This document shows, one piece after another, positions 1 to 64,000 of a DNA stretch of 64,000 nucleotides. Each line of letters starts with the position of its first letter. Position 1 is the stretch's first letter. Source of the stretch: a virus; IMG/VR virus record IMGVR_UViG_3300020188_000808, positions 1 through 64,000 of that record; one strand, written 5' to 3'. The notes under the pieces were generated by a model. The model did no database searches. It saw only the letters and a program-made list of their open reading frames with translations, and was not told where the DNA came from. Both the position numbers and the translations under genes were made by a program.

Positions 1-420
1 ACACTATACGCATCAATAGGCCTCACTACTATACTATAAGGGTCACTACTGAACAGTTCACTAGGGTTCTCACTACTATATAGAATCATGAGTTCTTTGT
101 GATTGAGCCCGTCATCTGGGTAGAGGTGACCGGTGGTGATCAGAGGAGGATCCAGGTGGTCAAAGCCAGATCTGAGGTCTAATGGTGTCGACCTGACTTT
201 CTCCAATGATATCAAGAGGTTAGGTGGGGCCAGGGGCCTCTAGTATGGCCTTTCAAAAAAGTTCAATGATTTCAAGGGGTTACAAGGGTGCGGAAATCAG
301 GTCGTGTAGGGTGAATTGAACTCCGGTATCAATGTTTCCAATTACGTTCCCGGCGGGTGGATCTATCTGCGATCCTCTATGTTGAACTTCCCTCTACCTC
401 CTTGCCCTTATTGTTCTTAT
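1..420. other. ORF-less left end with short direct repeats
   Basis: No convincing gene is visible on either strand. The octamer TCACTACT occurs at 23-30, 43-50 and 70-77. A longer imperfect direct repeat (core AATGAT.TCAAG.GGTTA) occurs near 207-231 and 266-290. A leftward sigma70-like promoter at 421-449 would transcribe this segment. Its leader resembles those of the early genes, including AACAATAAGGGCA and GGAGG, but no start codon follows. This may be an RNA gene, a decayed early gene or a structural region. Confidence 0.5.
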
Positions 421-449
421 AGTATATGGCCAAAGGCACCTAAAGTCAA
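421..449 (-). promoter_or_regulatory. Leftward sigma70-like promoter, no ORF downstream
   Basis: Reading on the minus strand, TTGACT (449-444), a 17-bp spacer and TATACT (426-421). It is divergent from the promoter at 495-523. The initial transcript carries the early-gene leader signature but no usable ATG. Confidence 0.75.
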
Positions 450-494
450 CCAAAAAAACCCCTAAAATAAAATTATTTTTTGGTAAAATAATGG

Positions 495-523
495 TTGACA
501 TTTGGATTCAGAGATGGTATACT
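495..523 (+). promoter_or_regulatory. Early sigma70-like promoter
   Basis: TTGACA (495-500), 17-bp spacer, TATACT (518-523). It drives the 145-residue gene at 559. The leader ends in GAGAGGGCA before the start. Confidence 0.85.
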
Positions 524-558
524 GTAAAGACAATAAGGAATTAGAGAGGGCATAGAAA

Positions 559-996
559 ATGAAATTAGCGATCCACACACAATACAAAGAGAACTATGGC
601 GCACATGACTGGGATGGCCAGGGTGAGTGTCCGCAGTATTGGAAGTTCAAAGGTGGAGAGACCTTTGTTATGGCCATCGAGGATCCCAATCTTAGACCTG
701 AGAACATTGATGATCTTAAGGCGTTGATTGAGTACTCAGACCACTATCAGGAGGAGTATGTCTTAGATTGGAGTTTCGTGGACGAGGGAGAGGCTGTGTG
801 TGAGGACTGGGAGACTCCCTGGACTATATACCGTGAGGCAGATGGGGCCTACTATGCGAGCCGTTGGGTGCCTGCAGAGGACTATTGGACTCCCGGCTAC
901 AAGGGCAAGGCTCAGAGCTATAAGATGGAGCTGGGTGGCGAGAGAAGCCACTATCAAGAGGAGTACGTCAAATTGGCTGAGCCTGAGATGGCTTAG
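559..996 (+). CDS. Conserved early protein of unknown function
   Basis: 145 residues, with no recognised catalytic motif. The protein is rich in Trp, Tyr and acidic residues and starts MKLAIHTQYKENYG. It looks like a small cytosolic phage protein of the kind carried in marine phage accessory arms; this is recollection of the family, not a search. The start is supported by the GAGAGGG Shine-Dalgarno and by its own promoter. No terminator is obvious, but the following 277 bases are ORF-less. Function unknown. Confidence 0.8.
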   Translation: MKLAIHTQYKENYGAHDWDGQGECPQYWKFKGGETFVMAIEDPNLRPENIDDLKALIEYSDHYQEEYVLDWSFVDEGEAVCEDWETPWTIYREADGAYYASRWVPAEDYWTPGYKGKAQSYKMELGGERSHYQEEYVKLAEPEMA

Positions 997-1014
997 ACGT
1001 GGACAGGTAGGGAG

Positions 1015-1140
1015 TGGAAACCCGGTTAGGCCTTAGACCTATATACAACTAAGGCGGGAGAGCTAGGCGCCCTCATAGAAAGGCCTAGCATTTATCTGTG
1101 GCATTTGTGCAACACCTGAGCCTTCGCCCATCGGGAGCGT
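1015..1140 (-). ncRNA. Candidate small RNA from a perfect consensus promoter
   Basis: A leftward TTGACA-N17-TATAAT promoter (1174-1146) points into this segment. The predicted RNA has several hairpins. One pairs CTAGGC with GCCTAG (plus strand 1067-1088 region); another pairs GCCTTAG with CTAAGGC (1029-1054 region). A smaller one lies around 1098-1116. The only ORF is 22 codons and lacks a ribosome site. It matches no RNA family that I recognise. Confidence 0.45.
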
Positions 1141-1145
1141 AGTTT

Positions 1146-1174
1146 ATTATAACATATTTTGGACGAGATGTCAA
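1146..1174 (-). promoter_or_regulatory. Leftward perfect-consensus sigma70 promoter
   Basis: On the minus strand, TTGACA (1174-1169), exactly 17 bp, then TATAAT (1151-1146). It is back-to-back with the rightward promoter at 1209. The DNA between the two promoters (GTCAACCAAAA...TTTTTTGGTAAAA...GGTTGAC) closely resembles that between the pair at 421-523. Confidence 0.8.
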
Positions 1175-1208
1175 CCAAAATAATTAGATTTTTTTTGGTA
1201 AAAAATGG

Positions 1209-1237
1209 TTGACCTTAGACTATTTTGGTGCTATAGT
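1209..1237 (+). promoter_or_regulatory. Early sigma70-like promoter
   Basis: TTGACC, 17 bp, TATAGT, with the recurrent TTGGTGC just before the -10. It drives the gene at 1274. Confidence 0.8.
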
Positions 1238-1273
1238 GTAACTATAAACTAAACAACGCAAAGAGGGCAAACT

Positions 1274-1537
1274 ATGCAAAACATTAAATTTCCGTTCGCA
1301 GTACAACTTGCAGGGGACAGCATTTGGGGCTATGAGGGTCCGCAAACTGTCTCAGTCTCAGACATCGCTGTGTACGAGGATGAGGACTACAAGATGATCG
1401 ACGTAGTACACGATACAACGTGGGAGATCTACACAGACAGTGGCTTTGAGGCCGCAATTAGCAAAGCACTTGGCTATGAGGTGCAATTTACAGAGCAAGG
1501 TATGCAACAAAACGGCATGGCCTCTATGGAAGCATAG
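1274..1537 (+). CDS. Small early protein, unknown
   Basis: 87 residues, acidic, no membrane segment or known motif. The start is preceded by AAAGAGGGCAAACT, the leader signature shared by this gene arm. The gene has its own promoter upstream, and the next promoter begins 15 bases after its stop, so it is a single-gene unit. No function can be assigned. Confidence 0.75.
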   Translation: MQNIKFPFAVQLAGDSIWGYEGPQTVSVSDIAVYEDEDYKMIDVVHDTTWEIYTDSGFEAAISKALGYEVQFTEQGMQQNGMASMEA

Positions 1538-1551
1538 CATAAAAAAAATGG

Positions 1552-1580
1552 TTGACACTATAGCATTTTGGTGCTATAGT
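1552..1580 (+). promoter_or_regulatory. Early sigma70-like promoter
   Basis: TTGACA, 17 bp (ending TTGGTGC), TATAGT. It precedes the secreted hydrolase gene. Confidence 0.85.
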
Positions 1581-1603
1581 GTTAATATAATTAGGAGGGC
1601 AAT

Positions 1604-2260
1604 ATGAAAAAGACTATTATAGCAACAGCGATCTTGGCATGTTTGCATACGGCGGCCGCAGGGGCAGAGAAGCTGACATCATTCGATCACGCGGCAGAGC
1701 TAACAGATCAAGCCAAGACCATACTATTCCAAGAGCTGAACGATCAGAACGCAGAGAACCACACACATCCTGCGATCACTTGTCTAGCAGAGAACATCTA
1801 CTTTGAAGCACGAGGCGAGAGCTTTAAGGCCAAGATAGCAGTGGCCAACGTCACACGTAATAGAGTAGAGGACAGCAGATGGCCGAGTACCTACTGTGGT
1901 GTGGTTCAGCAGGGACCTGTGAGGGAATCATGGAAGACCAAGAAGATCAAGGACCTTCCGGACAACCAGCGAGTGTATTACCCACGAAAGCACAGATGTC
2001 AGTTCAGTTGGTACTGTGATGGGGTCAAAGATGTGATATGGGCCAACATGGAACGCACAGGAGAGACCATCGAAGGCAATGCTAGAGCTTGGAGAGAATC
2101 AGTACGTATTGCGATAGCCACACTGGCTCAGGGTGATTACATCATCAAGGACAACACTGGTGGGGCCACTCACTACTATAATCACAACCTAGTTGATCCG
2201 CATTGGGCAGACAGCTATAAAACCACAGCCGTTGTGGGCAATCATACGTTCAAAAAATAG
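1604..2260 (+). CDS. Secreted SleB-type cell wall hydrolase
   Basis: 218 residues. An N-terminal signal peptide (KK, hydrophobic ATAILACLHTAAA, likely cleavage near residue 20) is followed by a SleB/Hydrolase_2-like domain at about residues 57-215. The family motif region reads LAENIYFEARGE, with Glu68 the likely catalytic acid. Enzymes of this family cleave peptidoglycan glycan strands. The signal peptide suggests host Sec export without needing a holin. The start has a strong AGGAGGG site, and the gene has its own promoter. Nearby small membrane proteins and a lipoprotein (2969-3823) suggest a lysis-related island. Family call confident; use in lysis rather than wall remodelling is inferred. 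Confidence 0.88.
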   Translation: MKKTIIATAILACLHTAAAGAEKLTSFDHAAELTDQAKTILFQELNDQNAENHTHPAITCLAENIYFEARGESFKAKIAVANVTRNRVEDSRWPSTYCGVVQQGPVRESWKTKKIKDLPDNQRVYYPRKHRCQFSWYCDGVKDVIWANMERTGETIEGNARAWRESVRIAIATLAQGDYIIKDNTGGATHYYNHNLVDPHWADSYKTTAVVGNHTFKK

Positions 2261-2263
2261 GGG

Positions 2264-2292
2264 TTGACAATTGGATTGGATGATGCTATTAT
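2264..2292 (+). promoter_or_regulatory. Early sigma70-like promoter
   Basis: TTGACA, 17 bp, TATTAT. It starts four bases after the hydrolase stop and drives the gene at 2321. Confidence 0.82.
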
Positions 2293-2320
2293 ATAAACAC
2301 AATAAGGAAATGAGGGCACA

Positions 2321-2644
2321 ATGAAAATTTTAGACATAGAAACAGATGCAACATGGCAGAGTGGTTCAAGCCTCGCAGGCTATGTGACAACCACTTATGA
2401 GGATATCGTGGCCAAGTTTGGTGAGCCAACAGCCGCTGGTGATAAGACCACCGCAGAATGGACACTTGAATTCAAGGTTCTAGAGGACGATGCAGAGGAC
2501 GAGGACGATTGGGACTACGTCTACGCAACCATCTATGACTGGAAAGAATCAAGCACGCCTATGGGGCAGTACCGTTGGCACATTGGTGGGTTCGACAATC
2601 GAGCTGAAGAATGTGTGCAACAGGCCCTGGAAAATAATGGTTGA
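2321..2644 (+). CDS. Conserved small acidic phage protein, unknown
   Basis: 107 residues. The N-terminal half contains FGEPT..GDKTTAEW and the C-terminal half ATIYDWKE and WHIGG, a combination I associate with a widespread phage protein family of unknown function. There is an acidic stretch at residues 52-63. No signal or membrane segment. The leader ends GAGGGCACA before the ATG. Its stop codon TGA lies inside the -35 hexamer of the next promoter. Confidence 0.8.
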   Translation: MKILDIETDATWQSGSSLAGYVTTTYEDIVAKFGEPTAAGDKTTAEWTLEFKVLEDDAEDEDDWDYVYATIYDWKESSTPMGQYRWHIGGFDNRAEECVQQALENNG

Positions 2645-2669
2645 CATTTGGATAAAGAGGTGCTATTAT
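2641..2669 (+). promoter_or_regulatory. Early promoter overlapping a stop codon
   Basis: TTGACA (2641-2646), 17 bp, TATTAT. The TGA stop of the preceding gene (2642-2644) is embedded in the -35 hexamer. Confidence 0.82.
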
Positions 2670-2695
2670 ATAAACATAATAAGGAGGGCAACTAG

Positions 2696-2902
2696 ATGGG
2701 CATGTATAATCTAATAGAAGACAACGTAAACAAGTTCTGGGACATAGCCAACGACAAGGCTGGAGAGTGCGAGAGCTTGGATGAATTCGTTGAAGCAATG
2801 ACTCCGCACGTGGATCTACTACAGGGTAGTTCCGAAGGAGAGTGCGTTGAGGAAGCAATCAGCGAGGCTTGGGGCGAATACTGGGCCAAATATAATATGT
2901 AA
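2696..2902 (+). CDS. Small acidic early protein, unknown
   Basis: 68 residues, strongly acidic and probably helical, no known motif. The start follows AAGGAGGGCAACTAG; a second in-frame ATG two codons later is an alternative start. It is a single-gene transcription unit with its own promoter. Its composition resembles small host-takeover proteins, but no function can be claimed. Confidence 0.72.
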   Translation: MGMYNLIEDNVNKFWDIANDKAGECESLDEFVEAMTPHVDLLQGSSEGECVEEAISEAWGEYWAKYNM

Positions 2903-2909
2903 TTAGGGG

Positions 2910-2938
2910 TTGACTTTTGGTTAACTTGGTGCTATTAT
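2910..2938 (+). promoter_or_regulatory. Early sigma70-like promoter
   Basis: TTGACT, 17 bp, TATTAT. It drives the two small membrane-protein genes at 2969 and 3171. Confidence 0.8.
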
Positions 2939-2968
2939 ATAAGAACAATAACAAACAAAGAGGGCAAA

Positions 2969-3169
2969 ATGAAAACAACGATTAACACAATTTCCGGACT
3001 ATTGATAGCAGTTGGACTGATGGCAATGGCAGGTTCAGCCAACGACTGTGATGGTGCTTGTATGGACACGGCCAACACCTTAGGTGAGATGCTAATGGTA
3101 GCAGGTGTAGGTTTTACCATGGTGCTGTTTGGTGCAATGGTCTTAATCAGCAACAGCCAGGAGCAATAG
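2969..3169 (+). CDS. Small membrane protein with two hydrophobic segments
   Basis: 66 residues. Hydrophobic segments lie at about residues 9-24 and 40-60, separated by a Cys-containing acidic loop (NDCDGACMD). The first segment could be a cleavable signal or a transmembrane helix. It is followed after one base by a second small membrane protein (3171) and lies close to the SleB hydrolase. Size and topology fit a holin-like or envelope-acting protein, but that is inference. The leader has AAAGAGGGCA. Confidence 0.72.
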   Translation: MKTTINTISGLLIAVGLMAMAGSANDCDGACMDTANTLGEMLMVAGVGFTMVLFGAMVLISNSQEQ

Positions 3170-3170
3170 G

Positions 3171-3335
3171 ATGTTGGAAGTAATTGGATTCATCGCTGTA
3201 GCATATCTTATCTTTAAATTCGCACCCGCAATCATCGAAGCAGGGTTCAAGTTCGCTGTGATCTGTTTGGGATTCGTAGCGTTCCTGTTCATCTGTGCAT
3301 GGATTTGGGGTAGCATTTTGGTAATGATTAATTAA
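3171..3335 (+). CDS. Very small membrane protein
   Basis: 54 residues, beginning MLEVIGFIAV and ending ILVMIN. It is almost wholly hydrophobic, with two probable transmembrane helices around residues 5-22 and 28-52. The start lies one base after the previous stop, with GGAG eleven bases upstream inside that gene, so translation is probably coupled. It could form a two-component holin/antiholin-like pair with the 2969 product. No homology is recognised. Confidence 0.65.
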   Translation: MLEVIGFIAVAYLIFKFAPAIIEAGFKFAVICLGFVAFLFICAWIWGSILVMIN

Positions 3336-3346
3336 AATAAATGGTT

Positions 3347-3375
3347 GACATTCAATTAAATTGAGTGTATACTGT
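3347..3375 (+). promoter_or_regulatory. Early sigma70-like promoter
   Basis: TTGACA, 17 bp, TATACT. It drives the coupled pair at 3405 and 3629. Confidence 0.85.
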
Positions 3376-3404
3376 AAGTATAACAATTAGGAAACGAGGG
3401 CAAT

Positions 3405-3629
3405 ATGAAACTTAAAAACATTGGTTCAAATATGACAGAGATCGAAGTTAACGGCAAGAGCATCATGTTCAGCTATGAGACTCCGGTTGCAGGCTACTGT
3501 GAGCAGGGTGCGTTTAGAACAGACACCAAGTTCAGCGTAACCACTAGCAAACAGATCAACAAGTACCTAGGTGGCAAAGACGTAGGTAGGGTTGTACCCC
3601 AGGCTTGGATTGAAGGTTTGGTAGCCTAA
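3405..3629 (+). CDS. Small early protein, unknown
   Basis: 74 residues, no membrane segment, mixed beta-like composition. It starts after ACGAGGGCAAT. Its TAA shares a base with the ATG of the downstream lipoprotein gene (TAATG), so the two are translationally coupled. No function recognised. Confidence 0.72.
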   Translation: MKLKNIGSNMTEIEVNGKSIMFSYETPVAGYCEQGAFRTDTKFSVTTSKQINKYLGGKDVGRVVPQAWIEGLVA

Positions 3630-3823
3630 TGAAAACGATTTTGGTAGTCCTTTGTGCTATGAGCTTGACCGCTTGTGGTACAATGACTCCAAAAGATATG
3701 TTGAAGACCGCGAATGCGTTCCGAAATGTATCTAAGATTACCGCTCCAGGTGTAGAAGAAGAATTGGTTGTTATGACCAAAGACATCTTTGATCCTGCAA
3801 GGGGTGGTGGTTTCAACAAATAA
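3629..3823 (+). CDS. Small lipoprotein
   Basis: 64 residues. A signal sequence ends in the lipobox LTAC, with Cys16 the predicted lipidated residue. The mature part is only about 48 residues, with a Gly-rich tail. Phage outer spanins are lipoproteins of about this size, and the hydrolase and membrane proteins upstream fit a lysis role. An i-spanin partner is not evident, so spanin is only a candidate function. Lipoprotein call secure; role inferred. Confidence 0.75.
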   Translation: MKTILVVLCAMSLTACGTMTPKDMLKTANAFRNVSKITAPGVEEELVVMTKDIFDPARGGGFNK

Positions 3824-3826
3824 TGG

Positions 3827-3855
3827 TTGACATACTCACCATTAGATGTTATTAT
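3827..3855 (+). promoter_or_regulatory. Early sigma70-like promoter
   Basis: TTGACA, 17 bp, TATTAT. It drives the gene at 3894. Confidence 0.83.
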
Positions 3856-3893
3856 AACTTGAGTATGAATAGGCAAACAATAGGAGGCCAACA

Positions 3894-4223
3894 ATGAGTA
3901 CCACTAAACTGTACACGGTAGCCGGCACGTCAAACAACAACGGCAAAACAAAAGTAAGGTTCGCGAATGACTATGTGAGTAGATTCAAGATCCTTGTAAA
4001 GAATCAACACGAGGACATCAAAATCGTAGAACTGCCATCAGCAATGAACAAGGCAGATGTATGTAAGTTCTTGTCAACTCATGCAGAGTTCCAGACAGAA
4101 GCACAACAGTCTGCGATCAATGAGTTCGTTGTAAGAAACATCAAACTTGATGCGACTCCAACAGCACCGGCACAGCCTGTAGCTGAAGCAGAGACCATTG
4201 AGGTAGAGCTAGAGACTGCATAG
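3894..4223 (+). CDS. Conserved early protein, unknown
   Basis: 109 residues. A compact basic/hydrophobic region (about 1-85) is followed by an Ala/Pro/Glu-rich tail (PTAPAQPVAEAET). No catalytic motif. The start follows ATAGGAGGCCAACA, a strong ribosome site. The structured ORF-less segment 4224-4377 follows. Function unknown. Confidence 0.75.
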   Translation: MSTTKLYTVAGTSNNNGKTKVRFANDYVSRFKILVKNQHEDIKIVELPSAMNKADVCKFLSTHAEFQTEAQQSAINEFVVRNIKLDATPTAPAQPVAEAETIEVELETA

Positions 4224-4267
4224 TATTGCAGTCCAATAGGGGAGGCACTGACTAAGAGCCTTCCTTT

Positions 4268-4358
4268 GAAGAAGCTGGTTGTGAATGGTTAATACTAGTT
4301 CACGTTGCATTAAACCAGAGCCCGAACGTTGCGTACCAAGGCTCGGCCAGCTTACTTC
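4268..4358 (+). ncRNA. Candidate structured RNA or leader
   Basis: GAAGAAGCTGG (4268-4278) can pair with CCAGCTTACTTC (4347-4358), forming an 11-bp closing stem with one bulge. Inside, GTGAA pairs with TTCAC, and GAGCC (4317-4321 region) with GGCTC (4340-4344). CTGGTT (4275-4280) can alternatively pair with AACCAG (4313-4318), which would exclude the closing stem. It lies between a protein gene and the tRNA promoter. It matches no RNA family I recognise. Confidence 0.4.
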
Positions 4359-4377
4359 ATAAATTTTCATTTAGAGG

Positions 4378-4406
4378 TTGACAACCGTCCTTGGTTGTGT
4401 TATAGT
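4378..4406 (+). promoter_or_regulatory. Promoter of the tRNA pair
   Basis: TTGACA, 17 bp, TATAGT. The transcript begins about 45 bases before tRNA-Arg. Confidence 0.82.
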
Positions 4407-4456
4407 AAGACATCATAAGAAGATCAGAAGAGGATCAAATCAAATCATTTTAGTTA

Positions 4457-4533
4457 CTGCCCTTAGCTCAGCTGGATAGAGCAACAGCCTTCTAAGCTGT
4501 AGGTCGTAGGTTCGAATCCTACAGGGCAGGCCA
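4457..4533 (+). tRNA. tRNA-Arg (anticodon TCT)
   Basis: The full cloverleaf folds. The acceptor stem is CTGCCCT/AGGGCAG, the D-loop contains GCTCAGCTGGATAGAGC, the anticodon arm is ACAGC-CTTCTAA-GCTGT, and the T arm contains GGTTCGAATCC. The CCA end is encoded (4531-4533). It reads AGA/AGG, frequent in this AT-leaning phage sequence. Confidence 0.96.
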
Positions 4534-4538
4534 ACAAT

Positions 4539-4626
4539 GCTCGCGTGATGGAATTGGTAGACATACCGGACTTAAAATCCGGAGGCTGTAATGGCCGTGG
4601 CGGTTCGAGTCCGCCCGCGAGTACCA
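4539..4626 (+). tRNA. tRNA-Leu (anticodon TAA)
   Basis: A class II tRNA of 88 bases with a long variable arm. The acceptor stem is GCTCGCG/CGCGAGT, the anticodon arm CCGGA-CTTAAAA-TCCGG, and the T arm contains GGTTCGAGTCC. The discriminator is A and CCA is encoded. It reads TTA. It lies five bases after tRNA-Arg in the same transcript. Confidence 0.96.
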
Positions 4627-4638
4627 AAGGTAAGTACC

Positions 4639-4679
4639 GCCCGGGGGAGCAACCGCCCTCATGTAAGACTTCCCCGGGC
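4639..4679 (+). terminator. Strong hairpin after the tRNA genes
   Basis: GCCCGGGGGAG (4639-4649) pairs with CTTCCCCGGGC (4669-4679) over 11 bp, with one G-T pair. The T-tract is poor, so it may act in termination, in RNA 3' stability or in tRNA processing. Confidence 0.65.
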
Positions 4680-4694
4680 AGGGAAATAAAATGG

Positions 4695-4723
4695 TTGACA
4701 AGTGATCCAATTGGTGTTATAGT
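4695..4723 (+). promoter_or_regulatory. Early sigma70-like promoter
   Basis: TTGACA, 17 bp, TATAGT. It drives the gene at 4757. Confidence 0.83.
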
Positions 4724-4756
4724 ATATGTATAGTTAGAACAAACGGAGGGCATCCA

Positions 4757-4945
4757 ATGATTAGAGTACACACAACAGGACTTGAAGGTGAACGTTTCCT
4801 CAAGCTAGATGAAGTCAACATCCACACACAGAAGATTGACTCTTACAACGGCGCACCATACATCTTGTTCGAGCACAAGGACTATCCAGGAGGAGCGTTG
4901 AGTGCTACATTCGATGGCACCTATTGGGACTGTGATTTAGATTAA
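4757..4945 (+). CDS. Small early protein, unknown
   Basis: 62 residues, soluble, acidic C-terminus, no known motif. It follows a strong CGGAGGGCATCCA ribosome site and its own promoter. The next promoter begins within ten bases of its stop. No function assigned. Confidence 0.7.
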   Translation: MIRVHTTGLEGERFLKLDEVNIHTQKIDSYNGAPYILFEHKDYPGGALSATFDGTYWDCDLD

Positions 4946-4952
4946 TTAGGGG

Positions 4953-4981
4953 TTGACAACTGCACCTTTTGGTGCTATAGT
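4953..4981 (+). promoter_or_regulatory. Early sigma70-like promoter
   Basis: TTGACA, 17 bp ending TTGGTGC, TATAGT. It drives the gene at 5009. Confidence 0.83.
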
Positions 4982-5008
4982 ATAAACATAATAACAAATG
5001 AGGGCACT

Positions 5009-5281
5009 ATGAACAATCAATATGAAGTTACCAAGCAGAACGCAAAACTAGCCGACATTGGTCGTGCGATGATGGACTATTCAGAGTTCTACGGTGTTGC
5101 TAATGGACTGGGTCATCTCAAAGATGCTCAGCTGGCCACACTGAATCAGCTCACCCATGTAGGCGGAATGCTTACCAAAATTGGTGTGCTGTTTGGACCG
5201 CGAATGAGTGATCTAAGCGATAGCGACAGAGAATTAGTTGCAAAGTTCAGCAAAAAAGAACTTGACATTCAGAACGTTTGA
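5009..5281 (+). CDS. Small early protein, unknown
   Basis: 90 residues, predicted mostly helical, no membrane segment, no catalytic motif. The leader ends ATGAGGGCACT. The next promoter starts inside its 3' end (-35 at 5262-5267), an unusual overlap of coding and promoter sequence. Confidence 0.72.
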   Translation: MNNQYEVTKQNAKLADIGRAMMDYSEFYGVANGLGHLKDAQLATLNQLTHVGGMLTKIGVLFGPRMSDLSDSDRELVAKFSKKELDIQNV

Positions 5282-5290
5282 TTGTATACT
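5262..5290 (+). promoter_or_regulatory. Early promoter inside the preceding gene
   Basis: TTGACA (5262-5267) lies within codons of the 5009 gene, then 17 bp, then TATACT. It drives the gene at 5323. Confidence 0.8.
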
Positions 5291-5322
5291 GTAAGTATAA
5301 ACAATAAAGAAGAGAGGGCAAA

Positions 5323-5541
5323 ATGGCAACAGATTTGAAATCACACGCACAGGGCGTATCATTGACAAGGTTCGCTGGTGGTGTGGACCGCGGAGTATGC
5401 GTCCAGGTCACAACCAAGAAGCGTCAACCTGTAGGCACAGAGTTCTTTGACTCATTGCAATTGACACGAGCACAGGCCGCGGCATTGGCGGCTGACTTGA
5501 TGGACTTTGCTCAGGGCAGAGAAACAGAAGATTTTGAATAA
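5323..5541 (+). CDS. Small early protein, unknown
   Basis: 72 residues. The N-terminal half is basic and the C-terminal half a likely amphipathic helix rich in Ala/Leu with an acidic end. The pattern is compatible with a nucleic-acid- or protein-binding accessory factor, but no motif supports a specific role. Start supported by GAGAGGGCAAA. Confidence 0.7.
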   Translation: MATDLKSHAQGVSLTRFAGGVDRGVCVQVTTKKRQPVGTEFFDSLQLTRAQAAALAADLMDFAQGRETEDFE

Positions 5542-5548
5542 TTAGAGG

Positions 5549-5577
5549 TTGACAACTGTAGCATGTGATGCTATAGT
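5549..5577 (+). promoter_or_regulatory. Early sigma70-like promoter
   Basis: TTGACA, 17 bp, TATAGT. It drives the AAA ATPase gene and has a longer leader than its neighbours (about 40 bases). Confidence 0.83.
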
Positions 5578-5624
5578 ATAAGAACAATAAGGGCACACTA
5601 ACACACACAACTGAGAGGGTTAAC

Positions 5625-6629
5625 ATGACAACACAAATTGAAATTAAAAGCGGCACGTACAAGATCCGTGGCAAAGACGTAGAACTTGCGGGCATGGTCT
5701 TTCCAATGGTGGAAGAGTTCAAAGTAGGTAGCCAAGGTGGTTACGTAACAGTGGATGGATCAGCAATGGCTGGCTTCCCAGACCGTAACATCAAGATCAA
5801 AGTTAACAGCAGTGATGACTATGCTGTTACTAAAAAGAAGACAACTGTACGTGAAGAAACAGATGAAGAGACCATTGAGCGTCTTAGAGAACGTTTCCAG
5901 ATCCTAGAAGACATGACCAAAGCATGTAAGAAAGGCGATGTACGTGCAATGATCGTAACAGGCCCTCCAGGTGTGGGCAAGAGTTTTGGTGTAGAGAAAG
6001 TGCTAGGCAAGCATGACATGATCGCAACGTTAGGTGAACGACCTGCCAAGTATCAGGTAGTCAAGGGTGCTATGAGTGCAATTGGTCTCTACTGTAAACT
6101 GTTCAACTATGCAGACAAAGACAATGTACTAGTGTTTGATGACTGTGACTCAATCCTACAAGAAGACCTGAGTTTAAACATCTTAAAAGCCGCACTGGAT
6201 TCGAAAGCTTCAAGACGTATACATTGGAACACAGACAGTTTCAAGTTGCGTAACGAAGGTGTGCCGGATTCATTCGAGTTCAAAGGCTCATGCATATTCA
6301 TTACCAACATCAAGTTTGAAAACGTTAAGAGCAAGAAGATGAGAGATCACCTAGCGGCCATTGAAAGTAGATGCCACTATATCGATCTTACCATTGACAG
6401 CGAACGTGAGAAGATGTTGCGTATCAAACAAATCGTAGGTGATGGCATGTTAGCTAAACATGCACTAGATGAAGAAACACACGAACGAGTGGTAGACTTC
6501 ATCGACATCAACAAAAAGAATCTCCGAGAGCTTAGTCTAAGGACTGTGCTTAAGGTGGCCGATCTCGCTAAAGCCTTTCCAGACAACTGGGAAGCAATGG
6601 CTGAGAATACAGTACTGCAACGAGCCTAA
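5625..6629 (+). CDS. Phage AAA+ ATPase
   Basis: 334 residues. The N-terminal domain (about 1-80) is basic/mixed. It is followed by an AAA+ core with Walker A GPPGVGKS (113-120), Walker B VLVFDDCD (about 166-173) and a sensor-1-like IFITNI. The C-terminal helical part is probably the AAA+ lid. It binds and hydrolyses ATP; the substrate is not evident. It is not a convincing gp44 clamp loader, because the N-terminal domain is foreign to that family. Own promoter; strong hairpin terminator downstream. ATPase call firm, process unknown. Confidence 0.85.
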   Translation: MTTQIEIKSGTYKIRGKDVELAGMVFPMVEEFKVGSQGGYVTVDGSAMAGFPDRNIKIKVNSSDDYAVTKKKTTVREETDEETIERLRERFQILEDMTKACKKGDVRAMIVTGPPGVGKSFGVEKVLGKHDMIATLGERPAKYQVVKGAMSAIGLYCKLFNYADKDNVLVFDDCDSILQEDLSLNILKAALDSKASRRIHWNTDSFKLRNEGVPDSFEFKGSCIFITNIKFENVKSKKMRDHLAAIESRCHYIDLTIDSEREKMLRIKQIVGDGMLAKHALDEETHERVVDFIDINKKNLRELSLRTVLKVADLAKAFPDNWEAMAENTVLQRA

Positions 6630-6659
6630 TAGCCCTCAACCCTGGCTCTGTACTGTACC

Positions 6660-6696
6660 GAACCCCTGCTAGTGTGCCCTCGCTATGCAGGGGTTC
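6660..6696 (+). terminator. Hairpin terminator after the ATPase gene
   Basis: GAACCCCTGC (6660-6669) pairs perfectly with GCAGGGGTTC (6687-6696). No long T-tract follows. Confidence 0.65.
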
Positions 6697-6746
6697 ACCT
6701 TGACAAAAACTCCATAAAATAAATGAAAAAAACCTGCTGATTTTGG

Positions 6747-6775
6747 TTGACATATTGGATTGCAGACTGTATACT
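6747..6775 (+). promoter_or_regulatory. Early sigma70-like promoter
   Basis: TTGACA, 17 bp, TATACT. It drives the gene at 6808. Confidence 0.84.
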
Positions 6776-6807
6776 GTAAGTATAAACAATAAAGAAGAGG
6801 GTACGCA

Positions 6808-7137
6808 ATGAGTTATATCACAGACAAATGGAACGCAGGTGAAGTACACTTCCAAGATGGCGCGGCTGGTTGGTTGTTTGATTCAGGTGAGTTCCGTCCG
6901 CTTATGGACGATGCTATGCGAGAACTACACTATGAAGGCCTGGTTGATGCAGACTGTGTAGAGATCACAGCGTTTGCCAGAGACTTGTACACAACCAAAT
7001 CAATTGCAGAGTACCGTGTAGCACAGAGTCAACGTAGTGCAGAACAGATTGCTGAAGAACGAAGCGAAGCTAGAGCCGCTATGGGCGAGGGTGTAGAGAT
7101 GGTAAACATCATAACAGGAGAACGATACACAACTTAG
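6808..7137 (+). CDS. Small early protein, unknown
   Basis: 109 residues. The N-terminal half is mixed; the C-terminal half is a charged, probably coiled helix rich in Glu/Arg/Ala (residues 70-95). The start follows GAAGAGGGTACGCA. The stop codon is within a Rho-independent terminator. Unknown function. Confidence 0.74.
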   Translation: MSYITDKWNAGEVHFQDGAAGWLFDSGEFRPLMDDAMRELHYEGLVDADCVEITAFARDLYTTKSIAEYRVAQSQRSAEQIAEERSEARAAMGEGVEMVNIITGERYTT

Positions 7138-7152
7138 AGTTGTGTATTTTTT
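7125..7152 (+). terminator. Rho-independent terminator overlapping a stop codon
   Basis: ATACACAAC (7125-7133) pairs with GTTGTGTAT (7139-7147), followed by a T-run. The TAG stop of the preceding gene lies in the loop region. Confidence 0.8.
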
Positions 7153-7154
7153 GG

Positions 7155-7183
7155 TTGACCTTTGGCTCAACTGAATGTATTAT
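7155..7183 (+). promoter_or_regulatory. Early sigma70-like promoter
   Basis: TTGACC, 17 bp, TATTAT; an overlapping TATAAT lies at 7181-7186. It abuts the preceding terminator. Confidence 0.8.
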
Positions 7184-7214
7184 AATAGTATAAACTAAAC
7201 AAAGCGAGGGCAAT

Positions 7215-7598
7215 ATGCAAACAACAACACAAACAACAGACACAGAACTATTAGTAGACACAGCACGTAAGGCCGCTGAAGGTGCACAGGCCAAGTTCCT
7301 AGCAGAGTGGACAGCCAACACAGGTGGCAATGAGTATGGTGAGCCAATGTACTGTGGCTTTGCTTGGGTTACTATACACCCAGAGCACAAGGGCAACACT
7401 AGGTTGGGTAAGCTAGAACGTAGAGTAATAGAGAGCATGGGCTTTCGTAAGGACTGGACAGGCAAGGCTTATCAACTGTGGAACTGCACAGGCTATGCTG
7501 GTCAGAGCATGGACGTTAAAGAAGCAGGGGCACAGGCCTATGCTGAGGTACTGCGAGGTGCAGGGTTTAAAGCATACATGGGTAGCAGAGCAGACTAA
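7215..7598 (+). CDS. Conserved early protein, unknown
   Basis: 127 residues. A Thr-rich N-terminus is followed by a compact domain with GFAWVTI and LGKLERRVIESMGFRKDW. No catalytic residues can be assigned. It resembles small proteins seen repeatedly in marine phages, from memory only. Own promoter; leader GCGAGGGCAAT. The 39-codon gene at 7610 follows in the same transcript. Confidence 0.76.
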   Translation: MQTTTQTTDTELLVDTARKAAEGAQAKFLAEWTANTGGNEYGEPMYCGFAWVTIHPEHKGNTRLGKLERRVIESMGFRKDWTGKAYQLWNCTGYAGQSMDVKEAGAQAYAEVLRGAGFKAYMGSRAD

Positions 7599-7609
7599 GG
7601 GAGGTCACA

Positions 7610-7729
7610 ATGTATACACTACACGTACCAGCAGGCACATATGCAGAGACTAGCCTACTACGGCTAGCAGTACTAGTCTTAGCACATAGGCTAGAGCACT
7701 TGTTCAAGGGTGAAGGCTTTAGAGATTAG
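7610..7729 (+). CDS. 39-residue peptide gene
   Basis: Begins MYTLHVPAGTYAETSLLRLA and ends FKGEGFRD. A strong GGGAGG site lies eight bases before the ATG, and the gene follows the 7215 gene by eleven bases. The centre is a short Leu/Val-rich helix that may associate with membrane. A hairpin with a GAAA loop and a T-tract follows at 7771. Function unknown. Confidence 0.6.
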   Translation: MYTLHVPAGTYAETSLLRLAVLVLAHRLEHLFKGEGFRD

Positions 7730-7770
7730 TCCTAGCCTCTGAGGAGCGTGACACTCCATCAAGTCACAGA

Positions 7771-7802
7771 AGGAGGATCGGAAACGGTTCTCCTTTTCTT
7801 TT
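7771..7802 (+). terminator. Rho-independent terminator with GNRA loop
   Basis: AGGAGGATCG (7771-7780), loop GAAA, CGGTTCTCCT (7785-7794), then TTTCTTTT. It ends the last sigma70-driven early transcript. Confidence 0.85.
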
Positions 7803-7980
7803 GACCCCTGGAGGCATAAGAAAAAAATAAAAAATAATTTCGGCCGGGGGGCATATATATAATATTTTCAAACACTTACACAGCACATGCATGGTCTAAT
7901 TCCACCACCCAACTTTGAAAAGTACTTCACCTTATTTTTTTGTAATCTAATTTTTTACCCTGCAGGACCCATTTCGGAAA

Positions 7981-7987
7981 ATAAATA
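7981..7987 (+). promoter_or_regulatory. T4-type late element abutting a start codon
   Basis: ATAAATA, then five bases (CATGT), then the ATG of the 7993 gene. Transcription is expected to start at or next to the ATG. Confidence 0.65.
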
Positions 7988-7992
7988 CATGT

Positions 7993-8178
7993 ATGCACAA
8001 GGACGTTCCCACACTAGAAGACCGTGTACTAGCTATCAAACTGCGTATAGCACAGTTCAAAGCTGAACACCCAGGGTTATACACTAGTCATACTACTGCA
8101 CACACTAGCAGTCATACGACTACTACTACTCGTACAGCTACTACTAGCATCAAGGACAAACTCAATAGCATACGCTAA
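7993..8178 (+). CDS. Small His/Thr/Ser-repeat protein
   Basis: 61 residues. A charged helical N-terminus (1-28) is followed by a low-complexity stretch of His, Thr and Ser (HTTAHTSSHTTTTTRT) and a short basic end. It has no Shine-Dalgarno; instead a late-type ATAAATA lies exactly five bases before the ATG, suggesting leaderless late expression. The His-rich tract could bind metal, but this is a guess. Confidence 0.62.
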   Translation: MHKDVPTLEDRVLAIKLRIAQFKAEHPGLYTSHTTAHTSSHTTTTTRTATTSIKDKLNSIR

Positions 8179-8189
8179 GAGTGCCTCGC

Positions 8190-8215
8190 GTGTAGTACTA
8201 GTATAGTCGCTACAC
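8190..8215 (+). terminator. Hairpin in intergenic DNA
   Basis: GTGTAG (8190-8195) pairs with CTACAC (8210-8215). It lies just after the 7993 gene. No T-tract, so termination is uncertain. Confidence 0.35.
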
Positions 8216-8270
8216 ATGATTAACTCAATGTGTGTGTTGTTAAGTGTATACATAATGATACGCACACAGG

Positions 8271-8278
8271 TTTAAATA
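8271..8278 (+). promoter_or_regulatory. Late-type promoter element
   Basis: TTTAAATA upstream of the AUU-start gene at 8323, followed by CTACTAG. The same TTTAAATACTA core precedes the genes at 9734 and 32645. Confidence 0.5.
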
Positions 8279-8322
8279 CTACTAGTACACAGTCAGGGTA
8301 ATCTATTTAGGGGGCTAAGTCA

Positions 8323-8805
8323 ATTATCGATCCGTTCACAGCCATAGCGGCGGCTACCACTGCATTCAATACTGTTAAGAAGTTTGTACATGCAGGACAA
8401 GAACTAGAGAACACACTTGGTCAAATGGGCAAGTGGTATACTAGTGTGAGTGACTTTAGACATGCACAACAGCAGGCCAAGAACCCACCATTGTTTAAAA
8501 AACTGTTTGCCGCAGGTAGTGTAGAGGAAGAAGCACTAGCACTACTAGTACACGAAAAGAAAATAGCAGAACAAGAAAAAGAACTACAGCAGATGCTCAA
8601 CATGCGTTATGGCTGGGGCACATGGGATGAACTAGTACAGATGAGGCGTAAGATACGTGCCAAGCGAGAAGCTACTGTATACGCACAAGAACAACGTCAA
8701 CGAGCGTTTATTGAAGCTGTGACCATAGGGGCTATGATCATAGCGATGTGTGTTGTCATCGGCGGTATTGTATACGCTGTGGGTCTAGGGCAAGGACGCT
8801 GGTAA
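8323..8805 (+). CDS. Conserved membrane-anchored phage protein with an AUU start
   Basis: 160 residues if begun at ATT (8323); the first in-frame ATG is only at 8425. Upstream codons back to the stop at 8308-8310 give IDPFTAIAAATTAFNTVKK, matching my memory of the N-terminus (M[IL]DP.TAFA.A..AFN.VKK) of a common marine phage family. AGGGGG lies eight bases before the ATT. The middle is charged and helical, with PPLFKKLFAAGSVEEEAL. The C-terminus is a transmembrane helix (about 136-156). Late-type element at 8271. Function unknown. Confidence 0.72.
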   Translation: MIDPFTAIAAATTAFNTVKKFVHAGQELENTLGQMGKWYTSVSDFRHAQQQAKNPPLFKKLFAAGSVEEEALALLVHEKKIAEQEKELQQMLNMRYGWGTWDELVQMRRKIRAKREATVYAQEQRQRAFIEAVTIGAMIIAMCVVIGGIVYAVGLGQGRW

Positions 8806-9027
8806 ATGCTACATGCGTTCATGTTGATGGTGCTCATAGCTGATCAACCACAACCAAATCCAATGTATTTTCGTAGCATAGATGTATGCCAATACTATGC
8901 GGCACGTGTACCACGTCAATACGGCAATTATGGTAGCAAACACCTAGTACCTGCAGAGCATAGAATAACTGCTTACTGCAAGCCTGTGTACATTAATAGC
9001 AACACTAAGACCCTATACGATCACTAG
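8806..9027 (+). CDS. Small probably exported Cys-containing protein
   Basis: 73 residues. The hydrophobic N-terminus MLHAFMLMVLIA could be a signal or anchor. It is followed by a soluble part with MYFRSIDVCQYYA and a C-terminal Cys, suggesting a disulfide. The ATG follows immediately after the stop of the 8323 gene, so the pair is coupled and may act together at the envelope. It resembles a small marine phage protein often found beside that family. Role unknown. Confidence 0.7.
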   Translation: MLHAFMLMVLIADQPQPNPMYFRSIDVCQYYAARVPRQYGNYGSKHLVPAEHRITAYCKPVYINSNTKTLYDH

Positions 9028-9275
9028 GTTTAAACGCATTTAAACAGCGTTATACGCTTGTTTCCACGTCTGAGCAGTATGTGTACCCTAAAACACCTTA
9101 AGTGCAAAATAAGAGCCATTTAGGCTGGATTTAGGCACACTACAGACACCGTAAATGCATGGTAAAAAACACCCACGAAAGAGGTTTACATTGTGATTTA
9201 AGAGGTGGATAAAATTTTGCGTACTGCACTTCGTGCTCTAAAATTACCGCGATCGCCTAAAGGCTCTAAATGGCT
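9028..9275. other. Convergent intergenic region
   Basis: This lies between rightward and leftward gene blocks. A short hairpin AGCGT-TAT-ACGCT (9046-9058) followed by TTGTTT may stop rightward transcription. A minus-strand hairpin at 9279-9289 overlaps the 3' end of the leftward gene. Nothing else is recognised. Confidence 0.5.
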
Positions 9276-9734
9276 TTACCGCTTCGCGGCTTTGTCTGCA
9301 CATGCAAACCAATGTGCAAGTTCTGGATGCTTGTCCTGGTTGGGTATTAGTTGTGTGGGCAATGGCGCATCTCCCAAACTGTTGAGCATGTCCTTGTAGA
9401 CCTGTGCATGATCACGCCATTCAGGATTGTTGGCTATCCAAAATATCACCCTGTCCAAGTATACGTCATAGTCTGGTGTTAGACTGTTTGGGGGAAGTGT
9501 TTGATCTTGTGTGTGACTCAGCTCTACAACTACACCGTAGTGTTCTTTGAGTTCGTCTATCCACTGTAGCTGATCCAAACTAGCTGTAACTGTTAGAGCA
9601 CTATGTACAAACTCAATGCGTACAGGATGTCCGTTGGTCTTTGTGGCTTCTTGAAAGTGCCATTCAACTTCTTGTTCTATGTCAGGCCATTCACTGCCAT
9701 AGTGTTTGAATCCATGTCCTTGTAGTCTAAGCAT
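9276..9734 (-). CDS. Uncharacterised phage protein with leaderless late start
   Basis: 152 residues starting MLRLQGHGFK. I chose this ATG over an upstream one because TTTAAATA lies exactly five bases before it, as at several other late genes. The protein is soluble, acidic and Trp-containing, with no motif I recognise. The last gene of the leftward block; it ends in a short hairpin. Function unknown. Confidence 0.65.
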   Translation of the reverse strand: MLRLQGHGFKHYGSEWPDIEQEVEWHFQEATKTNGHPVRIEFVHSALTVTASLDQLQWIDELKEHYGVVVELSHTQDQTLPPNSLTPDYDVYLDRVIFWIANNPEWRDHAQVYKDMLNSLGDAPLPTQLIPNQDKHPELAHWFACADKAAKR

Positions 9735-9739
9735 ACTAG

Positions 9740-9747
9740 TATTTAAA
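9740..9747 (-). promoter_or_regulatory. T4-type late element abutting a start codon
   Basis: On the minus strand TTTAAATA, then CTAGT, then ATG (9734). The 16-base context is identical to that of the gene starting at 32645. Confidence 0.65.
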
Positions 9748-9800
9748 CTTCGTGGCAAAAACACCAAGTACTTGTGAAATTTTTTTTGATCAATTTTTTT

Positions 9801-10511
9801 TTACTCTACAATGGGAGTTTGGGTAAAATCGTATACTGGCACATACCAATGAGCATCATTAAAGAATTTTCCCTTGATGCGTAGTTCCATGCGTTTTTTA
9901 CTTTTTAGTACATAAATTTTAGCATGTGTTGGATCTGCAATGTTTAGAATATTCATTGTGGTTCCACTAGGATTAAAACAGCATTGTGTGCTATCGTAGT
10001 TGGGCATAGTACCTGCATCTATTCGAAACATAACCAACCTAATATTTAAATCTTTATTGTGCCGCCAAAACACACTAATGTAATAGTTGTCTTTGTCAAA
10101 CACTTTTTTAATCCACGGGTCCACAGTACTGTTCCAAAGTTCTTGACTATTTTCTTTTTGAAAGTTTTCATCAATTCGAAATTCAGTTTTTAAACTTTGT
10201 TTAATACTTGCTTCACTGCTGGTTCCAGTCCATGATCCACTAAGTCCTTTTACATCATAATGCACATGGTCGTGTACACGAACGTCTTCAGGATTGTTTC
10301 CATGACCTACCCACTTACCACCTTTCCATTCTAGTGCATCTGCAAGAGCATACTCCCATGCTTCTTTTGCAATTTGAAAAGGGCGACCCTTTTCTAGATC
10401 TTTGCGATTAGGACCAATTCTACTTTCTAATTCAATTTGTAAATTATCCAAAGTAGTTTGTTCTAGTAGGTCACGGATTTCATCCGCAGTCATAGGGATC
10501 ATTGAATACAT
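9801..10511 (-). CDS. Unknown protein, possible PD-(D/E)XK nuclease fold
   Basis: 236 residues, no membrane segment. The segment PEDVRVHDHVHYDVKGL (about 74-90) has the spacing of a PD-(D/E)XK active site: Asp76, then Asp86-x-Lys88 on a beta strand, preceded by a helix with Glu50/Glu53. That is suggestive only. The C-terminal half is rich in aromatic beta strands. It ends the operon downstream of the cupin (10517) and SGNH-like gene (10863). If a nuclease, it could degrade host DNA or exclude competitors. Confidence 0.6.
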   Translation of the reverse strand: MYSMIPMTADEIRDLLEQTTLDNLQIELESRIGPNRKDLEKGRPFQIAKEAWEYALADALEWKGGKWVGHGNNPEDVRVHDHVHYDVKGLSGSWTGTSSEASIKQSLKTEFRIDENFQKENSQELWNSTVDPWIKKVFDKDNYYISVFWRHNKDLNIRLVMFRIDAGTMPNYDSTQCCFNPSGTTMNILNIADPTHAKIYVLKSKKRMELRIKGKFFNDAHWYVPVYDFTQTPIVE

Positions 10512-10516
10512 TTAAA

Positions 10517-10861
10517 TTAGATCTTTCGTGTGCCGTCAAATACGCACACAAAGTACAAGCCATAGTCGCCTGTGTTGTGTACTCTATGAAAGTAACCATC
10601 TTGAATTAGTACCACGCTTCCAGGACCAACAGTCTCTAGTGTGCGTTCTCCGTTGGTTGAAATCAATTCCATTTCACCTACACCTTCTACAAAGTAGTAT
10701 ACTTCTTCTTGTCCTACGTGTGCATGTCCTGTAGTACTCTTACCTGCTGTAAGAAACGTACTGCTCAATGCTAGGTTACGTAGACTTGTATTGTCTTTGA
10801 CTATGTAGCGATCGTCTTCTTTTACAATTTCACCACCGATGTCTTTGATATGTACTTGCAT
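10517..10861 (-). CDS. Cupin-domain protein
   Basis: 114 residues. A single cupin barrel: motif 1 TGHAHVGQEEVYYFVEGVGEM (about 44-64) with the His-x-His and Glu metal ligands, and motif 2 GPGSVVLIQDGYFHRVHNTG with the final His. The fold resembles small sugar-isomerase/epimerase-like cupins. It has a GGGAG site and lies two bases downstream of the SGNH-like gene, so they are co-transcribed. Metal-binding cupin is secure; the substrate is unknown. Confidence 0.85.
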   Translation of the reverse strand: MQVHIKDIGGEIVKEDDRYIVKDNTSLRNLALSSTFLTAGKSTTGHAHVGQEEVYYFVEGVGEMELISTNGERTLETVGPGSVVLIQDGYFHRVHNTGDYGLYFVCVFDGTRKI

Positions 10862-10862
10862 A

Positions 10863-11627
10863 TTAACTCCCGTATAGCTGTTTGTTTAGTTCTACTAGTT
10901 TAGGTCCAATTTGTTTGTGTGTGTCTTTGTCATCGCTGTGTAGCTGATGTATTTTGAATCCGTCAGTTAGATCCAAATCATTTCCTGTGAGTATGCTGTT
11001 GACACACTTGTCTGATAGCGAGTCATGGTTGTCACGAATCATATGATTGTAGCGAGTGTCAATGCCTCGTCGGTACCATAAGTCTCTTTGTTCTAGTGTA
11101 ACGAATTCATTGTTGCTTAGTGTATTGGTCATATCACCGTGTACTCTAACCAATCCTTTAAAGTCAATGGGCATTTCAAAACCCGGTATCAACAACAGAC
11201 TACAACCTACAGTTGTTTGTACACCCTTTAACCATGCTACCTGTGTTTCAAATCTAAACTGATCAATGTCGTTGCGTTGTAGATTTACAGCATAACCTTG
11301 TACACTATCAATTACATCTTGATCGATGTGTTCTTTTGCGGCCATCTGTGACCAGTTGCCGATCATATAGTTTGATAGTTCTGGAAAGTCTTTGATGAAC
11401 CAATGACGATATAAACTTGTAGTAACTACTACAACTACATCATTGGCAGTTAGTGTTGGAATACATTCACGTAGCTTCATTAGTATCCAGTCATTGCTGG
11501 TACCTACCATACTGTGATTGACTAATCCGTCCACATGCAGTTTCTCTGCAAGTTGTCTTGTCCAAGTCCAATCTGTTTCGTAGTCTACTGTAAAGCTGTC
11601 GCCAAAGAAATAAATCTTTCTACTCAT
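10863..11627 (-). CDS. SGNH/GDSL-hydrolase-like protein
   Basis: 254 residues from the ATG at 11627; GTG 11636 and ATG 11633 are alternatives. The N-terminal FFGDSFT block matches the GDS nucleophile motif of SGNH esterases. A possible block with the oxyanion Asn is NHSMVGTSN, and a late Asp/His element occurs around RDNHDSLSD. Such proteins de-acylate lipids, sugars or cell wall. The gene overlaps the 3' end of gp41 by eight bases, so it is expressed with replication genes. Family moderately sure; substrate unknown. Confidence 0.65.
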   Translation of the reverse strand: MSRKIYFFGDSFTVDYETDWTWTRQLAEKLHVDGLVNHSMVGTSNDWILMKLRECIPTLTANDVVVVVTTSLYRHWFIKDFPELSNYMIGNWSQMAAKEHIDQDVIDSVQGYAVNLQRNDIDQFRFETQVAWLKGVQTTVGCSLLLIPGFEMPIDFKGLVRVHGDMTNTLSNNEFVTLEQRDLWYRRGIDTRYNHMIRDNHDSLSDKCVNSILTGNDLDLTDGFKIHQLHSDDKDTHKQIGPKLVELNKQLYGS

Positions 11628-13059
11628 CGTCATCACCTAGATTAGCAAGGAAGCTTCTAAGTTTAGTACTGTCTGTTTGTGCTCTTACTTTGCCTATTGG
11701 AGCACCTTCGTTGGGTTCTTTTGGTGTGTCTGGTTCTTTGTCTGTGGTAACATTAGTGTTACGTTTTAGACTGTCCATAATACTACTCTGCGGAGCCGCA
11801 CCATAACCACTGCCGTCATCATCCTCATCTAAGTTTCTAATACGCAAACAATCAATGTCAAACTCTAGATCAATCTTTGCACCTACACCACTTGATGAAC
11901 GTGTCTTCATTAGCTGTATTTGATATCTACCACGTTCACGCATAGCTCTACTTGTAAAGATACCAATCACGTTATCAGCAGTTTGAATCTTACTAAGTCC
12001 ACCACTGATGTGACTGTGATCAAATTCAATTTCTTCTACACTTGATCTATTCAACTGCGATGCTGTAACAAAAATACAACCCAGTTCCATTGCCAAGTTA
12101 CGTAGTTCTTCACTTACATATTTGTCTTTAACATACAAGTTCTCTGCACTAATCTTTTGTCCTATTGGCATAAGCAAATCCAAATAGTCAATCAATAGTA
12201 CGTCTACTTTGCGTCCTGTTTTAACTTCATACTCTTTGATATAACTTCTTACATCATTGGTTGTCTTACCACTTGGCATATACTTGACTTGTAATGCACC
12301 TGATTTCTTGCCCATCATCTTGACTTTCATTTCAACACCGTCAAGATCTTTAAATATTTCTCTGCTAGGTATCTCAGTCATCATACTGTCAATACGCATA
12401 CTTACTAGTGCTTCACTAAGTTCTAAACTTAGATACACAACATTCATACCTTGTGTTGCCCAGTTAACTCCTAGGTTAGCCAAGAACAAACTCTTACCTG
12501 CACCTGATCCACCTGCAAATATATTAAGCTCGCCTTTGTTAAAGCCACCAAACAGTTTCTTGTCTAGTGCTTCCCAGCCTGTGCTTACTTGTCCGTTGTT
12601 GTCTTTTAGTCCTAGCAGTCTACCTTTAGGATCTTTAAAGTAGTCAATACCTAAGTCTTTTTGTAATCCAATCTGTACTGCTTCTTTGACTAGACTCTCG
12701 CACTGACCATACTCACCTTTTTCAATCAAGTCAGCACTTGTTAAAATTGCTTTCTCTAATGCTTTGTGCCTACTAAATGTTTCAAAGTCATTCAATAACC
12801 AATCATAGTGTTGTTCATTAAGTCCTGTTGGAATTTTTAAATTAGTACCTGGACATGCACTATTAACAATTTGTTCTGTAGGAAGTGTGTTGTGTTCTGC
12901 AACAAAGTCTCTAATAAATGTAGCACCTGCTTGTAGATTACGGTCAAAACTTTCTGGATCAAAGATACCCTGACAACGCACAAATGTTTGTGCATCGCTT
13001 AACATAATTTCTAAATATGTTTTTTGGATATCAAATCCGTAATCAGTATTTTGTTTCAC
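11620..13059 (-). CDS. gp41: Replicative DNA helicase (gp41, DnaB family)
   Basis: 479 residues. The N-terminal helical domain is followed by a RecA-like motor with Walker A GGSGAGKS (183-190), the Walker B region VDVLLIDYLDLL and the DnaB-type segment TASQLNR. It unwinds DNA at the fork with the primase (15446). The start is GTG, supported by AAGGAATAACTGC and by a sigma70-like promoter at 13087-13115. The C-terminal 60 residues are low-complexity and acidic. Confidence 0.93.
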   Translation of the reverse strand: MKQNTDYGFDIQKTYLEIMLSDAQTFVRCQGIFDPESFDRNLQAGATFIRDFVAEHNTLPTEQIVNSACPGTNLKIPTGLNEQHYDWLLNDFETFSRHKALEKAILTSADLIEKGEYGQCESLVKEAVQIGLQKDLGIDYFKDPKGRLLGLKDNNGQVSTGWEALDKKLFGGFNKGELNIFAGGSGAGKSLFLANLGVNWATQGMNVVYLSLELSEALVSMRIDSMMTEIPSREIFKDLDGVEMKVKMMGKKSGALQVKYMPSGKTTNDVRSYIKEYEVKTGRKVDVLLIDYLDLLMPIGQKISAENLYVKDKYVSEELRNLAMELGCIFVTASQLNRSSVEEIEFDHSHISGGLSKIQTADNVIGIFTSRAMRERGRYQIQLMKTRSSSGVGAKIDLEFDIDCLRIRNLDEDDDGSGYGAAPQSSIMDSLKRNTNVTTDKEPDTPKEPNEGAPIGKVRAQTDSTKLRSFLANLGDDDE

Positions 13060-13074
13060 GCAGTTATTCCTTTG

Positions 13075-14085
13075 TTATGCTTTACTATTATACCACATTG
13101 TTGGATCAAAGTCAATCGTTCGTTTCTCCAATGCAAGTACTGCACCAATACAACTTCCAGGATCACCTGGGTTTGGCGGTACGTAAATTGAATTCCAATC
13201 TTGTTTGATTCTATTTACTGCATCTCTATTTAATGCACATCCGCCTGTGAGAATTAAATTTCGACTTTGAAGATTATTTTTACACCAAGTACTTTGACTT
13301 TTAATAATCAATTCAAATACAAACTGTGTTGCATTAGCAAGTCTTTTCATATCATATTCAGTGGTTAGGTCTGACTTGTACCAACTAGCACCACGGTGTA
13401 GATTGTGTTTAAACTTGACACCTGGTACACTACCATCTAATGGTCCATCAATGAATGTATCAACCATGTGATTGATCAATTCTAAATTTTCTGACGTAGC
13501 AATGTCATTACCCATTTGTGATACTAGATACTCATCTCTGTTTGCTACAAGGCCCATACGTTGTGTCATTGCACTATAGAACAATCCAATGCTGTGTGGA
13601 TATCCTTGACTGTAAACTTTTTTAAGTTTACGATTCTTATCACCATGCCAAATAGTAAATGTTTCAAACTCACCAATAGAGTCTAAACACATTACAACTG
13701 CATTCGGTTCTGCTTGTGTGTAGAATCCATATGCGGCATGACTAGTATGATGTTTAGCAAACCTAACAGGGCATTTGATGTCCCATTGTTTTAGATAGTT
13801 TGTGATATTGTTTTCCATAAGCACTTCACGTACTGTGCCTTGTCCTGCTCGCCATTGTCTAAATGATTTAAGGTATGGTAGTTCGTACCAAACAACTTTG
13901 TCTGGCTCGCCGTATAGTTTACGTGCCATTGCAATTTGTTCGTCACTGTGTTTAGGATCTCCTGGTACGTCACTAAAGTCTTTTGCAAGACTAGCCCACA
14001 GACATTGTAGATCGTCAAACGGTCCTTTCTCAAAGACTGCTAAACTAGCATCGTGACTGTTACCAACCATACCCCAAATAATCAT
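13075..14085 (-). CDS. Carbamoyltransferase, N-terminal domain only
   Basis: 336 residues. Matches the NodU/CmcH-type carbamoyltransferase N-terminal domain: GNSHDASLAV at the start, KHHTSHAAYGF (111-121) with the His residues, LDSIGE, and ILTGGCALN near the end. Full-length family members have an extra C-terminal domain of about 170-200 residues that is absent here, as in short phage versions. It would transfer carbamoyl to a hydroxyl on a sugar, antibiotic or modified base. Followed immediately by gp41; precedes no tailoring partner that proves the substrate. Confidence 0.85.
   Translation of the reverse strand: MIIWGMVGNSHDASLAVFEKGPFDDLQCLWASLAKDFSDVPGDPKHSDEQIAMARKLYGEPDKVVWYELPYLKSFRQWRAGQGTVREVLMENNITNYLKQWDIKCPVRFAKHHTSHAAYGFYTQAEPNAVVMCLDSIGEFETFTIWHGDKNRKLKKVYSQGYPHSIGLFYSAMTQRMGLVANRDEYLVSQMGNDIATSENLELINHMVDTFIDGPLDGSVPGVKFKHNLHRGASWYKSDLTTEYDMKRLANATQFVFELIIKSQSTWCKNNLQSRNLILTGGCALNRDAVNRIKQDWNSIYVPPNPGDPGSCIGAVLALEKRTIDFDPTMWYNSKA
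13087..13115 (-). promoter_or_regulatory. Sigma70-like promoter of gp41
   Basis: Minus strand TTGACT (13115-13110), 17 bp, TATAAT (13092-13087). It lies inside the 3' end of the carbamoyltransferase gene and leaves a leader of about 20 bases. Confidence 0.82.
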
Positions 14086-14670
14086 TTATCTTTTCTCCGA
14101 GATCTTATCTGCAAGTCCGTATGCAACTGCTTCTTCGGCACTCATAAAGTAATCACGATCCATGTCTTTCATAAAGTCTTCTCGTGTCTTGCCTGCTGAG
14201 TTGTGCTTAACATACAAGTCAGTTAGATTCTCTTTTAGGTATTGAATCTCTTTGTAACGTATTTCAATATCACTTGCCATACCCGAAGCACCGCCGCTTG
14301 GCTGATGAATCATTGTACGTGCATTTGGTAATAGGATACGCTTACCTGGTGTGCCTGCTTGTGCAAGGAATGATCCCATGCTACATGCTTGTCCTAATAC
14401 TATTGTGCTAACATCACTTTTAATATATTGCATAGTATCATAGATAGCCATGCCACTAGTAATAACACCGCCTGGGCTGTTAATATAAAAGTTAATTGTT
14501 TTTTCTGGTGCTTGACTTTCTAAGAAAAGCATTTGTGCTACTACAACGTTTGCACTATGATCGTCTACTGGACCATTTAACATTACAATTCTATCTTTTA
14601 GTAGTCGACTGTAAATGTCATATGCTCTTTCGCCTTTGCTTGTAGATTCTACTACCATTGGTACTAACAT
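14086..14670 (-). CDS. clpP: ClpP-type serine protease
   Basis: 194 residues, full length for the ClpP core. The catalytic triad is visible: Ser97 in CSMGS, His122 in IHQPSGG, Asp173 in [11 protein letters not shown]. The handle and oligomerisation region is intact. It would form a tetradecamer working with a host unfoldase (ClpX/ClpA); no phage unfoldase is in the window. The start has GGAGAAGAATAG. It lies one base from the carbamoyltransferase and the oxygenase genes, in one operon. Confidence 0.94.
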
Positions 14671-15336
14671 CTATTCTTCTCCTTGGTTATGATTTGGCTC
14701 AACGTTCCATACGTTAAAGCTCATGCTTATTCGTTCAACATCGCTTTTAAATGGATACACACTATGCTTTAGTCCTGCATTAAACAATAGTATGTCTCCG
14801 GTCTTTGGTATTACTTTATGTGTTCCGTTAACGCCTAACACGTCAGAACCATAAAAGAATTCTAATTGCCCTGGGCAACGCATATTACTTCTTAAATTAT
14901 CATTTGCTTCTTCTGCAATTACTTCTGGCACATCAATATATAATATTGCACTAATCATTCCTGAGTGACTGTGCATAGGATTAAATTCATTTGCCTTTTG
15001 AAAGTTAATCCACGGTCCAGTGTTTAAATTAAAATTCATACTTGCAAAGTCAGGTGTTTCAGTTGATGGGTTAATCATATGTGTTTGTCTATGATCCCAA
15101 TCTGTTTGCATGTATGTAGCTAAATGCTTACTTACTAACTTCATAAACTCCTGTTGTTGATCAGGATCCATAATTGCTTGTAGTTGGTCATCAATGTTAC
15201 CTGCTAGATCACTGCCCACGTTTTCTTTTACATCACGTGTCCACGTTGCACACTTATGTAGCAATGTCATTAGTTCGCTACTCATAGTGCTACGATAGAT
15301 AGTAGGACCAAAAGGTCTAATTAATTCATAATCCAT
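14671..15336 (-). CDS. Putative 2OG-Fe(II) oxygenase
   Basis: 221 residues. The jelly-roll part (about 100-215) carries MHSHSG (His122/His124) and GDILLFNAGLKHSVYPF with the distal His, then a basic ERISMSFNVW consistent with 2-oxoglutarate binding. This fits the 2OG-FeII_Oxy_5-like phage family. It would hydroxylate an unknown substrate. It starts on TAATG, coupled to the 40-residue gene upstream. Four related oxygenase-fold proteins occur in this window. Confidence 0.8.
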   Translation of the reverse strand: MDYELIRPFGPTIYRSTMSSELMTLLHKCATWTRDVKENVGSDLAGNIDDQLQAIMDPDQQQEFMKLVSKHLATYMQTDWDHRQTHMINPSTETPDFASMNFNLNTGPWINFQKANEFNPMHSHSGMISAILYIDVPEVIAEEANDNLRSNMRCPGQLEFFYGSDVLGVNGTHKVIPKTGDILLFNAGLKHSVYPFKSDVERISMSFNVWNVEPNHNQGEE

Positions 15337-15458
15337 TATTTGTAAATGAAAGGATCTTTCTTTTGAAGTTCCTTAATCCTCTGTTTAAATTTTCTATTCT
15401 TCTGCCATTTCTTGTACCATCTAATTGGAGATAGTAACTTGTCTTTTAACCAAACCAT
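15336..15458 (-). CDS. 40-residue basic protein
   Basis: Begins MVWLKDKLLSPIRWYKK and ends LQKKDPFIYK; about a third of residues are Lys/Arg. A clear TAGGAG site lies seven bases before the ATG. It overlaps the 3' end of the primase by 13 bases, and its TAA shares a base with the oxygenase ATG. The DPFIYK ending recalls a small peptide family of marine T4-like phages. Possibly nucleic-acid-binding; function unknown. Confidence 0.7.
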   Translation of the reverse strand: MVWLKDKLLSPIRWYKKWQKNRKFKQRIKELQKKDPFIYK

Positions 15459-16429
15459 TTTTTACTCCTAAGTTTAATCTTTAATGATGAGCTTTCTGAA
15501 TGTGTTACAATTTGATGTAGTGTATATATTCTTCCATACTTTGTAATTGCATCGTTCACATCATTAATGTCTTGATCCCAGTCCGGCATACTAACACTCC
15601 AACCAAATTCTATTGCTTGATCAATTAGTTTATGTCCTGCTTCATCTCTATCTGGAACTAGTATTACTTGCTTATTTAACGACTTGATGAGTAGGTGCTG
15701 TTGATCTTTGACTTCGCTACCTAGTAGTGCTAGTCCTTCTATGCCAATAGCATCCATAGGTCCTTCAACTACAATAACAAACTGTCTACGATAGTCTTGT
15801 TGATCCATATTAAACACATAACCAGGCTGTTGCTCACTCATATATTTTGGAGCACCATCAGTAACTTTCCTTGCTGTGTATCCTACTATTTGATTGTTAA
15901 AATAAAACGGAACTATTAATCTATCTCTGTATCCAATCTTAGGTGTCCAATGAAAGTTGTAGTCTTCTAAGTACAACTGTCTTGACTTCATATACTCTAA
16001 TACTTTAATTAAATGAGCGTCAGTAGTATCAGTATATTCGCTTATTGGCTTTGCACCTTCTGGCAGTTCTACTGTCTTAAACTCTGGCATACGTGTTATT
16101 GCTTGTAGAGCTTCGTCGGATTCAAATTGTAATACTGCTAGGGATAGTTTATTAATAGCATCATCGCTAACGTTAATCCATTGCAAGAACTTTTTCATCT
16201 TGTAGGTAATACGTCTACCTTTATTCCAACTTGCTGTGTAGCCACAATTGAAACAATGATAGCTTACACCTTCTTCTGCATTTTGGATTAGTCCACCACG
16301 TTGTCTAGTATCAGCACCTGTACCATTGTGTACGCAACAAGGAGCATTGAAGCTGGTCCAACCACTTGGTGTAGTTTTACGCTTCGCAGGCAAGTGTGCT
16401 AATATAGTTTCGTGTACGATTCCGCTCAT
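15446..16429 (-). CDS. gp61: DNA primase (gp61-like)
   Basis: 327 residues. An N-terminal zinc ribbon (Cys31/Cys32, His34, Cys59, Cys62) is followed by a Toprim core: VVEGPMDAIG with the catalytic Glu, ILVPDRDEAGH with Asp-x-Asp, and a DWDQDINDVND acidic tail. It lays RNA primers for the gp41 helicase. Its own promoter places the expected transcription start on the ATG, so the mRNA is probably leaderless. Confidence 0.9.
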   Translation of the reverse strand: MSGIVHETILAHLPAKRKTTPSGWTSFNAPCCVHNGTGADTRQRGGLIQNAEEGVSYHCFNCGYTASWNKGRRITYKMKKFLQWINVSDDAINKLSLAVLQFESDEALQAITRMPEFKTVELPEGAKPISEYTDTTDAHLIKVLEYMKSRQLYLEDYNFHWTPKIGYRDRLIVPFYFNNQIVGYTARKVTDGAPKYMSEQQPGYVFNMDQQDYRRQFVIVVEGPMDAIGIEGLALLGSEVKDQQHLLIKSLNKQVILVPDRDEAGHKLIDQAIEFGWSVSMPDWDQDINDVNDAITKYGRIYTLHQIVTHSESSSLKIKLRSKKWFG

Positions 16430-16435
16430 AGTATT

Positions 16436-16464
16436 ATTATACTATAAGTCTAGATAAAAGTCAA
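16436..16464 (-). promoter_or_regulatory. Sigma70-like promoter giving leaderless primase mRNA
   Basis: Minus strand TTGACT, 17 bp, TATAAT, then six bases, then ATG (16429). No room is left for a Shine-Dalgarno. Confidence 0.8.
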
Positions 16465-17256
16465 CTAGTTTCTTACTAGAATTTTATCCAATGTACCCGA
16501 TCCCGGAGTAGTATATGCTATTCTTAAGTGTGAGTAAACTCCGTTAAAGTTTACATATTTTGGTTGTGTTTCGTTGGCTAAACTTACGGTTGCAATAGTA
16601 CCCCACGGTGTTCCATTAGTAACTTGGTTATCTAACGTGCCTTGTATTTCTATATCACCTGTAAAGTTTGTTGAGTAAACTGCCGCTGTGTGTAGTGCTG
16701 AATTACCATTACGTGTTGCTTCAGCAGTAATTGCTTCACTAACATAATTCCCTGTGCTTGGATTAGTTTCAGTAAACGTATCAATACTGTACGTTGCACT
16801 TGGTCCTGGAAATGCTTCTGAGCTAATCATTATAGTGCCTTTAACACCAAAGTGACTATCAGCATATGTTACTACGTTAGTATTGTCGCTGTCCTTAGTT
16901 AAGAATACATTATAACTTACATACTGTTGTTTAACATCTAACAAATCATTAGCAGTAATTAGTATAGAGAACTGACCTTTCTTTGACGGTGTACTTGTTT
17001 CTAGGATGGTACCAGTCTTCTCTAGAATTAATACATTGTTTTCATCGAATGCCATTAGCTTAGGTGTGTAAGTATTAAGTATGCTTACAGGTTTTTGATC
17101 TGAATTTTTAATCTCAAAAGATATTGTGTTATCAATACCTCGATATATTTGTAGGGTTCTCTGGTACACTGGTCTATACTCCGTTATGTTATTAGCCAAA
17201 TCCGCAACTAGGCCAACTCTATTACTTGCTAAATATCTGTATGTTAATTGGGACAT
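16465..17256 (-). CDS. Putative virion structural protein
   Basis: 263 residues starting MSQLTYRYLASNR. This second ATG was chosen because AATAAATA lies exactly five bases before it. The N-terminal beta-rich domain contains YRPVYQRTLQIYRGIDNTISFEI; the C-terminus contains PKYVNFNGVYSHLRIAY. No enzyme motif. The late-type element and beta composition suggest a tail, baseplate or fibre-associated component. It sits among replication genes, away from the main structural block. Confidence 0.65.
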   Translation of the reverse strand: MSQLTYRYLASNRVGLVADLANNITEYRPVYQRTLQIYRGIDNTISFEIKNSDQKPVSILNTYTPKLMAFDENNVLILEKTGTILETSTPSKKGQFSILITANDLLDVKQQYVSYNVFLTKDSDNTNVVTYADSHFGVKGTIMISSEAFPGPSATYSIDTFTETNPSTGNYVSEAITAEATRNGNSALHTAAVYSTNFTGDIEIQGTLDNQVTNGTPWGTIATVSLANETQPKYVNFNGVYSHLRIAYTTPGSGTLDKILVRN

Positions 17257-17261
17257 ATACA

Positions 17262-17269
17262 TATTTATT
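17262..17269 (-). promoter_or_regulatory. T4-type late element abutting a start codon
   Basis: Minus strand AATAAATA, then TGTAT, then ATG (17256). Confidence 0.65.
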
Positions 17270-17286
17270 CAACTTAAAGAGAAACA

Positions 17287-17655
17287 ATGTTACTAAAAGA
17301 TATCGAAACTAACTTCCCGTTCTTAAGCATCGTACAGTATGGTGGCAACGAGTATGTTGGTATCATTAACAACCAGGATAATTATGTAACAAGCATGTAT
17401 GTTTATACCGCATTGAATACAGACGAATCAAAAAAAGCATTTCTCGATCTTGGAGAAGCATGGTGGTTTGAAAGTAATCGAACAATACCGATCAGTATCT
17501 TTCTACCGAAAGAGTTTCCTGCATTTAGACATTGTCTAATGACAATGAATACTAAAGATGTAAAAGTAACAGTAGGACCGGTTGTAAACTTAGGAAACTT
17601 AGCAATTAAAAGAGTAAAACGTAAGAGTGTTCAACTAGTACGTAAACCCAAATAA
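17287..17655 (+). CDS. Conserved phage protein, unknown
   Basis: 122 residues, a lone rightward gene between two leftward blocks. The sequence IVQYGGNEYVGIINNQDNYV and LGEAWWFESNRTIPISIFL recalls a conserved protein of marine T4-like phages with no known function. The C-terminus is basic (KRVKRKSVQLVRKPK), compatible with nucleic-acid binding. AAAGAGAAACA precedes the ATG. No promoter of either class is obvious. Not RegA-like by sequence. Confidence 0.75.
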   Translation: MLLKDIETNFPFLSIVQYGGNEYVGIINNQDNYVTSMYVYTALNTDESKKAFLDLGEAWWFESNRTIPISIFLPKEFPAFRHCLMTMNTKDVKVTVGPVVNLGNLAIKRVKRKSVQLVRKPK

Positions 17656-17657
17656 AT

Positions 17658-18377
17658 CTACTTGTAGCGTTTAGTTAAAAGTTTTGGTCTATAGTGCTGA
17701 GCCTTAAACAGGCTGTTATGTATGAATTGCGTAATCTTACTATGTGAGCTTCGATAATCGCCAACCGCCGTCTCCATTTCAAATGTTTCACGCTTAAAAG
17801 GAATAACTTGAGCTAAAGGCATTCCTCTCTCAAATGTAATTTCTTTGTCAATAGGTGCAGTAAAAATTGTATTGACGTGTAGTTCATGATAGATATCTGT
17901 ATCAACTACTCCATGCATTACTTCTAAGTTATCATTTTTTGAATATGTAGGAGTTATAATTAATGAACTATATCCAGGAGGAGTTCTTAACATCCAAGGA
18001 TTCATAAACTTAAATGCGCCTCTGTAACTATCTTTATGAAATGGATAGTTGTCCATTTGTTCTTCTGGATGAAGCTGTGCAGTAAACATACTTGAAACGT
18101 TAGGCGGAGTCGCATAACGTACTTCAGTACCTTGCATGTTTTTAACTTGTGTTACTTTATAATCACACCACAATGGAATAATATAACCCATACCTAGTAC
18201 GTCAAGTACAGCCGGACAACGTCTTAAGGTGCTTGACTCTCTACGATATTCTTTACTGTCATCTGTATTAGCTCTTTGATTTTTAAACCATTCAGGCCAA
18301 AACTTTGATGCAGGCAATACTGGTAATGTTTGTTCTAGTTCTTCGTACCCTGTGAAAAATTTAATCTTCGTTGTCAT
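17658..18377 (-). CDS. Conserved phage protein, paralogue of the 22931 gene
   Basis: 239 residues, no catalytic motif known. It shares with the protein at 22931-23650 a pattern PEW[FW]K, then CPA[IV]..D[IV]L..G.I.P.WC, a mid-region NPW/SPW, and a late P[LW].Q[VL]IP. The two are diverged duplicates, likely all-beta. Its stop is two bases from the stop of the convergent 17287 gene. Unknown role. Confidence 0.72.
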   Translation of the reverse strand: MTTKIKFFTGYEELEQTLPVLPASKFWPEWFKNQRANTDDSKEYRRESSTLRRCPAVLDVLGMGYIIPLWCDYKVTQVKNMQGTEVRYATPPNVSSMFTAQLHPEEQMDNYPFHKDSYRGAFKFMNPWMLRTPPGYSSLIITPTYSKNDNLEVMHGVVDTDIYHELHVNTIFTAPIDKEITFERGMPLAQVIPFKRETFEMETAVGDYRSSHSKITQFIHNSLFKAQHYRPKLLTKRYK

Positions 18378-18933
18378 GTTTAATCCTTTCGCACAATAAG
18401 TTCATGTGAACAATAATAGCATGTGCGTAAGCTACTGCGTGTGCTTTCTTAAAGTAGTATGCTCCATCAGTTGGCTTTGTCCACACTTCCTTGTGTATCT
18501 CTTCCCAACTCTTGTTCGCTAGATGTCTCTTCGCTGGTCTTATTATCGCTAGTGTCGCCGCCAATTCTAATACCGAGCTGGGCTTCAAGACTTTTAATAG
18601 ACTGCTGTGCCCGTTTAGATGAAAGACTTTTTCGCTGAAGTCTTCGTGTTCCAGAAGTTGCCATAGTGGTTTCCTTTCCATTAGTTCGTTTAGATGTTCT
18701 TCGTTTTTTACTTCGTCATAGATTGATACATTTAAAAAGTCTAATTTAAAGTATCCTCTTTCTTCTGCTGTGTCGTGATCAACTGTGCTTAATAAGTCAA
18801 TAGGATTATGTGGAATCTCAGTTGCGTAAATTCCTGTGTTATGCTTTTTACCTGTGTTTAACTTTGCTACACGATGTTTTAATTTATCGAGTATAATTTG
18901 TCTGTCTGCAAAGTCAATATCAATATCTGGCAT
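18361..18933 (-). CDS. Mini DnaE-like DNA polymerase III alpha palm protein
   Basis: 190 residues. PDIDIDFADR (2-11) corresponds to the DnaE catalytic PD.D.DF motif. YFKLDFLNV (61-69) matches the third catalytic-Asp region, LAATLAIIRPAK the fingers segment, and FKKAHAVAYAHAI the DnaE F[NK]K.H..AYA motif. PHP, thumb, beta-binding and tau-binding domains are absent; cellular DnaE is about 1160 residues. All three catalytic Asp positions appear kept. Polymerase activity alone is doubtful; an accessory or regulatory use is possible. It overlaps its downstream neighbour by 17 bases. Confidence 0.75.
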   Translation of the reverse strand: MPDIDIDFADRQIILDKLKHRVAKLNTGKKHNTGIYATEIPHNPIDLLSTVDHDTAEERGYFKLDFLNVSIYDEVKNEEHLNELMERKPLWQLLEHEDFSEKVFHLNGHSSLLKVLKPSSVLELAATLAIIRPAKRHLANKSWEEIHKEVWTKPTDGAYYFKKAHAVAYAHAIIVHMNLLCERIKHDNED

Positions 18934-18936
18934 ATA

Positions 18937-19626
18937 TTATAATCCTGCTTTCTTTACAATTTCTTTTACTAGTTCAACATCTACTGGACTTCTTTTAAAT
19001 CGTGTACTCCAATGACTTGGATCAAGAATAGCATATACAATTTGTAATTGTTCATCATTCATTTTAGACACCATCTCTTTACCAGACTTGCAATTTAATA
19101 TCAACCACGGACTTACTTTGCCGTCTACTATATCTTGACATACTCTATTTAAACTTACATAGTTAAAGTAGTCTTGCCACCTAGCTTCGTTGTCGTCACC
19201 CCATTCCATCATGTTTTTAACACTACGTTCAAGAGCAGTTTCAACACCTTCCTTACGAATAAGATCAAGTGCATACTTTTCATATAGTTCTTCTCTACAC
19301 CAATGGTCTAGTTTAACTCCGCTTGTAACTACATAGTCAATATACTTCTCTGGGTATAACGGTCTTACGTTACTAACAAAGCTACCAAATTTTACAAATG
19401 CATTGTAGTACTGACTATTGCAAAACTGTTCATATGTTTTAACACCATCAAAGCGTTGACATAGTTTATAAAATCTATTAAACGTTAAGTACCCTAGTTG
19501 TACACGTTTCTCGTCTTTTTGTAAAGCTCTACGTTTCTTTTCACACATATGTACTGCAAGAGTTTTTTCTCTTGTGTACGATACTTTACAGTATGGACAT
19601 TCAAATCCTTCGTTAGACTTTGACAT
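18937..19626 (-). CDS. Zinc-finger-containing phage protein
   Basis: 229 residues from MSKSNEGFECPYC; this start fits the overlap with the gp62-like gene better than the longer ORF. The N-terminal C2H2-like finger is CPYC...HMC (about residues 10-28). The rest is helical and charged, with Trp-rich segments. It probably binds DNA or RNA. It sits between a clamp-loader-like gene and the DnaE-like gene, suggesting a replication or late-transcription role by context only. Confidence 0.7.
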   Translation of the reverse strand: MSKSNEGFECPYCKVSYTREKTLAVHMCEKKRRALQKDEKRVQLGYLTFNRFYKLCQRFDGVKTYEQFCNSQYYNAFVKFGSFVSNVRPLYPEKYIDYVVTSGVKLDHWCREELYEKYALDLIRKEGVETALERSVKNMMEWGDDNEARWQDYFNYVSLNRVCQDIVDGKVSPWLILNCKSGKEMVSKMNDEQLQIVYAILDPSHWSTRFKRSPVDVELVKEIVKKAGL

Positions 19627-20080
19627 CTTTTTTATCCATCCCGTGTTGCTCGGCAAGCTCTTTAAGTTCTTTTGTTGTAGATATTCTAGCAAGTAATTCT
19701 ACCTCGTCTATTTTCATATTAGGAAACATTTCTTTAAGAAACTTAACAGCCTTGTTATCAGAGCCTTTTTGTTTTAATCCTAACCATTGATGGTGTCTGC
19801 TTTTACGTGTTGCGTTATGTGTTGCACACAACAGTTGCCATTGTAGCTGTGGATGTCTTGTTCCTAGTACATTCCAATTCTTGTTATAATATTCATTAGT
19901 GGCAATAACTGCCCATTCTTTTGCGTCTTGTGATCCGCTTACACTACTTGCATAACGATTAAGCAACCAAAAGTTTAATTCTTTACGCTCTTCTTCAGTC
20001 CATTCTTTATATGCACCTTTGGCATCCATATCCAAAGCCATAAAGATCTCACTTAAAGGTAGTTTATTTTTCTGTTTCAT
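19613..20080 (-). CDS. Possible clamp-loader small subunit (gp62-like)
   Basis: 155 residues. The layout matches phage gp62-type proteins in outline: an early LLNRYASS block, a NEYYNK block, QWQLLCA, RHHQWLG, then a C-terminal LKE.FPNMK.DEVELL and helix. Sequence identity cannot be measured here, and the partner gp44 is not in the window. A sigma70-like promoter ends seven bases before the ATG, predicting a leaderless mRNA. Moderate-to-low functional confidence; gene itself secure. Confidence 0.55.
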   Translation of the reverse strand: MKQKNKLPLSEIFMALDMDAKGAYKEWTEEERKELNFWLLNRYASSVSGSQDAKEWAVIATNEYYNKNWNVLGTRHPQLQWQLLCATHNATRKSRHHQWLGLKQKGSDNKAVKFLKEMFPNMKIDEVELLARISTTKELKELAEQHGMDKKDVKV

Positions 20081-20321
20081 TACGTATAGTATACCATATT
20101 ATAAGTGCTTTGTCAAGTTGTTTTTTGAGTGTATAATTTGTTTTGGCGCAATCAACCATATCCAAATATTCTTCAAAGTCCAGGCGTCCTTCATGCTTTT
20201 TGATTGCGTCAGAATCACCACCAATAATCCAACGAGGAATCTTATTGTGTGGAGGGTCACGATAACGAGCGTAGACAATACCATCGCTACGCTCATATAT
20301 CAGTGCTTCACCTGGAAGCAT
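20064..20321 (-). CDS. Small conserved phage protein, unknown
   Basis: 85 residues from ATG 20321; a TTG at 20330 is an alternative start. It begins MLPGEALIYERSDGIVYARY, a signature I recall from small proteins of marine myoviruses, and continues with IPRWIIGG. No known function. Its 3' end contains the promoter for the gp62-like gene and overlaps that gene by 17 bases. Confidence 0.72.
   Translation of the reverse strand: MLPGEALIYERSDGIVYARYRDPPHNKIPRWIIGGDSDAIKKHEGRLDFEEYLDMVDCAKTNYTLKKQLDKALIIWYTIRNETEK
20088..20116 (-). promoter_or_regulatory. Sigma70-like promoter giving near-leaderless mRNA
   Basis: Minus strand TTGACA, 17 bp, TATACT, seven bases, ATG (20080). It lies inside the upstream 20064 gene. 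Confidence 0.78.
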
Positions 20322-20332
20322 CTTAGTCAAGA

Positions 20333-20518
20333 TTATTTCTTCTTGGGTTTTACTTTTACTGTGCCTGCTGTATTCTTAGGTTTTGTACTCTTAGGCTTTG
20401 GCTTTGGCACTGGCTTCTTTTGTTCTGCCGCAACAATCTCACCAACCTCAGTAGGGTTAGGCATAATTGATTTAGTTATTTTACTTGTTGTCTTTTTAAT
20501 TGAATCCCACATTCCCAT
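20333..20518 (-). CDS. Small Lys/Pro-rich basic protein
   Basis: 61 residues. A helical N-terminus (MGMWDSIKKTTSKITKSI) is followed by a KPKPKS.KPK-type basic tail. It could be DNA-binding or a virion-internal peptide. A strong GGAGATATATT site precedes the ATG. Between the cupin gene and the 20064 gene, probably one operon. Unknown function. Confidence 0.66.
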   Translation of the reverse strand: MGMWDSIKKTTSKITKSIMPNPTEVGEIVAAEQKKPVPKPKPKSTKPKNTAGTVKVKPKKK

Positions 20519-20529
20519 AATATATCTCC

Positions 20530-20880
20530 TTATTTTTTTACAGTTGAGCCGCTAGTACGACGAACAATGTCATCGTGATTAAATTCTGCCCAGTATAGTT
20601 CAAAAGCGACTCCGTCTTCTAAACCTTCAAACTGGTGAATCTTTCCTGGCTTCACTTGTGTAAAGTCTCCAGCTTCAAGAATAGTTTCATCAACTAGTCC
20701 TTGATCATCTTGCCAAACACGAACAAGCATCTTGCCCGATTCAACAAAGAATCCGTTCCATTTATATTGATGTTCATGTTCTGAACATTTGTATCCTGCT
20801 TTATATTCGATACGATGAAATTCTAATACACCGTTCGCATGGATCAATTCTGTTTGACCCCAAATTTTGCCTGCTTTCAT
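20530..20880 (-). CDS. Cupin protein, sugar-isomerase-like
   Basis: 116 residues. A single cupin with motif 1 around SEHEHQYKWNGFFVESGKM (about 33-51) and motif 2 EAGDFTQVKPGKIHQFEG (about 69-86), with His metal ligands visible. The arrangement resembles the C-terminal domain of mannose-6-phosphate isomerase/ManC-type proteins. It lies just downstream of an oxygenase gene in a leftward operon. Metal-dependent binding or isomerisation of a small molecule is likely; substrate unknown. Confidence 0.82.
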   Translation of the reverse strand: MKAGKIWGQTELIHANGVLEFHRIEYKAGYKCSEHEHQYKWNGFFVESGKMLVRVWQDDQGLVDETILEAGDFTQVKPGKIHQFEGLEDGVAFELYWAEFNHDDIVRRTSGSTVKK

Positions 20881-20889
20881 AATTATCTC

Positions 20890-21660
20890 CTAATCAACGA
20901 ATTTAAATAATTTCTCTTGTACATGTGCATCAATGTTTACATACCGTCTAATAGTATTTGGATTATCACGCGGAGTTACTCCATGTAAACTATTCACTGT
21001 GTTTAAAAACATAACCATAGTGTTACGCTTGTAAGGTACATGTTCAACTACTTCAATATCGTCTGCTACTGCTTCACGTCCTGTTATTCTACGCCATTGC
21101 TTGCCTGCTACATTTCTATATACATTTAGTCCGCCATCAGTATTTTTATCTTCAGGCTTCTTAAAATAAAATAGACATGCAAACAATTCTTTACTTTGAT
21201 CAACATGTGGAGTTCTAATTTGTATGTTATCTATTGCATTCATAACAAACTGCATTTCCATTCTTATTGATCCGCTCTTAGGAGCACGTCTTGGTGCAAC
21301 ATCACTACGTATATACTTGGTGTATAAACCTTCAGGGCAAAACTGTCCCGGTGGGTAGTGTTGTTCAAGACCTGGTCTAAATACTCTAATAACTTCGTCT
21401 TTAAATTCTCTACTAGTTGCATATGCACTAAATTCTTGCCATGCTTGACTTACTACTGCGGATTTATCAAAGTCATGATCTAAATAACGTGCAGTTCCAA
21501 AGCCGGTTGTTTCGCCTTTAGAAATAAATGTTTCTGGATACTCTGCTTCTAACTTTTCATACAAGTCCCAAGGTAGCACTTCCTCAATTACAACATAAGG
21601 AAAAGGATCCATTCTTAAGTTTTCTGGTTTAAAGTTTTGTAATACACTATATTGGTTCAT
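20890..21660 (-). CDS. 2OG-Fe(II) oxygenase
   Basis: 256 residues. A prolyl-hydroxylase-like core: His152-x-Asp154 (TPHVDQ), distal His226 (LHGVTP) and Arg239 in IRRYVNIDAH for 2-oxoglutarate. The long N-terminal part resembles phage and cyanobacterial 2OG oxygenases acting on small molecules or proteins. It overlaps the methyltransferase-like gene upstream by four bases (ATGA). Enzyme class well supported; substrate unknown. Confidence 0.88.
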   Translation of the reverse strand: MNQYSVLQNFKPENLRMDPFPYVVIEEVLPWDLYEKLEAEYPETFISKGETTGFGTARYLDHDFDKSAVVSQAWQEFSAYATSREFKDEVIRVFRPGLEQHYPPGQFCPEGLYTKYIRSDVAPRRAPKSGSIRMEMQFVMNAIDNIQIRTPHVDQSKELFACLFYFKKPEDKNTDGGLNVYRNVAGKQWRRITGREAVADDIEVVEHVPYKRNTMVMFLNTVNSLHGVTPRDNPNTIRRYVNIDAHVQEKLFKFVD

Positions 21661-22376
21661 TTGTAACGGTTCGCAATCTCATCGCTAGATATATTATCAC
21701 CTGCATACAAGTGTTGCTGTGGCATCTCAAATTCTGCATCAGTTTTGCGTTTCATAATAGCAACAACCATAGGATCTCTTTCCCATTGATCTAATCCAAA
21801 CTTACCTCTGTAACCTTTGTCACGTGATAACTTTTGTCCTAGCTTTTCAATGTGAGCACCGTCACTAGTGCCAATCCATACACCATGCATTTCATAATCG
21901 TTTTGATGTGCTAGACAGAAAAATAAGTTAGGATGAAAGCTATAAAAGCCGTGATCAACCCAACGATAAAAAGGAAGCACATGGATCATATATCCACCTA
22001 CTTTGGTCATGTCGTGTATGTTTTTAAATACTGTGTACTGATTGAATACATGTTCGCCTGTGCCGTTGTTAGTTACTAGGTCAAACTGCTCAGTAAAATT
22101 ATATGCTTGTTTGCAATCCAAATTAAGATCCATTGCAATAGCATCTTTTTCTGTGTTAACATCAATAGCAAGATATCTTCCAAAGCCTAATGCTTCAAAG
22201 TATTCTTTAGTTGTGTTAGCATGTTTATGAATACCACGTGCATTAAAAATTTTAGCTCGTGACTTATTATTCTTTAAACGTTGATTACCCATCTCACAGA
22301 CTGTAGGAGTTTTGTTTGCTTTGATATCGTCGTATACGGAATCAATAGCTTCTGTAATTAAATTAGTAAAGCTCAT
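21657..22376 (-). CDS. SAM-dependent methyltransferase-like protein
   Basis: 239 residues. A degenerate Rossmann layout: VCEMGNQR near residue 27, an acidic AIDVNTEKDAIAMDLN strand, FDLVTNNGTGEHVF as the motif IV region, and GGYMIHVLPF. It resembles class I methyltransferases, but the glycine-rich motif I is not canonical, so it may act on an unusual substrate or be inactive. It sits head-to-tail with a clearer methyltransferase (22378). Confidence 0.7.
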   Translation of the reverse strand: MSFTNLITEAIDSVYDDIKANKTPTVCEMGNQRLKNNKSRAKIFNARGIHKHANTTKEYFEALGFGRYLAIDVNTEKDAIAMDLNLDCKQAYNFTEQFDLVTNNGTGEHVFNQYTVFKNIHDMTKVGGYMIHVLPFYRWVDHGFYSFHPNLFFCLAHQNDYEMHGVWIGTSDGAHIEKLGQKLSRDKGYRGKFGLDQWERDPMVVAIMKRKTDAEFEMPQQHLYAGDNISSDEIANRYK

Positions 22377-22377
22377 A

Positions 22378-22944
22378 TTATTTTCCTAACACTACTATGT
22401 ATTTGTTATTTTCATGTACGCCACCACGCTTGTCTGTTCTTGTTTTCTCAAAGAACTCATGATGTATAATTTTTACGCCTGGCATATTAGTTTCAATCTT
22501 TTCTTTCCACCAACCTGGAGTTTCTACAATTAAATGTGCATTACGTCCGTCTGGCAAAAATTTCTTAGCAGGGCTAGTTGCAATAATAAGGAATGCATTT
22601 TTCTGAAACAAGTTGTGAATATCTTTTAATACGTCATCTAAAAAGAAAGGTTCGATATGTTCTAATACATCTGTACTAATAAGCATATCAGCTGGCTTTT
22701 TATTATCAGGAATGTTAAAATCTGGCATTCCCGGATCCCATCCAATTGCATTAATTTCTGGATAGGCTTCTTTAAGTGCTAGTACAACACCGCCTTTGCC
22801 ACATCCATAATCTAAAATAGATTCTGGTTTAAATTCCTTAATCCATTTTTCAATTGCTTTCAATCCTTTAGCATCACCAAAACTTGCTTTTTCATCATGT
22901 AGTTGTGCTAACTGACGAGCGTACTCTTCACTAATTGTTTTCAT
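22378..22944 (-). CDS. Class I SAM-dependent methyltransferase
   Basis: 188 residues. Motif I ILDYGCGKGG (about 40-49), an acidic AIGWDPG following beta2, ADMLISTDVLEHI as the motif II/III region, and FLIIATSPAK as motif IV/post. It resembles small-molecule or lipid/quinone-type Methyltransf_11-like enzymes. Ribosome site AAAGGAAG. It overlaps the upstream gene by 14 bases. Methyl acceptor unknown, perhaps glycan or lipid. Confidence 0.88.
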   Translation of the reverse strand: MKTISEEYARQLAQLHDEKASFGDAKGLKAIEKWIKEFKPESILDYGCGKGGVVLALKEAYPEINAIGWDPGMPDFNIPDNKKPADMLISTDVLEHIEPFFLDDVLKDIHNLFQKNAFLIIATSPAKKFLPDGRNAHLIVETPGWWKEKIETNMPGVKIIHHEFFEKTRTDKRGGVHENNKYIVVLGK

Positions 22945-23650
22945 CTAACTTCCTTTGCTTACTTATATTGCGTATGGTTTTTAAATAACTCCCTACTGAG
23001 GAAATATTAACTGTATTTAAATTATTCATAGTTTCAGCGTCTACTAAGTGGACATTAAGATCAATAGGTTTTTCACTCATTGGAATTAATTGTAACCAAG
23101 GATCACCAACTTGAATCTTAACTTCACTGTTATACGGTACCATAATATTATTTAATACACTATGTTGATACTTATACTCTGTAATACCCGGAACTCCCCA
23201 ATACGCTAATGGATTCTTAGTATGCCAGTCTGTTTTAATCCATACCCACTTTACACCTGTAGTCTCTTTAATAAACCAAGGTGATCCTAACTTAACATGT
23301 GCAAGTCCGGGTTTATGAAAATCAAAGTCACGTTCGTCATGCGGTATTGCAGGAATAAAATCAGGAAAGACTCTTACTTCCTTTTCTCCATGTTCGTTTA
23401 CCCGCATGTGTAGTTCACACCAACTAGGGAAAATAATACCTGCTTTTAATATGTCATTAATTGCAGGACATTGTTTCATTGAACTTATCGGTAAGTCGTT
23501 ATAGTAGGCTTGGTGTGTGGGTCTACTTGCTGGTAACCCTTTCCACCATTCAGGAATATACTTCTTAGCCAACTGCGGTTTACATTGATCATACGCATAT
23601 TGTTGGTTTGTGTATACGTCTACTTTAATACTTTTAGATAAGAATCCCAT
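22931..23650 (-). CDS. Conserved phage protein, paralogue of the 17658 gene
   Basis: 239 residues from ATG 23650; an in-frame TTG at 23656 is an alternative. Shares PEWWK, CPAI.DIL..G.I.P.WC, SPWF and LQLIP positions with the protein at 17658, so this family is duplicated in the phage. Probably all-beta and soluble. No enzymatic motif recognised. Overlaps the 23634 gene. Function unknown. Confidence 0.72.
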   Translation of the reverse strand: MGFLSKSIKVDVYTNQQYAYDQCKPQLAKKYIPEWWKGLPASRPTHQAYYNDLPISSMKQCPAINDILKAGIIFPSWCELHMRVNEHGEKEVRVFPDFIPAIPHDERDFDFHKPGLAHVKLGSPWFIKETTGVKWVWIKTDWHTKNPLAYWGVPGITEYKYQHSVLNNIMVPYNSEVKIQVGDPWLQLIPMSEKPIDLNVHLVDAETMNNLNTVNISSVGSYLKTIRNISKQRKLDENN

Positions 23651-24140
23651 AATCAATTACTTCACTTTGTCTACTAATGTCTTTTACAAACCATGCACAT
23701 TGTGGGTTATCACCGTCAGTTAAAGGTACACCTAATAGTTGTCCATTTTTCATTTTAGGGAAATACCATTTTACATCATTGTAAAAATTGGTAATTTTTA
23801 CTTCACCCCAATTCATCATTGTACTAGTTAACGGATTAAACAAGAAGGCTTCAAAGCCTCTATCGTTTAAACTTGTTAATGGTAGTACTTCAATATCTCC
23901 AGCACCGCCACTGTCACCAACTGCTAGATGCCAATCGATAGGCATAGTAATTTCTTTGCCTCCAATTTCCATTACCATAGCAGGTGAGTTAAATGACTCC
24001 AAAAAAATCAAAGGAACATAAAAGAAGTCAGGTTCTTTTGGATTACTATTATCCAAAACCGCAAATCTAATATCGTCAGTTAATTCGTCAGGTAGATGCT
24101 CGAGTTTATAACATTCGTTATCTAATGTTAATATTCTCAT
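23634..24140 (-). CDS. Conserved phage protein, unknown
   Basis: 168 residues beginning MRILTLDNECYKLEHL. Contains MPIDWHLAVGDSGGAGDIEVLPL, reminiscent of a conserved marine phage protein found near uvsW, and a C-terminus with PQCAWFVKD. No known domain can be assigned. Ribosome site AAGGAAAAT. Immediately downstream of uvsW, so probably co-expressed with recombination functions. Confidence 0.7.
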   Translation of the reverse strand: MRILTLDNECYKLEHLPDELTDDIRFAVLDNSNPKEPDFFYVPLIFLESFNSPAMVMEIGGKEITMPIDWHLAVGDSGGAGDIEVLPLTSLNDRGFEAFLFNPLTSTMMNWGEVKITNFYNDVKWYFPKMKNGQLLGVPLTDGDNPQCAWFVKDISRQSEVIDYGILI

Positions 24141-24162
24141 TTATTTTCCTTTGTTTTCATAA

Positions 24163-25626
24163 TTAATTCCAATCCACTTTCTCTATAGTAAATGGATACT
24201 GTGCTTCTTTGTAAAACTTCTTTCTTGATGTTAAATGCCTTTTTGCGTATTTACATGTGCTAGTTATATCCCAAATTTGCACAAAGTCTTTATCTTCTGC
24301 CTTACGAACACCTCTGCCTATACTTTGAATTACTCTTACAAAAGACTTGCCAGGCTCAATAAGAACAAGGTTAAAGATCCTAGGGATATTAATACCAACA
24401 GCGGCAACCCCGTACGTTGCAATAATAACCTTATTAGTTGCTTCTTTAACTTCGTCATACTGTTCCTTTCTATCTTTTAATTTCATATCACCTTTAACAA
24501 ACACGCTATCAGGAATAATTTCCTGTAACATTTCTCCTGCACTAATTCTATCAACTAGAATAAGTGTATTGCCTGATTGTGAAACTGTGTTTAATAATTT
24601 GCCTATGTATTTTATTCTTTCTGCATCTGTTACTAGAAACTTTAATTCTTCTGGATAGCCTGCAAAACTTTTAATGTCAATCATTTGTACAATGTTAACA
24701 TGACAGTTTGATAGTACGCCCTTGTCTTGTAATTCTTTTGCACTAATGTTGCCAATGACTGGCCCTATACTTGCTAAGATACTTTGAAACTCAAACTGTT
24801 CTTTAGGTACTGTTCCAGTTAAGCCCCAACGTATAGGTGCATGTTTTAAATTTTGTGTAAGTAATTTTTTAAGCACTTCTGCTTTTGCTTGGTGTACTTC
24901 GTCAATAATAATTGTTTGTACGCCATCTAAAAATTCTGCAAGTGTTAGTACATCGTCATAGTTTTTACTTTTCTTATCTAGTATGTTTAGACTTTGCCAA
25001 GTACAAATAGTATGTGTCTTGCCTAATTCTTTTCTATCACCAAAGTAAACACCTACGTCTAATCCGCAGTTAACATAATCTTCTTCTGTTTGTGTAACAA
25101 GACTCTTGTTAGGAACAATAACCAACGTCCGACCTAACTTTTCCATTAGGTGTGATAGTGTTGCAGTAATAATTGTTTTACCTGCTCCAGTTGCAACTTC
25201 TTGTAATGCTTGTGGATTATTTAAAAATCCGTTAACAGTTTCAACTTGATAATCACGTAGAATAATTTCTTCGCCTGCGGCCATATGTCCTTCAGGCCAA
25301 CATACACCTTGGTCTGCCCAATAGCGTTCATTAATTGCTGTAAATGTTAAATCGTGTTTTGCTCTGTTGTCTACAATCTCAGATATTTCAACACCTTGCT
25401 CTACAAGACTGTTAACAATAGTATCTAAATGGTTAACATATCCTGTACCACCAATACCAAAGAACGCAACAGTTCCGTCCCAACGTCCTAGTTTATATTG
25501 AGGCAAGTAACGTGCATAAGGAACTTGAAACTTTAACTTGTTAGCAATCTTTCTGCGATTTTCAACAGGCAAGTTTTCAACTTTTACGTTTACTTCATCT
25601 TGAATTACAATTCTACAACTTGTCAT
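24163..25626 (-). CDS. uvsW: UvsW-type SF2 helicase
   Basis: 487 residues. N-terminal DNA-binding-like domain (1-110), then an SF2 core: motif I ATGAGKT (about 145-151), motif II DEVH, motif III LTGT, motif IV-VI including QSIGRGVRK. It matches T4 UvsW, which unwinds branched DNA and R-loops and helps move from origin-dependent to recombination-dependent replication. It overlaps the upstream 434-residue gene by four bases and shares its sigma70 promoter. Confidence 0.93.
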   Translation of the reverse strand: MTSCRIVIQDEVNVKVENLPVENRRKIANKLKFQVPYARYLPQYKLGRWDGTVAFFGIGGTGYVNHLDTIVNSLVEQGVEISEIVDNRAKHDLTFTAINERYWADQGVCWPEGHMAAGEEIILRDYQVETVNGFLNNPQALQEVATGAGKTIITATLSHLMEKLGRTLVIVPNKSLVTQTEEDYVNCGLDVGVYFGDRKELGKTHTICTWQSLNILDKKSKNYDDVLTLAEFLDGVQTIIIDEVHQAKAEVLKKLLTQNLKHAPIRWGLTGTVPKEQFEFQSILASIGPVIGNISAKELQDKGVLSNCHVNIVQMIDIKSFAGYPEELKFLVTDAERIKYIGKLLNTVSQSGNTLILVDRISAGEMLQEIIPDSVFVKGDMKLKDRKEQYDEVKEATNKVIIATYGVAAVGINIPRIFNLVLIEPGKSFVRVIQSIGRGVRKAEDKDFVQIWDITSTCKYAKRHLTSRKKFYKEAQYPFTIEKVDWN

Positions 25627-26927
25627 ATATTCTCTACTTTAACTTGCCATCTATTATAAGGTGCTACTATTGATCCAACATCATATGTCATTGTTAGATC
25701 AATTCCGCATATCCATTCATTAATAAGGTTCAAAGGTTGCCTTGTTATAGACAACGATGTTATTGGTTTCCAATTACTTTTAAATAACGGCTTAGGAACT
25801 TTATTACTACTAATATACACTACTTTAGTTTTATTGTCAACATAATTATTTAATCCCTTATCATGGACGAATTGGTTAAATTCCTTAGCATAATCTAATT
25901 CTTTGTTGTCCAATCTAAACATAACACTCATTTGTTCTTTTGGAATAAAATTTACAAATGAATTGTGTAATTCAATTATATTATCTAAACAAGTTTGTGT
26001 ATCTAACACTACCAATAACGGAAACCTATCTAGTTGTTGTAATGCAGAACAAAGTTGATCTCTGTTCCATGTATCACTGTTAACACAAATTTGAAGATTA
26101 CTTCTATTAGCAATCTTAACTGCTAGTGTATCACAGTTATTAATTCTAAAACTTTCTGTGACATCAACGTCATCAAAGTATTCGAGACCATAAAGACCTT
26201 TACGGTCAAAATATTGATAGAGGTTGTTAACATTTGGTTGTCCTAGATCTTTTGTACATTCAGTAATGCCAAGTTCGTTGTAATTAATAAATTTATAATC
26301 TTTAATGCCAGGGAGGAATTTGTGAACATTAGTATCCATAACTTTAAGCTCATTGTATATTTCTTGAACTTCGTTAGAAATATCAAACTTAGCAGGAAAC
26401 TTATTAGCAATATTTACAACCTTCCAAACATATTTTTCAGTTAACGGAAAGAAGTGTTTGTGTTTTTCATAGAAATAATCTTTGTTATTACCGTTTTTTA
26501 ATTCTTCTAATCTATTAATAACTTTTTTATTAAACGGAAATCTAATAACAAGCATTTGCTGTTTTACATTATCATATGTAACTTCTTGTATTTTAACCCA
26601 ATGCGAACTGTCTATCTCTCTTAACGGAGTTCTTAAATTATCTAAATGGTTCTTAAGTTCAATGTTATGCTTTGTAAACTGTGGTGCGTAGTACTCTACT
26701 AATAGCTTTTTAACAAGCTCGTGTTGCTTAGGCGTGAGTGCAGTACCTCTAAAACATTGTTTAGCAATACTAAACATAATCTTATGGTTGTCGTCATGCA
26801 ACGTAAATGAGTGTAAGTCTGCTAACTCTTTGTTACGACTAAACTTAAAGTTACTGATGCCAGCAACTAGTTCTAAGCAGTCTTCAACGGTAAGGTCAGC
26901 AATGTCGATTGGTTCTTTTCTAAGCAT
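25623..26927 (-). CDS. Uncharacterised 434-residue protein coupled to uvsW
   Basis: 434 residues, no recognised domain. It starts with a helical N-terminus (DLTVEDCLELVAGISNF) and has beta-rich middle segments. The start is fixed by a strong sigma70-like promoter whose -10 ends six bases before the ATG, predicting a leaderless mRNA. Four-base overlap with uvsW suggests a joint DNA-metabolism role. I could not match it to gp59, gp46 or gp47. Confidence 0.7.
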   Translation of the reverse strand: MLRKEPIDIADLTVEDCLELVAGISNFKFSRNKELADLHSFTLHDDNHKIMFSIAKQCFRGTALTPKQHELVKKLLVEYYAPQFTKHNIELKNHLDNLRTPLREIDSSHWVKIQEVTYDNVKQQMLVIRFPFNKKVINRLEELKNGNNKDYFYEKHKHFFPLTEKYVWKVVNIANKFPAKFDISNEVQEIYNELKVMDTNVHKFLPGIKDYKFINYNELGITECTKDLGQPNVNNLYQYFDRKGLYGLEYFDDVDVTESFRINNCDTLAVKIANRSNLQICVNSDTWNRDQLCSALQQLDRFPLLVVLDTQTCLDNIIELHNSFVNFIPKEQMSVMFRLDNKELDYAKEFNQFVHDKGLNNYVDNKTKVVYISSNKVPKPLFKSNWKPITSLSITRQPLNLINEWICGIDLTMTYDVGSIVAPYNRWQVKVENI

Positions 26928-26933
26928 GTGTAT

Positions 26934-26962
26934 ATTATACTTGATTATAGTTCAGAAGTCAA
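26934..26962 (-). promoter_or_regulatory. Sigma70-like promoter giving leaderless mRNA
   Basis: Minus strand TTGACT, 17 bp, TATAAT, six bases, ATG (26927). Its -35 lies in the end of the KpsC/S-like gene. Confidence 0.82.
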
Positions 26963-27796
26963 GTTCTTTAATGGTAACCCTTGAGCTATTTCATCCAAAG
27001 TCCATTCAGTGTGAGCGTAATCGTTTAGCCATTGTGTTCTATCTGGCATTACGGGCTGTTCAATATCATGTAAGAAATCAATGTCATTGCCTACAGGATA
27101 AGCAAGACTGTGGGTACTAACAAAAGCAGGCACACCCTCGATGATACTATGTATACCCGGGTTGCTCGAATAACTGATAGTAGCCCATACATTATTAAAT
27201 CCCATATCAAAATCATCATAGGTGTCTTTGACATGTTGTGGATCTTGTCTGTATACGTTTTTAAATTCTTTTTCTATATGCGGTAATGGACGTCTTGGGT
27301 GTGGTCGAAATATAATAGGACGGTCTGTGTGTTTACGTACTTCACTAATAGTTTGCATTAGCCAATTACTCATGCTTGGCATACCTTGCCATTGTAAACT
27401 CTTATCATGCTGTCCGCATATTAAAATGTACTCGCCGTCGGTGCGCCAAGGTTTTAGTAATAGCCCAAGAGCATTGCTACGAGCATTATTATTACCACTA
27501 TCCCCAAAATAAGCATCACGATTGATTCCATTGAGACCTACTTTCCACGTTACGCCTCTATTTATTCCACCAACTTCTAATGCTATTACAGGTTTGTTTA
27601 TTGCTTGGAAGTGTTCCCAAACTTTTTGGTTTCCAGCCATTCGACCAAACCAAAGCACACTCCATATAACAGCAACATCGCAATCCCACTCATTAAAACT
27701 AACGGTATGGCCACTATTGTGCAAACTAGTTGCAAAAGAGTCAAACACCGGTTTACTATTAAGTGCGCCATAGTCTGTAAATAAACTAAACTTCAT
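26945..27796 (-). CDS. KpsC/KpsS-like glycosyltransferase, copy 1
   Basis: 283 residues. It carries PIIFRPHPRRPLP, ISYSSNPGIHSIIEGVPAFVS and a C-terminal WTLDEIAQG, the pattern of capsule polysaccharide export/Kdo-transferase-like GT-B proteins. Two more copies lie at 28598 and 29524. These enzymes add linkage sugars to lipid-borne polysaccharide in bacteria; a phage role in surface glycan change or DNA/protein glycosylation is inference. It overlaps the 27786 gene by eleven bases. Confidence 0.75.
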   Translation of the reverse strand: MKFSLFTDYGALNSKPVFDSFATSLHNSGHTVSFNEWDCDVAVIWSVLWFGRMAGNQKVWEHFQAINKPVIALEVGGINRGVTWKVGLNGINRDAYFGDSGNNNARSNALGLLLKPWRTDGEYILICGQHDKSLQWQGMPSMSNWLMQTISEVRKHTDRPIIFRPHPRRPLPHIEKEFKNVYRQDPQHVKDTYDDFDMGFNNVWATISYSSNPGIHSIIEGVPAFVSTHSLAYPVGNDIDFLHDIEQPVMPDRTQWLNDYAHTEWTLDEIAQGLPLKNLTSEL

Positions 27797-28601
27797 TCCA
27801 ATAAGACTCGCTTCGAGGTTCTAGTAAGTCTTTCTTTCTACTTCGACCTTCTGATTTTCTTACACCTTTTAAGTGATCAAACCATGCTCCAAGTTCGCAG
27901 TTGATTAGTGGATGCCCTTCGCCATTTATAAGATGGCCACTGAAGTCTTTAATATTAGGGTATTGTATTCTAATCTTTTTTAATACTTGATCAAATACAT
28001 AGCTGTCATGCCACTCTTCCATTTTAAAGATTCCATCATCTGCTTCTTCATAAACTCTTTCAAACTCTTTTAAAAATGCATCGCATCCAGGAGTTCTAAG
28101 TGTAAGTCCGTACCAACCACATTCAGGCCATTTTTTGTTTCTACCTAAGTAGTGTAGCCATTGTGATGCAGGTACTAAGTTTCTAAATTGTCCGTAAGTA
28201 ATAGGACTGTGTACAAATGTGTCGCCGTCAATCCAAACTAAGATATCTGTATCAGGATCTTTAGCGGCTTCAAATACTGCGTATGTTTTGTTTGCAAAAC
28301 GTACTGCGTCCCATTTAAATTCTTTGTGATGATCTCTTGGACGTCTAGCAGGCCACGGACATTTGCCGTGTGCTTTTGGATCGTCTTTATGACGTTCTTT
28401 AAATGCATTAAGTTTTGGTAATGCTTGTTTAGCATCAACAACTTGAATATTTGCACCTGGCGGAACAACAGGAATACAATCCTCTGCATACACTCGTAAG
28501 TGTACAGCTGGGTGTACATTTTTAGCCCAACTATCAATAAGACGTTGTCCATATTGTTCTAGTCCTGGTTGGTGAAATGTAGTTATACAGGTTATTCTCA
28601 T
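27786..28601 (-). CDS. Glycosyltransferase, GT-A like
   Basis: 271 residues from ATG 28601. An N-terminal Rossmann-like start (MRITCITTFHQPGLEQYGQR), then VWIDGDTFVHSPI with the DxD metal/nucleotide-sugar motif near residue 123, and a late GHLINGEGHPL. It resembles GT-A enzymes of the GT8/GT25-type range. Donor and acceptor unknown. It lies between KpsC/S-like copies 1 and 2, part of one glycan cassette. Confidence 0.75.
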   Translation of the reverse strand: MRITCITTFHQPGLEQYGQRLIDSWAKNVHPAVHLRVYAEDCIPVVPPGANIQVVDAKQALPKLNAFKERHKDDPKAHGKCPWPARRPRDHHKEFKWDAVRFANKTYAVFEAAKDPDTDILVWIDGDTFVHSPITYGQFRNLVPASQWLHYLGRNKKWPECGWYGLTLRTPGCDAFLKEFERVYEEADDGIFKMEEWHDSYVFDQVLKKIRIQYPNIKDFSGHLINGEGHPLINCELGAWFDHLKGVRKSEGRSRKKDLLEPRSESYWNEV

Positions 28602-29527
28602 TTTACGTATTTCCTCATCCATTCCCATGCTTCGCCGCTACGTAAGTCTGCAAAACTCCAATGGCATTGTGCAATTTTTCTAACCCACTGTTCTCTATCA
28701 AAAGGTCTTAATTTTTGTAATGCATCTATTCTTTGAAAGCATACTTCTTGTACTTGACTTGCTTGCCAATCTTCACATATAACTGGAACACCCTCTATGA
28801 TACTAGCTACGCCTGGACTACTATTGTACACAATAGAACAATGTGCAGTTGCTAAGTCTTGTGTGATGTCTTTTGCAAAACTAATTCTAATATTATTACC
28901 TACAATATTTTTTACATACTCAGGTGCTTTTTTATCTCCAGGGTGTGGTCTGATAACAATAGGCTTATTAGTATACTGTCTAATTTCTGCAATTTTAGTA
29001 TTAGCCCATGTTACAACATCTTTACCCTTCATACTCCAGCCGCCATTACGTTGTAAGCACAATAAAATATTTTCTCTATCGTTATAGTTCCAAGGTTTCA
29101 ATTTAACACCTAGGTCACGTTGAATCTTTTCCCATTGCGTGTCACCGTATTCATCGTTGCAATACTCTGCGGTATTAGCAAATACTCCGTCAAAACTATA
29201 TCTTAAATAATGATGAGGTTCGTTTGTTTTTGCTTTAAACAAAAATAAATTAGCATCTGCTGTAATAAATCTTTTGTTAGCTGTGTTACTAGCAATACTT
29301 CTACGTAAATTGATATGCGGTACTGCTTGACTGTTTTCGTGCATCCAACCTTGCATTACTGCTACATCGCATTGCATTACATCAAAGCCGTCATATACTA
29401 ATCCATTGTCACCACTTACTCTAACTCCGGATATAAAATTTTTAATAATATCTATTTTATGATTAGGCTTATTTGCTTTAAGTGATTTCCCTGGAGGAAT
29501 AACTTTAGTGTATCCTATAACTCTCAT
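28598..29527 (-). CDS. KpsC/KpsS-like glycosyltransferase, copy 2
   Basis: 309 residues. Carries PIVIRPHPGDKKAPE, IVYNSSPGVASIIEGVPVICED and WSFADLRSGEAW, the same three landmarks as copy 1. The N-terminal part differs, as expected for different acceptor recognition. Four-base overlaps with both neighbours show a single operon. Function by family only. Confidence 0.75.
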   Translation of the reverse strand: MRVIGYTKVIPPGKSLKANKPNHKIDIIKNFISGVRVSGDNGLVYDGFDVMQCDVAVMQGWMHENSQAVPHINLRRSIASNTANKRFITADANLFLFKAKTNEPHHYLRYSFDGVFANTAEYCNDEYGDTQWEKIQRDLGVKLKPWNYNDRENILLCLQRNGGWSMKGKDVVTWANTKIAEIRQYTNKPIVIRPHPGDKKAPEYVKNIVGNNIRISFAKDITQDLATAHCSIVYNSSPGVASIIEGVPVICEDWQASQVQEVCFQRIDALQKLRPFDREQWVRKIAQCHWSFADLRSGEAWEWMRKYVK

Positions 29528-30531
29528 TTTACTATGCTCCAGGCATATCCACTTAACATTTCGTCGTATGTAAATTGATTGTTGGCTAGGTATCTACACA
29601 AATAAGTTAACTGTTTCCTTCCTGGATGTTCTGCAAATTCAATTCTTTTTAAACTAGTTTCGCAAATGTCTTGAGCACAATTTGGTCCTAACACTACAGC
29701 AGGTTTGCCGTATATCATTGCTTCAAGTGCGGCAATACTATTATATGTTACTAGACAATGTACGTCATCTGCAAGTGCTTGTTCCATTGTATTAACACTA
29801 ACACGATCTTCTCTACTTGGCTTCTTACGTAGTTGTACTGGTCTTGAAGTGTTCTTTCTAATGGTAGCAATAGTTTGATCAATCCATTGTTCTAGATCTT
29901 GATCAAAGTATTTCATTACCTTTTCACTAGGAGGAACAACTAAAATCTTACGTCCTGGTGTTGCATCTTTAAACGGAATTGCTAATGAATTCCAACGGCC
30001 GCCTCCATACCATTTATCCGATTCTGGTTTCTCTCTATCAGGCATGTGTAAATTTTGTAATGCATTTTTTACAATTCTATGATAAGTTTTTTTACCGTTT
30101 GGATTACGTGTACTTGGGTTGTTGCCTACATACCCTGTATCCATAAAGTAAAAATCTCTACCTCGCTCGATGCACATCTTAATTAGTTTTTGTTTGCCTA
30201 GTCCTCTAACTAATAATGGAGTGTCGTCGTCCCAATCAACATCGTCGGCACGAATATACTTACCGCCACTACCTAATGCCATGCCCATTACAAAAGAATC
30301 AATAAGTCCAAATGACCCTTTGACTTTCTTTTCTACTTTTTTAATTCCACTGTCTACACAAATTAACGGAGGGTTTTTTACTTCTTGGAAAACTTCTGCA
30401 ACGGCTTCAACTGCAAATCTCTGTTCTCCTAATGCAACGCTGTGTAAGATCTTATCGATCATTTCTTTTAAATGCGGTCTAATCACTCGTGTATCCCATT
30501 CGCCTATATTTTGTTCCATGTCATGTTCCAT
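29524..30531 (-). CDS. KpsC/KpsS-like glycosyltransferase, copy 3, diverged
   Basis: 335 residues. It retains VTYNSIAALEAMIYGKPAVVLG and a C-terminal FTYDEMLSGYAW, but the RPHP motif of the other copies is replaced by LRKKPSRED. Catalysis may therefore differ or be lost. A second ATG four codons in is an alternative start. It lies two bases from the GT8-like gene. Confidence 0.7.
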   Translation of the reverse strand: MEHDMEQNIGEWDTRVIRPHLKEMIDKILHSVALGEQRFAVEAVAEVFQEVKNPPLICVDSGIKKVEKKVKGSFGLIDSFVMGMALGSGGKYIRADDVDWDDDTPLLVRGLGKQKLIKMCIERGRDFYFMDTGYVGNNPSTRNPNGKKTYHRIVKNALQNLHMPDREKPESDKWYGGGRWNSLAIPFKDATPGRKILVVPPSEKVMKYFDQDLEQWIDQTIATIRKNTSRPVQLRKKPSREDRVSVNTMEQALADDVHCLVTYNSIAALEAMIYGKPAVVLGPNCAQDICETSLKRIEFAEHPGRKQLTYLCRYLANNQFTYDEMLSGYAWSIVK

Positions 30532-30532
30532 G

Positions 30533-31210
30533 TTATCTGTCCATCATTTGAAATAAATTGTCTTTCCATAATTGAGCAAATTCACAGTTTCTGTAATTTT
30601 CAAACCACGGGCCTCCTTCTGTATAATGAATAAGTTTAGGCTTTTCAATATCATTATACACTCCTACTAGGTAGTTCCAAGTATGATCTAGTTCACCAAT
30701 CTCTTCGTCTTTGAGCCAACTAAATCTATGAAAGTGTGCACCATTAAGTTCTGGCTCATTTACCATGTCTTGTGTTACTATAGCATTACTTGGATGTCCG
30801 CAGTTCCATAGTACCATTGAACTCCAATTCTTACGTGGATAGACTGTTTGTTTTTGTCCGTCCATCTTTGTATCTTCTGTTACTTTATAATCGTGTTGCA
30901 CACACATAACAGCATACTTGTCGTCTGCTTGATCAAATAACTCTTGTATGTCTGTAGTAAGGATCATATCACAATCCATAAACACAGCCCAGCCTTTAAA
31001 GTTTGCAAGTTCTGGTACTAAGAATCGTGTAAATGTAAATTCAGTACTTGCTAGTTTATCAACAGGACGATTATACCACCCTGCACTTCGTAGTTCGCTT
31101 TGTCTTAATGGTTGCACATTTACATTAGAACTATGTTGTTCAATACTGTGCTTACATACTTGATAAGCAATGTCTTCTCTTGGATCGTATCCTACAAATA
31201 CTTTATTCAT
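30533..31210 (-). CDS. GT8-like glycosyltransferase
   Basis: 225 residues. VFVGYDPREDIAYQVCKHSI at the N-terminus and VFMDCDMIL (DxD) near residues 76-84, followed by LDHTWNYLVGVY and IHYTEGGPWF. This matches the glycogenin-like GT8 fold (HYTEGGPWF corresponds to the HxxGxxKPW region). It transfers a sugar from a nucleotide donor with metal. Four-base overlap with the TylF-type gene. Confidence 0.85.
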   Translation of the reverse strand: MNKVFVGYDPREDIAYQVCKHSIEQHSSNVNVQPLRQSELRSAGWYNRPVDKLASTEFTFTRFLVPELANFKGWAVFMDCDMILTTDIQELFDQADDKYAVMCVQHDYKVTEDTKMDGQKQTVYPRKNWSSMVLWNCGHPSNAIVTQDMVNEPELNGAHFHRFSWLKDEEIGELDHTWNYLVGVYNDIEKPKLIHYTEGGPWFENYRNCEFAQLWKDNLFQMMDR

Positions 31211-31881
31211 TGTTTAGTTTTCCTTACGTATACTGCCGACCTATCAATAGTATGTATCTCGAGAGAGTCTCCAAACGCCTCATGAAAGGCTTTTTTACTG
31301 CCGCGCCAACTATGATAGTCGTCCAATACCATATACCCACCTACATTTAAACGTGGCCATAGTGTTAATATTTCTTGTAGTGTGCTTTCATACCAATCAG
31401 TATCCAACCGTAGTAATGCAATACTTTTGGGTATATTGTTTGGGTCTAATAGTGTTTGTTCACAAGGACCTTTAATAAAATTGCATTGATGTGGAGGAAT
31501 ATATTTAAATACGTTTTCACTAACTTCTCCAATTTCTGCTCTACACCACTGATCAAATCCGTTCTTTGCTTTTCGGCTAAATCTTGCATGTGACACAGCG
31601 TTTAGTTCATTTACTTTATGATCATGTACAGTTGGCTCAGTCATACCTTCAAATGTATCAAACAGCCAAAAGTTTCTTTTTGTTTTATCATTAGCTAACC
31701 AAGCACTAATAATTTGTCCGCCTTTCCACACTCCACACTCAACAATATCACCTGGAATATTATTAGCATCAAGGTCTCTTACAGCCCGTATAGTTTGCGT
31801 TATACGTTTTCCGCTTGTCATTGTATACGGAGCAACTTCTTCTACTATACGAAGCTCTTTTTTAGTTGGAATAAACTCCAT
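31207..31881 (-). CDS. TylF/MycF-type O-methyltransferase
   Basis: 224 residues. GDIVECGVWKGG (about 43-54) is the TylF SAM-binding signature, followed by WLFDTFEGMTEP, LLRLDTDWYEST and VLDDYHSWRG with metal-binding Asp residues. Family members methylate sugar hydroxyls. Here it is embedded among glycosyltransferases, so a sugar on a glycan is the natural substrate. One-base overlap with the upstream gene. Confidence 0.87.
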   Translation of the reverse strand: MEFIPTKKELRIVEEVAPYTMTSGKRITQTIRAVRDLDANNIPGDIVECGVWKGGQIISAWLANDKTKRNFWLFDTFEGMTEPTVHDHKVNELNAVSHARFSRKAKNGFDQWCRAEIGEVSENVFKYIPPHQCNFIKGPCEQTLLDPNNIPKSIALLRLDTDWYESTLQEILTLWPRLNVGGYMVLDDYHSWRGSKKAFHEAFGDSLEIHTIDRSAVYVRKTKQ

Positions 31882-32645
31882 TAGCGCCTTTCTATATCTT
31901 CTTCAACACATTGTTCGCCGCATTGTATTTCTAATATATGTGCATTTTCAGTTCCTGGGTTACTTGGTAAATGCCAAACTTCTTTATTAATTTCATATGG
32001 TCTACTCGATGGCGTTAGGTAAGCAATCTCAGTGCGGCCGTCCCATTCAGTTACCATTTTAACTTCGCCTTCTAATATATTCCATTGTTCACTACGTTTA
32101 AAATGTTTTTGATTACTTAGTGCTTTCCCTGGATAAATTACAAGCTCTTTTACTTTGTAACCTTTTTCTGGTTTGTCATCAAGTACACGCCAGTAGCCCC
32201 AGTCACGTTGTGTCTTTTGTGTTTTCCACTCGTCTAGTATCCAACTACTACTGTTAGCTTTGTTTTCGCCGCCAATTCCAAATGCAAATTCTACACTCGG
32301 ATGATCACCGTATGTAGCATACTCAGGAGTTGTAGTGTTTGTTCTATCGCCACCGTTAGCAAATATAATTTTGCCTGTGGTAGTTGACATAGTAAGAAAT
32401 ATTGCACCACATGCACTATCATCGCTGTCATCAAAACTGATAACTTTATCTACAATAGCTAGTTCTTTAATGATAGCAAGACGTTCTTTAAAAGGCATAA
32501 ATGGCCGACCCTTTTTTCGAGTCAGCCATTCATCTGAATTTAATCCAACAATTAGTTTATCACCTAATTGTTTTGCGGCCTTAAAATAGTTAATGTGTCC
32601 TGAATGTAGTGGATCAAAGCCACCTGTTACTAGTACGTGTCTCAT
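31881..32645 (-). CDS. Nucleotidyltransferase-cupin fusion protein
   Basis: 254 residues. Domain 1 (about 1-135) is a cytidylyltransferase-like fold: GGFDPLHSGHINY contains the HxGH motif, and it resembles HldE-C and glycerol-phosphate cytidylyltransferases. Domain 2 (about 160-245) is a cupin like the ManC/PMI C-terminus: KHFKRSEQWNILEGEVKM and HLPSNPG. The fusion would activate and isomerise or sense a sugar phosphate. It starts directly after a TTTAAATA-N5-ATG late element, with no Shine-Dalgarno. Confidence 0.83.
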   Translation of the reverse strand: MRHVLVTGGFDPLHSGHINYFKAAKQLGDKLIVGLNSDEWLTRKKGRPFMPFKERLAIIKELAIVDKVISFDDSDDSACGAIFLTMSTTTGKIIFANGGDRTNTTTPEYATYGDHPSVEFAFGIGGENKANSSSWILDEWKTQKTQRDWGYWRVLDDKPEKGYKVKELVIYPGKALSNQKHFKRSEQWNILEGEVKMVTEWDGRTEIAYLTPSSRPYEINKEVWHLPSNPGTENAHILEIQCGEQCVEEDIERR

Positions 32646-32650
32646 ACTAG

Positions 32651-32658
32651 TATTTAAA
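32651..32658 (-). promoter_or_regulatory. T4-type late element abutting a start codon
   Basis: Minus strand TTTAAATA, CTAGT, ATG (32645). The preceding 16-base context is identical to that at 9734. Confidence 0.65.
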
Positions 32659-32660
32659 CT

Positions 32661-33245
32661 TTAACGATTTAAAGTTTGTATATATTGGTTTACATTTTCA
32701 GGTGTTGACATTTCGTAAGGATCATTATCTGTTCCTTCGTTGTTATAGCCTTCTTCAATAAAACTTTCGCTAACAATCATGTTCTCAACATACATAGCAT
32801 ATCTCCATGATCTATTTGCAAAGCCTTTATCTCTTTTATTACAAAGCATACCAATAGCATGTGTAAAGTCTGCATTACCATCTGCTAGTAATTTAACTTT
32901 AGTACAACCTAATTCTTTTGCCCAAGCATTCATTACAAATGCATCGTTAACGCTTACACAATAAACTTCATCGACACCTTCTGCTTTAAATTGTTCGTAC
33001 ATTTTTTCGTATGCTGGTAGTTGTTCTGAACTACAGGTTGGCGTAAACGCTCCTGGTAATCCAAAGATAACAACTTTTTTATTTCCAAAAAGTTCTTGGC
33101 TAGTTTTCTTAACCCATGCACCACCTAATGCACAGCCGCCATCATCACCAACTTCATCACCTTCTCGTAATACAAAGTTGATATCGCCTGGAAGTGTGTC
33201 CCACTTCTCAATCGCTTTTCTTTCCCCTGGTAATTGATAATTCAT
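32661..33245 (-). CDS. Peroxiredoxin, Prx5-like
   Basis: 194 residues. Peroxidatic Cys71 lies in PGAFTPTCSSEQLPAYE, followed by the expected catalytic Arg in FANRSWRYAMYV. It resembles the Prx5/AhpE-related redoxins that reduce peroxides with host thiols. An insertion near the N-terminus (DDGGCALGGAW) contains another Cys. A phage peroxiredoxin may protect infected cells or virion assembly from oxidative stress. Its neighbours are glycan genes and uvsY. Confidence 0.87.
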   Translation of the reverse strand: MNYQLPGERKAIEKWDTLPGDINFVLREGDEVGDDGGCALGGAWVKKTSQELFGNKKVVIFGLPGAFTPTCSSEQLPAYEKMYEQFKAEGVDEVYCVSVNDAFVMNAWAKELGCTKVKLLADGNADFTHAIGMLCNKRDKGFANRSWRYAMYVENMIVSESFIEEGYNNEGTDNDPYEMSTPENVNQYIQTLNR

Positions 33246-33267
33246 ATTCGTATTTTAGTCCTGTGTG

Positions 33268-33723
33268 TTATATACTAGCATCTTCCATGCCAGCTACTCT
33301 TAGTTTTACAATATTAGTAAGTTGCCATTGTTTTTGGTCTAGGCCCTTACAAACTCCTAGCCATTTGTTACGCATTAGTGCAAACTCATTGATAATCTTT
33401 TCGTAGTCAACAACGTCAGCTTCACCGTCTACATATTTTTCAACGTCTCGACTTGACAATGCTCGCGGGTAACTTTCAAGATATTTCTTAAAGAACGAAC
33501 TACGTAACCTACGCAATTCGATGTTTAGGTATTCTAATATTGCTTCAAGTTCTTGTAGTTGATTAAATCGTTGTTCAACAACACCCGGCATCTCAGCTGA
33601 TGCACGTTCAACATTGCCTTTAATCTTACATTCCTTTCTAGCTTCTACTAATTGATCTTCATAGTAGTTGATAGCATTAGGAATGTTACTAATGTCTCGA
33701 GCTATATCAGAATACCATCCCAT
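33268..33723 (-). CDS. uvsY: UvsY-like recombination mediator
   Basis: 151 residues, almost entirely helical and charged. The C-terminal half matches the UvsY pattern: DVEKYVDGEADVVDYEKIINE, then a helix ending QWQLTNIVKLRVAGM. It lies next to the uvsX region and gp32, as expected for the mediator loading UvsX onto gp32-coated DNA. The N-terminus diverges from T4 UvsY. Shares one base with the 33723 gene. Confidence 0.7.
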   Translation of the reverse strand: MGWYSDIARDISNIPNAINYYEDQLVEARKECKIKGNVERASAEMPGVVEQRFNQLQELEAILEYLNIELRRLRSSFFKKYLESYPRALSSRDVEKYVDGEADVVDYEKIINEFALMRNKWLGVCKGLDQKQWQLTNIVKLRVAGMEDASI

Positions 33724-33956
33724 CAGTAATCGTCCTCGTTATCGTACGAATCTTCGTCAACGTCTTCTTCTAAATAATAACCAATAGCTTTATCTAAGTT
33801 GCTGTCAGATCCTAATGCTTCTCTAAATGCTTCATCACTAGTACCTAGATCAGCACATAAATCAACAAACTTTTCAGCAACAGTTTCAATGTGCTTTTTG
33901 TCTAAATATTCTTTAAACACTTGCCACACTTCTATAATATTTGAACCTGTATCCAA
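33723..33956 (-). CDS. Small acidic protein beside uvsX
   Basis: 77 residues, starting at TTG (33956) with a good AAGGAGATTACA site. The last 15 residues are almost all acidic (EEDVDEDSYDNEDDY). It could be a helper or mimic of DNA for UvsX/UvsY. No named homologue. Tight coupling to both neighbours in the recombination operon. Confidence 0.68.
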   Translation of the reverse strand: MDTGSNIIEVWQVFKEYLDKKHIETVAEKFVDLCADLGTSDEAFREALGSDSNLDKAIGYYLEEDVDEDSYDNEDDY

Positions 33957-33985
33957 TGTAATCTCCTTAGTTAATACTGCTATAG

Positions 33986-35083
33986 TTATTCAGTTGGTTG
34001 TGTTTCGACTTCAGTTTTGACTTCAGTTTCGACTACTGATTCTTCAACCATGTCTACTGCTTCTGCAATGTTATTCCAGTCCATCATAATTGTGTCAAGA
34101 GCGTCACCGCCTGCTTCCCACACTTTACGATATTCTTTTACTTCATTACCTTTAGAATCAGTGTACTTTAGTCTATTTCCGTCTTTGACAAGTAATCCTT
34201 TTTTCTCAAACAAGTCAACCAATCCACTGTAAGGATTCATACCTGTTTCATAAGGAATCTTAACTTGTACGCCTTCGAACGGTTTTGCATAACGAGTTTT
34301 CATTACTTTACAACCTGCTCTAATACCACGCACTTCGCTAATTTTATTACCGTCAAGGTCTTCTTTTAGCTTTAGTTTTTTCATTGCAACAACAATACTT
34401 GATGCATAGATAAAACCTTGTCCACCACTGATCTTGTCATCTGGGTCAAACATATCCTGTGATGCATATGTATGATTAGTACAAACTAATCCTACGTTAC
34501 AACTACCAATCATGTTAACAGTATTACGTACAAGTGATGTTAGTGCTTTAGGCTTACGACCCATATCACCTTTCATATCACCTTTGTTAAACTGATCAAC
34601 ATCTGTAGGTGTTAGCAACATACCCAAACTATCAACTACAAACAAAATCTTAGGACGTTCTTCCTCTGGCATTGCTTTGTAGTCAATCATAAACGTACTA
34701 ATAGTTTTAGCAACGTCATCAATCATTGACATGTTAAGTTTTAGTAGTTTGTCTTCTGATGTATCTACATCAAGAGCTTTCAACCAACTTTCATCAAGTG
34801 CGTTCTCTGAGTCAATTAGAACTACAAAGATACCTTGATCTTGTGCCGCCTTTACAATATTACCTGCACAGATATATGATTTACCTGCACCAGATTCTCC
34901 TGCAAAAACAGTTACCTTACCTAGTGGAACACCTTTGTGGAAGTCGCCACTAATAAGATAGTTTAAGGCATAGTTACCTGTACTAATCCAATCCGTAGGG
35001 TCATTAAACCCACTACTCATGCCTGTGATTGATTTAGTTAAGTTTTTACGAAACTTAGAAACGTCAAATGCTTTATTAGCCAT
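33986..35083 (-). CDS. uvsX: UvsX recombinase (RecA family)
   Basis: 365 residues. Walker A GESGAGKS (62-69), Walker B-type FVVDSLGM and the L1/L2-like stretch around KISGGQGFIYASSI. It catalyses strand exchange with gp32 and UvsY. The last 25 residues are acidic and Thr/Glu-rich. Ribosome site AAGGAGATACA. A hairpin separates it from gp32. Confidence 0.95.
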   Translation of the reverse strand: MANKAFDVSKFRKNLTKSITGMSSGFNDPTDWISTGNYALNYLISGDFHKGVPLGKVTVFAGESGAGKSYICAGNIVKAAQDQGIFVVLIDSENALDESWLKALDVDTSEDKLLKLNMSMIDDVAKTISTFMIDYKAMPEEERPKILFVVDSLGMLLTPTDVDQFNKGDMKGDMGRKPKALTSLVRNTVNMIGSCNVGLVCTNHTYASQDMFDPDDKISGGQGFIYASSIVVAMKKLKLKEDLDGNKISEVRGIRAGCKVMKTRYAKPFEGVQVKIPYETGMNPYSGLVDLFEKKGLLVKDGNRLKYTDSKGNEVKEYRKVWEAGGDALDTIMMDWNNIAEAVDMVEESVVETEVKTEVETQPTE

Positions 35084-35111
35084 TGTATCTCCTTATCAGA
35101 TTGTCTGAATA

Positions 35112-35136
35112 GGGTGTAGCATAAACTACTACACCC
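35112..35136 (-). promoter_or_regulatory. Hairpin between gp32 and uvsX
   Basis: GGGTGTAG (35112-35119) pairs with CTACACCC (35129-35136). No T-tract. It could be a partial terminator or a 3' stabiliser of the abundant gp32 message. Confidence 0.5.
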
Positions 35137-35149
35137 ACTCAGTATTAAA

Positions 35150-36115
35150 CTAGCTTTGGCGGCTTCTGATCATCGCTAGGATGTCTTCTGCTTTGTTGCC
35201 ATCGCCTGCCGCTTCAGTTGCCGTAGGTGCTACTGCATCAGCTACTGGAGCCTCTGCTGGTGCTACTGCTGGTGCCGCCGCTGGAGTTGGTGTAGTTGCT
35301 TTAACTGGATCACCAGTTGCCGCTCTTACGCCTGCTGGTCTAAAGTATTGACCAAATGCTTCCATGTCGTATGCTTCACCATCTACTGATGCTTCAAACA
35401 TTTTCTTGATAACTTCAACTGCTACTGCTTCAGGTTTCTTAGGCAAGTAGTCTGTCATGTTAAACAAGCCGTGGTCTTCGATAGCCTTATACTCAGCTTC
35501 ATCTAACGGACGCTCTCTACGAGCCCAGTTTGATGTTGAGTAATCAGCATATCCACCTTTGGATGTTTTAGCGATTCTAAAGTCTACACCTGCTGTGTAG
35601 TCTGTAGGTAGTTCGTTCATATCTGGATCCATTAATGCTCCCTTAATAATTTGGAAGATTTGTGGACCAATAATGAAACGTCTGATTGGGTTTTCAGGTG
35701 TTGTATCCTCTGAAAGTGGATTATCAGTTACGAAGCCTTGGAATACGTATGAACGCTTTTTCCAATACTTACGACCCATATCCTCTAACTTTGGATCTTT
35801 AAACCAGCCACGTACTTCTGAAAGTACTGGACAAGTTTCCCCATACATTTCCATACATGGTACTTGTACCTGTACTGGACGAGAGTCTGTCTCGCCTTTA
35901 ATTCCAGCAAATGGAAGTTTGATCATCAAACGTTCTTGCCAGAAAAATGTATTATTTTCGTCACCATCAGGTAAGAAACGAACTGTTGCAGTCTGTCCTT
36001 CCTTCAAATTCCAAAATGGGTAAATTGCGTTATCGCCGCCGCTGTTGTTATTAGAACCACCTGTGCGTGACTCTTGTTCTTTAAGTTTAGCTCTGATCTC
36101 TGCTAATGTTGCCAT
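35150..36115 (-). CDS. gp32: Single-stranded DNA-binding protein (gp32)
   Basis: 321 residues. The N-terminal basic/cooperativity segment is followed by an OB-fold core (about 30-245) with FWNLKEGQTATVRFLPDG and RRFIIGPQIFQIIKG, then an Ala/Pro-rich linker and a C-terminal end. Only Cys87 and Cys95 are near the T4 zinc site; the CX9CX2C pattern is missing, so zinc binding is probably lost or changed. Its own sigma70-like promoter lies upstream. Confidence 0.92.
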   Translation of the reverse strand: MATLAEIRAKLKEQESRTGGSNNNSGGDNAIYPFWNLKEGQTATVRFLPDGDENNTFFWQERLMIKLPFAGIKGETDSRPVQVQVPCMEMYGETCPVLSEVRGWFKDPKLEDMGRKYWKKRSYVFQGFVTDNPLSEDTTPENPIRRFIIGPQIFQIIKGALMDPDMNELPTDYTAGVDFRIAKTSKGGYADYSTSNWARRERPLDEAEYKAIEDHGLFNMTDYLPKKPEAVAVEVIKKMFEASVDGEAYDMEAFGQYFRPAGVRAATGDPVKATTPTPAAAPAVAPAEAPVADAVAPTATEAAGDGNKAEDILAMIRSRQS

Positions 36116-36196
36116 AGTTATTGCCTCCTATATGTTAAGCCTATGTGCTTTAATGCGGAACATTCCGCTGTGCCTGTTTGTAGTAGCACATGTTAT

Positions 36197-36225
36197 ATAC
36201 TACTACAGTTACTTAGTAAAGTCAA
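36197..36225 (-). promoter_or_regulatory. Probable sigma70-like promoter of gp32
   Basis: Minus strand TTGACT (36225-36220), 17 bp, TAGTAT (36202-36197). The -10 is weaker than in the other promoters. Confidence 0.55.
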
Positions 36226-36251
36226 CCACTAGGTTGCCAAAAAAGTGATTC

Positions 36252-38084
36252 TTAGTTATTAATGCCTGCTAGTGATTTGATTCTTTCCATCTCACCATCT
36301 TTTCCTTGCACTAATCTTGCAATCATCTTCTCAGCTACTGGTACGCTTTCTTCACCAAATTCTTTTTCACATGCAGTTACTACTGCCTGCTCGCCTTTTG
36401 GAAAGTTGTTAGTTGTGTAGTCATAATAACTTTTAACTAGCTCTTCTAACTTCTCACCTGCTGTTCTTGTATCTTGTTCTTCTCCGTCCATGTCGTCCGG
36501 AGTATCAGCTTTCATCATTTGACCTTTACTATTGATTTTGACATCCATAGTATCGTCATCTTCATATTTGTCAGCATCTTTTTCTAATGATGCTTTACGC
36601 TTCATTAGTTCTTTTTTAAGTTCTGGATCTTTTGATGTCTCCGGATCTATTTGTAAATCTTGTAATGCTTTTTGTTTAGCATCGTAGTCATCTTTGTCTT
36701 TAGTTGGTGTATACTGTGATTCTGTTTCAAGATCACCTGTATCAATTTTTGTTAATATACTTGGATTTTTTCCTTTTAAGTATTTCATTACTAATGGACG
36801 GACACATGTATCTGCATCTTTTTGTCCAACTTTTTTGAACATGTCTAGTAGCATTGGGTCATCTATAATGCCCTTCATGCTTTCGATTGCATTCGTGCCG
36901 TTTATTCCGGCAGGAAAATGTTGAGCCATTAAGCCATTAATTTGTTTAACCGCGGCCGCTTGTGCTTCTTCGTCACCGTCAATTAATGCATTGTCTTCCT
37001 CTCCTACGATTGAATCTAACGCCCTTTCAAATTCCATTTCTGGAGTTTGTACTTCTGAAACTTCTACTTCTGCCTCTACTTCAGTTTCTGTAACAAAGTC
37101 TTCTGGCGATACTTCTTTTGCCGTTGTTACTTCACTTACTAACCTGTATACATATGGAAATACATCTTTTAATTCTTCGTTAAAAGATCTAATAGTTAAT
37201 TGGTCAATCCAATTTTCTGCAACGTCTTCTGGAACATTTTCATTTACTACTGGAGTAAAGTTTTCAAATGCTTCTTTGTAATACGCACTACGTTGTAGTT
37301 TCATTACTTCTGTTTTAATATTTTCTAGTCTTACATCTACGGCTTCCATATAACCTTTTAAGCCTTCTGCCATTACGCTTGAACGGTTCATGTAAGTTTT
37401 AAACTTGCGTAGTTTGTTTAATTCTGTTGACATCTCAACAATATGTTTACCAAACTCGTCGTATTGATTTCCGCCTTCGGCAACATGTCTTGCCATTGCT
37501 CTTGCACCATTTAAATGTCTGAACGGATATTTAAATCTTTCGCCAGCTTCACTTTCAATATACATACTGTGTACATTTTGTGTTCTTGATCCAGGAACTT
37601 CTAAGTTTACTGGTTTGGTGTGTTTAAGTACTAAGCGAGCAGTATCGATATTTTCGAAACTTGTTCTACTCGTACCGTACATGTTTGACTCACTCATTTG
37701 TGTTTCTCCGGCAGTTTTTGTTAAGTGTGCGTAATCTCGTTTATCAAGATTACTTTTAGTAATATCTCTTGTATCAAAGTTTAGCATATGTTTTTTAGAA
37801 AAAATTCTAATTTCTTTTAAAAAGTTATACCAATTGTTTTTTTCAGCTTCTCCAGCTTCAGCCATAAAGTCTTGATTATATAATACAGTAATGCCTGATT
37901 TTTCATCTAGTGTAATACTAACTTTTCCAAGTACATTATTGCCTTCTTTATAGTCAAAGTCAAAATACTTTGCTAATTTAGGCTCGTCTGTTACTGTACC
38001 CATTTCATCACCAATTGTTACAGATGGAAATCTGCCTCTAATTTTAGCGAATAGTTTTTCTGACACTGGTTCTAAGTTGCTCAT
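36252..38084 (-). CDS. Large conserved phage protein, unknown
   Basis: 610 residues, helical and charged, acidic linkers (EAEVEVSEV near 340-350) and a Lys/Asp-rich C-terminal third. It resembles large proteins of unknown function next to terminase in marine T4-like phages, by recollection. Probably a structural or head-internal protein. The start is fixed by a late element five bases upstream, whose sequence overlaps the gp17 stop codon. Confidence 0.7.
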   Translation of the reverse strand: MSNLEPVSEKLFAKIRGRFPSVTIGDEMGTVTDEPKLAKYFDFDYKEGNNVLGKVSITLDEKSGITVLYNQDFMAEAGEAEKNNWYNFLKEIRIFSKKHMLNFDTRDITKSNLDKRDYAHLTKTAGETQMSESNMYGTSRTSFENIDTARLVLKHTKPVNLEVPGSRTQNVHSMYIESEAGERFKYPFRHLNGARAMARHVAEGGNQYDEFGKHIVEMSTELNKLRKFKTYMNRSSVMAEGLKGYMEAVDVRLENIKTEVMKLQRSAYYKEAFENFTPVVNENVPEDVAENWIDQLTIRSFNEELKDVFPYVYRLVSEVTTAKEVSPEDFVTETEVEAEVEVSEVQTPEMEFERALDSIVGEEDNALIDGDEEAQAAAVKQINGLMAQHFPAGINGTNAIESMKGIIDDPMLLDMFKKVGQKDADTCVRPLVMKYLKGKNPSILTKIDTGDLETESQYTPTKDKDDYDAKQKALQDLQIDPETSKDPELKKELMKRKASLEKDADKYEDDDTMDVKINSKGQMMKADTPDDMDGEEQDTRTAGEKLEELVKSYYDYTTNNFPKGEQAVVTACEKEFGEESVPVAEKMIARLVQGKDGEMERIKSLAGINN

Positions 38085-38089
38085 GTTAA

Positions 38090-38097
38090 TATTTATC
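38090..38097 (-). promoter_or_regulatory. T4-type late element over the gp17 stop codon
   Basis: Minus strand GATAAATA, then TTAAC, then ATG (38084). The TAA of gp17 (38095-38093) is inside the element. Confidence 0.65.
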
Positions 38098-39682
38098 TCA
38101 TATTAGTCGAAACGAATATAGGCATGGGCGGTTCGTAATCTTCGGCCGCTTCTGCTTGATTAAACGATTCGTACACTCTTGGATCCCAGTCTTTTAATAC
38201 TGCAATTATACGCATACTTAGTAGTGTTGCACTAACTAAATCGTCCGTTTCTCCGGGTTTTGCTTTATAACTACTACCACTTGCTACAAATCCTTTAAGC
38301 TCTGATAGTAATACTTTACTGTTTACTTCTAGTTTATCGTTCTCAATCATAGTCTTTAAACGACTACAAGCACTAATTTTTGTACTGTGTGTTGTGTTAA
38401 ATCCTTTACGGAACTTGCGTACATGTCCTTTACGCATAGGCTCACTTGTAAGTAGCCCTGGTATATTCTCTTCTCCAAGATCTCTAATAACAATTAATGC
38501 ACCTTCTCCAATACTATTGTTCTCTACACTCCAATATATATTTGATCCGTTGTTATTACAACATTCTTTAATGTAATCACATATATCTTTTAAAACTCTA
38601 ATTTGTCCTGGTATAGCAGTTTCATTGTGTCTCCACTCTGCTACTTGCTTATAGCTTGGTACTTCAAATACTTGTATTGCGGCAAAGTCGCCACCTGTAC
38701 CCATACTAGGATCAAGTGCAACAACGTAACTATTGTCCCCTGTTGGTTTTTTATACCAACGTGTTTGGCCCATGTTAAGTATTGGATCTTTGCCTTCCAT
38801 TGATGCTAACTTAATACTATTAATAAGTGTTTCATCATAGATTAAAAATTCGCAACCATACTCACGGCGAAACTTTTCTTCACCAATACGACCAATTTCA
38901 TTCTTCCTCCATTCTTCATCTCTGTCAGGATGTTCGTCCCAACTACATGTAAATCCATGAAAGCCATTCTTACCAATATCTGATTCGTTACCGTGTTCGT
39001 CAAACTTATCTGCAGACTCTTTCCAAATAATAGCAAACGTATCTTCGTCTGAGTTAGGTGTACTTGTAATAATAGCTCTACCACCTGTTGCTAGTGTAGG
39101 TGATATTGATGTCCAAAATTCTTCTGCAATATTAGGATTAACAAATGCAAACTCGTCACAGTATAGTAATGATATGGACATACCACGTCCTGTGTTTCCT
39201 GTTGTAGTAGCACTTACAATACGTGAACCGTTTTCAAATTCCATACTACCTTTGTTGTAGTTTGTTACTCCTGCTCTAATATGATCAGCACACATTTCGT
39301 ACACGTATCTAATACGTTGCATAATTTCCTGTGCGCCTGTGTATTTGTGTGCGGCAATTAGAATAGTTTGATCTGGATGGAACATAGCATACCAACACAA
39401 GTAAATTGCGGCAGTAGTAGTTTTACCAGTTTGTCTTGGTAACATATTAATATTAAAACGGAAGTCGTGATAACTCTGTAGTAACCGTTCTTGATATGCA
39501 AACGGATCAAATAATAATTTACCTTTTACAGGGTGCTGAATGAATGCAAACTTCTTAGCAAAGTACAAGTATCCATCTTTTGGATCCATGCATCTGCGTA
39601 GGTCTTCAATCTGCGCCTCAGTATATGTATCTCTGGTATGTGCCTTTTTTGTTAAGACACCATCTAAACTCTTTGTTGCCAT
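38093..39682 (-). CDS. gp17: Terminase large subunit (gp17)
   Basis: 529 residues. ATPase domain with Walker A RQTGKT (83-88), Walker B SLLYCDEFAF (about 173-182) and a C-motif around ITSTPN; a C-terminal RNaseH-like nuclease with VALDPSMGTGGD and later acidic residues. It pumps and cuts DNA at the portal. Start: TAAATA-N5-ATG after a strong terminator, so it is a separate late transcript, probably leaderless. Confidence 0.96.
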   Translation of the reverse strand: MATKSLDGVLTKKAHTRDTYTEAQIEDLRRCMDPKDGYLYFAKKFAFIQHPVKGKLLFDPFAYQERLLQSYHDFRFNINMLPRQTGKTTTAAIYLCWYAMFHPDQTILIAAHKYTGAQEIMQRIRYVYEMCADHIRAGVTNYNKGSMEFENGSRIVSATTTGNTGRGMSISLLYCDEFAFVNPNIAEEFWTSISPTLATGGRAIITSTPNSDEDTFAIIWKESADKFDEHGNESDIGKNGFHGFTCSWDEHPDRDEEWRKNEIGRIGEEKFRREYGCEFLIYDETLINSIKLASMEGKDPILNMGQTRWYKKPTGDNSYVVALDPSMGTGGDFAAIQVFEVPSYKQVAEWRHNETAIPGQIRVLKDICDYIKECCNNNGSNIYWSVENNSIGEGALIVIRDLGEENIPGLLTSEPMRKGHVRKFRKGFNTTHSTKISACSRLKTMIENDKLEVNSKVLLSELKGFVASGSSYKAKPGETDDLVSATLLSMRIIAVLKDWDPRVYESFNQAEAAEDYEPPMPIFVSTNMR

Positions 39683-39687
39683 ACTAT

Positions 39688-39695
39688 TATTTACT
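39688..39695 (-). promoter_or_regulatory. T4-type late element abutting the gp17 start
   Basis: Minus strand AGTAAATA, then ATAGT, then ATG (39682). It immediately follows the terminator at 39696-39722. Confidence 0.65.
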
Positions 39696-39722
39696 CAAAA
39701 AAATACCCGCCGGAGCGGGTAT
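39696..39722 (-). terminator. Rho-independent terminator between packaging genes
   Basis: On the minus strand ATACCCGC-TCCG-GCGGGTAT followed by a T-run. It ends the transcript from gp16 and its neighbours, just before the gp17 late element. Confidence 0.88.
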
Positions 39723-39753
39723 TGAGTTTGACGTTTTAACTTTATTATTATTC

Positions 39754-40335
39754 TTAACTACAGCCGCAACTTGAACAAGCCATTAGCTTCTTCTTGGTAT
39801 TTTTACCACATTCTGGACATTTACCTTCGCCCATTAGTTCGGCATATTTGTTTTTTAGTTCTTCTTTAATCTCATCTTCAAGTGACATTGGATTGTCACC
39901 TCCAGCTGTTGCTGGGTAAGAACCTTTTTGTTTGTTAAGTCCACCACTTAAATCTTTAGTCATGTACTTAGTATCTTGGTGTTGCTCATCTGGGCTATTG
40001 TCATAATCTTCTGCTTCAACACTATCATTACAACTACTTGCACCAATATGTTGCTTGCCACAAATCTTGCATGGTGCTTTTTGCATTCCAGGTTTAAGAT
40101 CATCCATGTCGCTTGGTGGTCCCATAGGCTCGTCTAATCCTTTAATTGCCGCCATTGATTTCTCAATGTCACCACGCATACCTAAACTTGGTGCCGGTGC
40201 TGGATTAATATCTTTATCGCCTAATACCTTAAACAGTTCGCCTACTTCTTGTGGACTATCACCTGTTAATGAAATATTCATTGATGCCGCTTCGTTAAGT
40301 GCATCAATTTTTTTATAAATGTCTTCTAGTTTCAT
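39754..40335 (-). CDS. Zinc-ribbon phage protein, structural-region
   Basis: 193 residues from MKLEDIYKK (ATG 40335, GGGGAGC site). Contains SMNISLTGDSPQEVGELFKVLGD, a segment I recall from conserved marine phage proteins near packaging genes. Two Cys pairs: CKICGKQHIGASSC and CPECGK with CSSCGCS at the end, likely zinc-binding. Between gp16-region genes and gp17. Role unknown. Confidence 0.7.
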   Translation of the reverse strand: MKLEDIYKKIDALNEAASMNISLTGDSPQEVGELFKVLGDKDINPAPAPSLGMRGDIEKSMAAIKGLDEPMGPPSDMDDLKPGMQKAPCKICGKQHIGASSCNDSVEAEDYDNSPDEQHQDTKYMTKDLSGGLNKQKGSYPATAGGDNPMSLEDEIKEELKNKYAELMGEGKCPECGKNTKKKLMACSSCGCS

Positions 40336-40336
40336 G

Positions 40337-40903
40337 TTATTTGCTCCCCATAGGGCTAGTGTTACCTGGTTCGCCCATATCTTGAATTTGTTCTTTGTTA
40401 ACTGCAACAGATCCAATTGGATCGTTTTCTCTTTCTTTACGTGCTTGTTCTAACTCTGCTAATAGTCCCATAATTCTTTCGCCTGTTACTGTCTTGTGAA
40501 CTGCTGGATCTGATTCTGGTAAATCGCTTCCTAAATTTGGCTCGTAAACTTTATTGTATTCTGCATCTTGATACTGTTCTTGTGGAGCATCTAAATTTCT
40601 TACAATTAAATGTGACTCTGGTAGTCCGCATGTTTGTGTTAGGTATTCTGCTACTACTGGTGCAATAGTTGGATATGCTAATTCAGCTTCGCAATAGTTA
40701 ACTTCTGTATTTTGTAATTGAGGAAAATCTAATGGACGTTCTGTAATTGGTGTACGTTTGCAATCAGTCATGTTAATAACGCCAAACTTCTGTAGTGCAG
40801 TTTCCATGGTGTCCATGCACCCTTCAGGTAGCTCTCCGGCAATACCAATTTTAAATTTATAAGTCTTTTTAGACTCTGTTAAATAATCTGCAAATGTCTT
40901 CAT
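40337..40903 (-). CDS. Conserved phage protein near terminase
   Basis: 188 residues. N-terminal MKTFADYLTESKKTYKFKIG..GELPEG, then a ferredoxin-like alternation and an Ala/Glu-rich tail. The opening [MK]..F.[DE]YL.ES resembles N-termini of many marine T4-like structural proteins. No enzymatic motif. Probably head assembly or packaging by location. Its stop lies one base before the start of the 39754 gene. Confidence 0.68.
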   Translation of the reverse strand: MKTFADYLTESKKTYKFKIGIAGELPEGCMDTMETALQKFGVINMTDCKRTPITERPLDFPQLQNTEVNYCEAELAYPTIAPVVAEYLTQTCGLPESHLIVRNLDAPQEQYQDAEYNKVYEPNLGSDLPESDPAVHKTVTGERIMGLLAELEQARKERENDPIGSVAVNKEQIQDMGEPGNTSPMGSK

Positions 40904-40920
40904 ATCAGTTCCTTATATGT

Positions 40921-41409
40921 TTATTTATCCATGTTTTTCAATTTTTCAAGCAAACTATTACGGTCTGTTACTACGTAACCTTCGCCATTTACAAGTCCTG
41001 AATCTTCAAATCCACTGTCTTTGTCTTGCTTTTCTTTTTTAAGTTGCAAGTCGATCATTTTTAATTTTTTATCTAGTTTCGCAACTTTGGCATCGAGAGC
41101 CGTTTTAAGCATTCCTCCAGCCACTTCAAATACTCTGCCACTATACCTTGCCTCCACGTTCATGCCTAAATCCATTAAGTCGTCATATGCTGTAGTAGCT
41201 TTTAGTGCAATCTCGTTGAGTTCTTTATCTGCTAATTCTCCTAGACCTTTTACAGCTGGTAATGCCGCAGTAATCTTATCAAGCTCTGCAATGTCTCTAA
41301 AGTCTTCGTCAGTACTTGCTTTAACTACATTGTTAGACTTTGACTTTTCTTCTTGAATAATCTCTTGGCTTTCAGGCAAATTGAGTAATTCTTCTAGTTT
41401 TTTAGTCAT
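40921..41409 (-). CDS. gp16: Probable terminase small subunit (gp16)
   Basis: 162 residues. The central coiled-coil-like helical core (about 50-130) with ALKATTAYDDLMDLGM and SGRVFEVAGGMLKTALDA follows the gp16 pattern of marine T4-like phages, where a helix pair multimerises. It would bind DNA ends and regulate gp17. Upstream of gp17 with two small genes between. Late element at 41436. Sequence support is moderate. Confidence 0.65.
   Translation of the reverse strand: MTKKLEELLNLPESQEIIQEEKSKSNNVVKASTDEDFRDIAELDKITAALPAVKGLGELADKELNEIALKATTAYDDLMDLGMNVEARYSGRVFEVAGGMLKTALDAKVAKLDKKLKMIDLQLKKEKQDKDSGFEDSGLVNGEGYVVTDRNSLLEKLKNMDK
40922..40929 (-). promoter_or_regulatory. Possible late-type element
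   Basis: Minus strand GATAAATA about 19 bases before the 40903 start. It is also the last codons and stop of the preceding gene, so it may be chance. Confidence 0.4.
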
Positions 41410-41435
41410 TTTGGTTTTCCATTATATACTACTAT

Positions 41436-41443
41436 TATTTATC
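41436..41443 (-). promoter_or_regulatory. T4-type late element
   Basis: Minus strand GATAAATA about 26 bases before the gp16 start, with an ordinary leader. Confidence 0.65.
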
Positions 41444-41881
41444 CTATTTTCTCTTGCCTGAGTGGAAAATGTCTTTTTCGGTTATAACCCTAAAGAATAT
41501 TTTCTTCTGTTTACACCATGCTCTTGCGGCTTCCCATTTAGCAACATTTTGGATATACTGTGCTTGACGCCATTTATCACGTCCAACATTCTCTTTCATA
41601 GTTTGGTTATCAGGCTTAACTTCAATTAGTTCAACATGTGGTCTACCATTTTTATCGCTGTACTGTATTAAGAAGTCTGGAACATAAACTGTGTGCTTGC
41701 CTGTTAATGGATTTCTATATGGAATTTTAACACTCTCACTTGCCCATTTACTAACACTAGGACTTTCGTCACAGAATTTCATAAATGCAAATTCCCAACT
41801 ACTTCTATACAATGGTGTTTTTGTACCTAAGTATTTTTCAGGAAACTTTAATGAATAGCGACCTTGAGCAAACTTACCCAT
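41444..41881 (-). CDS. gp4: Head completion protein (gp4)
   Basis: 145 residues. YRSSWEFAFMKFCDESPSV, VPDFLIQY and LIEVKP form the PD-(D/E)XK-like core of T4 gp4. T4 gp4 finishes filled heads before tail joining. Length is as for T4 (150 residues). It is followed by gp16 and preceded by a conserved structural gene. Confidence 0.9.
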   Translation of the reverse strand: MGKFAQGRYSLKFPEKYLGTKTPLYRSSWEFAFMKFCDESPSVSKWASESVKIPYRNPLTGKHTVYVPDFLIQYSDKNGRPHVELIEVKPDNQTMKENVGRDKWRQAQYIQNVAKWEAARAWCKQKKIFFRVITEKDIFHSGKRK

Positions 41882-41885
41882 AGCA

Positions 41886-42272
41886 TTATACCACTATGTT
41901 TCTAGTTTCTAGTTTATTAGTTGCTTGGTCCACTTTATAACCTAGTGTACTAATTTTTGCTCTATTATAATTTAAAATTTCTGTAATTACAGTACTCAAC
42001 TGTATATCATCAAACCCTCCTAGAGTGTCTAATAATTCAAATATTTTTACATTGTCTATCTTTGCTTGTTGCATAACAATAGTAGCAACACTAGTTGAAC
42101 TAACTTCATCAAACCCTCTTTTAGCAAAGAACCCAACTGTTGCATCAACTTCATTGCTTGAAAATTCAAACGGTTTTGTATAATATTGATCAAAGAATTG
42201 TTTTACTGATGTAGCACTATCTCCTGTTTTTGCAGGAAGGTTACCGTATAAGTTTGTTGGCGTTGATGGCAT
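41886..42272 (-). CDS. Conserved structural-region protein
   Basis: 128 residues. FFDQYYTKPFEFSSNEVDATVGFF and RGFDE, with LNYNRAKISTLGYK, is the pattern of a small protein conserved beside gp4 in marine T4-like phages, by recollection. Probably helical and a virion component. Ribosome site GGAATAA. Role unknown. Confidence 0.72.
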   Translation of the reverse strand: MPSTPTNLYGNLPAKTGDSATSVKQFFDQYYTKPFEFSSNEVDATVGFFAKRGFDEVSSTSVATIVMQQAKIDNVKIFELLDTLGGFDDIQLSTVITEILNYNRAKISTLGYKVDQATNKLETRNIVV

Positions 42273-42281
42273 AATTTATTC

Positions 42282-43640
42282 CTATGTAAAGTCTAGGCTT
42301 GATCCGTTAGCATTTGCAATAGCCGCCGATCGTGCTTTAACTTTGTTTGCTTCACTTTGTGCATTGTATGCCGCAGTTATCATTTGCGGTATTGGACTGC
42401 CTCCATTGTTAATATGACTTTTCTTAAATGCTGTTGCTTTAGCTAATGAATCAGCCGCTCCTTTATTACCACTTAAGAAGTTAGTAACACTACTTAGTGG
42501 GTTTGGTATTTTTCCAGAAGCAATGCCGGCTAATCCAGCCACTCCTGCAACTGTAGCAATAGTACTAAAGTCTCCACCTAGTCCACTTGATTTAGGAAAT
42601 GCAACGTTTGCAACGCCACTAACATCAATACCTGTAGCTTTGCCAATTTGGTCTTTTAAGATACCAAATCCTTCTTGGCGTAATCCATCTGATCCTAAAT
42701 TTTTAGCATTTTGTGTAATGCTAGTTGCTTTTAATACTGTTCCTAAAAAGTTTGCCGGACTACTAAATGCCGCGCCGCTACTAATGTCTCCAAAGACATC
42801 TGCTATGCCTCCTGCAATGCCGCCAATGCCAAACACACTTGATGTTCCTCCACCTGCTAATGAATTAGGACTTGGTGTTTGATCATAATGTCCACTAGCA
42901 CTACCAAAGCTCTTAGGAGCAATGCCGTCTTTAACTGGACCTCTAGCATACCATACAGTTTCGTATTGAACTGTCATTGAATTTTGTACTGTATCACTTG
43001 AACTGTTATCTAAACTATCATGTTCCCAAGCACTAATTATTGGATTAACTAAAGTAAAACAAGTATAACGCTTTCTTGACATTTGATAAATTTGAATACT
43101 TTCAAAGAACGGTTTGAAACTATCATTGTCCATTCCGTATCTATAACTATTTGACAATTCACCTTGGTACGTATTACCTCTGTTGTAGGCCGCGTTTGAA
43201 GTGTTAGGATTAGAACTACCATCTACACTTGCATAGTTTCCATCTTTAAAATAATATCTATAATATGCTTCCCACATAGCAGTTGTCTGACCATAGTTAT
43301 CATCGTGGAATGTAACATTAATTGGATCGTAATCTAATCTTGTTTGTAAATTTCTTTTTTGGTTGTATTGATGTTTTAGCGTTGTTGCAATTTGATACTT
43401 AGGTAAGTCAACTTGTTTAACAAGCATATTAATTTCTTGTGTTTTTAATTGAGGAATTAATGCTACAGCTTCTGGATTTAAATTAAATGTTACATGATAA
43501 AGAAATTTAGATTTAGGACTTAATCTATGTGCATCATCAACATAAAGTCTTGCCGCGTGAGCCGCATCGCCTAGGTTTCCTTTAGGACTCAATGCTCCGC
43601 TTATTAAGTTGTTTAAAAAACCGTTAAGTTTATTTGCCAT
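42282..43640 (-). CDS. Tail-tube-like baseplate protein (gp54/gp48-type candidate)
   Basis: 452 residues. N-terminal half has a tube-like beta fold: FLYHVTFNLNP, LPKYQIATTLKHQYNQKR and DPINVTFHDDNYGQT, then SAWEHDSL. The C-terminal half is Ala/Gly-rich and helical. Similar two-part proteins nucleate the tail tube on the baseplate in T4 (gp48/gp54). Placed next to gp19 and gp18, the tube and sheath. Tail-tube family likely; exact identity uncertain. Confidence 0.6.
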   Translation of the reverse strand: MANKLNGFLNNLISGALSPKGNLGDAAHAARLYVDDAHRLSPKSKFLYHVTFNLNPEAVALIPQLKTQEINMLVKQVDLPKYQIATTLKHQYNQKRNLQTRLDYDPINVTFHDDNYGQTTAMWEAYYRYYFKDGNYASVDGSSNPNTSNAAYNRGNTYQGELSNSYRYGMDNDSFKPFFESIQIYQMSRKRYTCFTLVNPIISAWEHDSLDNSSSDTVQNSMTVQYETVWYARGPVKDGIAPKSFGSASGHYDQTPSPNSLAGGGTSSVFGIGGIAGGIADVFGDISSGAAFSSPANFLGTVLKATSITQNAKNLGSDGLRQEGFGILKDQIGKATGIDVSGVANVAFPKSSGLGGDFSTIATVAGVAGLAGIASGKIPNPLSSVTNFLSGNKGAADSLAKATAFKKSHINNGGSPIPQMITAAYNAQSEANKVKARSAAIANANGSSLDFT

Positions 43641-43670
43641 TTTTACGTATTCCTCATACTCTTATACTAA

Positions 43671-43678
43671 TATTTATC
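43671..43678 (-). promoter_or_regulatory. T4-type late element
   Basis: Minus strand GATAAATA about 30 bases upstream of the 43640 start. Confidence 0.65.
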
Positions 43679-43700
43679 TAATATAATTAAGTGCGTAGAT

Positions 43701-43736
43701 AAAAAAAAAGGATGCCTAATTAAAGACACCCTTTTT
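43701..43736 (-). terminator. Terminator after gp19
   Basis: Minus strand AAAAGGGTGTC pairs with GGCATCCTTTT, followed by T-run. It ends the gp19 transcript before the next late element. Confidence 0.75.
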
Positions 43737-43765
43737 ATATACTTCAGGAAATATTGTTATTGTTA

Positions 43766-44395
43766 TTAACTAGCGCCGCCGCCTGTAATAGCTGTGTTAA
43801 CTGTACGTCCGATTGCTGTTCCTATGCCTGTTCCTTGTGGGCTTTGGATAGCGTTGTCATAACGTATCGCTAGTGCAACAGTTACTGGATCGTTAGTAGA
43901 GTAAGACAAGCTATTGTAGTTTGCTGACTCTAAGTAACAACCATACAATTCAAATGTCTCTAGTACACTTGCTGTATTAGCACCGTTACCACCGTCTAAT
44001 ATTTCAATTCTTGTAACGAATTTGTAATCGCTACCTGACGCCGCCGAACTTTGTTCAAAGAAGTCAAATTGTTTCTGTAGTTGCTCGCCAACAAGTTTTT
44101 GTACGTTGTTTGAAACATCTTCACGTAGGTTAAGTGTAATTGGTTCCCAAGTGTGTTTACCTGCTAGGTATACACGTGAGTTATACACATCTACTGTAAT
44201 TTGTTCAAAACTTACGTTAGGTCTTGTTACGTCTACAACCTGTTTAGTTAGTTCTGTTGTTGGTGTTGATACTCCAAAATTTTCAAGACTCACTCTAAAG
44301 CGGTATTGTAGTTTCGGCATCAACAAACCTTGGTTACTAGCTGAAGAGCTAGAATCCAAAGGTACTGTAATTTTGCTTAGTGTTGAAATTGCCAT
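43766..44395 (-). CDS. gp19: Tail tube protein (gp19)
   Basis: 209 residues. LQYRFRVSLENFG, TRPNVSFEQITVDVYNSRVYLAGKHTWEPITLNLRED and LYGCYLESANYNSLSYSTNDPVTVALAIRYDNA match T4-like gp19, which stacks in hexameric rings inside the sheath. Late element 22 bases upstream plus GGAGATATT site. Confidence 0.93.
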   Translation of the reverse strand: MAISTLSKITVPLDSSSSASNQGLLMPKLQYRFRVSLENFGVSTPTTELTKQVVDVTRPNVSFEQITVDVYNSRVYLAGKHTWEPITLNLREDVSNNVQKLVGEQLQKQFDFFEQSSAASGSDYKFVTRIEILDGGNGANTASVLETFELYGCYLESANYNSLSYSTNDPVTVALAIRYDNAIQSPQGTGIGTAIGRTVNTAITGGGAS

Positions 44396-44416
44396 TATAA
44401 TATCTCCTGCTTATTA

Positions 44417-44424
44417 GTATTTAT
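44417..44424 (-). promoter_or_regulatory. T4-type late element of gp19
   Basis: Minus strand GATAAATA, upstream of the GGAG ribosome site. Confidence 0.7.
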
Positions 44425-44428
44425 CATA

Positions 44429-47400
44429 TTAAAGTCCTGCTATCTCACCAGTGTTTTTAAGTCTTAATGGAATGTAAATAAACTCCACAGCTTTCACTGG
44501 TTCAATTGCTATATCTAAGTAAAGCTCATTTCTATCAATTCTAGTTGGTGTGTTGTTTGATTCATCACACACTACTAAGAAGTCATATAATGCTCTTTGA
44601 CCTACTAACTCTAATAGTAAACTATCTGCTTGTGCTTTAATCTCATCACGTGTGATTTTGTCATTTGGCTCAAAGATATAAGGTTTAGCAAGTTTGTTAA
44701 ACTGTGAACGTAAGTAAATTACTAGTCTTGCAACGTTGATTCTGTCTAAAGCACTAGCATTTTTAGCTCTTGTCTTTTGACCAAAGTTAACAAGTCCTGC
44801 ACCACTTAAGAACGTTACAGGGTTAATAGCATTGCTGTACAATGTATCACGCTGTCCTTCGTTAAGTGCTACGCTTTGGAATTCACCTTCGCTTGTAATG
44901 TATCCTGCACTTGAAGCATTTGTAATTCCACCACGTCTTGTTCCTGCTGGAGCAAACCATGGAAACGATACTTGATCGCTTAGTGCCATTGTGCGTAAGA
45001 TACCATGTGAAGCTGGAACAACTACGTTGTTACCTGCGTTATCACTTGTGAATAAACTTGGATAAAACACACCTAAGTATTCATCGTATGTTACAAGTCC
45101 ATCGTCATTGTCTTCAACTGCACCTTTTACGTTAGTTGCATATTCGTTCAATGAAGTTGCATCTGGTGTTAATCTAAACGGTAAGTCACCTACAACAAAT
45201 GCACTAATGCCTCTATCATAGTTAAGTGTTTTCATTTCACCAATTAGCTCTGAGTAACCAGGTGTTGCCATCAAGTTAAAGATTCTTGAATTATCATCTC
45301 TAATATCAGCATTGCTGTTAACCATTGCTTGTAATGCTTGTACTACAACTTTACGTTGAGCTTTTCTACCAAAAGAGCCTGCACCATTTTCTTGGTTAGC
45401 TGATTCAGTTACCCATCTGTTAGTTGCGTATGCACTCATTGACTCGTCGTTGTTAAATCTAATATTAAGTCCTGTAGTATCAATGTAGTTACGTACATAT
45501 TTCTTAACGTTAAATCCTGAACGTCTAGTATTCCAAAGCAACATACCTTTTGGATATAGTGCCGGATCTGGAGCGTCAAAGTCTAAGAAGTTACTTACTA
45601 GTAATTCAGCAATAGTTCCTGCTGTATCACCTTTAACACCTGAAATGCCATAACGTGCATCAGCAAACAAAATACCGTCTTCAGTAGTTTGGTCGCCTGT
45701 ATCAAGTGCAATGAACTTCAATGAAGTGCCATTGTATTTGTAAATCTTAGGATAATTTTCTAAGTCTGCTGTACTAATCCAAATGTCGCCATTTTTAAGA
45801 TCAGTTCCATCTGATTGCTTAGTTGGCTCAGTAGCTGAAACAATTGGTCCTGCTGGATCTGTTTTATCACCACTTACTGCATTATAAAAAGGTGCAGTTG
45901 AATCTTGATAACCTACCCATGTAGTACCGTTATGAATCATTAAGTCTACTTCGTCAACAATACTGTTGTACCATAATGCACCATCAGTTGTTAATGCTGT
46001 TGGAGCCAATGTACTTGCAGTATATGTTAAGTATTTCCAGTTACTAGCAACCATATCGTATGCATTGCCTGCGGCATCTGTATACAAGTTTGGTGTTGCT
46101 GTTGCCGCATTTGAGCCATTGTAAGCTACAAATCCTGCTAAAGCTAATCCGCTGTTAGTATCTGTAATGTGGATGTCACCACCGTCATTGTGTTCAATAA
46201 CAATTCTGTTTGAAGCATCAACACTTGCTACAACGTTAGTTAATCCTGCGGAGTTAATTGCTCCTGCAACATCATCTGCATCATCTGCATTACCGTTTGT
46301 TGTAACACTTACTGTAACTGCCGCACTTAGTACAGCACTTGCTGGACTAGTTTCTGCAATATCAAAAGCATAAGTTCCAGTTACTAGTTGTGTTGTGATA
46401 ATATCTGAAATAATTTTAGTATTACCAGTTGCTTGTCTTCTGTGAATCTTAAAGTCACCAATTGGATCAGTTGCTTCATCATTATTAGTTTTGATGTAAA
46501 CTGCGCCTACAGGTAAGTTTTTACCGCCGCCTGCTTTATCTAATGCAAACAACGCCGCTTCAGGTGTTGCATACATTGGAGCTGACTTAGTTTCCCACAA
46601 GCTAGTTGTGCCGTTCCACATTTTAACTTTCCAGTTAGCACCTAAATTAGGTTGTGTAGTTTTAACCCAGATACTTCCTGTTGGACGTGGACTTGTGTCA
46701 GTTGACTTATATTCAGGTACACTAGTATGCGGAGCAATACTTAACTTCGGTGCTTTAAAAGTAGCCGCTGTTAAACCAATCTCTGCTAATAGTGTTGAAG
46801 CGTTAGTTGCTAATACAACGTCTACGCCTGTTGAATAAATCTCTAATTTGTTGTTAACTACTGCTGAAGTAACTCCAGCAATACCTGCTGAACCAATAGC
46901 ACTTACAACATCACTTAATGCTGTTCCGCCACTAGTTACTACAGTTCCGTTAATGCTCATCGAAGCACCGTTAGTAATTGTTGCGTTGGAAACCGTACCA
47001 GTAACAGTTGCCCATGAACTAATCCATGCTGTAGTTCCTACTTGTACCCATGTACCATCGGATTTTTTGTAGTATAACTTGTTAAGTGTTGTAGTTGCAA
47101 CGATAGCGTAGTCACCAATTGCGCCAACAGAAGTTTTTGGTGCGCCGCCTGTTACTTTAGTTGTATCTGTAATCACTGTTGGAATTTTGTTAGTAAAGCT
47201 CTGTCCGCCAGTAACACTAGCCGATGCGCCGTTCCATTCAAAAATACCAAACACACTATTTGCTGTATCAAACCAATAAGTGCCGTCTGCTGGATTAGCC
47301 GCTGGTGCTGTAGCAGATGCCATTAGTTCTTTAGTGTTTAATGATGCTCTAGTTACATAAGCTCTGTTAGCTACTCCTAAGTATGAGTAGGCCGCTTGTA

Positions 47401-47680
47401 ACCCGTATTCGTTTAATTCACTACCGTGTAGTGCATTGTTGTTTGTGTCCGTATAGAAAGTTGGATCTCCAAACAAGTCTGTTAATTCTCTTTGTGAGGT
47501 AACCAAATATGGTTTGCCTGCATTTGCCGCTGTTGTACCTGCGGCTGTTCCTGTTCCAGCACCGTTCGTTTTGTCTTGTGCGGAAACAACAAAAATCATT
47601 GGTACTGTACCTGGCTCAGCTGGTGTATAGAAACTTTCGTCTATAACGCTGACCTGTACTCCTGGTGATACTAAAGCCAT
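44429..47680 (-). CDS. gp18: Contractile tail sheath protein (gp18), enlarged
   Basis: 1083 residues against 659 in T4. Starts MALVSPGVQVSVIDESFY; the C-terminal domain includes FNKLAKPYIFEPND and YDFLVVCDESNNTPTRIDRNEL, the conserved sheath core. A long insert (about 120-660) has repeated Trp/Gly modules such as GSIWVKTTQPN, ALWYNSIVDE and GDIWISTADLEN, likely surface-exposed beta domains. Late element TATAAATA 35 bases upstream. Confidence 0.92.
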   Translation of the reverse strand: MALVSPGVQVSVIDESFYTPAEPGTVPMIFVVSAQDKTNGAGTGTAAGTTAANAGKPYLVTSQRELTDLFGDPTFYTDTNNNALHGSELNEYGLQAAYSYLGVANRAYVTRASLNTKELMASATAPAANPADGTYWFDTANSVFGIFEWNGASASVTGGQSFTNKIPTVITDTTKVTGGAPKTSVGAIGDYAIVATTTLNKLYYKKSDGTWVQVGTTAWISSWATVTGTVSNATITNGASMSINGTVVTSGGTALSDVVSAIGSAGIAGVTSAVVNNKLEIYSTGVDVVLATNASTLLAEIGLTAATFKAPKLSIAPHTSVPEYKSTDTSPRPTGSIWVKTTQPNLGANWKVKMWNGTTSLWETKSAPMYATPEAALFALDKAGGGKNLPVGAVYIKTNNDEATDPIGDFKIHRRQATGNTKIISDIITTQLVTGTYAFDIAETSPASAVLSAAVTVSVTTNGNADDADDVAGAINSAGLTNVVASVDASNRIVIEHNDGGDIHITDTNSGLALAGFVAYNGSNAATATPNLYTDAAGNAYDMVASNWKYLTYTASTLAPTALTTDGALWYNSIVDEVDLMIHNGTTWVGYQDSTAPFYNAVSGDKTDPAGPIVSATEPTKQSDGTDLKNGDIWISTADLENYPKIYKYNGTSLKFIALDTGDQTTEDGILFADARYGISGVKGDTAGTIAELLVSNFLDFDAPDPALYPKGMLLWNTRRSGFNVKKYVRNYIDTTGLNIRFNNDESMSAYATNRWVTESANQENGAGSFGRKAQRKVVVQALQAMVNSNADIRDDNSRIFNLMATPGYSELIGEMKTLNYDRGISAFVVGDLPFRLTPDATSLNEYATNVKGAVEDNDDGLVTYDEYLGVFYPSLFTSDNAGNNVVVPASHGILRTMALSDQVSFPWFAPAGTRRGGITNASSAGYITSEGEFQSVALNEGQRDTLYSNAINPVTFLSGAGLVNFGQKTRAKNASALDRINVARLVIYLRSQFNKLAKPYIFEPNDKITRDEIKAQADSLLLELVGQRALYDFLVVCDESNNTPTRIDRNELYLDIAIEPVKAVEFIYIPLRLKNTGEIAGL

Positions 47681-47714
47681 TTTATTTTCTCCTGTTGATA
47701 TAGCATGTTACTAT

Positions 47715-47722
47715 TATTTATA
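47715..47722 (-). promoter_or_regulatory. T4-consensus late promoter of gp18
   Basis: Minus strand TATAAATA, identical to the T4 late consensus. Confidence 0.78.
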
Positions 47723-47777
47723 CCATTTTGCTAAAATAGGTGTATAATCAACCGAGAAAAAGGGACCAAAAAGGGCA

Positions 47778-47785
47778 GGTAAATA
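47778..47785 (+). promoter_or_regulatory. T4-type late element abutting a start codon
   Basis: GGTAAATA, then CATAT, then ATG (47791). Confidence 0.6.
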
Positions 47786-47790
47786 CATAT

Positions 47791-48129
47791 ATGAGACCTT
47801 TATGTAAATGCGGCACTAAACCTGTAGCTATAAACTACTACAAAAACGGAAAACCCTTTTATAGAAGTAAATGCGAGTCATGTACTAGACACGGCAAGCC
47901 TATACACGGTGCTTCTAAATGGAAACAATCAGGGTATGAAAAGAAAACAGAATGTGACAAGTGTGGGTTTAAAAGCAAACACCCGGAGCAGTTTTCAGTG
48001 TACTACATTGACGGTGATCTTAATAATATAAGGTTTAGTAATCTAAAAACAATATGTGCTAATTGCACTAAAATTATTTACAAAGAAGGATTTAGATGGA
48101 AGCAAGGTGATCTGCGACCTGACTTCTAA
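47791..48129 (+). CDS. Zinc-finger, HNH-like protein
   Basis: 112 residues from ATG 47791, preferred over the longer ORF because of the late element exactly five bases upstream. Cys pairs CKCGTKP, CESC, CDKCGFKS and CANC suggest two zinc ribbons, and the VYYIDGDLNNIRFSNLKTIC run resembles HNH/endonuclease-VII-like folds, though the classical His is not obvious. It overlaps the convergent gp1 by 38 bases. Perhaps DNA-binding or nuclease. Confidence 0.7.
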   Translation: MRPLCKCGTKPVAINYYKNGKPFYRSKCESCTRHGKPIHGASKWKQSGYEKKTECDKCGFKSKHPEQFSVYYIDGDLNNIRFSNLKTICANCTKIIYKEGFRWKQGDLRPDF

Positions 48130-48685
48130 GCTCAGCAATAGTACCGTTGTTTTCTAATGTTTGTGAAAATTTAGTATGAGCCCAAGCCCATTCGCTAGGA
48201 TGAATATCAGTAGGCTCTGTATCAAACTCAAGATACTCTGTAAACCATTTAGGATCTTCTCCACGTTTTACACGCCATACATGTCCGCCTACTTCATGTA
48301 GCATTTTTGCTTCATTAGGAAAACGTGTATCCGGTAATACCCAATTAATATCTGGATTGTCAGTAATTTTTTGTTTTACTAGAGATACCCAAATACCATC
48401 ATAGAATCCGTTACGCATACATTCTGTACCAAATTCTTGTAATACTAGTCTAGGAGTAATTGTACGTCCAGTTTCTTTTGACCAAAACTCGTCTACTTTC
48501 TCACGCCATTCTCTAGATTCGATTGTTTTACCATCAAGCATATCTCTGCTCCACCCAAACATAACGCCTACGCTATCTTTAAGTTTATCTGCAAATGATA
48601 TTTTTTGGAAATTATGCTCACTAATTAAATAGTCAGCAATAGTATCTTTACCACTACCAATTAAACCACATACACCAATAATCAC
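48092..48685 (-). CDS. gp1: Deoxynucleoside monophosphate kinase (gp1)
   Basis: 197 residues. P-loop GLIGSGKDT (7-15), FADKLKDSVG, GWSRDMLDG and LPDTRFPNEAKM match the T4 gp1 dNMP kinase, which phosphorylates dTMP, dGMP and hmdCMP in T4. GTG start with AAGGAGTTAACCT and its own sigma70-like promoter. It overlaps the convergent zinc-finger gene. Confidence 0.92.
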   Translation of the reverse strand: MIIGVCGLIGSGKDTIADYLISEHNFQKISFADKLKDSVGVMFGWSRDMLDGKTIESREWREKVDEFWSKETGRTITPRLVLQEFGTECMRNGFYDGIWVSLVKQKITDNPDINWVLPDTRFPNEAKMLHEVGGHVWRVKRGEDPKWFTEYLEFDTEPTDIHPSEWAWAHTKFSQTLENNGTIAELRSQVADHLASI

Positions 48686-48711
48686 AGGTTAACTCCTTAT
48701 AAATTAAAACT

Positions 48712-48740
48712 ATTATACAATAGATTTATCAGGAAGTCAA
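48712..48740 (-). promoter_or_regulatory. Sigma70-like promoter of gp1
   Basis: Minus strand TTGACT (48740-48735), 17 bp, TATAAT (48717-48712). Confidence 0.82.
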
Positions 48741-48747
48741 GTGTTTA

Positions 48748-49503
48748 TTAGCCGATTGTGAATCCGTAGCCTACGCCGCCTGCTACTTGCATTCTTAGTT
48801 CTTCTTCTAGCTTTTCCATTTCAGCTTGTGCTTCGGCTTTTAGTGCATCGCCATTTAGAGTTGAACCTCCTTGTGGACCTGCAATAGTAGCAAACTTTGA
48901 ACGTGCTTCGCCTAGCATATACTTACAACTTGCAAGGGTATAATCTTTAATCCATTGCTTTGCAAGATAGTCATTAAGTAATTCACTATCTGGTCTGTGA
49001 TTGTAAACATATAGCAGTAATGTTTCTTCTGCTCTTGGGCGTTGTAGTAGTGTTAATTTTTTAGTTGTAGTATTCCAATTAAATTCAATAAAGCTACCAA
49101 ACATTCGTCCTACTAATTCTTGGTATTGACTGAACATATCGTATGTTGCTAGTCCGCCCATGTTTGAACTTGATAACAAATAAGTGTTTGTGTATGCCAT
49201 GTTAAATGGTTCAAATAATGTGCCACCATCTCCGCCACCTGAACGTGAACCAATTGAACGTCTAAATAATTTTCTCACCTCAACTACTTCTTGCGGTAGT
49301 GTATATTCATTTTGATCAAGTATAGTAGGCATAAAAAGATATGACTCTTCTACTGAGTTATCACTACGCTGTCTAAATTTGCCAAAGGCTTTTTCTAGTG
49401 CAGTTTCATAATGAATAGGGTCAAGTTCAACATCGATCATACCACCGCCTAACATAGCGTTTACGTAATCGAATACCTCTTGTTTTTGTGTGCTTAATGC
49501 CAT
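48748..49503 (-). CDS. gp13: Neck protein (gp13)
   Basis: 251 residues. YEDALEKAFGKFRQRS-type opening (here HYETALEKAFGKFRQRS), PQEVVEVRKLFRR and KQWIKDYTLASCKYMLGEARSKF match T4-like gp13, a head-tail neck protein. It faces gp14 across a bidirectional late promoter. GGAGAACAAGAA ribosome site. Confidence 0.88.
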   Translation of the reverse strand: MALSTQKQEVFDYVNAMLGGGMIDVELDPIHYETALEKAFGKFRQRSDNSVEESYLFMPTILDQNEYTLPQEVVEVRKLFRRSIGSRSGGGDGGTLFEPFNMAYTNTYLLSSSNMGGLATYDMFSQYQELVGRMFGSFIEFNWNTTTKKLTLLQRPRAEETLLLYVYNHRPDSELLNDYLAKQWIKDYTLASCKYMLGEARSKFATIAGPQGGSTLNGDALKAEAQAEMEKLEEELRMQVAGGVGYGFTIG

Positions 49504-49520
49504 TTCTTGTTCTCCACTAG

Positions 49521-49541
49521 TATTTATGCTAACGATAAATA
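49521..49541. promoter_or_regulatory. Bidirectional late promoter between gp13 and gp14
   Basis: Minus strand CATAAATA (49528-49521) toward gp13 and plus strand GATAAATA (49534-49541) toward gp14, five bases apart. The gp14 element is eight bases from its ATG. Confidence 0.7.
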
Positions 49542-49549
49542 CTTATACT

Positions 49550-50707
49550 ATGCCAAGACTCAGTTTATACAAACCCGAAAAGGGCAACGATTACGATTTC
49601 TTAGACAAAACAATCACCGAAATGTTTACAGTTGGTGGTACAGATGTCTTTGTACACAAGTATCTAGGCCCTTCAAATCCAGACGAAGCAGACGCTACGC
49701 CTGCACAACCTCGCTATGATGCTGTTAAAGAAACTAACATACAGGATATGTTATTCTTAGAAAATAGAGATCGCAAATACGATCCAGACATTTATACAAT
49801 ACGTGGCATTTACAATATTCAAGATATTGATTTTGATATGAGTCAATTTGGTCTATTTTTACAAAACGATACATTGTTTATGACAATTCCAATCAACTAT
49901 AGTGTTAGAACACTAGGGCGTAAAATTATGCCAGGAGATGTTATTGAACTTCCGCATTTAAAAGACGAATATGCACTTAATGATTATACTGTAGCACTAA
50001 AACGTTTCTATGTTGTAGAAGACGTAAACAGAGCCGCTGAAGGATTTACACAAACTTGGTATCCACATTTATACAGAATTAAATTAAAACAAATTGTTGA
50101 TTCACAAGAGTTTAAAGAAATACTTGATTTACCTTCAGAAGAAGGAAGTACAAACACACTACGTGATGTTCTTAGTACATACGAAAAAGAGATGCAAATT
50201 AATAATGCAGTAGTTGCACAAGCAGAAGCTGATGCACCTAAGTCAGGATACGATACTACAAACTTATACACGTTAGCTGTAAACAAAGACGGCAAGCCTG
50301 ATCTAGTTACAGTTGATATGAATGATTTGGATTCTAGTTCACAAGAATTATTAGCTGACAGAATTAATCAAACTCCAGAACGTACAGGATATCAAGGTTA
50401 CTTACTTGGCGATGGTATTCCACCTAACGGAGAAGCGTTTGGACATGGGGCAAGTTTCCCTACAAATTCAATTGAAGGAGATTATTTCCTAAGGACAGAT
50501 TTTATGCCTAATAGATTATTTAGACAAGACGGAAGTCGATGGGTCAAACAAGAAGATAATGTACGTATGACATTGACAAATACAGATTCACGTGCTACAC
50601 AAAAAGGTACTTTTGTTAACAATACTACTAGTAATATTATTGGTGGCGAAACTGTAACAGAAAGACAACCATTGAGTAAAGCACTCAAACCAAAGGCAGA
50701 TAATTAA
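49550..50707 (+). CDS. gp14: Neck protein (gp14)
   Basis: 385 residues from MPRLSLYKPEKG (ATG 49550), longer than T4 gp14 (256). Core segments YLGPSNPDE, DMLFLENRDRKYDPDIY and GDVIELPHLKDEYA match marine T4-like gp14. The C-terminal 100 residues (GYLLGDGIPPNGEAFGHG) are an extension. It joins head to tail with gp13. One-base overlap with gp15. Confidence 0.85.
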   Translation: MPRLSLYKPEKGNDYDFLDKTITEMFTVGGTDVFVHKYLGPSNPDEADATPAQPRYDAVKETNIQDMLFLENRDRKYDPDIYTIRGIYNIQDIDFDMSQFGLFLQNDTLFMTIPINYSVRTLGRKIMPGDVIELPHLKDEYALNDYTVALKRFYVVEDVNRAAEGFTQTWYPHLYRIKLKQIVDSQEFKEILDLPSEEGSTNTLRDVLSTYEKEMQINNAVVAQAEADAPKSGYDTTNLYTLAVNKDGKPDLVTVDMNDLDSSSQELLADRINQTPERTGYQGYLLGDGIPPNGEAFGHGASFPTNSIEGDYFLRTDFMPNRLFRQDGSRWVKQEDNVRMTLTNTDSRATQKGTFVNNTTSNIIGGETVTERQPLSKALKPKADN

Positions 50708-52125
50708 TGCAACACTTCTATGATGGACAAATAAGAAGATACATTACTCAAATGGTAAGACTACTGAGTAATTTTTCTTATGCTGATAGCAAAGGTAACT
50801 TAACACAAATTCCAGTCATGTATGGAGACATTACAAGACAAGTTGGTGCTATTATAAAAGACAATAGTGAAAATAAAATACCAAGTGCGCCACGCATTGG
50901 GGTGTATGTTACTGGCATGGAAATGGATCGTACAAGAACTGCTGACGCAACCTATACAGGTAAGGTGCATCTTAGAGAACGTACTTATGATGAAAACAGT
51001 AACGAGTATTTAAATACTCAAGGTTCAAACTATACTGTTGAACGATTAATGCCAACACCTTATATGTTGAATATTAATTGCGATATTTGGTCAACTAACA
51101 CAGAACAAAAATTACAGATTTTAGAACAGATATTAATGTTGTTTAATCCAAGTTTAGAAATACAAACTACAGACAACTATGTAGATTGGACTTCGTTATC
51201 AGTTGTTAATTTAGAAAATATTAATTTTAGTTCAAGAAGTATTCCTATGGGAGTTGACACTGAAATTGATGTTGCTACACTAGGATTTCAAACACCTATT
51301 TTTATTAGTCCTCCTGCTAAGGTTAAGAAGTTAGGAGTTATTACAAATGTTATAATGAGTATCTTTGATGAAACTAAAGGAACTATTGACTTAGGACAGT
51401 CAATGCCAGAACTTAATGCATACGATGATAGCTGGGGCAACTCTATTAAAAACAAAGATGCAGATGGTAGAATACATCTTCAAGTTACAACAGCGTCAGG
51501 CTATGATGCTATTGTTACTAACACTATTGTTCAACTTGGTAAAAATGGAATTAGTGGAGAAATTAATTGGAGAGAAGTACTTGAATCTGAACCTGGTGAG
51601 TATGCCGCAGGATTAAGTAAAATATATTTAAATAGAATTGACTTGGCCGCACCGGTTGTAGGTACATTTGCACTTAACAACTTAGACGAAACACAAATTA
51701 TTGTTAATTGGGACGAAGATACTATTCCAACTAATACAGTATTAGGATTACCAAATAGTCCACAAAAAGGAACTATTGATGCAATTATTGATCCGACTAG
51801 AGTTAACCCAGTTAACTTAAAAGTAGCTGGCACTAGAATACTTTTATTAGGTGATATTGGTGCTACAGCAAACACAGATGGTGCCGATGCTTGGAAAGAC
51901 TCTAGTGGTAATGACACACTAGTTGCTAGTGAAAACGACATTATCGAATGGAGTGGAACACAATGGCAAATAGTATTTGACTCAAGCACAAAAAATAACC
52001 CAGCAACTGATGTTACATACACAACCAATTTAACTTCAGGTATCCAATACAAATGGGATGGTACAGAATGGACACTATCCTTTGAAGGCGAATATCGAAA
52101 AGGAAGCTGGCGCTTAGTACTCTAA
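50707..52125 (+). CDS. gp15: Tail sheath stabiliser/completion protein (gp15)
   Basis: 472 residues against 272 in T4. The opening MQHFYDGQIRRYITQMVRLLSNFSY and VMYGDITRQVGAIIKDNS match gp15, which caps the tail and stabilises the sheath. A C-terminal part (about 300-472) adds beta-rich repeats such as GIQYKWDGTEWTLSF, not in T4. Confidence 0.88.
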   Translation: MQHFYDGQIRRYITQMVRLLSNFSYADSKGNLTQIPVMYGDITRQVGAIIKDNSENKIPSAPRIGVYVTGMEMDRTRTADATYTGKVHLRERTYDENSNEYLNTQGSNYTVERLMPTPYMLNINCDIWSTNTEQKLQILEQILMLFNPSLEIQTTDNYVDWTSLSVVNLENINFSSRSIPMGVDTEIDVATLGFQTPIFISPPAKVKKLGVITNVIMSIFDETKGTIDLGQSMPELNAYDDSWGNSIKNKDADGRIHLQVTTASGYDAIVTNTIVQLGKNGISGEINWREVLESEPGEYAAGLSKIYLNRIDLAAPVVGTFALNNLDETQIIVNWDEDTIPTNTVLGLPNSPQKGTIDAIIDPTRVNPVNLKVAGTRILLLGDIGATANTDGADAWKDSSGNDTLVASENDIIEWSGTQWQIVFDSSTKNNPATDVTYTTNLTSGIQYKWDGTEWTLSFEGEYRKGSWRLVL

Positions 52126-52128
52126 ATA
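52121..52128 (+). promoter_or_regulatory. Possible late-type element before Nudix gene
   Basis: TCTAAATA, nine bases before ATG 52138; it spans the end of gp15. Confidence 0.45.
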
Positions 52129-52137
52129 AGTACTTGT

Positions 52138-52584
52138 ATGGAACAAATTATTTGTAGTGGTGCATTATTCTATTCGTTGACAACACAACGTTTCTTATTC
52201 TTACATCGCACACAATCAAAACAAAACAATGTTTGGGGTCTTGTTGGCGGAACCAACGAAGATAAAGAAATCCCTTATAAAGCTCTACTACGTGAAGTTG
52301 AAGAAGAACTTGGTAGTGTTCCAAAAATTATCAAATCAATACCGTTAGAAACGTTTGTAAGTAACGATGATAAATTTCAATTTCATACTTACTTGTGTGT
52401 TGTAAAGGATGAATTTCTCCCTGTTCTAAATGATGAACATAATGGATATGCATGGGTTAGTTTTCAAAATTGGCCAAAGCCGTTGCATATGGGATTGCGT
52501 AACACACTCCAAAATAAACAAAACTTAACAAAACTTCAAACAGTATTTCAACTAGTATCATTATTACAAGAATCGGAAAGTTAA
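52138..52584 (+). CDS. Nudix hydrolase
   Basis: 148 residues. Perfect Nudix box G38-x5-E44-x7-REVEEELG (52-59). It hydrolyses a nucleoside diphosphate linked to another group, such as a nucleotide sugar, (d)NTP or capped/NAD-type molecule. It opens a gene run with HldE-like and HldD-like enzymes, so a nucleotide-sugar substrate is attractive. No Shine-Dalgarno is evident; late-type element upstream. Confidence 0.9.
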   Translation: MEQIICSGALFYSLTTQRFLFLHRTQSKQNNVWGLVGGTNEDKEIPYKALLREVEEELGSVPKIIKSIPLETFVSNDDKFQFHTYLCVVKDEFLPVLNDEHNGYAWVSFQNWPKPLHMGLRNTLQNKQNLTKLQTVFQLVSLLQESES

Positions 52585-53841
52585 ATGATTAAAGTTTACG
52601 GCGACATAATGTTAGACCGATGGATTTTGGGTAATACAAATAGAATAAGTCCAGAAGCACCTGTACCTGTTTTACTTGAAGAAGCCCAACAATATAGCAT
52701 TGGTGGGGCAGGAAATTTGGCTCTTAATATTAAATCTATCAATGGAGACGTTGCATTATATGGTAGTATCGGTCAAGACGATGACGGATATAAACTACTT
52801 GAAATGATTGGTAACACAAAAATTGAAGCAAACATTGCATCTGATCATGCTGTCACAACAACTAAAACTAGACTAGTTGGACAAGGTGGGCAACACATTA
52901 TGCGTTGGGACCGTGAAGAAACATATATAGGTACAAGTAGTTTACATAGACTACTTGATTCACTAACTGCTGACGATATTGTTTGTGTAAGTGATTATGC
53001 AAAAGGTACAGTACGTGAGCAAACAGTAGAAAAACTATTAAAACGTAAATGCAAAGTTTTAGTAGATCCTAAACAACATCCTAGTTATTACACAAATGCG
53101 TACCTGGTTAAACCAAACATGAAAGAATATGTAGAATGGTTTGGCGAATTTGATATTAGAGATGCTCAACAAAATTTGCAAACATATGGTTGGGAATGGC
53201 TTGTTGTAACTGATGGTGCTAACGGTATGCATATAATTAATGCACAAGAAAGTTGGCATTGTAAAGAAGAAGTGAGAGAAGTTGCTGACGTAACAGGTGC
53301 TGGTGATACTGTACTTGCTATCATTGCATATGGTATTGAACAAGGAAGAGATGTAGTTGAATCATGTAAATTAGCATGTTATGGGGCGGCACGTATTGTT
53401 GAAAAACGTGGTGTTGCTGTTGTAACCAAAAACGATTTATCAACTGGAATTGTATGGACTAACGGAGTGTTTGATATACTACATATAGGCCATTTAAAGC
53501 TACTAAGACACGCACACACGCTTGGAAAGCGCCTCGTGGTGGGCATTAATAGCGATGCAAGTGTAAAGCGTTTAAAAGGCGAAACTAGACCCATTAACGA
53601 TGAACAAACCCGTAAAGCCGCTTTGTTAGAATTAGGGTTTATTGATGAGGTAATTATATTTGATGAAGATACTCCATTAGAAACTTTACAAAATGTCTTG
53701 CCCAATATAATTGTTAAAGGCGGAGATTATACAGTTGACACAGTAGTAGGAAACCATTTAGCTGATGTAGTTATATTTCCAACTATTGCCGGTGCGAGTA
53801 CAACTAAACTTATAGACAAAATGAACGAGGTTGCAGAATGA
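52585..53841 (+). CDS. hldE: HldE-like bifunctional heptose kinase/adenylyltransferase
   Basis: 418 residues. Domain 1 (1-280) is a PfkB sugar kinase with GGAGNLALNI and DVTGAGDTV (catalytic Asp). Domain 2 (about 287-418) is a nucleotidyltransferase with NGVFDILHIGHLKLL (HxGH) and VKGGDYT. Bacterial HldE makes ADP-heptose for LPS core in two steps. Followed by HldD-like; no GmhA or GmhB seen. It starts right after the Nudix stop. Confidence 0.9.
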   Translation: MIKVYGDIMLDRWILGNTNRISPEAPVPVLLEEAQQYSIGGAGNLALNIKSINGDVALYGSIGQDDDGYKLLEMIGNTKIEANIASDHAVTTTKTRLVGQGGQHIMRWDREETYIGTSSLHRLLDSLTADDIVCVSDYAKGTVREQTVEKLLKRKCKVLVDPKQHPSYYTNAYLVKPNMKEYVEWFGEFDIRDAQQNLQTYGWEWLVVTDGANGMHIINAQESWHCKEEVREVADVTGAGDTVLAIIAYGIEQGRDVVESCKLACYGAARIVEKRGVAVVTKNDLSTGIVWTNGVFDILHIGHLKLLRHAHTLGKRLVVGINSDASVKRLKGETRPINDEQTRKAALLELGFIDEVIIFDEDTPLETLQNVLPNIIVKGGDYTVDTVVGNHLADVVIFPTIAGASTTKLIDKMNEVAE

Positions 53842-54656
53842 ATATTTTAATTACAGGACATGAAGGTTTTATTGGTAAACATCTTGGATCGTACTTACAA
53901 CATAAAGGACACAATGTTGAAGGGTTTGAATGGAAGCCTAATGTTATTCCTGATCCTGAACCATATGATAGGGTAATCCATTTAGGTGCTATTAGTAGCA
54001 CTACTGAACGAGACATTGAAAAAATTATGGAACAAAACTATGAGTTTTCAATGCGTTTGTTACAACTATGTGATCAAAAAGGAACATCAATGATGTATGC
54101 TAGTACTGCTGGTGTATATGGTGATACGTTTGTAGAAAATTCTAAACTACAACCACAGAGTGCATATGCATGGAGCAAATATTTGTTTGATAGATTTGTA
54201 ATGCAAGTTCCAGAGTTTATGATTAATGTACAAGGTTTTAGATTCTTTAATGTATATGGACCAGGTGAAGAACACAAAGGTGACCAACAAAGTGTATTTG
54301 GCAAGTTTGAAAAACAAGCCAAAGAAACAGGAGTTATCAAAGTGTTTGAAGGCAGTGATAAAATTGAAAGAGATTTTATTCATGTTGGCGATGTATGTGA
54401 AATTATCGAAAAGTTTATTGATGTTGACAATACAGATATATGGAATGTTGGTACAGGTACACCTCGTTCATTTATGGATATTGCTGAACTGTATGCCAAA
54501 AAGTATAATGCTAAAATTGAAGAAATTCCTATGCCAGAAGAGCTTAAAGGACAATACCAGTATTACACCTGTTCAGACAATAACAAGTTAATTAATAGTA
54601 TAGGTGTTCATAATTTTAGAACAATTGAGGAGTATGTAAATGCCAGCAAGACATAG
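53838..54656 (+). CDS. hldD: HldD-like ADP-heptose 6-epimerase
   Basis: 272 residues. NAD(P)-binding ITGHEGFIGKHL, active-site YAWSK with Tyr and Lys, VYGPGEEHKG and the C-terminal PEELKGQYQYYTCSDNNKL, which resembles HldD (LKG.YQ.FTQAD). It would epimerise ADP-D-glycero- to ADP-L-glycero-heptose. Four-base overlap with HldE supports joint action. Confidence 0.88.
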   Translation: MNILITGHEGFIGKHLGSYLQHKGHNVEGFEWKPNVIPDPEPYDRVIHLGAISSTTERDIEKIMEQNYEFSMRLLQLCDQKGTSMMYASTAGVYGDTFVENSKLQPQSAYAWSKYLFDRFVMQVPEFMINVQGFRFFNVYGPGEEHKGDQQSVFGKFEKQAKETGVIKVFEGSDKIERDFIHVGDVCEIIEKFIDVDNTDIWNVGTGTPRSFMDIAELYAKKYNAKIEEIPMPEELKGQYQYYTCSDNNKLINSIGVHNFRTIEEYVNASKT

Positions 54657-55053
54657 TGGTAAAGTAGATAAAGGTTGGGGATATGAATTAATTTGGGCAA
54701 CCAATGATTTATATTGTGGAAAAATTATGGTTTTTGAAAAGGTTGGTGCAAAGTTTAGTATGCACTTTCATAAAGAAAAAGATGAATCATGGTTTGTAAA
54801 TGCTGGATCATTTAAATTGCGTTATATTGATACGCAAACAGCTACAGTTATGGAAAAGATTTTAGGTCCAGGAGACACATGGAGAAATCCACCATTGATG
54901 CCGCACCAATTAGAAGCACTTGAAGCGGGTAGTAGTATTACTGAAGTAAGTACACCCGATTCTATTGAAGATAATTTTAGAATTATTCCAGGTGATAGTC
55001 AAGGTGTTATAGTACAACCAGAGGCTACTTCAGATGCAAATCCACAAGGCTAA
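54640..55053 (+). CDS. Cupin protein, PMI/ManC C-terminal-like
   Basis: 137 residues. VDKGWGYELIWATND at the start and MHFHKEKDESWFVNAGSFKL (about 47-66) plus GDTWRNPPLMPHQLEAL give both cupin motifs with His ligands. Like the cupin half of mannose-phosphate isomerase/guanylyltransferase proteins. It sits after HldD, overlapping by 17 bases, so sugar-phosphate related by context. Confidence 0.82.
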   Translation: MPARHSGKVDKGWGYELIWATNDLYCGKIMVFEKVGAKFSMHFHKEKDESWFVNAGSFKLRYIDTQTATVMEKILGPGDTWRNPPLMPHQLEALEAGSSITEVSTPDSIEDNFRIIPGDSQGVIVQPEATSDANPQG

Positions 55054-55621
55054 TTTAGATTTAAATTTATCTCAGTTAAAACATAATTGCAGTTTTGTTT
55101 ATCAACAAATTATAAACGAAATTGCAATACCTAACCTAAGTCTTGAAACACAACATACTTCAATACCTACCGCAGTAAGTCAGTATTATAATTTATTTAC
55201 AAGTATTATGCCTGGGATGTTTGAACTACAACGTTCAATAAGAGAAGAATTTAAAAACATCGAGCATGACACTAGTTTAGAATATTGGATCGTTGGTTGG
55301 TTAAACTATTGGCCTAATAAAGGTCGTACACTAGAATGGCACGGTCATGAATACGGAGATAATGATAATTGTTTCCACGGATACTTAGGTGTACACAGTG
55401 AGCCTTCACAAACATTATATCGCAATATAGGCGAAGAAGAAATTACTAGCGTTGAAAACAAAAATGGTCAATTAGTTATTACTAATAGCAAAGGCGTTGA
55501 ACATATGACTAGTGATTGGGAACAAGATGATCCTCGTATTACTATTGCATTTAATATACAACCTAGAGAAACTGTGTTACAAGAAATAGGTAATAAACTT
55601 AATTACTATGTCAGTCTTTAG
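55034..55621 (+). CDS. Oxygenase-fold protein, putative 2OG-Fe(II)
   Basis: 195 residues. NYWPNKGRTLEWHGHEYGDN and FHGYLGVHSEPSQTLYRN, then RITIAFNIQPRE at the C-terminus, match a double-stranded beta-helix with His ligands; the family is less clear than for the neighbour. It overlaps both adjacent genes. Substrate unknown. Confidence 0.68.
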   Translation: MQIHKANLDLNLSQLKHNCSFVYQQIINEIAIPNLSLETQHTSIPTAVSQYYNLFTSIMPGMFELQRSIREEFKNIEHDTSLEYWIVGWLNYWPNKGRTLEWHGHEYGDNDNCFHGYLGVHSEPSQTLYRNIGEEEITSVENKNGQLVITNSKGVEHMTSDWEQDDPRITIAFNIQPRETVLQEIGNKLNYYVSL

Positions 55622-56183
55622 AGAATTATTTTCTATTCCTATATTGGAACATAGTGTTCCAGAACGCATTGCAAATGAAGTTGAACAGTTTGTAGTGCCA
55701 AGACTGTCTTTAATTCCAAGACCTGATAACAATGCTCCCCACGCTACTGATTACTTTGAAGATAAAAAAGTAGTACATCTAATCAACGATGTGCCTGAAT
55801 TATTTGGTGAGATACAAGATTGTGTTAATAGATTTCAACAACAATCTAGTATTAAACATTTACATGACGTTAATCAATACACTTGGTGGACACAAGACTA
55901 TCACGAAGGCGATATACATACTGAACACGAACATGGTATGAATAAGATATCAGGAGTGTATTGGGTAAGAGCTAATGAAAACGCTGGTGGGTTATGTTTT
56001 AGAAATCCTAATCCATATGTTGAATATGCACATAACGAAAACTCACAGTACGGCCGCCGACAATTCGAATTCCAACCTATAAAGGGCAAGTTATTACTTT
56101 TCCCTTCTTACTTAAAACATGCAGTAATGCCTAGTAGTAAAAACGTTGTTCGAACTACTATAGCATTTAACGTAGTACGTTAA
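55608..56183 (+). CDS. 2OG-Fe(II) oxygenase (Oxy_5-like)
   Basis: 191 residues. HEGDIHTEHEHGMNKISGVYWV carries the His ligands, and GGLCFRNPNP, GKLLLFPSYLKHAVMPS (distal His) and VRTTIAFNVVR complete the family pattern. Its stop codon shares TTAA with the stop of the convergent giant gene. Hydroxylation target unknown. Confidence 0.83.
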   Translation: MSVFRELFSIPILEHSVPERIANEVEQFVVPRLSLIPRPDNNAPHATDYFEDKKVVHLINDVPELFGEIQDCVNRFQQQSSIKHLHDVNQYTWWTQDYHEGDIHTEHEHGMNKISGVYWVRANENAGGLCFRNPNPYVEYAHNENSQYGRRQFEFQPIKGKLLLFPSYLKHAVMPSSKNVVRTTIAFNVVR

Positions 56184-59100
56184 GCCTGAGCTTCACCCCA
56201 TCTTAGAATAATGTTCGCTTTAGTATCTGTACCACCTGTTTTATAAACGTTGATTGCTAATACGTCTGGACCATTTGGATAAGTTCCTCTACCACCTAGT
56301 GTGGTATTAGTTAACTCTTTCAATGAGCTTAGAGATAATGAACTTGATTGTCCTGGTGTTGCAATAAAGGAGAATACAGTTTCACCTGGCTGTGCATAAG
56401 GTGGTTGTCCAAATAAGAACCCTACCGTATCACCTGCTGTTATCGTTGCATTTGAACTCTGTGTAAACGTTACTCTGTAATATGTTGTTGAACCAAATGA
56501 TAGTTCTTGCACACCAGCAACCGCAGTACCCGCTGAGAACTTAGAGTCTTCAACAATGTCGCCTGCAATAGCGCCTGTTGCGTTCCAGGTTGTTTCTGTA
56601 AAGAACAAGTAGTTAGAACCAGTTAAATCTCCACCAATTCTAAATGTTACTGTTGGATCAGCATTTTGTACTAGAATATTTTGATTAAATCTTAAACGTA
56701 CTCTACCGTACCATGGTTCTTGATAAACTTCTTCAATAGTTCTTGGATTACTTGTATAGTCGTTACTACCTGATGCAGTAACCTGCACACCTGTTGTAAC
56801 TTCGCCATTTAAAGCGGCAAACTCTGCTGTTGACAAATACTGATATCTACTATTTCTATTACCGTATAAGAATTCAGCAGTTTGTGTCATTGGACCTTGT
56901 ACTGTTGCACTTCTAATAACCTGTGTAGCACCAGTTGACCATACAACAGAACCGCCCGGAGCAACTTGAGCAAAGCTCGGTTGTCCACCAGCCGCCGCAC
57001 CAGTTAGTGCAGACCAACCAACATCATTTGGATTAATTGGATAGTTTTGTGGATTCAAAATTCCTTCAACAACAATACCGCCAGTAATTGGATTATTTGA
57101 ACTGTCATATCCGTCTGATGTAATTTCAATACCTTCTAGTAGCAACTGAGCTCTGTTTAGTAGTTCTCTTTCACCTAAGTCACCAACAATAGCGTTACTA
57201 ACACTAGGTGCTAGTCTTAACATAAACACAGTATTTCTTAATGTACTAATATCGTTACCTGCAGAAGCGTATGAGAAAATATAACCACGGTCTTCATCAA
57301 ATCCACCGTCTGTTAGGAACGCTGAACCCCAGTGTGATATGATTGGAGTAATTGTATTACTAATCAAAATTACACCAGTTCGCTCGTCATGTGGTACAGC
57401 ACCACCTGCTGTATAAGTTCTTGTTGCACCTGCCGCAAAGTTTGTTAGTGGAGCACTTCTAGTACACCCTGTTAGGGTATCACCTGTTACACCAGTATAA
57501 GATATCATTTCGTTATCAATAATAACTGTACCAGTTGTTGGGAAGAATGAAGATGTAATTAATGGAATTGTATTTTGTGTTGCATCCATTGCCGTCGCTA
57601 GCCTATCATTTGGACCTTCGTTAGTAACTTCATAACGCACAGGCATGTTACCAGTACGCATAAATGCTTCTGTGTTAATGTTTGAGTTACGCATTCTGTG
57701 ATAGAAAATAAAGTTACCATCATCACCACGTAGCATGTAGTCAATAAATCCAGCACCGTACCAACTGTACTGAATACCAATCATCTGCATCTTACTGATG
57801 TCCATGATATATCCACTACTTCCTAGACCGTCTAGTGTGTCTTTGTTAAAGTCAGCTTGTTTAGTTTTCTTATCACTAATCAAACATAATTTCACACCAG
57901 TAGCATTTGAATTACCTCTAAAGTCAGGTGTTACTGTCATAGCATTATCTGCTGTAATCTGTGAAACAACGTGTGTCATTCCTTTAATAACAATTCTATC
58001 ACCAGCTTTTAACTGATCTCTAAATCTTGTTCCTGACCCTGTACATGTGTTTGAATCAACATTAATTGCAACAGTACCTGCTAACTGTAGTGTAGCAGTT
58101 CTTTGTACTGCACTAAAGTTTGTTCCATCGTACTCCATAAAGATTCCGTTTTGATCATCAAATGCACCTGAACGCACAGTTGCACCGTGCCAGTTAAGTA
58201 ATGATACTTGGGCTCTTGTACTTAATACTGGTGTTAATGAAGCAGGAGCAATTTGCGAAATAACTTTAAATGTTCTTTCACTTACAATACTTGCTACTGT
58301 GTAATTTCCATTATATCCTGGAGTTTCAATACCAATTAATCTAATTTGTCCACCAACTTGTAGTCCATGGTCAACGTCATCTGTTGTAACTGTAATGAAA
58401 GTACCTGCTAGTAGATCGTCTGCTGTTACATCTAATAGATCGTAACTTGGAGCAAACAACGCACCAGTGGTATACATAATACCTTTACCTGACTGGTATC
58501 TAATATATTTTTTACTCTGTCTAATTGCTTGAGCACCGTGTTGCGGTCCTCCTGTTCCAAGCATAACTCCACCATCATATGGTCTGTGTACAAAGAAACT
58601 ATCTGGTCTTGGATAAAGCGTTGCACTAATATCACCTGTTTGTGTAATAGTACCTGGAGCTCTACACTGATATCTTAAACTTGTTGTAGTTGGAACCTGT
58701 TGTGCAAAGAACGGTCCTTCTAATAGTGTATGATTGTTAACGCCATCGTCTGAGTTAACTGTAACAATAAATGCATCTCCTGGAATCAATCCATGTGCTG
58801 ATGCAAATGAAACTTCTGTAGTTGCCAACGCCGCAAATCCAATTAATGTTCTAGCTGGTATTTGAGCAGTTATTAATTCTGACATAGTTACTGTTGCATA
58901 CGTTACTGTTGTATCTCCTGCAACTGCTGTTCCTACAATACTTGCGTCAACAATACTACCGTCTGTTGCTACTTCAGCAATAGTAATTGTTGCATCGTTA
59001 GTTGGTGATGTACCTCCTAACTCTGTACCTGCTACTTTAATTTTATTACCAGCTACATAAGATTCACCATCAACTGTAATTATTGGATTACTATAACTGC

Positions 59101-62100
59101 TACTAGTTCTTTGAATAGTAAATTCTGCATTTGAACCAAAGTTTCCTAATGGTGTTGGACCAACATCAACATATGATCCTACTCCACTTGGTCCTGTACC
59201 TGCGGTAGATACTGAAGCAATTGAACCTTCTCCGGTTCTTGTTCCGCTATTATCTGTAGTAAGAATATTAATTGTTAAATCGTTTGCTGGGCTTTCGCCA
59301 CCTAGTTGTGTACCCGGAACACGTATGTTTTGATCTGGAAAGTATCCAGTTCCTGGAGTATTAACTACTGCTGAATATACTTGGTTACTAATTGTAATAT
59401 CAAATGTTGCAGTACTACCAGATAATGTTGTTATCTGTCCTGCTGATTGTGATATATCTTGGTATACAACCTCATCATTACCTGTTCCTGAAATACTTAC
59501 AGTTAGGATCTCTCCGCCACTGTCAATAGTTAGTACAGTAATTGTTGCATCGTTTGCTGGAGTTGCACCACCTAGTTCGGTACCTGCTACTACAAATGTT
59601 TCGCCAACTAAGTAACCGCCGCCTGCATTAGTAATGTTTACTCCATAAACTGTTGCAGTTTTTGTAACACTGAAGTCTGCACCAACACCTGCTCCTGCTG
59701 GATATGTATACGTTACACTTGGATATGTTTCGTTAGCATTTGGTCCTGTACCAGTAATAGTAAATCCGGTAATAACACCAGAATTTACAGATGTTACTTC
59801 TATGAGTGCATCGTTAGTTGGACTACTTCCACCTGGGAATGTGTCTCCTATAATAAACATTCTGTCGCCAACTGCAAATCCCTGCGTAGGAGCCGCTGAT
59901 GTACCTGTATGTGTAATACTTAAAATTGTTCCTGCGCCATCTACTGATGTAATTGTAATAGTAATATCGTTGGTTGGTGATGTACCGCCAACGTTAGAAC
60001 CTAGTATTGTAAGTGTTGAACCTTGAGCATAACTATCTCCAGCTGTTGAACCTAATACAACAGTATAAGTTGTGTCAGCGTTTTGAGTAACATTAAATGT
60101 TGCTCCAGTACCAAAGACATTAAATCCTGATACAATATTAGTAAATGTTGCACTATTAACAGCCGTACCTGTAACTGAAACTCCTGTAATTTCACCACTA
60201 CCACCAACGCTGTCGATAGTAACTGTTGCATCGTTTCCTGGACTTGCGCCACCTAAATCAGAACCAAGAACTAGTAAAGTTTCACCTTGTGTGTATCCTG
60301 ATCCTGCACCAGGAGCGGTAACTGTATATACATTTCCTGTAAACCCTATGTTAATTTCAGCTCCAGTACCAATTGAACTTGTAGTAAATGGTACAGCGGA
60401 ATAGTTTGCTACAGCATCGCCACCAATTCCTGAATCAGTGAATGTTAAAATTGCACCAGCGCCATCTACTGAATCAACAGTAATATCTAAATCGTTTGTT
60501 GGACTTGCTCCGCCAAACACAGTACCTGGAATTCTAATAACTGATCCAACTGTGTATCCAGCATCAAGTGAGCCTGCATTTTTTGTAGTTGTGTAAATGT
60601 TATTTGTTAATACAACGTCCCAAGCCGCACCAGTTCCGCCAATTTGGGTTTCTGGAGGTAAATCAGTGTATGTTGGATTATCTGTAACTGCTGTATAAGT
60701 TCCAGCACTACTAGTAACATCAAGAATTAATCCAGTACCTAAGCCGTTAAGATTAGTACCTGTTACATTTGTAAATACTGCATTACCATCAAACGCTGAA
60801 CCTGTAAAGCTAAATGTTAAAATTGCACCACTACCGTCAACTGTATCAACTGTAATTCTAAGATCATTAGTATTTGATATACCACCTAATTGTTGTCCGT
60901 CAACAATTAATACATCGCCTGCTTCAAAATTAATACCTGCGGTTTGTAGTGAAACAGTATATTGTCCTAAAGTAGGATTTCCTCTATCAATATTAAATGT
61001 TGCGCCTGATCCCAATGATGTATAATTAGTACCAGTTATTCCTGTGTAACTAACTGTATTTCCTACAATGTTTGCTGTAGTATTTCCATCAAAGTTAAGT
61101 GTATTTCCTACAATAGTAGTAACATGAATCGCTGTTCCGTCACCTCTATCAATTGCTTCACCTTGTACAATACCTGTTGCATCAACAACATCAATAGCAT
61201 TAGAGCCTGCTGGAAAATCTCCGCTAACGTCTAAAGTATTTAATGTACCACCGTTTTCAAATCCTACTCCGCCACCAGTTAAACTTGTAACCTGAGCGCC
61301 AACTGCAATGCCTGCTCCGGTAGCAACCGTTGCAACAACAAAAGTCCAATCAGCACCACCGCCGTTTCCTAATGATGCATCTGAAATAGTAATAATATCT
61401 CCTGGAGCATTATTTCGTCCTGGATTTTCAATTGCTGTAACTGTCGCGGCACCTGTGCCGTCAACAACAATAGTATATGTACCTACAATTAAATCCGCCG
61501 CAATACTATCGGAACTACCTGTGCTTACTGAATATGTTCCTGCTAAACGTGAAGCATCAGCCGCTCCATATGTACCAACAGTTGATACTTGTCCGCTTTC
61601 GTTAACCACTGGAGAACCAACTTCTGGAGCAACACCAGACCATGTAATAATATTTGCACCTTCTGCCGCCGTTAATGGGTTGACAAATGTTCCTTCAGCA
61701 CCTTGTGATAAGATACTAAACTGTGGTTGGCCAATTGCCGCACCTGTATAAAATCCAGCTTGTCTTAATTGTGTGTAGAATGTTGATAATACTTCACCGT
61801 TAGTAACACCAACTTTTGATTTTGCAAAAAATGTAAATGTATTATCTGTTGGAACAGTTGAAACTACAAATGATCCTTCTGCTCTACTTGCTCCAGCAAC
61901 ACTATTTTCTAATGCTTTAATTGTAATAGGAGTACCTGCCGTAATACCATGTGGTCCAACTGTTGTTACAGTAATTTTACTTTGGCCAATACCATCAGTT
62001 CCAACTGATGCATCTGTTACAACTGATGATACTTGTGTATCAGTACCTGGTACTTCGTAAATACTTGGATATCCTCTTTGCATAGCAATCGCTTGCCATT

Positions 62101-63889
62101 TAGTGGGCTGTAACCCGTATTCAAAGTCAGCATCAAGCATAGATACTGAGTTACTAACACGCATACGTTCAATAGCATCTGTACCAAAGTCATGTGGTCT
62201 AGTAATAACATCACCTTGATCAATAAAGATTTGAATATCATCTGTATCGTAAAATTGTTTAACTTCTTCTTTGATTGGTAATACATTTAATCCGTTTTCA
62301 ATAACGTTTGTAATAACACCAAATAGTTCTGTTACTCTTTGACTAACATTTAATTCACTAATTTGTAAAATAGTATTTTGTGAAATTGCACCTGCACCAA
62401 CTTGTTCTGTTGGGTATAGTGTATTTGAAAAAATGTAATTGTTAATTACATCTCTAGCAAAATGTTTTGCTAAAATTTCTGGCATTCTATCGCCGTCAAT
62501 TTGTGGCGTAGTTTGTACCCAATACTTACTAGCATTGTAATGTGTTTTTGTATTTCCAGAATATTTAATATCGTGTGTAATTCCTTCAATATTAAATCCC
62601 ATATCTCTTTCACACTTAGCAGTATTGTATGTATAGTTGTACCATACATCTGAAATTGCATTAGCTGTTGCTGATACAAATATGTGATCTGAAGTATCAG
62701 ATGAAATACCAACATTAATTGTAACTGTGTCTGTAGTAGAACTTTCAATTAAAATTGGTTTATTATAAGTTGGATCTGTTCCTGTATCATTAGGCACACC
62801 ACTTGCTCTTGGATATGCATGTTCAGTAGCATGATTATCTTTAGCACAAGTAAATGTTAAACCACCAGGAGCAATTCTAATATAATCTCCTCTATAAAAC
62901 GTATGACTAGGAATTGTTAAAACCATTTGGCCACTTGCTGGACTAAATGTTGCCGCAGTTGGAGTAAATCTTGTACTTGCCGCAACTTTACCTGCAATCC
63001 AAGCAACAGTTTCTTTCTTTAAAAACTCTAAGTTTGCTTCTAATAGTGCTACTGCTTTTGGAGAATAAACTCTATTATCTGTATCTTTCTTTAGGTATAC
63101 TGTAGTAACTGTACCAGTTCTTTCAAGGAACTTTGGAAAGTCTTCTTCAATACCTTTAGTTAACTGTGAAGTATCATCTGTTTGGAATGCAGTTGACGCA
63201 CCTAAATCAGGGTCACTAAAGTTATATAAAATTTCGTTGTTTGTTGAATCTGTAATCAACAATAAATCGTTTGCAGGAACACGAGTTTGAATTTTAACAC
63301 TTGAAATTTGTGATCTCTGTAGTGGAGGAATAACATCTAAGCCGCCTGCAATAACAGTTGTAATGATTCCCATTAGTTCTGTTATTCTTGCATCAGTACC
63401 TGTTTCATAGTTACTGCCGTTGTCATAAACTTGCACTTGTGCTGGTGGTTCTGATTGTAAACTTGTGTAAGGAACTTGTGGTAGAATGTAGTTATTAATT
63501 AAACTAACAACAAAGTTCTTAGCCGCAATTTCAGGAGCTCTATCACCATCAATCTGCGGAGTTGAATTAATCCAATACTTACTTGCTAAGAAACGTGCTT
63601 GATAATTTCCGCCATAACGCAAATCCCAAAGTACGCCGGTTGCTCCGTCTGTACCTTCTAAATTGTATCGTGTATCTCGTCTACATAGTACATCATTGTA
63701 TGTGTAGTTGTACCATATTGATCCTGGATTACCTGTATTTGCCGCAACTTGTGCAGTAAGCCATGCTGACAGTTCTTCAACAATAAAGTTAATGTTTGAT
63801 TTTATTAGACTGTATGCATACGGAAATCTATTTTCACTAATAGGAATTCCTGGTTGAAATATATACGAGTCAATTTTTTTCTTTGCCAT
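56180..63889 (-). CDS. Giant repeat-containing virion protein
   Basis: 2569 residues. Two N-terminal copies of a module with NYTYN...C.RD...N.EG and SKYW...TPQIDGDR.PEI (about 60-140 and 410-500). About eight copies of a G..[LF]GG.SP.ND..I.[IV] repeat occupy about 1000-1640, spaced roughly 55-125 residues. The C-terminal third includes HRMRNSNINTEAFMRTGN. Likely a tail fibre, whisker or baseplate-associated adhesin. AGGAAAACAG ribosome site; it begins after the stop of another fibre-like gene. Confidence 0.8.
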   Translation of the reverse strand: MAKKKIDSYIFQPGIPISENRFPYAYSLIKSNINFIVEELSAWLTAQVAANTGNPGSIWYNYTYNDVLCRRDTRYNLEGTDGATGVLWDLRYGGNYQARFLASKYWINSTPQIDGDRAPEIAAKNFVVSLINNYILPQVPYTSLQSEPPAQVQVYDNGSNYETGTDARITELMGIITTVIAGGLDVIPPLQRSQISSVKIQTRVPANDLLLITDSTNNEILYNFSDPDLGASTAFQTDDTSQLTKGIEEDFPKFLERTGTVTTVYLKKDTDNRVYSPKAVALLEANLEFLKKETVAWIAGKVAASTRFTPTAATFSPASGQMVLTIPSHTFYRGDYIRIAPGGLTFTCAKDNHATEHAYPRASGVPNDTGTDPTYNKPILIESSTTDTVTINVGISSDTSDHIFVSATANAISDVWYNYTYNTAKCERDMGFNIEGITHDIKYSGNTKTHYNASKYWVQTTPQIDGDRMPEILAKHFARDVINNYIFSNTLYPTEQVGAGAISQNTILQISELNVSQRVTELFGVITNVIENGLNVLPIKEEVKQFYDTDDIQIFIDQGDVITRPHDFGTDAIERMRVSNSVSMLDADFEYGLQPTKWQAIAMQRGYPSIYEVPGTDTQVSSVVTDASVGTDGIGQSKITVTTVGPHGITAGTPITIKALENSVAGASRAEGSFVVSTVPTDNTFTFFAKSKVGVTNGEVLSTFYTQLRQAGFYTGAAIGQPQFSILSQGAEGTFVNPLTAAEGANIITWSGVAPEVGSPVVNESGQVSTVGTYGAADASRLAGTYSVSTGSSDSIAADLIVGTYTIVVDGTGAATVTAIENPGRNNAPGDIITISDASLGNGGGADWTFVVATVATGAGIAVGAQVTSLTGGGVGFENGGTLNTLDVSGDFPAGSNAIDVVDATGIVQGEAIDRGDGTAIHVTTIVGNTLNFDGNTTANIVGNTVSYTGITGTNYTSLGSGATFNIDRGNPTLGQYTVSLQTAGINFEAGDVLIVDGQQLGGISNTNDLRITVDTVDGSGAILTFSFTGSAFDGNAVFTNVTGTNLNGLGTGLILDVTSSAGTYTAVTDNPTYTDLPPETQIGGTGAAWDVVLTNNIYTTTKNAGSLDAGYTVGSVIRIPGTVFGGASPTNDLDITVDSVDGAGAILTFTDSGIGGDAVANYSAVPFTTSSIGTGAEINIGFTGNVYTVTAPGAGSGYTQGETLLVLGSDLGGASPGNDATVTIDSVGGSGEITGVSVTGTAVNSATFTNIVSGFNVFGTGATFNVTQNADTTYTVVLGSTAGDSYAQGSTLTILGSNVGGTSPTNDITITITSVDGAGTILSITHTGTSAAPTQGFAVGDRMFIIGDTFPGGSSPTNDALIEVTSVNSGVITGFTITGTGPNANETYPSVTYTYPAGAGVGADFSVTKTATVYGVNITNAGGGYLVGETFVVAGTELGGATPANDATITVLTIDSGGEILTVSISGTGNDEVVYQDISQSAGQITTLSGSTATFDITISNQVYSAVVNTPGTGYFPDQNIRVPGTQLGGESPANDLTINILTTDNSGTRTGEGSIASVSTAGTGPSGVGSYVDVGPTPLGNFGSNAEFTIQRTSSSYSNPIITVDGESYVAGNKIKVAGTELGGTSPTNDATITIAEVATDGSIVDASIVGTAVAGDTTVTYATVTMSELITAQIPARTLIGFAALATTEVSFASAHGLIPGDAFIVTVNSDDGVNNHTLLEGPFFAQQVPTTTSLRYQCRAPGTITQTGDISATLYPRPDSFFVHRPYDGGVMLGTGGPQHGAQAIRQSKKYIRYQSGKGIMYTTGALFAPSYDLLDVTADDLLAGTFITVTTDDVDHGLQVGGQIRLIGIETPGYNGNYTVASIVSERTFKVISQIAPASLTPVLSTRAQVSLLNWHGATVRSGAFDDQNGIFMEYDGTNFSAVQRTATLQLAGTVAINVDSNTCTGSGTRFRDQLKAGDRIVIKGMTHVVSQITADNAMTVTPDFRGNSNATGVKLCLISDKKTKQADFNKDTLDGLGSSGYIMDISKMQMIGIQYSWYGAGFIDYMLRGDDGNFIFYHRMRNSNINTEAFMRTGNMPVRYEVTNEGPNDRLATAMDATQNTIPLITSSFFPTTGTVIIDNEMISYTGVTGDTLTGCTRSAPLTNFAAGATRTYTAGGAVPHDERTGVILISNTITPIISHWGSAFLTDGGFDEDRGYIFSYASAGNDISTLRNTVFMLRLAPSVSNAIVGDLGERELLNRAQLLLEGIEITSDGYDSSNNPITGGIVVEGILNPQNYPINPNDVGWSALTGAAAGGQPSFAQVAPGGSVVWSTGATQVIRSATVQGPMTQTAEFLYGNRNSRYQYLSTAEFAALNGEVTTGVQVTASGSNDYTSNPRTIEEVYQEPWYGRVRLRFNQNILVQNADPTVTFRIGGDLTGSNYLFFTETTWNATGAIAGDIVEDSKFSAGTAVAGVQELSFGSTTYYRVTFTQSSNATITAGDTVGFLFGQPPYAQPGETVFSFIATPGQSSSLSLSSLKELTNTTLGGRGTYPNGPDVLAINVYKTGGTDTKANIILRWGEAQA

Positions 63890-63897
63890 CTGTTTTC

Positions 63898-64000
63898 CTA
63901 CATTCCGAAAGCAACAGCCATTGCTGATGCCCTACTGTCTACATATTTTTTGTTAGTAACTGTTGTAGCTGTTGTTGGGTTTGCTTGTACTTGTGCCGAA
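63898..64000 (-). CDS. C-terminal end of a probable fibre protein (partial)
   Basis: The window cuts the gene; about 33 codons remain, including TVTNKKYVDSRA and ending AVAFGM. The TNKKYVDSRA motif is typical of phage tail-fibre or tail-spike proteins. It lies eight bases upstream of the giant gene and in the same direction, so they are co-transcribed. Confidence 0.65.
   Translation of the reverse strand, partial: SAQVQANPTTATTVTNKKYVDSRASAMAVAFGM

Follow-up and report, generated by a model that had tools for sequence, protein, structure and literature searches.

The locus described here is tentatively read as a soluble assembly line for a Kdo-linked oligosaccharide, with a virion protein as its presumed and most likely acceptor. 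It is carried by a large marine T4-related jumbo phage that infects bacteria. The window is a stretch of 64,000 nucleotides (positions 1 to 64,000 of IMG/VR virus record IMGVR_UViG_3300020188_000808); its source contig measures 267 kb, shows no terminal repeat and is possibly incomplete. A photosynthetic-phage origin was discarded, as PF00124 is absent. Seven ATG-started open reading frames, A to G, fill positions 26945-32645 exactly, all on the minus strand, in agreement with the leftward seven-gene run of the original prediction. They encode proteins of 283, 280, 309, 335, 225, 224 and 254 aa, respectively; adjacent frames overlap by 1-31 nt, except for D and E, which are separated by a 1-nt gap. 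The cassette and its neighbours are as follows.

24163..25626, minus strand: uvsW-type helicase, left border of the cassette (phrog_16, 2e-76)
25623..26927, minus strand: g434, a 434-aa protein of unknown function between A and uvsW
26945..27796, minus strand: A, KpsC/KpsS-type GT-B glycosyltransferase with RXHP (hhalign to the C family, E 3.6e-56)
27786..28628, minus strand: B, GT-A glycosyltransferase resembling GT6 (alpha-1,3-Gal/GalNAc transferases) (AlphaFold2/Foldseek)
28598..29527, minus strand: C, KpsC/KpsS-type GT-B glycosyltransferase, RXHP present, QXXXD Asp absent (AlphaFold2/Foldseek)
29524..30531, minus strand: D, divergent KpsC/KpsS-type GT-B paralogue in which (K/R)xHP has become (K/R)xKP (hhalign to the C family, E 2.9e-32)
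30533..31210, minus strand: E, GT8-family glycosyltransferase, GT-A with DxD (Pfam PF01501, 29.4 bits, cut-off 24.3)
31207..31881, minus strand: F, TylF-type sugar O-methyltransferase (Pfam PF05711, 119.9 bits, cut-off 23)
31881..32645, minus strand: G, RfaE/TagD-type nucleotidyltransferase fused to a phosphomannose-isomerase-type cupin (Pfam)
32661..33245, minus strand: peroxiredoxin between G and uvsY (Pfam Redoxin, phrog_2281)
33268..33723, minus strand: uvsY-type recombination mediator (phrog_231, 9.8e-17)
33986..35083, minus strand: uvsX/RecA-like recombinase (Pfam RecA, 7.6e-15; 72% DNA identity to XaC1)

The borders had been placed correctly, at uvsW and uvsY/uvsX, with two genes overlooked: g434 beside uvsW and the peroxiredoxin beside uvsY. 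The former has no family match in Pfam, PHROG or NCBIfam and occupies the same place in nearly all complete cassettes, i.e. it is co-conserved; the latter sits at the G/uvsY junction in this subclade only and is absent in clade II. Calling the cassette 'inserted' is fair when jumbo phage XaC1 is taken as the reference: uvsX, a uvsY-like gene and the helicase are present there, and just two small genes separate the uvsY-like gene from the helicase. The proposed search for the gene set in other phages recovers it, ordered, in many independent viral contigs, every time between uvsY and uvsW. All seven genes are under purifying selection (dN/dS 0.035-0.21); together with the shared gene order, these values mark the cassette as more than a chance arrangement.

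A, C and D are paralogues. Sequence-only family searches of A, B and C are unproductive (nothing above cut-off in Pfam, PHROG or NCBIfam, and nothing usable in the PDB), so that fold comparison was needed. The AlphaFold2 model of C (pLDDT 89.8) has KpsC or WbbB as each of its best 19 Foldseek matches in the PDB (best E 9e-8; TM 0.39-0.53 by query length), and C is in register with KpsS and the C-terminal module of KpsC at Q, HP and NS(S). The KpsC/KpsS-type fold was modelled for C, with A and D assigned by profile homology alone. None of the three matches the Pfam capsule family (Capsule_synth, KpsC/KpsS) at E up to 1. The earlier description of three KpsC/KpsS-like GT-B proteins can thus be kept by fold for C and by profile paralogy for A and D, all of them outside the Pfam family.

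Two motifs bear on the reaction that these proteins may catalyse. The CMP-binding motif (K/R)XHP, as defined in PMC12887879, is present as RXHP in all relatives of C (32/32) and of A (34/34), R164, H166 and P167 of A being invariant; HP occurs in 0/27 relatives of D. Retention of this motif suggests that A and C at least probably take a CMP-activated acidic sugar, either Kdo or a relative. At the QXXXD column, C reads QRNGG, opposite QVEDD in KpsC and QVYND in KpsS, and A reads QHDKS; the nucleophilic Asp is missing from A, C and D of the window, being Gly in C and Ser in A. Asp occupies this column in one of 32 C rows and four of 34 A rows, and these rows are insert-borne paralogues. Since the Asp is missing, the known retaining Kdo-transfer mechanism is unavailable to the window's A, C and D.

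The other identities originally assigned are confirmed by Pfam for E (GT8), F (TylF) and G (nucleotidyltransferase-cupin), and by fold for B (GT-A). The AlphaFold2 model of B (pLDDT 91.5) finds GT6 enzymes as top Foldseek matches in the PDB (E 3e-8, at a TM of only about 0.4); there is no Pfam or PDB sequence match. Its DxD residues D134 and D136 are invariant, as are D79 and D81 of E, which shares 49% identity with a protein of cyanophage S-SCSM2R and 45% with one of Pelagibacter phage Mosig. F, found in this subclade only, matches NovP and mycinamicin 3''-O-methyltransferase in the PDB (E 2e-23 to 6e-19). G combines a nucleotidyltransferase (aa 1-75, HxGH; PF01467 CTP_transf_like, 56.8 bits, cut-off 21) with a cupin (aa 143-253; PF01050 MannoseP_isomer, 58.2 bits, cut-off 23.6); HxGH, the cupin ligand pattern Q.H....E and a later H are kept in 15/15 relatives. 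The cupin matches positions 357-460 of TIGR01479 (ManC, GMP_PMI). As a ManC bifunctional enzyme, G would lack the NTP_transferase-type guanylyltransferase domain, its other domain being PF01467.

A supply of CMP-Kdo is encoded on the same contig, outside the window. KdsA (266,841-267,614) passes its equivalog cut-off (TIGR01362, 322.7 vs 314; PRK05198, 333.7 vs 242); the KdsB-like protein (266,177-266,872) falls under that for KdsB (TIGR00466, 108 vs 155.2), and its PDB matches are all KdsB, with E down to 2.6e-26. KdsC and KdsD are not encoded on the contig (TIGR01670 and PF01380 are silent). In 35 kdsA-centred loci, a few of them duplicates, kdsA is found beside the cassette, 0.75-5.3 kb past uvsW, and is mostly followed by kdsB; in the window's own subclade, the two genes do not adjoin the cassette. 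One kdsA, in the record 'Acinetobacter phage MD-2021a', sits in a pyrG-kdsA-eno arrangement; it is bacterial contamination and was left out of the phage count. The initial guess of a Kdo link gains from these genes, on the contig and beside the cassette in relatives; what does not carry over is Kdo-transferase identity, given the missing QXXXD Asp in A, C and D and the missing HP in D. Likewise, a 'complete glycan' is partly inference, as KdsC and KdsD must come from the host.

The same genes could merely support metabolism: KdsA, KdsB and the transferases would top up host LPS or envelope synthesis as an auxiliary metabolic function, yielding no phage-specific product. In line with this, a list of auxiliary metabolic genes of viruses from surface sea water includes kdsA and kdsB (PMC10653327). 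Against it, a dedicated and variable set of five transferases plus modifiers is not host-like, and B has no close bacterial orthologue: the genome-collection search returned a single 56-aa match, on a Patescibacteria contig, and no bacterial donor. Linkage to a hypervariable island also points to a phage-specific product, and we consider mere metabolic support improbable.

This island is evident in comparisons among relatives, where the conserved core is G-E-D-C-B-A-g434. Many relatives add a hypervariable insert, with uvsY as the right border of the insertion site, containing methyl-, sulfo-, sialyl-, pyruvyl-, GT25 and sugar-nucleotide genes. The insert often includes a GT-B paralogue with both QXXXD and RXHP intact (29 distinct sequences). 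A ranking of inner versus outer transferases by conservation was dropped; the locus sets had been picked by similarity to C and G, which biases the values.

In the favoured reading of the cassette as a soluble assembly line, we infer the donor of each enzyme, the order of assembly and the acceptor as follows. KdsA and the KdsB-like protein would convert host arabinose-5-phosphate, PEP and CTP into CMP-Kdo, with KdsD and KdsC lent by the host. G would supply a second activated sugar, its combination of PMI-type cupin and nucleotidyltransferase resembling the architecture of ManC. The five glycosyltransferases (GT-B proteins A, C and D, GT-A protein B and GT8 protein E) would then assemble a short oligosaccharide, which F would cap by methylation; other phages would substitute other modifiers. 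Transfer is expected in the cytoplasm, because the cassette encodes no membrane, lipid-carrier or export protein. None of the window's cassette proteins reaches the membrane-segment score, as against 8/480 cassette-region proteins of relatives; the segments found belong to a small 85-aa protein of a single subclade and to one borderline case. A virion protein would be the most likely acceptor.

The original prediction left the acceptor as host surface, virion or DNA. The main rival to a virion acceptor is remodelling of the host surface, in which the enzymes would glycosylate lipid A-core or another lipid-linked acceptor on the cytoplasmic side of the host's inner membrane; the host's own flippase and export system would carry the altered glycan out and superinfection would be blocked during the long jumbo-phage cycle. 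The inventory is LPS-core-like, with GT8, an HldE-type nucleotidyltransferase and KdsA/KdsB, joined in relatives by GT25, sialyl- and pyruvyl-transferases. LPS-core transferases function without a membrane domain, and the genomic context of the cassette is middle-type rather than late. A change of the host surface has been proposed for the LPS genes of marine jumbo phages belonging to a cyanophage-type cluster (PMC9123017). On the other hand, a lipid-carrier transferase, a flippase and a polymerase are all absent, Gram-negative hosts already make CMP-Kdo, and in other phages genes distantly related to A, D and E adjoin virion genes: in Caulobacter phages these are tail and lysozyme genes, in podoviruses terminase or capsid genes. 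On balance, host-surface remodelling appears rather unlikely.

The location of the cassette amid replication and recombination genes would also suit a glycan attached to a modified base in the phage's DNA as protection against host nucleases, after the example of T4 and RB69. An ATAAATA late-promoter-like motif precedes the sheath, tube and other virion genes and is absent at the cassette; with the recombination-gene setting, this is odd for a virion-modifying system and counts for the DNA reading. DNA glycosylation in T4 and RB69 likewise involves phage GT-B glycosyltransferases in T4-related phages, 2OG oxygenases are encoded, and sugars besides glucose are possible on phage DNA, that of RB69 carrying arabinose (PMC6024577). 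However, no hydroxymethylated-base synthesis was found: the thymidylate-synthase/hydroxymethylase family (PF00303) is absent from the contig and from 25 cassette contigs, most of them fragments, and the contig has no C5-methyltransferase. The TET search gave no match, with its control silent too. Homology of the GT-B proteins to RB69 ORF003c is not convincing (hhalign probability 3.7%), and DNA arabinosylation of the RB69 type is unsupported; Pfam places none of A-D in a T4-type DNA glucosyltransferase family, and a hypervariable five-transferase oligosaccharide exceeds the needs of base protection. DNA as the acceptor, part of the original proposal, is therefore given little credence.

Known systems share parts of this arrangement. 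Like the retaining beta-Kdo transferases KpsC (GT107), WbbB (GT99) and KrkA (GT140), C has a GT-B architecture, A and C keep (K/R)XHP and the Q of QXXXD, and CMP-Kdo synthesis genes lie on the same genome. The differences are the replacement of Asp by Gly (C) or Ser (A), the lack of HP in D, and the form of the cassette proteins, which are single modules of about 300 aa with no membrane anchor and unmatched by Pfam capsule models. Group 2 capsule (kps) loci also combine conserved KpsC/S-type enzymes, CMP-Kdo synthesis and a serotype-like variable region; the cassette, in contrast, is phage-borne, its enzymes are cytoplasmic, and it lacks KpsM/T/E/D export and any recognised lipid acceptor enzyme. 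Among eukaryotic giant viruses, Cafeteria roenbergensis virus (CroV) and Fadolivirus carry Kdo clusters (PMC9614988). In CroV, the virus-encoded Kdo pathway adjoins glycosyltransferases and sugar methyltransferases, and capsule-type proteins of Tetraselmis virus 1 (TetV-1) are among the closest folds to C.

Amongst phages, the cassette differs from mycobacteriophage loci in its set of five transferases, in a CMP-Kdo supply encoded by the phage itself and in its variable island of modifier genes. Mycobacteriophage glycosyltransferases act on virion proteins, according to Freeman 2023 as cited in PMC12619734; this is the mechanism proposed for the cassette. Distant homologues of B, D and E occur in the glycan cluster of Pelagibacter phage Mosig, and of A/D and E in those of Caulobacter Bertelyvirus/Colossusvirus, while cyanophage S-SCSM2R has its E homologue together with KdsA/KdsB. 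All of these lack the complete, ordered cassette in the uvsY-uvsW interval.

That phages make oligosaccharides is not in itself a new idea, and Kdo is normally typical of bacterial surfaces. In the literature searched, no phage was described in which CMP-Kdo synthesis of its own is joined to KpsC/KpsS-type transferases and to a variable island of serotype-like character. A glycan located on virions would make Kdo a mark of phage particles, with a bearing on adsorption, protection and the way in which lipopolysaccharide-type signals are interpreted in seawater viromes; were it located on the host, the cassette would be a surface-conversion system of a lytic phage. Whether the Kdo-transferase fold can do without its covalent nucleophile is a question for which A, C and D, together with the QXXXD paralogue of relatives, provide a natural series. 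The broadest reading is possible, though on the doubtful side: throughout a widespread clade of marine jumbo phages, phage-made CMP-Kdo would feed an Asp-less phage branch of KpsC/KpsS transferases which, with a serotype-like variable island, would assemble a strain-specific acidic glycan in the cytoplasm for display on virions. If true, it would add a new kind of glycosylation to those of phages, and to the Kdo-transferase fold a new mechanism.

The IMG/VR virus record that holds the window (the contig) is 267,783 bases long, and the window covers its bases 1-64000. A leftward cassette of seven glycan genes, named A to G from the uvsW side to the uvsY side, lies between its recombination genes, as originally noticed:

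26945-32645, (-) strand: cassette A-G, seven ORFs
Left of the cassette: g434 (a gene of 434 aa), then a uvsW-type helicase
Right of the cassette: peroxiredoxin, uvsY (phrog_231), uvsX, an ssb-like gene, then packaging and tail genes

Across 24-36 kb, detectable DNA similarity to phage records is limited to XaC1 (uvsX 72%). Its gene order (uvsX, uvsY-like gene, helicase) matches the window, with just two small genes separating the uvsY-like gene from the helicase; no glycan genes are annotated at the corresponding site in Sinorhizobium phage Phosso or Pseudomonas phage Cassandra. On this comparison, the replication module is conserved and the cassette has been added to it. Elsewhere in the window, a Nol/NodU-type carbamoyltransferase (N-terminal domain), a Clp protease and a 2OG-Fe(II) oxygenase lie between a DnaB-like helicase and primase (13075-15336, (-) strand); the carbamoyltransferase may also modify a glycan. 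The window's largest ORF encodes 2569 aa (56180-63889, (-) strand).

Three cassette proteins exceed Pfam cut-offs: E (GT8), F (TylF-type O-methyltransferase) and G, a fusion of a nucleotidyltransferase and a phosphomannose-isomerase-type cupin, both parts scoring above cut-off. The DxD of E and the HxGH and cupin ligand pattern of G are kept across relatives. One more CTP_transf_like nucleotidyltransferase is encoded at about 227.9 kb of the contig (L011:12862-13371), beside a clamp-loader-like AAA ATPase. A, B and C have no above-cut-off match in Pfam, PHROG or NCBIfam, and D has a single, sub-threshold one (DUF6716); profile comparison identifies A, C and D as paralogues. Structure prediction, named earlier as a possible refutation, yields glycosyltransferase folds for B and C. 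The 19 best PDB matches of the AlphaFold2 model of C (pLDDT 89.8) are all KpsC or WbbB beta-Kdo transferases, its nearest solved folds; the nearest viral folds include capsule-type proteins of Tetraselmis virus 1 and one CcrColossus protein. The model of B (pLDDT 91.5) is nearest to GT6-type GT-A enzymes, but at low TM scores, so B is assigned to GT-A at the level of class.

Two motifs define retaining beta-Kdo transferases: QXXXD, whose Asp is the nucleophile, and the CMP-binding (K/R)XHP, which sialyltransferases also have (PMC10148158, PMC12887879). Against KpsC and KpsS of E. coli Nissle, the C family has Q, HP and NSS in register and Gly in the column of the QXXXD Asp; with E-values of 0.28 and 6.5e-4, these alignments of single sequences score weakly and count only jointly with the fold result. 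The same column holds Ser in A, and D has neither Q nor HP. Since A and C keep the CMP-binding motif and lack the nucleophilic Asp, their donor is plausibly a CMP-sugar, and their predicted catalytic chemistry must differ from that of KpsC. In many relatives, a fourth GT-B paralogue in a variable insert has both QXXXD and RXHP intact (29 distinct sequences); it is absent from the window's contig.

The same gene set does recur in other phages. Relatives of C occur on >590 viral stretches, and complete cassettes have the stable order G-E-D-C-B-A-g434-uvsW, except that B is inverted in some (loci L077, L078, L097, L101, L127, L129, L132, L149, L153 and L155), often with extra genes beside it. In relatives, the uvsY-G interval holds 0-13 additional genes, among them methyltransferases, FkbM, pyruvyl-, sialyl- and sulfotransferases, GT25, GDP-mannose dehydratase, epimerase and aminotransferase. 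The core genes are maintained, as their dN/dS of 0.035-0.21 indicates. Among the subclades of cassette-bearing relatives, the window's B, C, D and F group with clade I, whereas its A and E resemble clade II (67 and 69%) more than they do the remaining clade I phages (59 and 64%); recombination inside the cassette is therefore likely.

A CMP-sugar synthetase search of the contig gives one match, a KdsB-like gene overlapping a gene above the KdsA equivalog cut-off. Directly after the kdsB-like gene come two 2OG-Fe(II) oxygenases (contig 265,097-266,199; L013:12097-13199), whose substrate may be the sugar or a protein that hydroxylation turns into an acceptor, and then a DNA ligase. KdsC and KdsD were searched for in the contig and not found; both are assumed to be supplied by the host. 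KdsA relatives are encoded on at least 233 IMG/VR stretches. Across 35 kdsA loci, of which a few duplicate a contig, the distance from kdsA to uvsW, upstream on the same strand, is 0.75-5.3 kb; uvsW is often preceded by A, B and g434, and kdsB usually comes after kdsA. Hence one subclade has kdsA in physical linkage with the cassette; in the window's subclade it is encoded elsewhere on the genome. Phosphomannomutase and APS kinase lie near kdsA/kdsB in some loci.

Cyanophage S-SCSM2R is the one clear isolate among annotated phage records to carry kdsA. There, a homologue of E is found close to kdsA and kdsB, and, as on the window's contig, two 2OG oxygenases are in the neighbourhood of KdsA/KdsB. 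The kdsA of CAKLQH020000043.1 (Acinetobacter phage MD-2021a) was rejected: its genes run pyrG-kdsA-eno, as in bacteria, and the contig is probably contaminating bacterial DNA. On two contigs (L249, L260) of another kdsA-bearing phage lineage, the run with kdsA also encodes a separate nucleotidyltransferase and a thymidylate-synthase-type protein, which may make either thymidylate or a hydroxymethylated base; in L260 a deaminase-like gene follows the thymidylate-synthase-type protein in that run.

Taken together, this is very probably a glycan cassette linked genetically to CMP-Kdo. The earlier reading, a complete glycan built with KpsC/S-like proteins tied to Kdo, is partly supported and has been improved: it holds as regards the glycan genes, the KpsC/WbbB fold of C and the CMP-Kdo genes, and falls short in that A and C lack the catalytic Asp, and D lacks Q and HP. 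At the level of whole systems, the closest match is a Kdo cluster predicted in CroV and Fadolivirus (PMC9614988). Marine viral auxiliary genes listed without mechanism include kdsA and kdsB (PMC10653327). No description of a phage Kdo glycosylation system was found in the literature searched, which covers few subscription journals.

The candidate acceptors are a virion protein, the host surface and DNA. A virion protein has close to an even chance. In its favour, the window's cassette encodes no membrane-type protein (8/480 across all cassette-region proteins), and other phages have distantly related copies of A, D and E beside virion-type genes: in Caulobacter phages the neighbours are tail and lysozyme genes, in podoviruses terminase or capsid genes. 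The host surface as acceptor would fit a cassette inventory that resembles LPS-core synthesis, and a change of host surface has been suggested in print for cyanophage-like jumbo phages (PMC9123017). For phage DNA as acceptor, the position of the cassette is the sole point in favour; neither the contig nor 25 contigs with the cassette, most of them fragments, encode a hydroxymethylase-type protein.

Expression timing does not separate these three acceptors. ATAAATA, which resembles the T4 late promoter type, occurs ≤60 nt upstream of the start of 31/241 ORFs in the window and the rest of the contig (9.3 expected). Genes for sheath, tube and other virion parts are among these ORFs, and no cassette gene is. 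The motif's absence from the cassette counts mildly against a purely late function, and suggests that the cassette would be expressed alongside the recombination genes, ahead of virion assembly.
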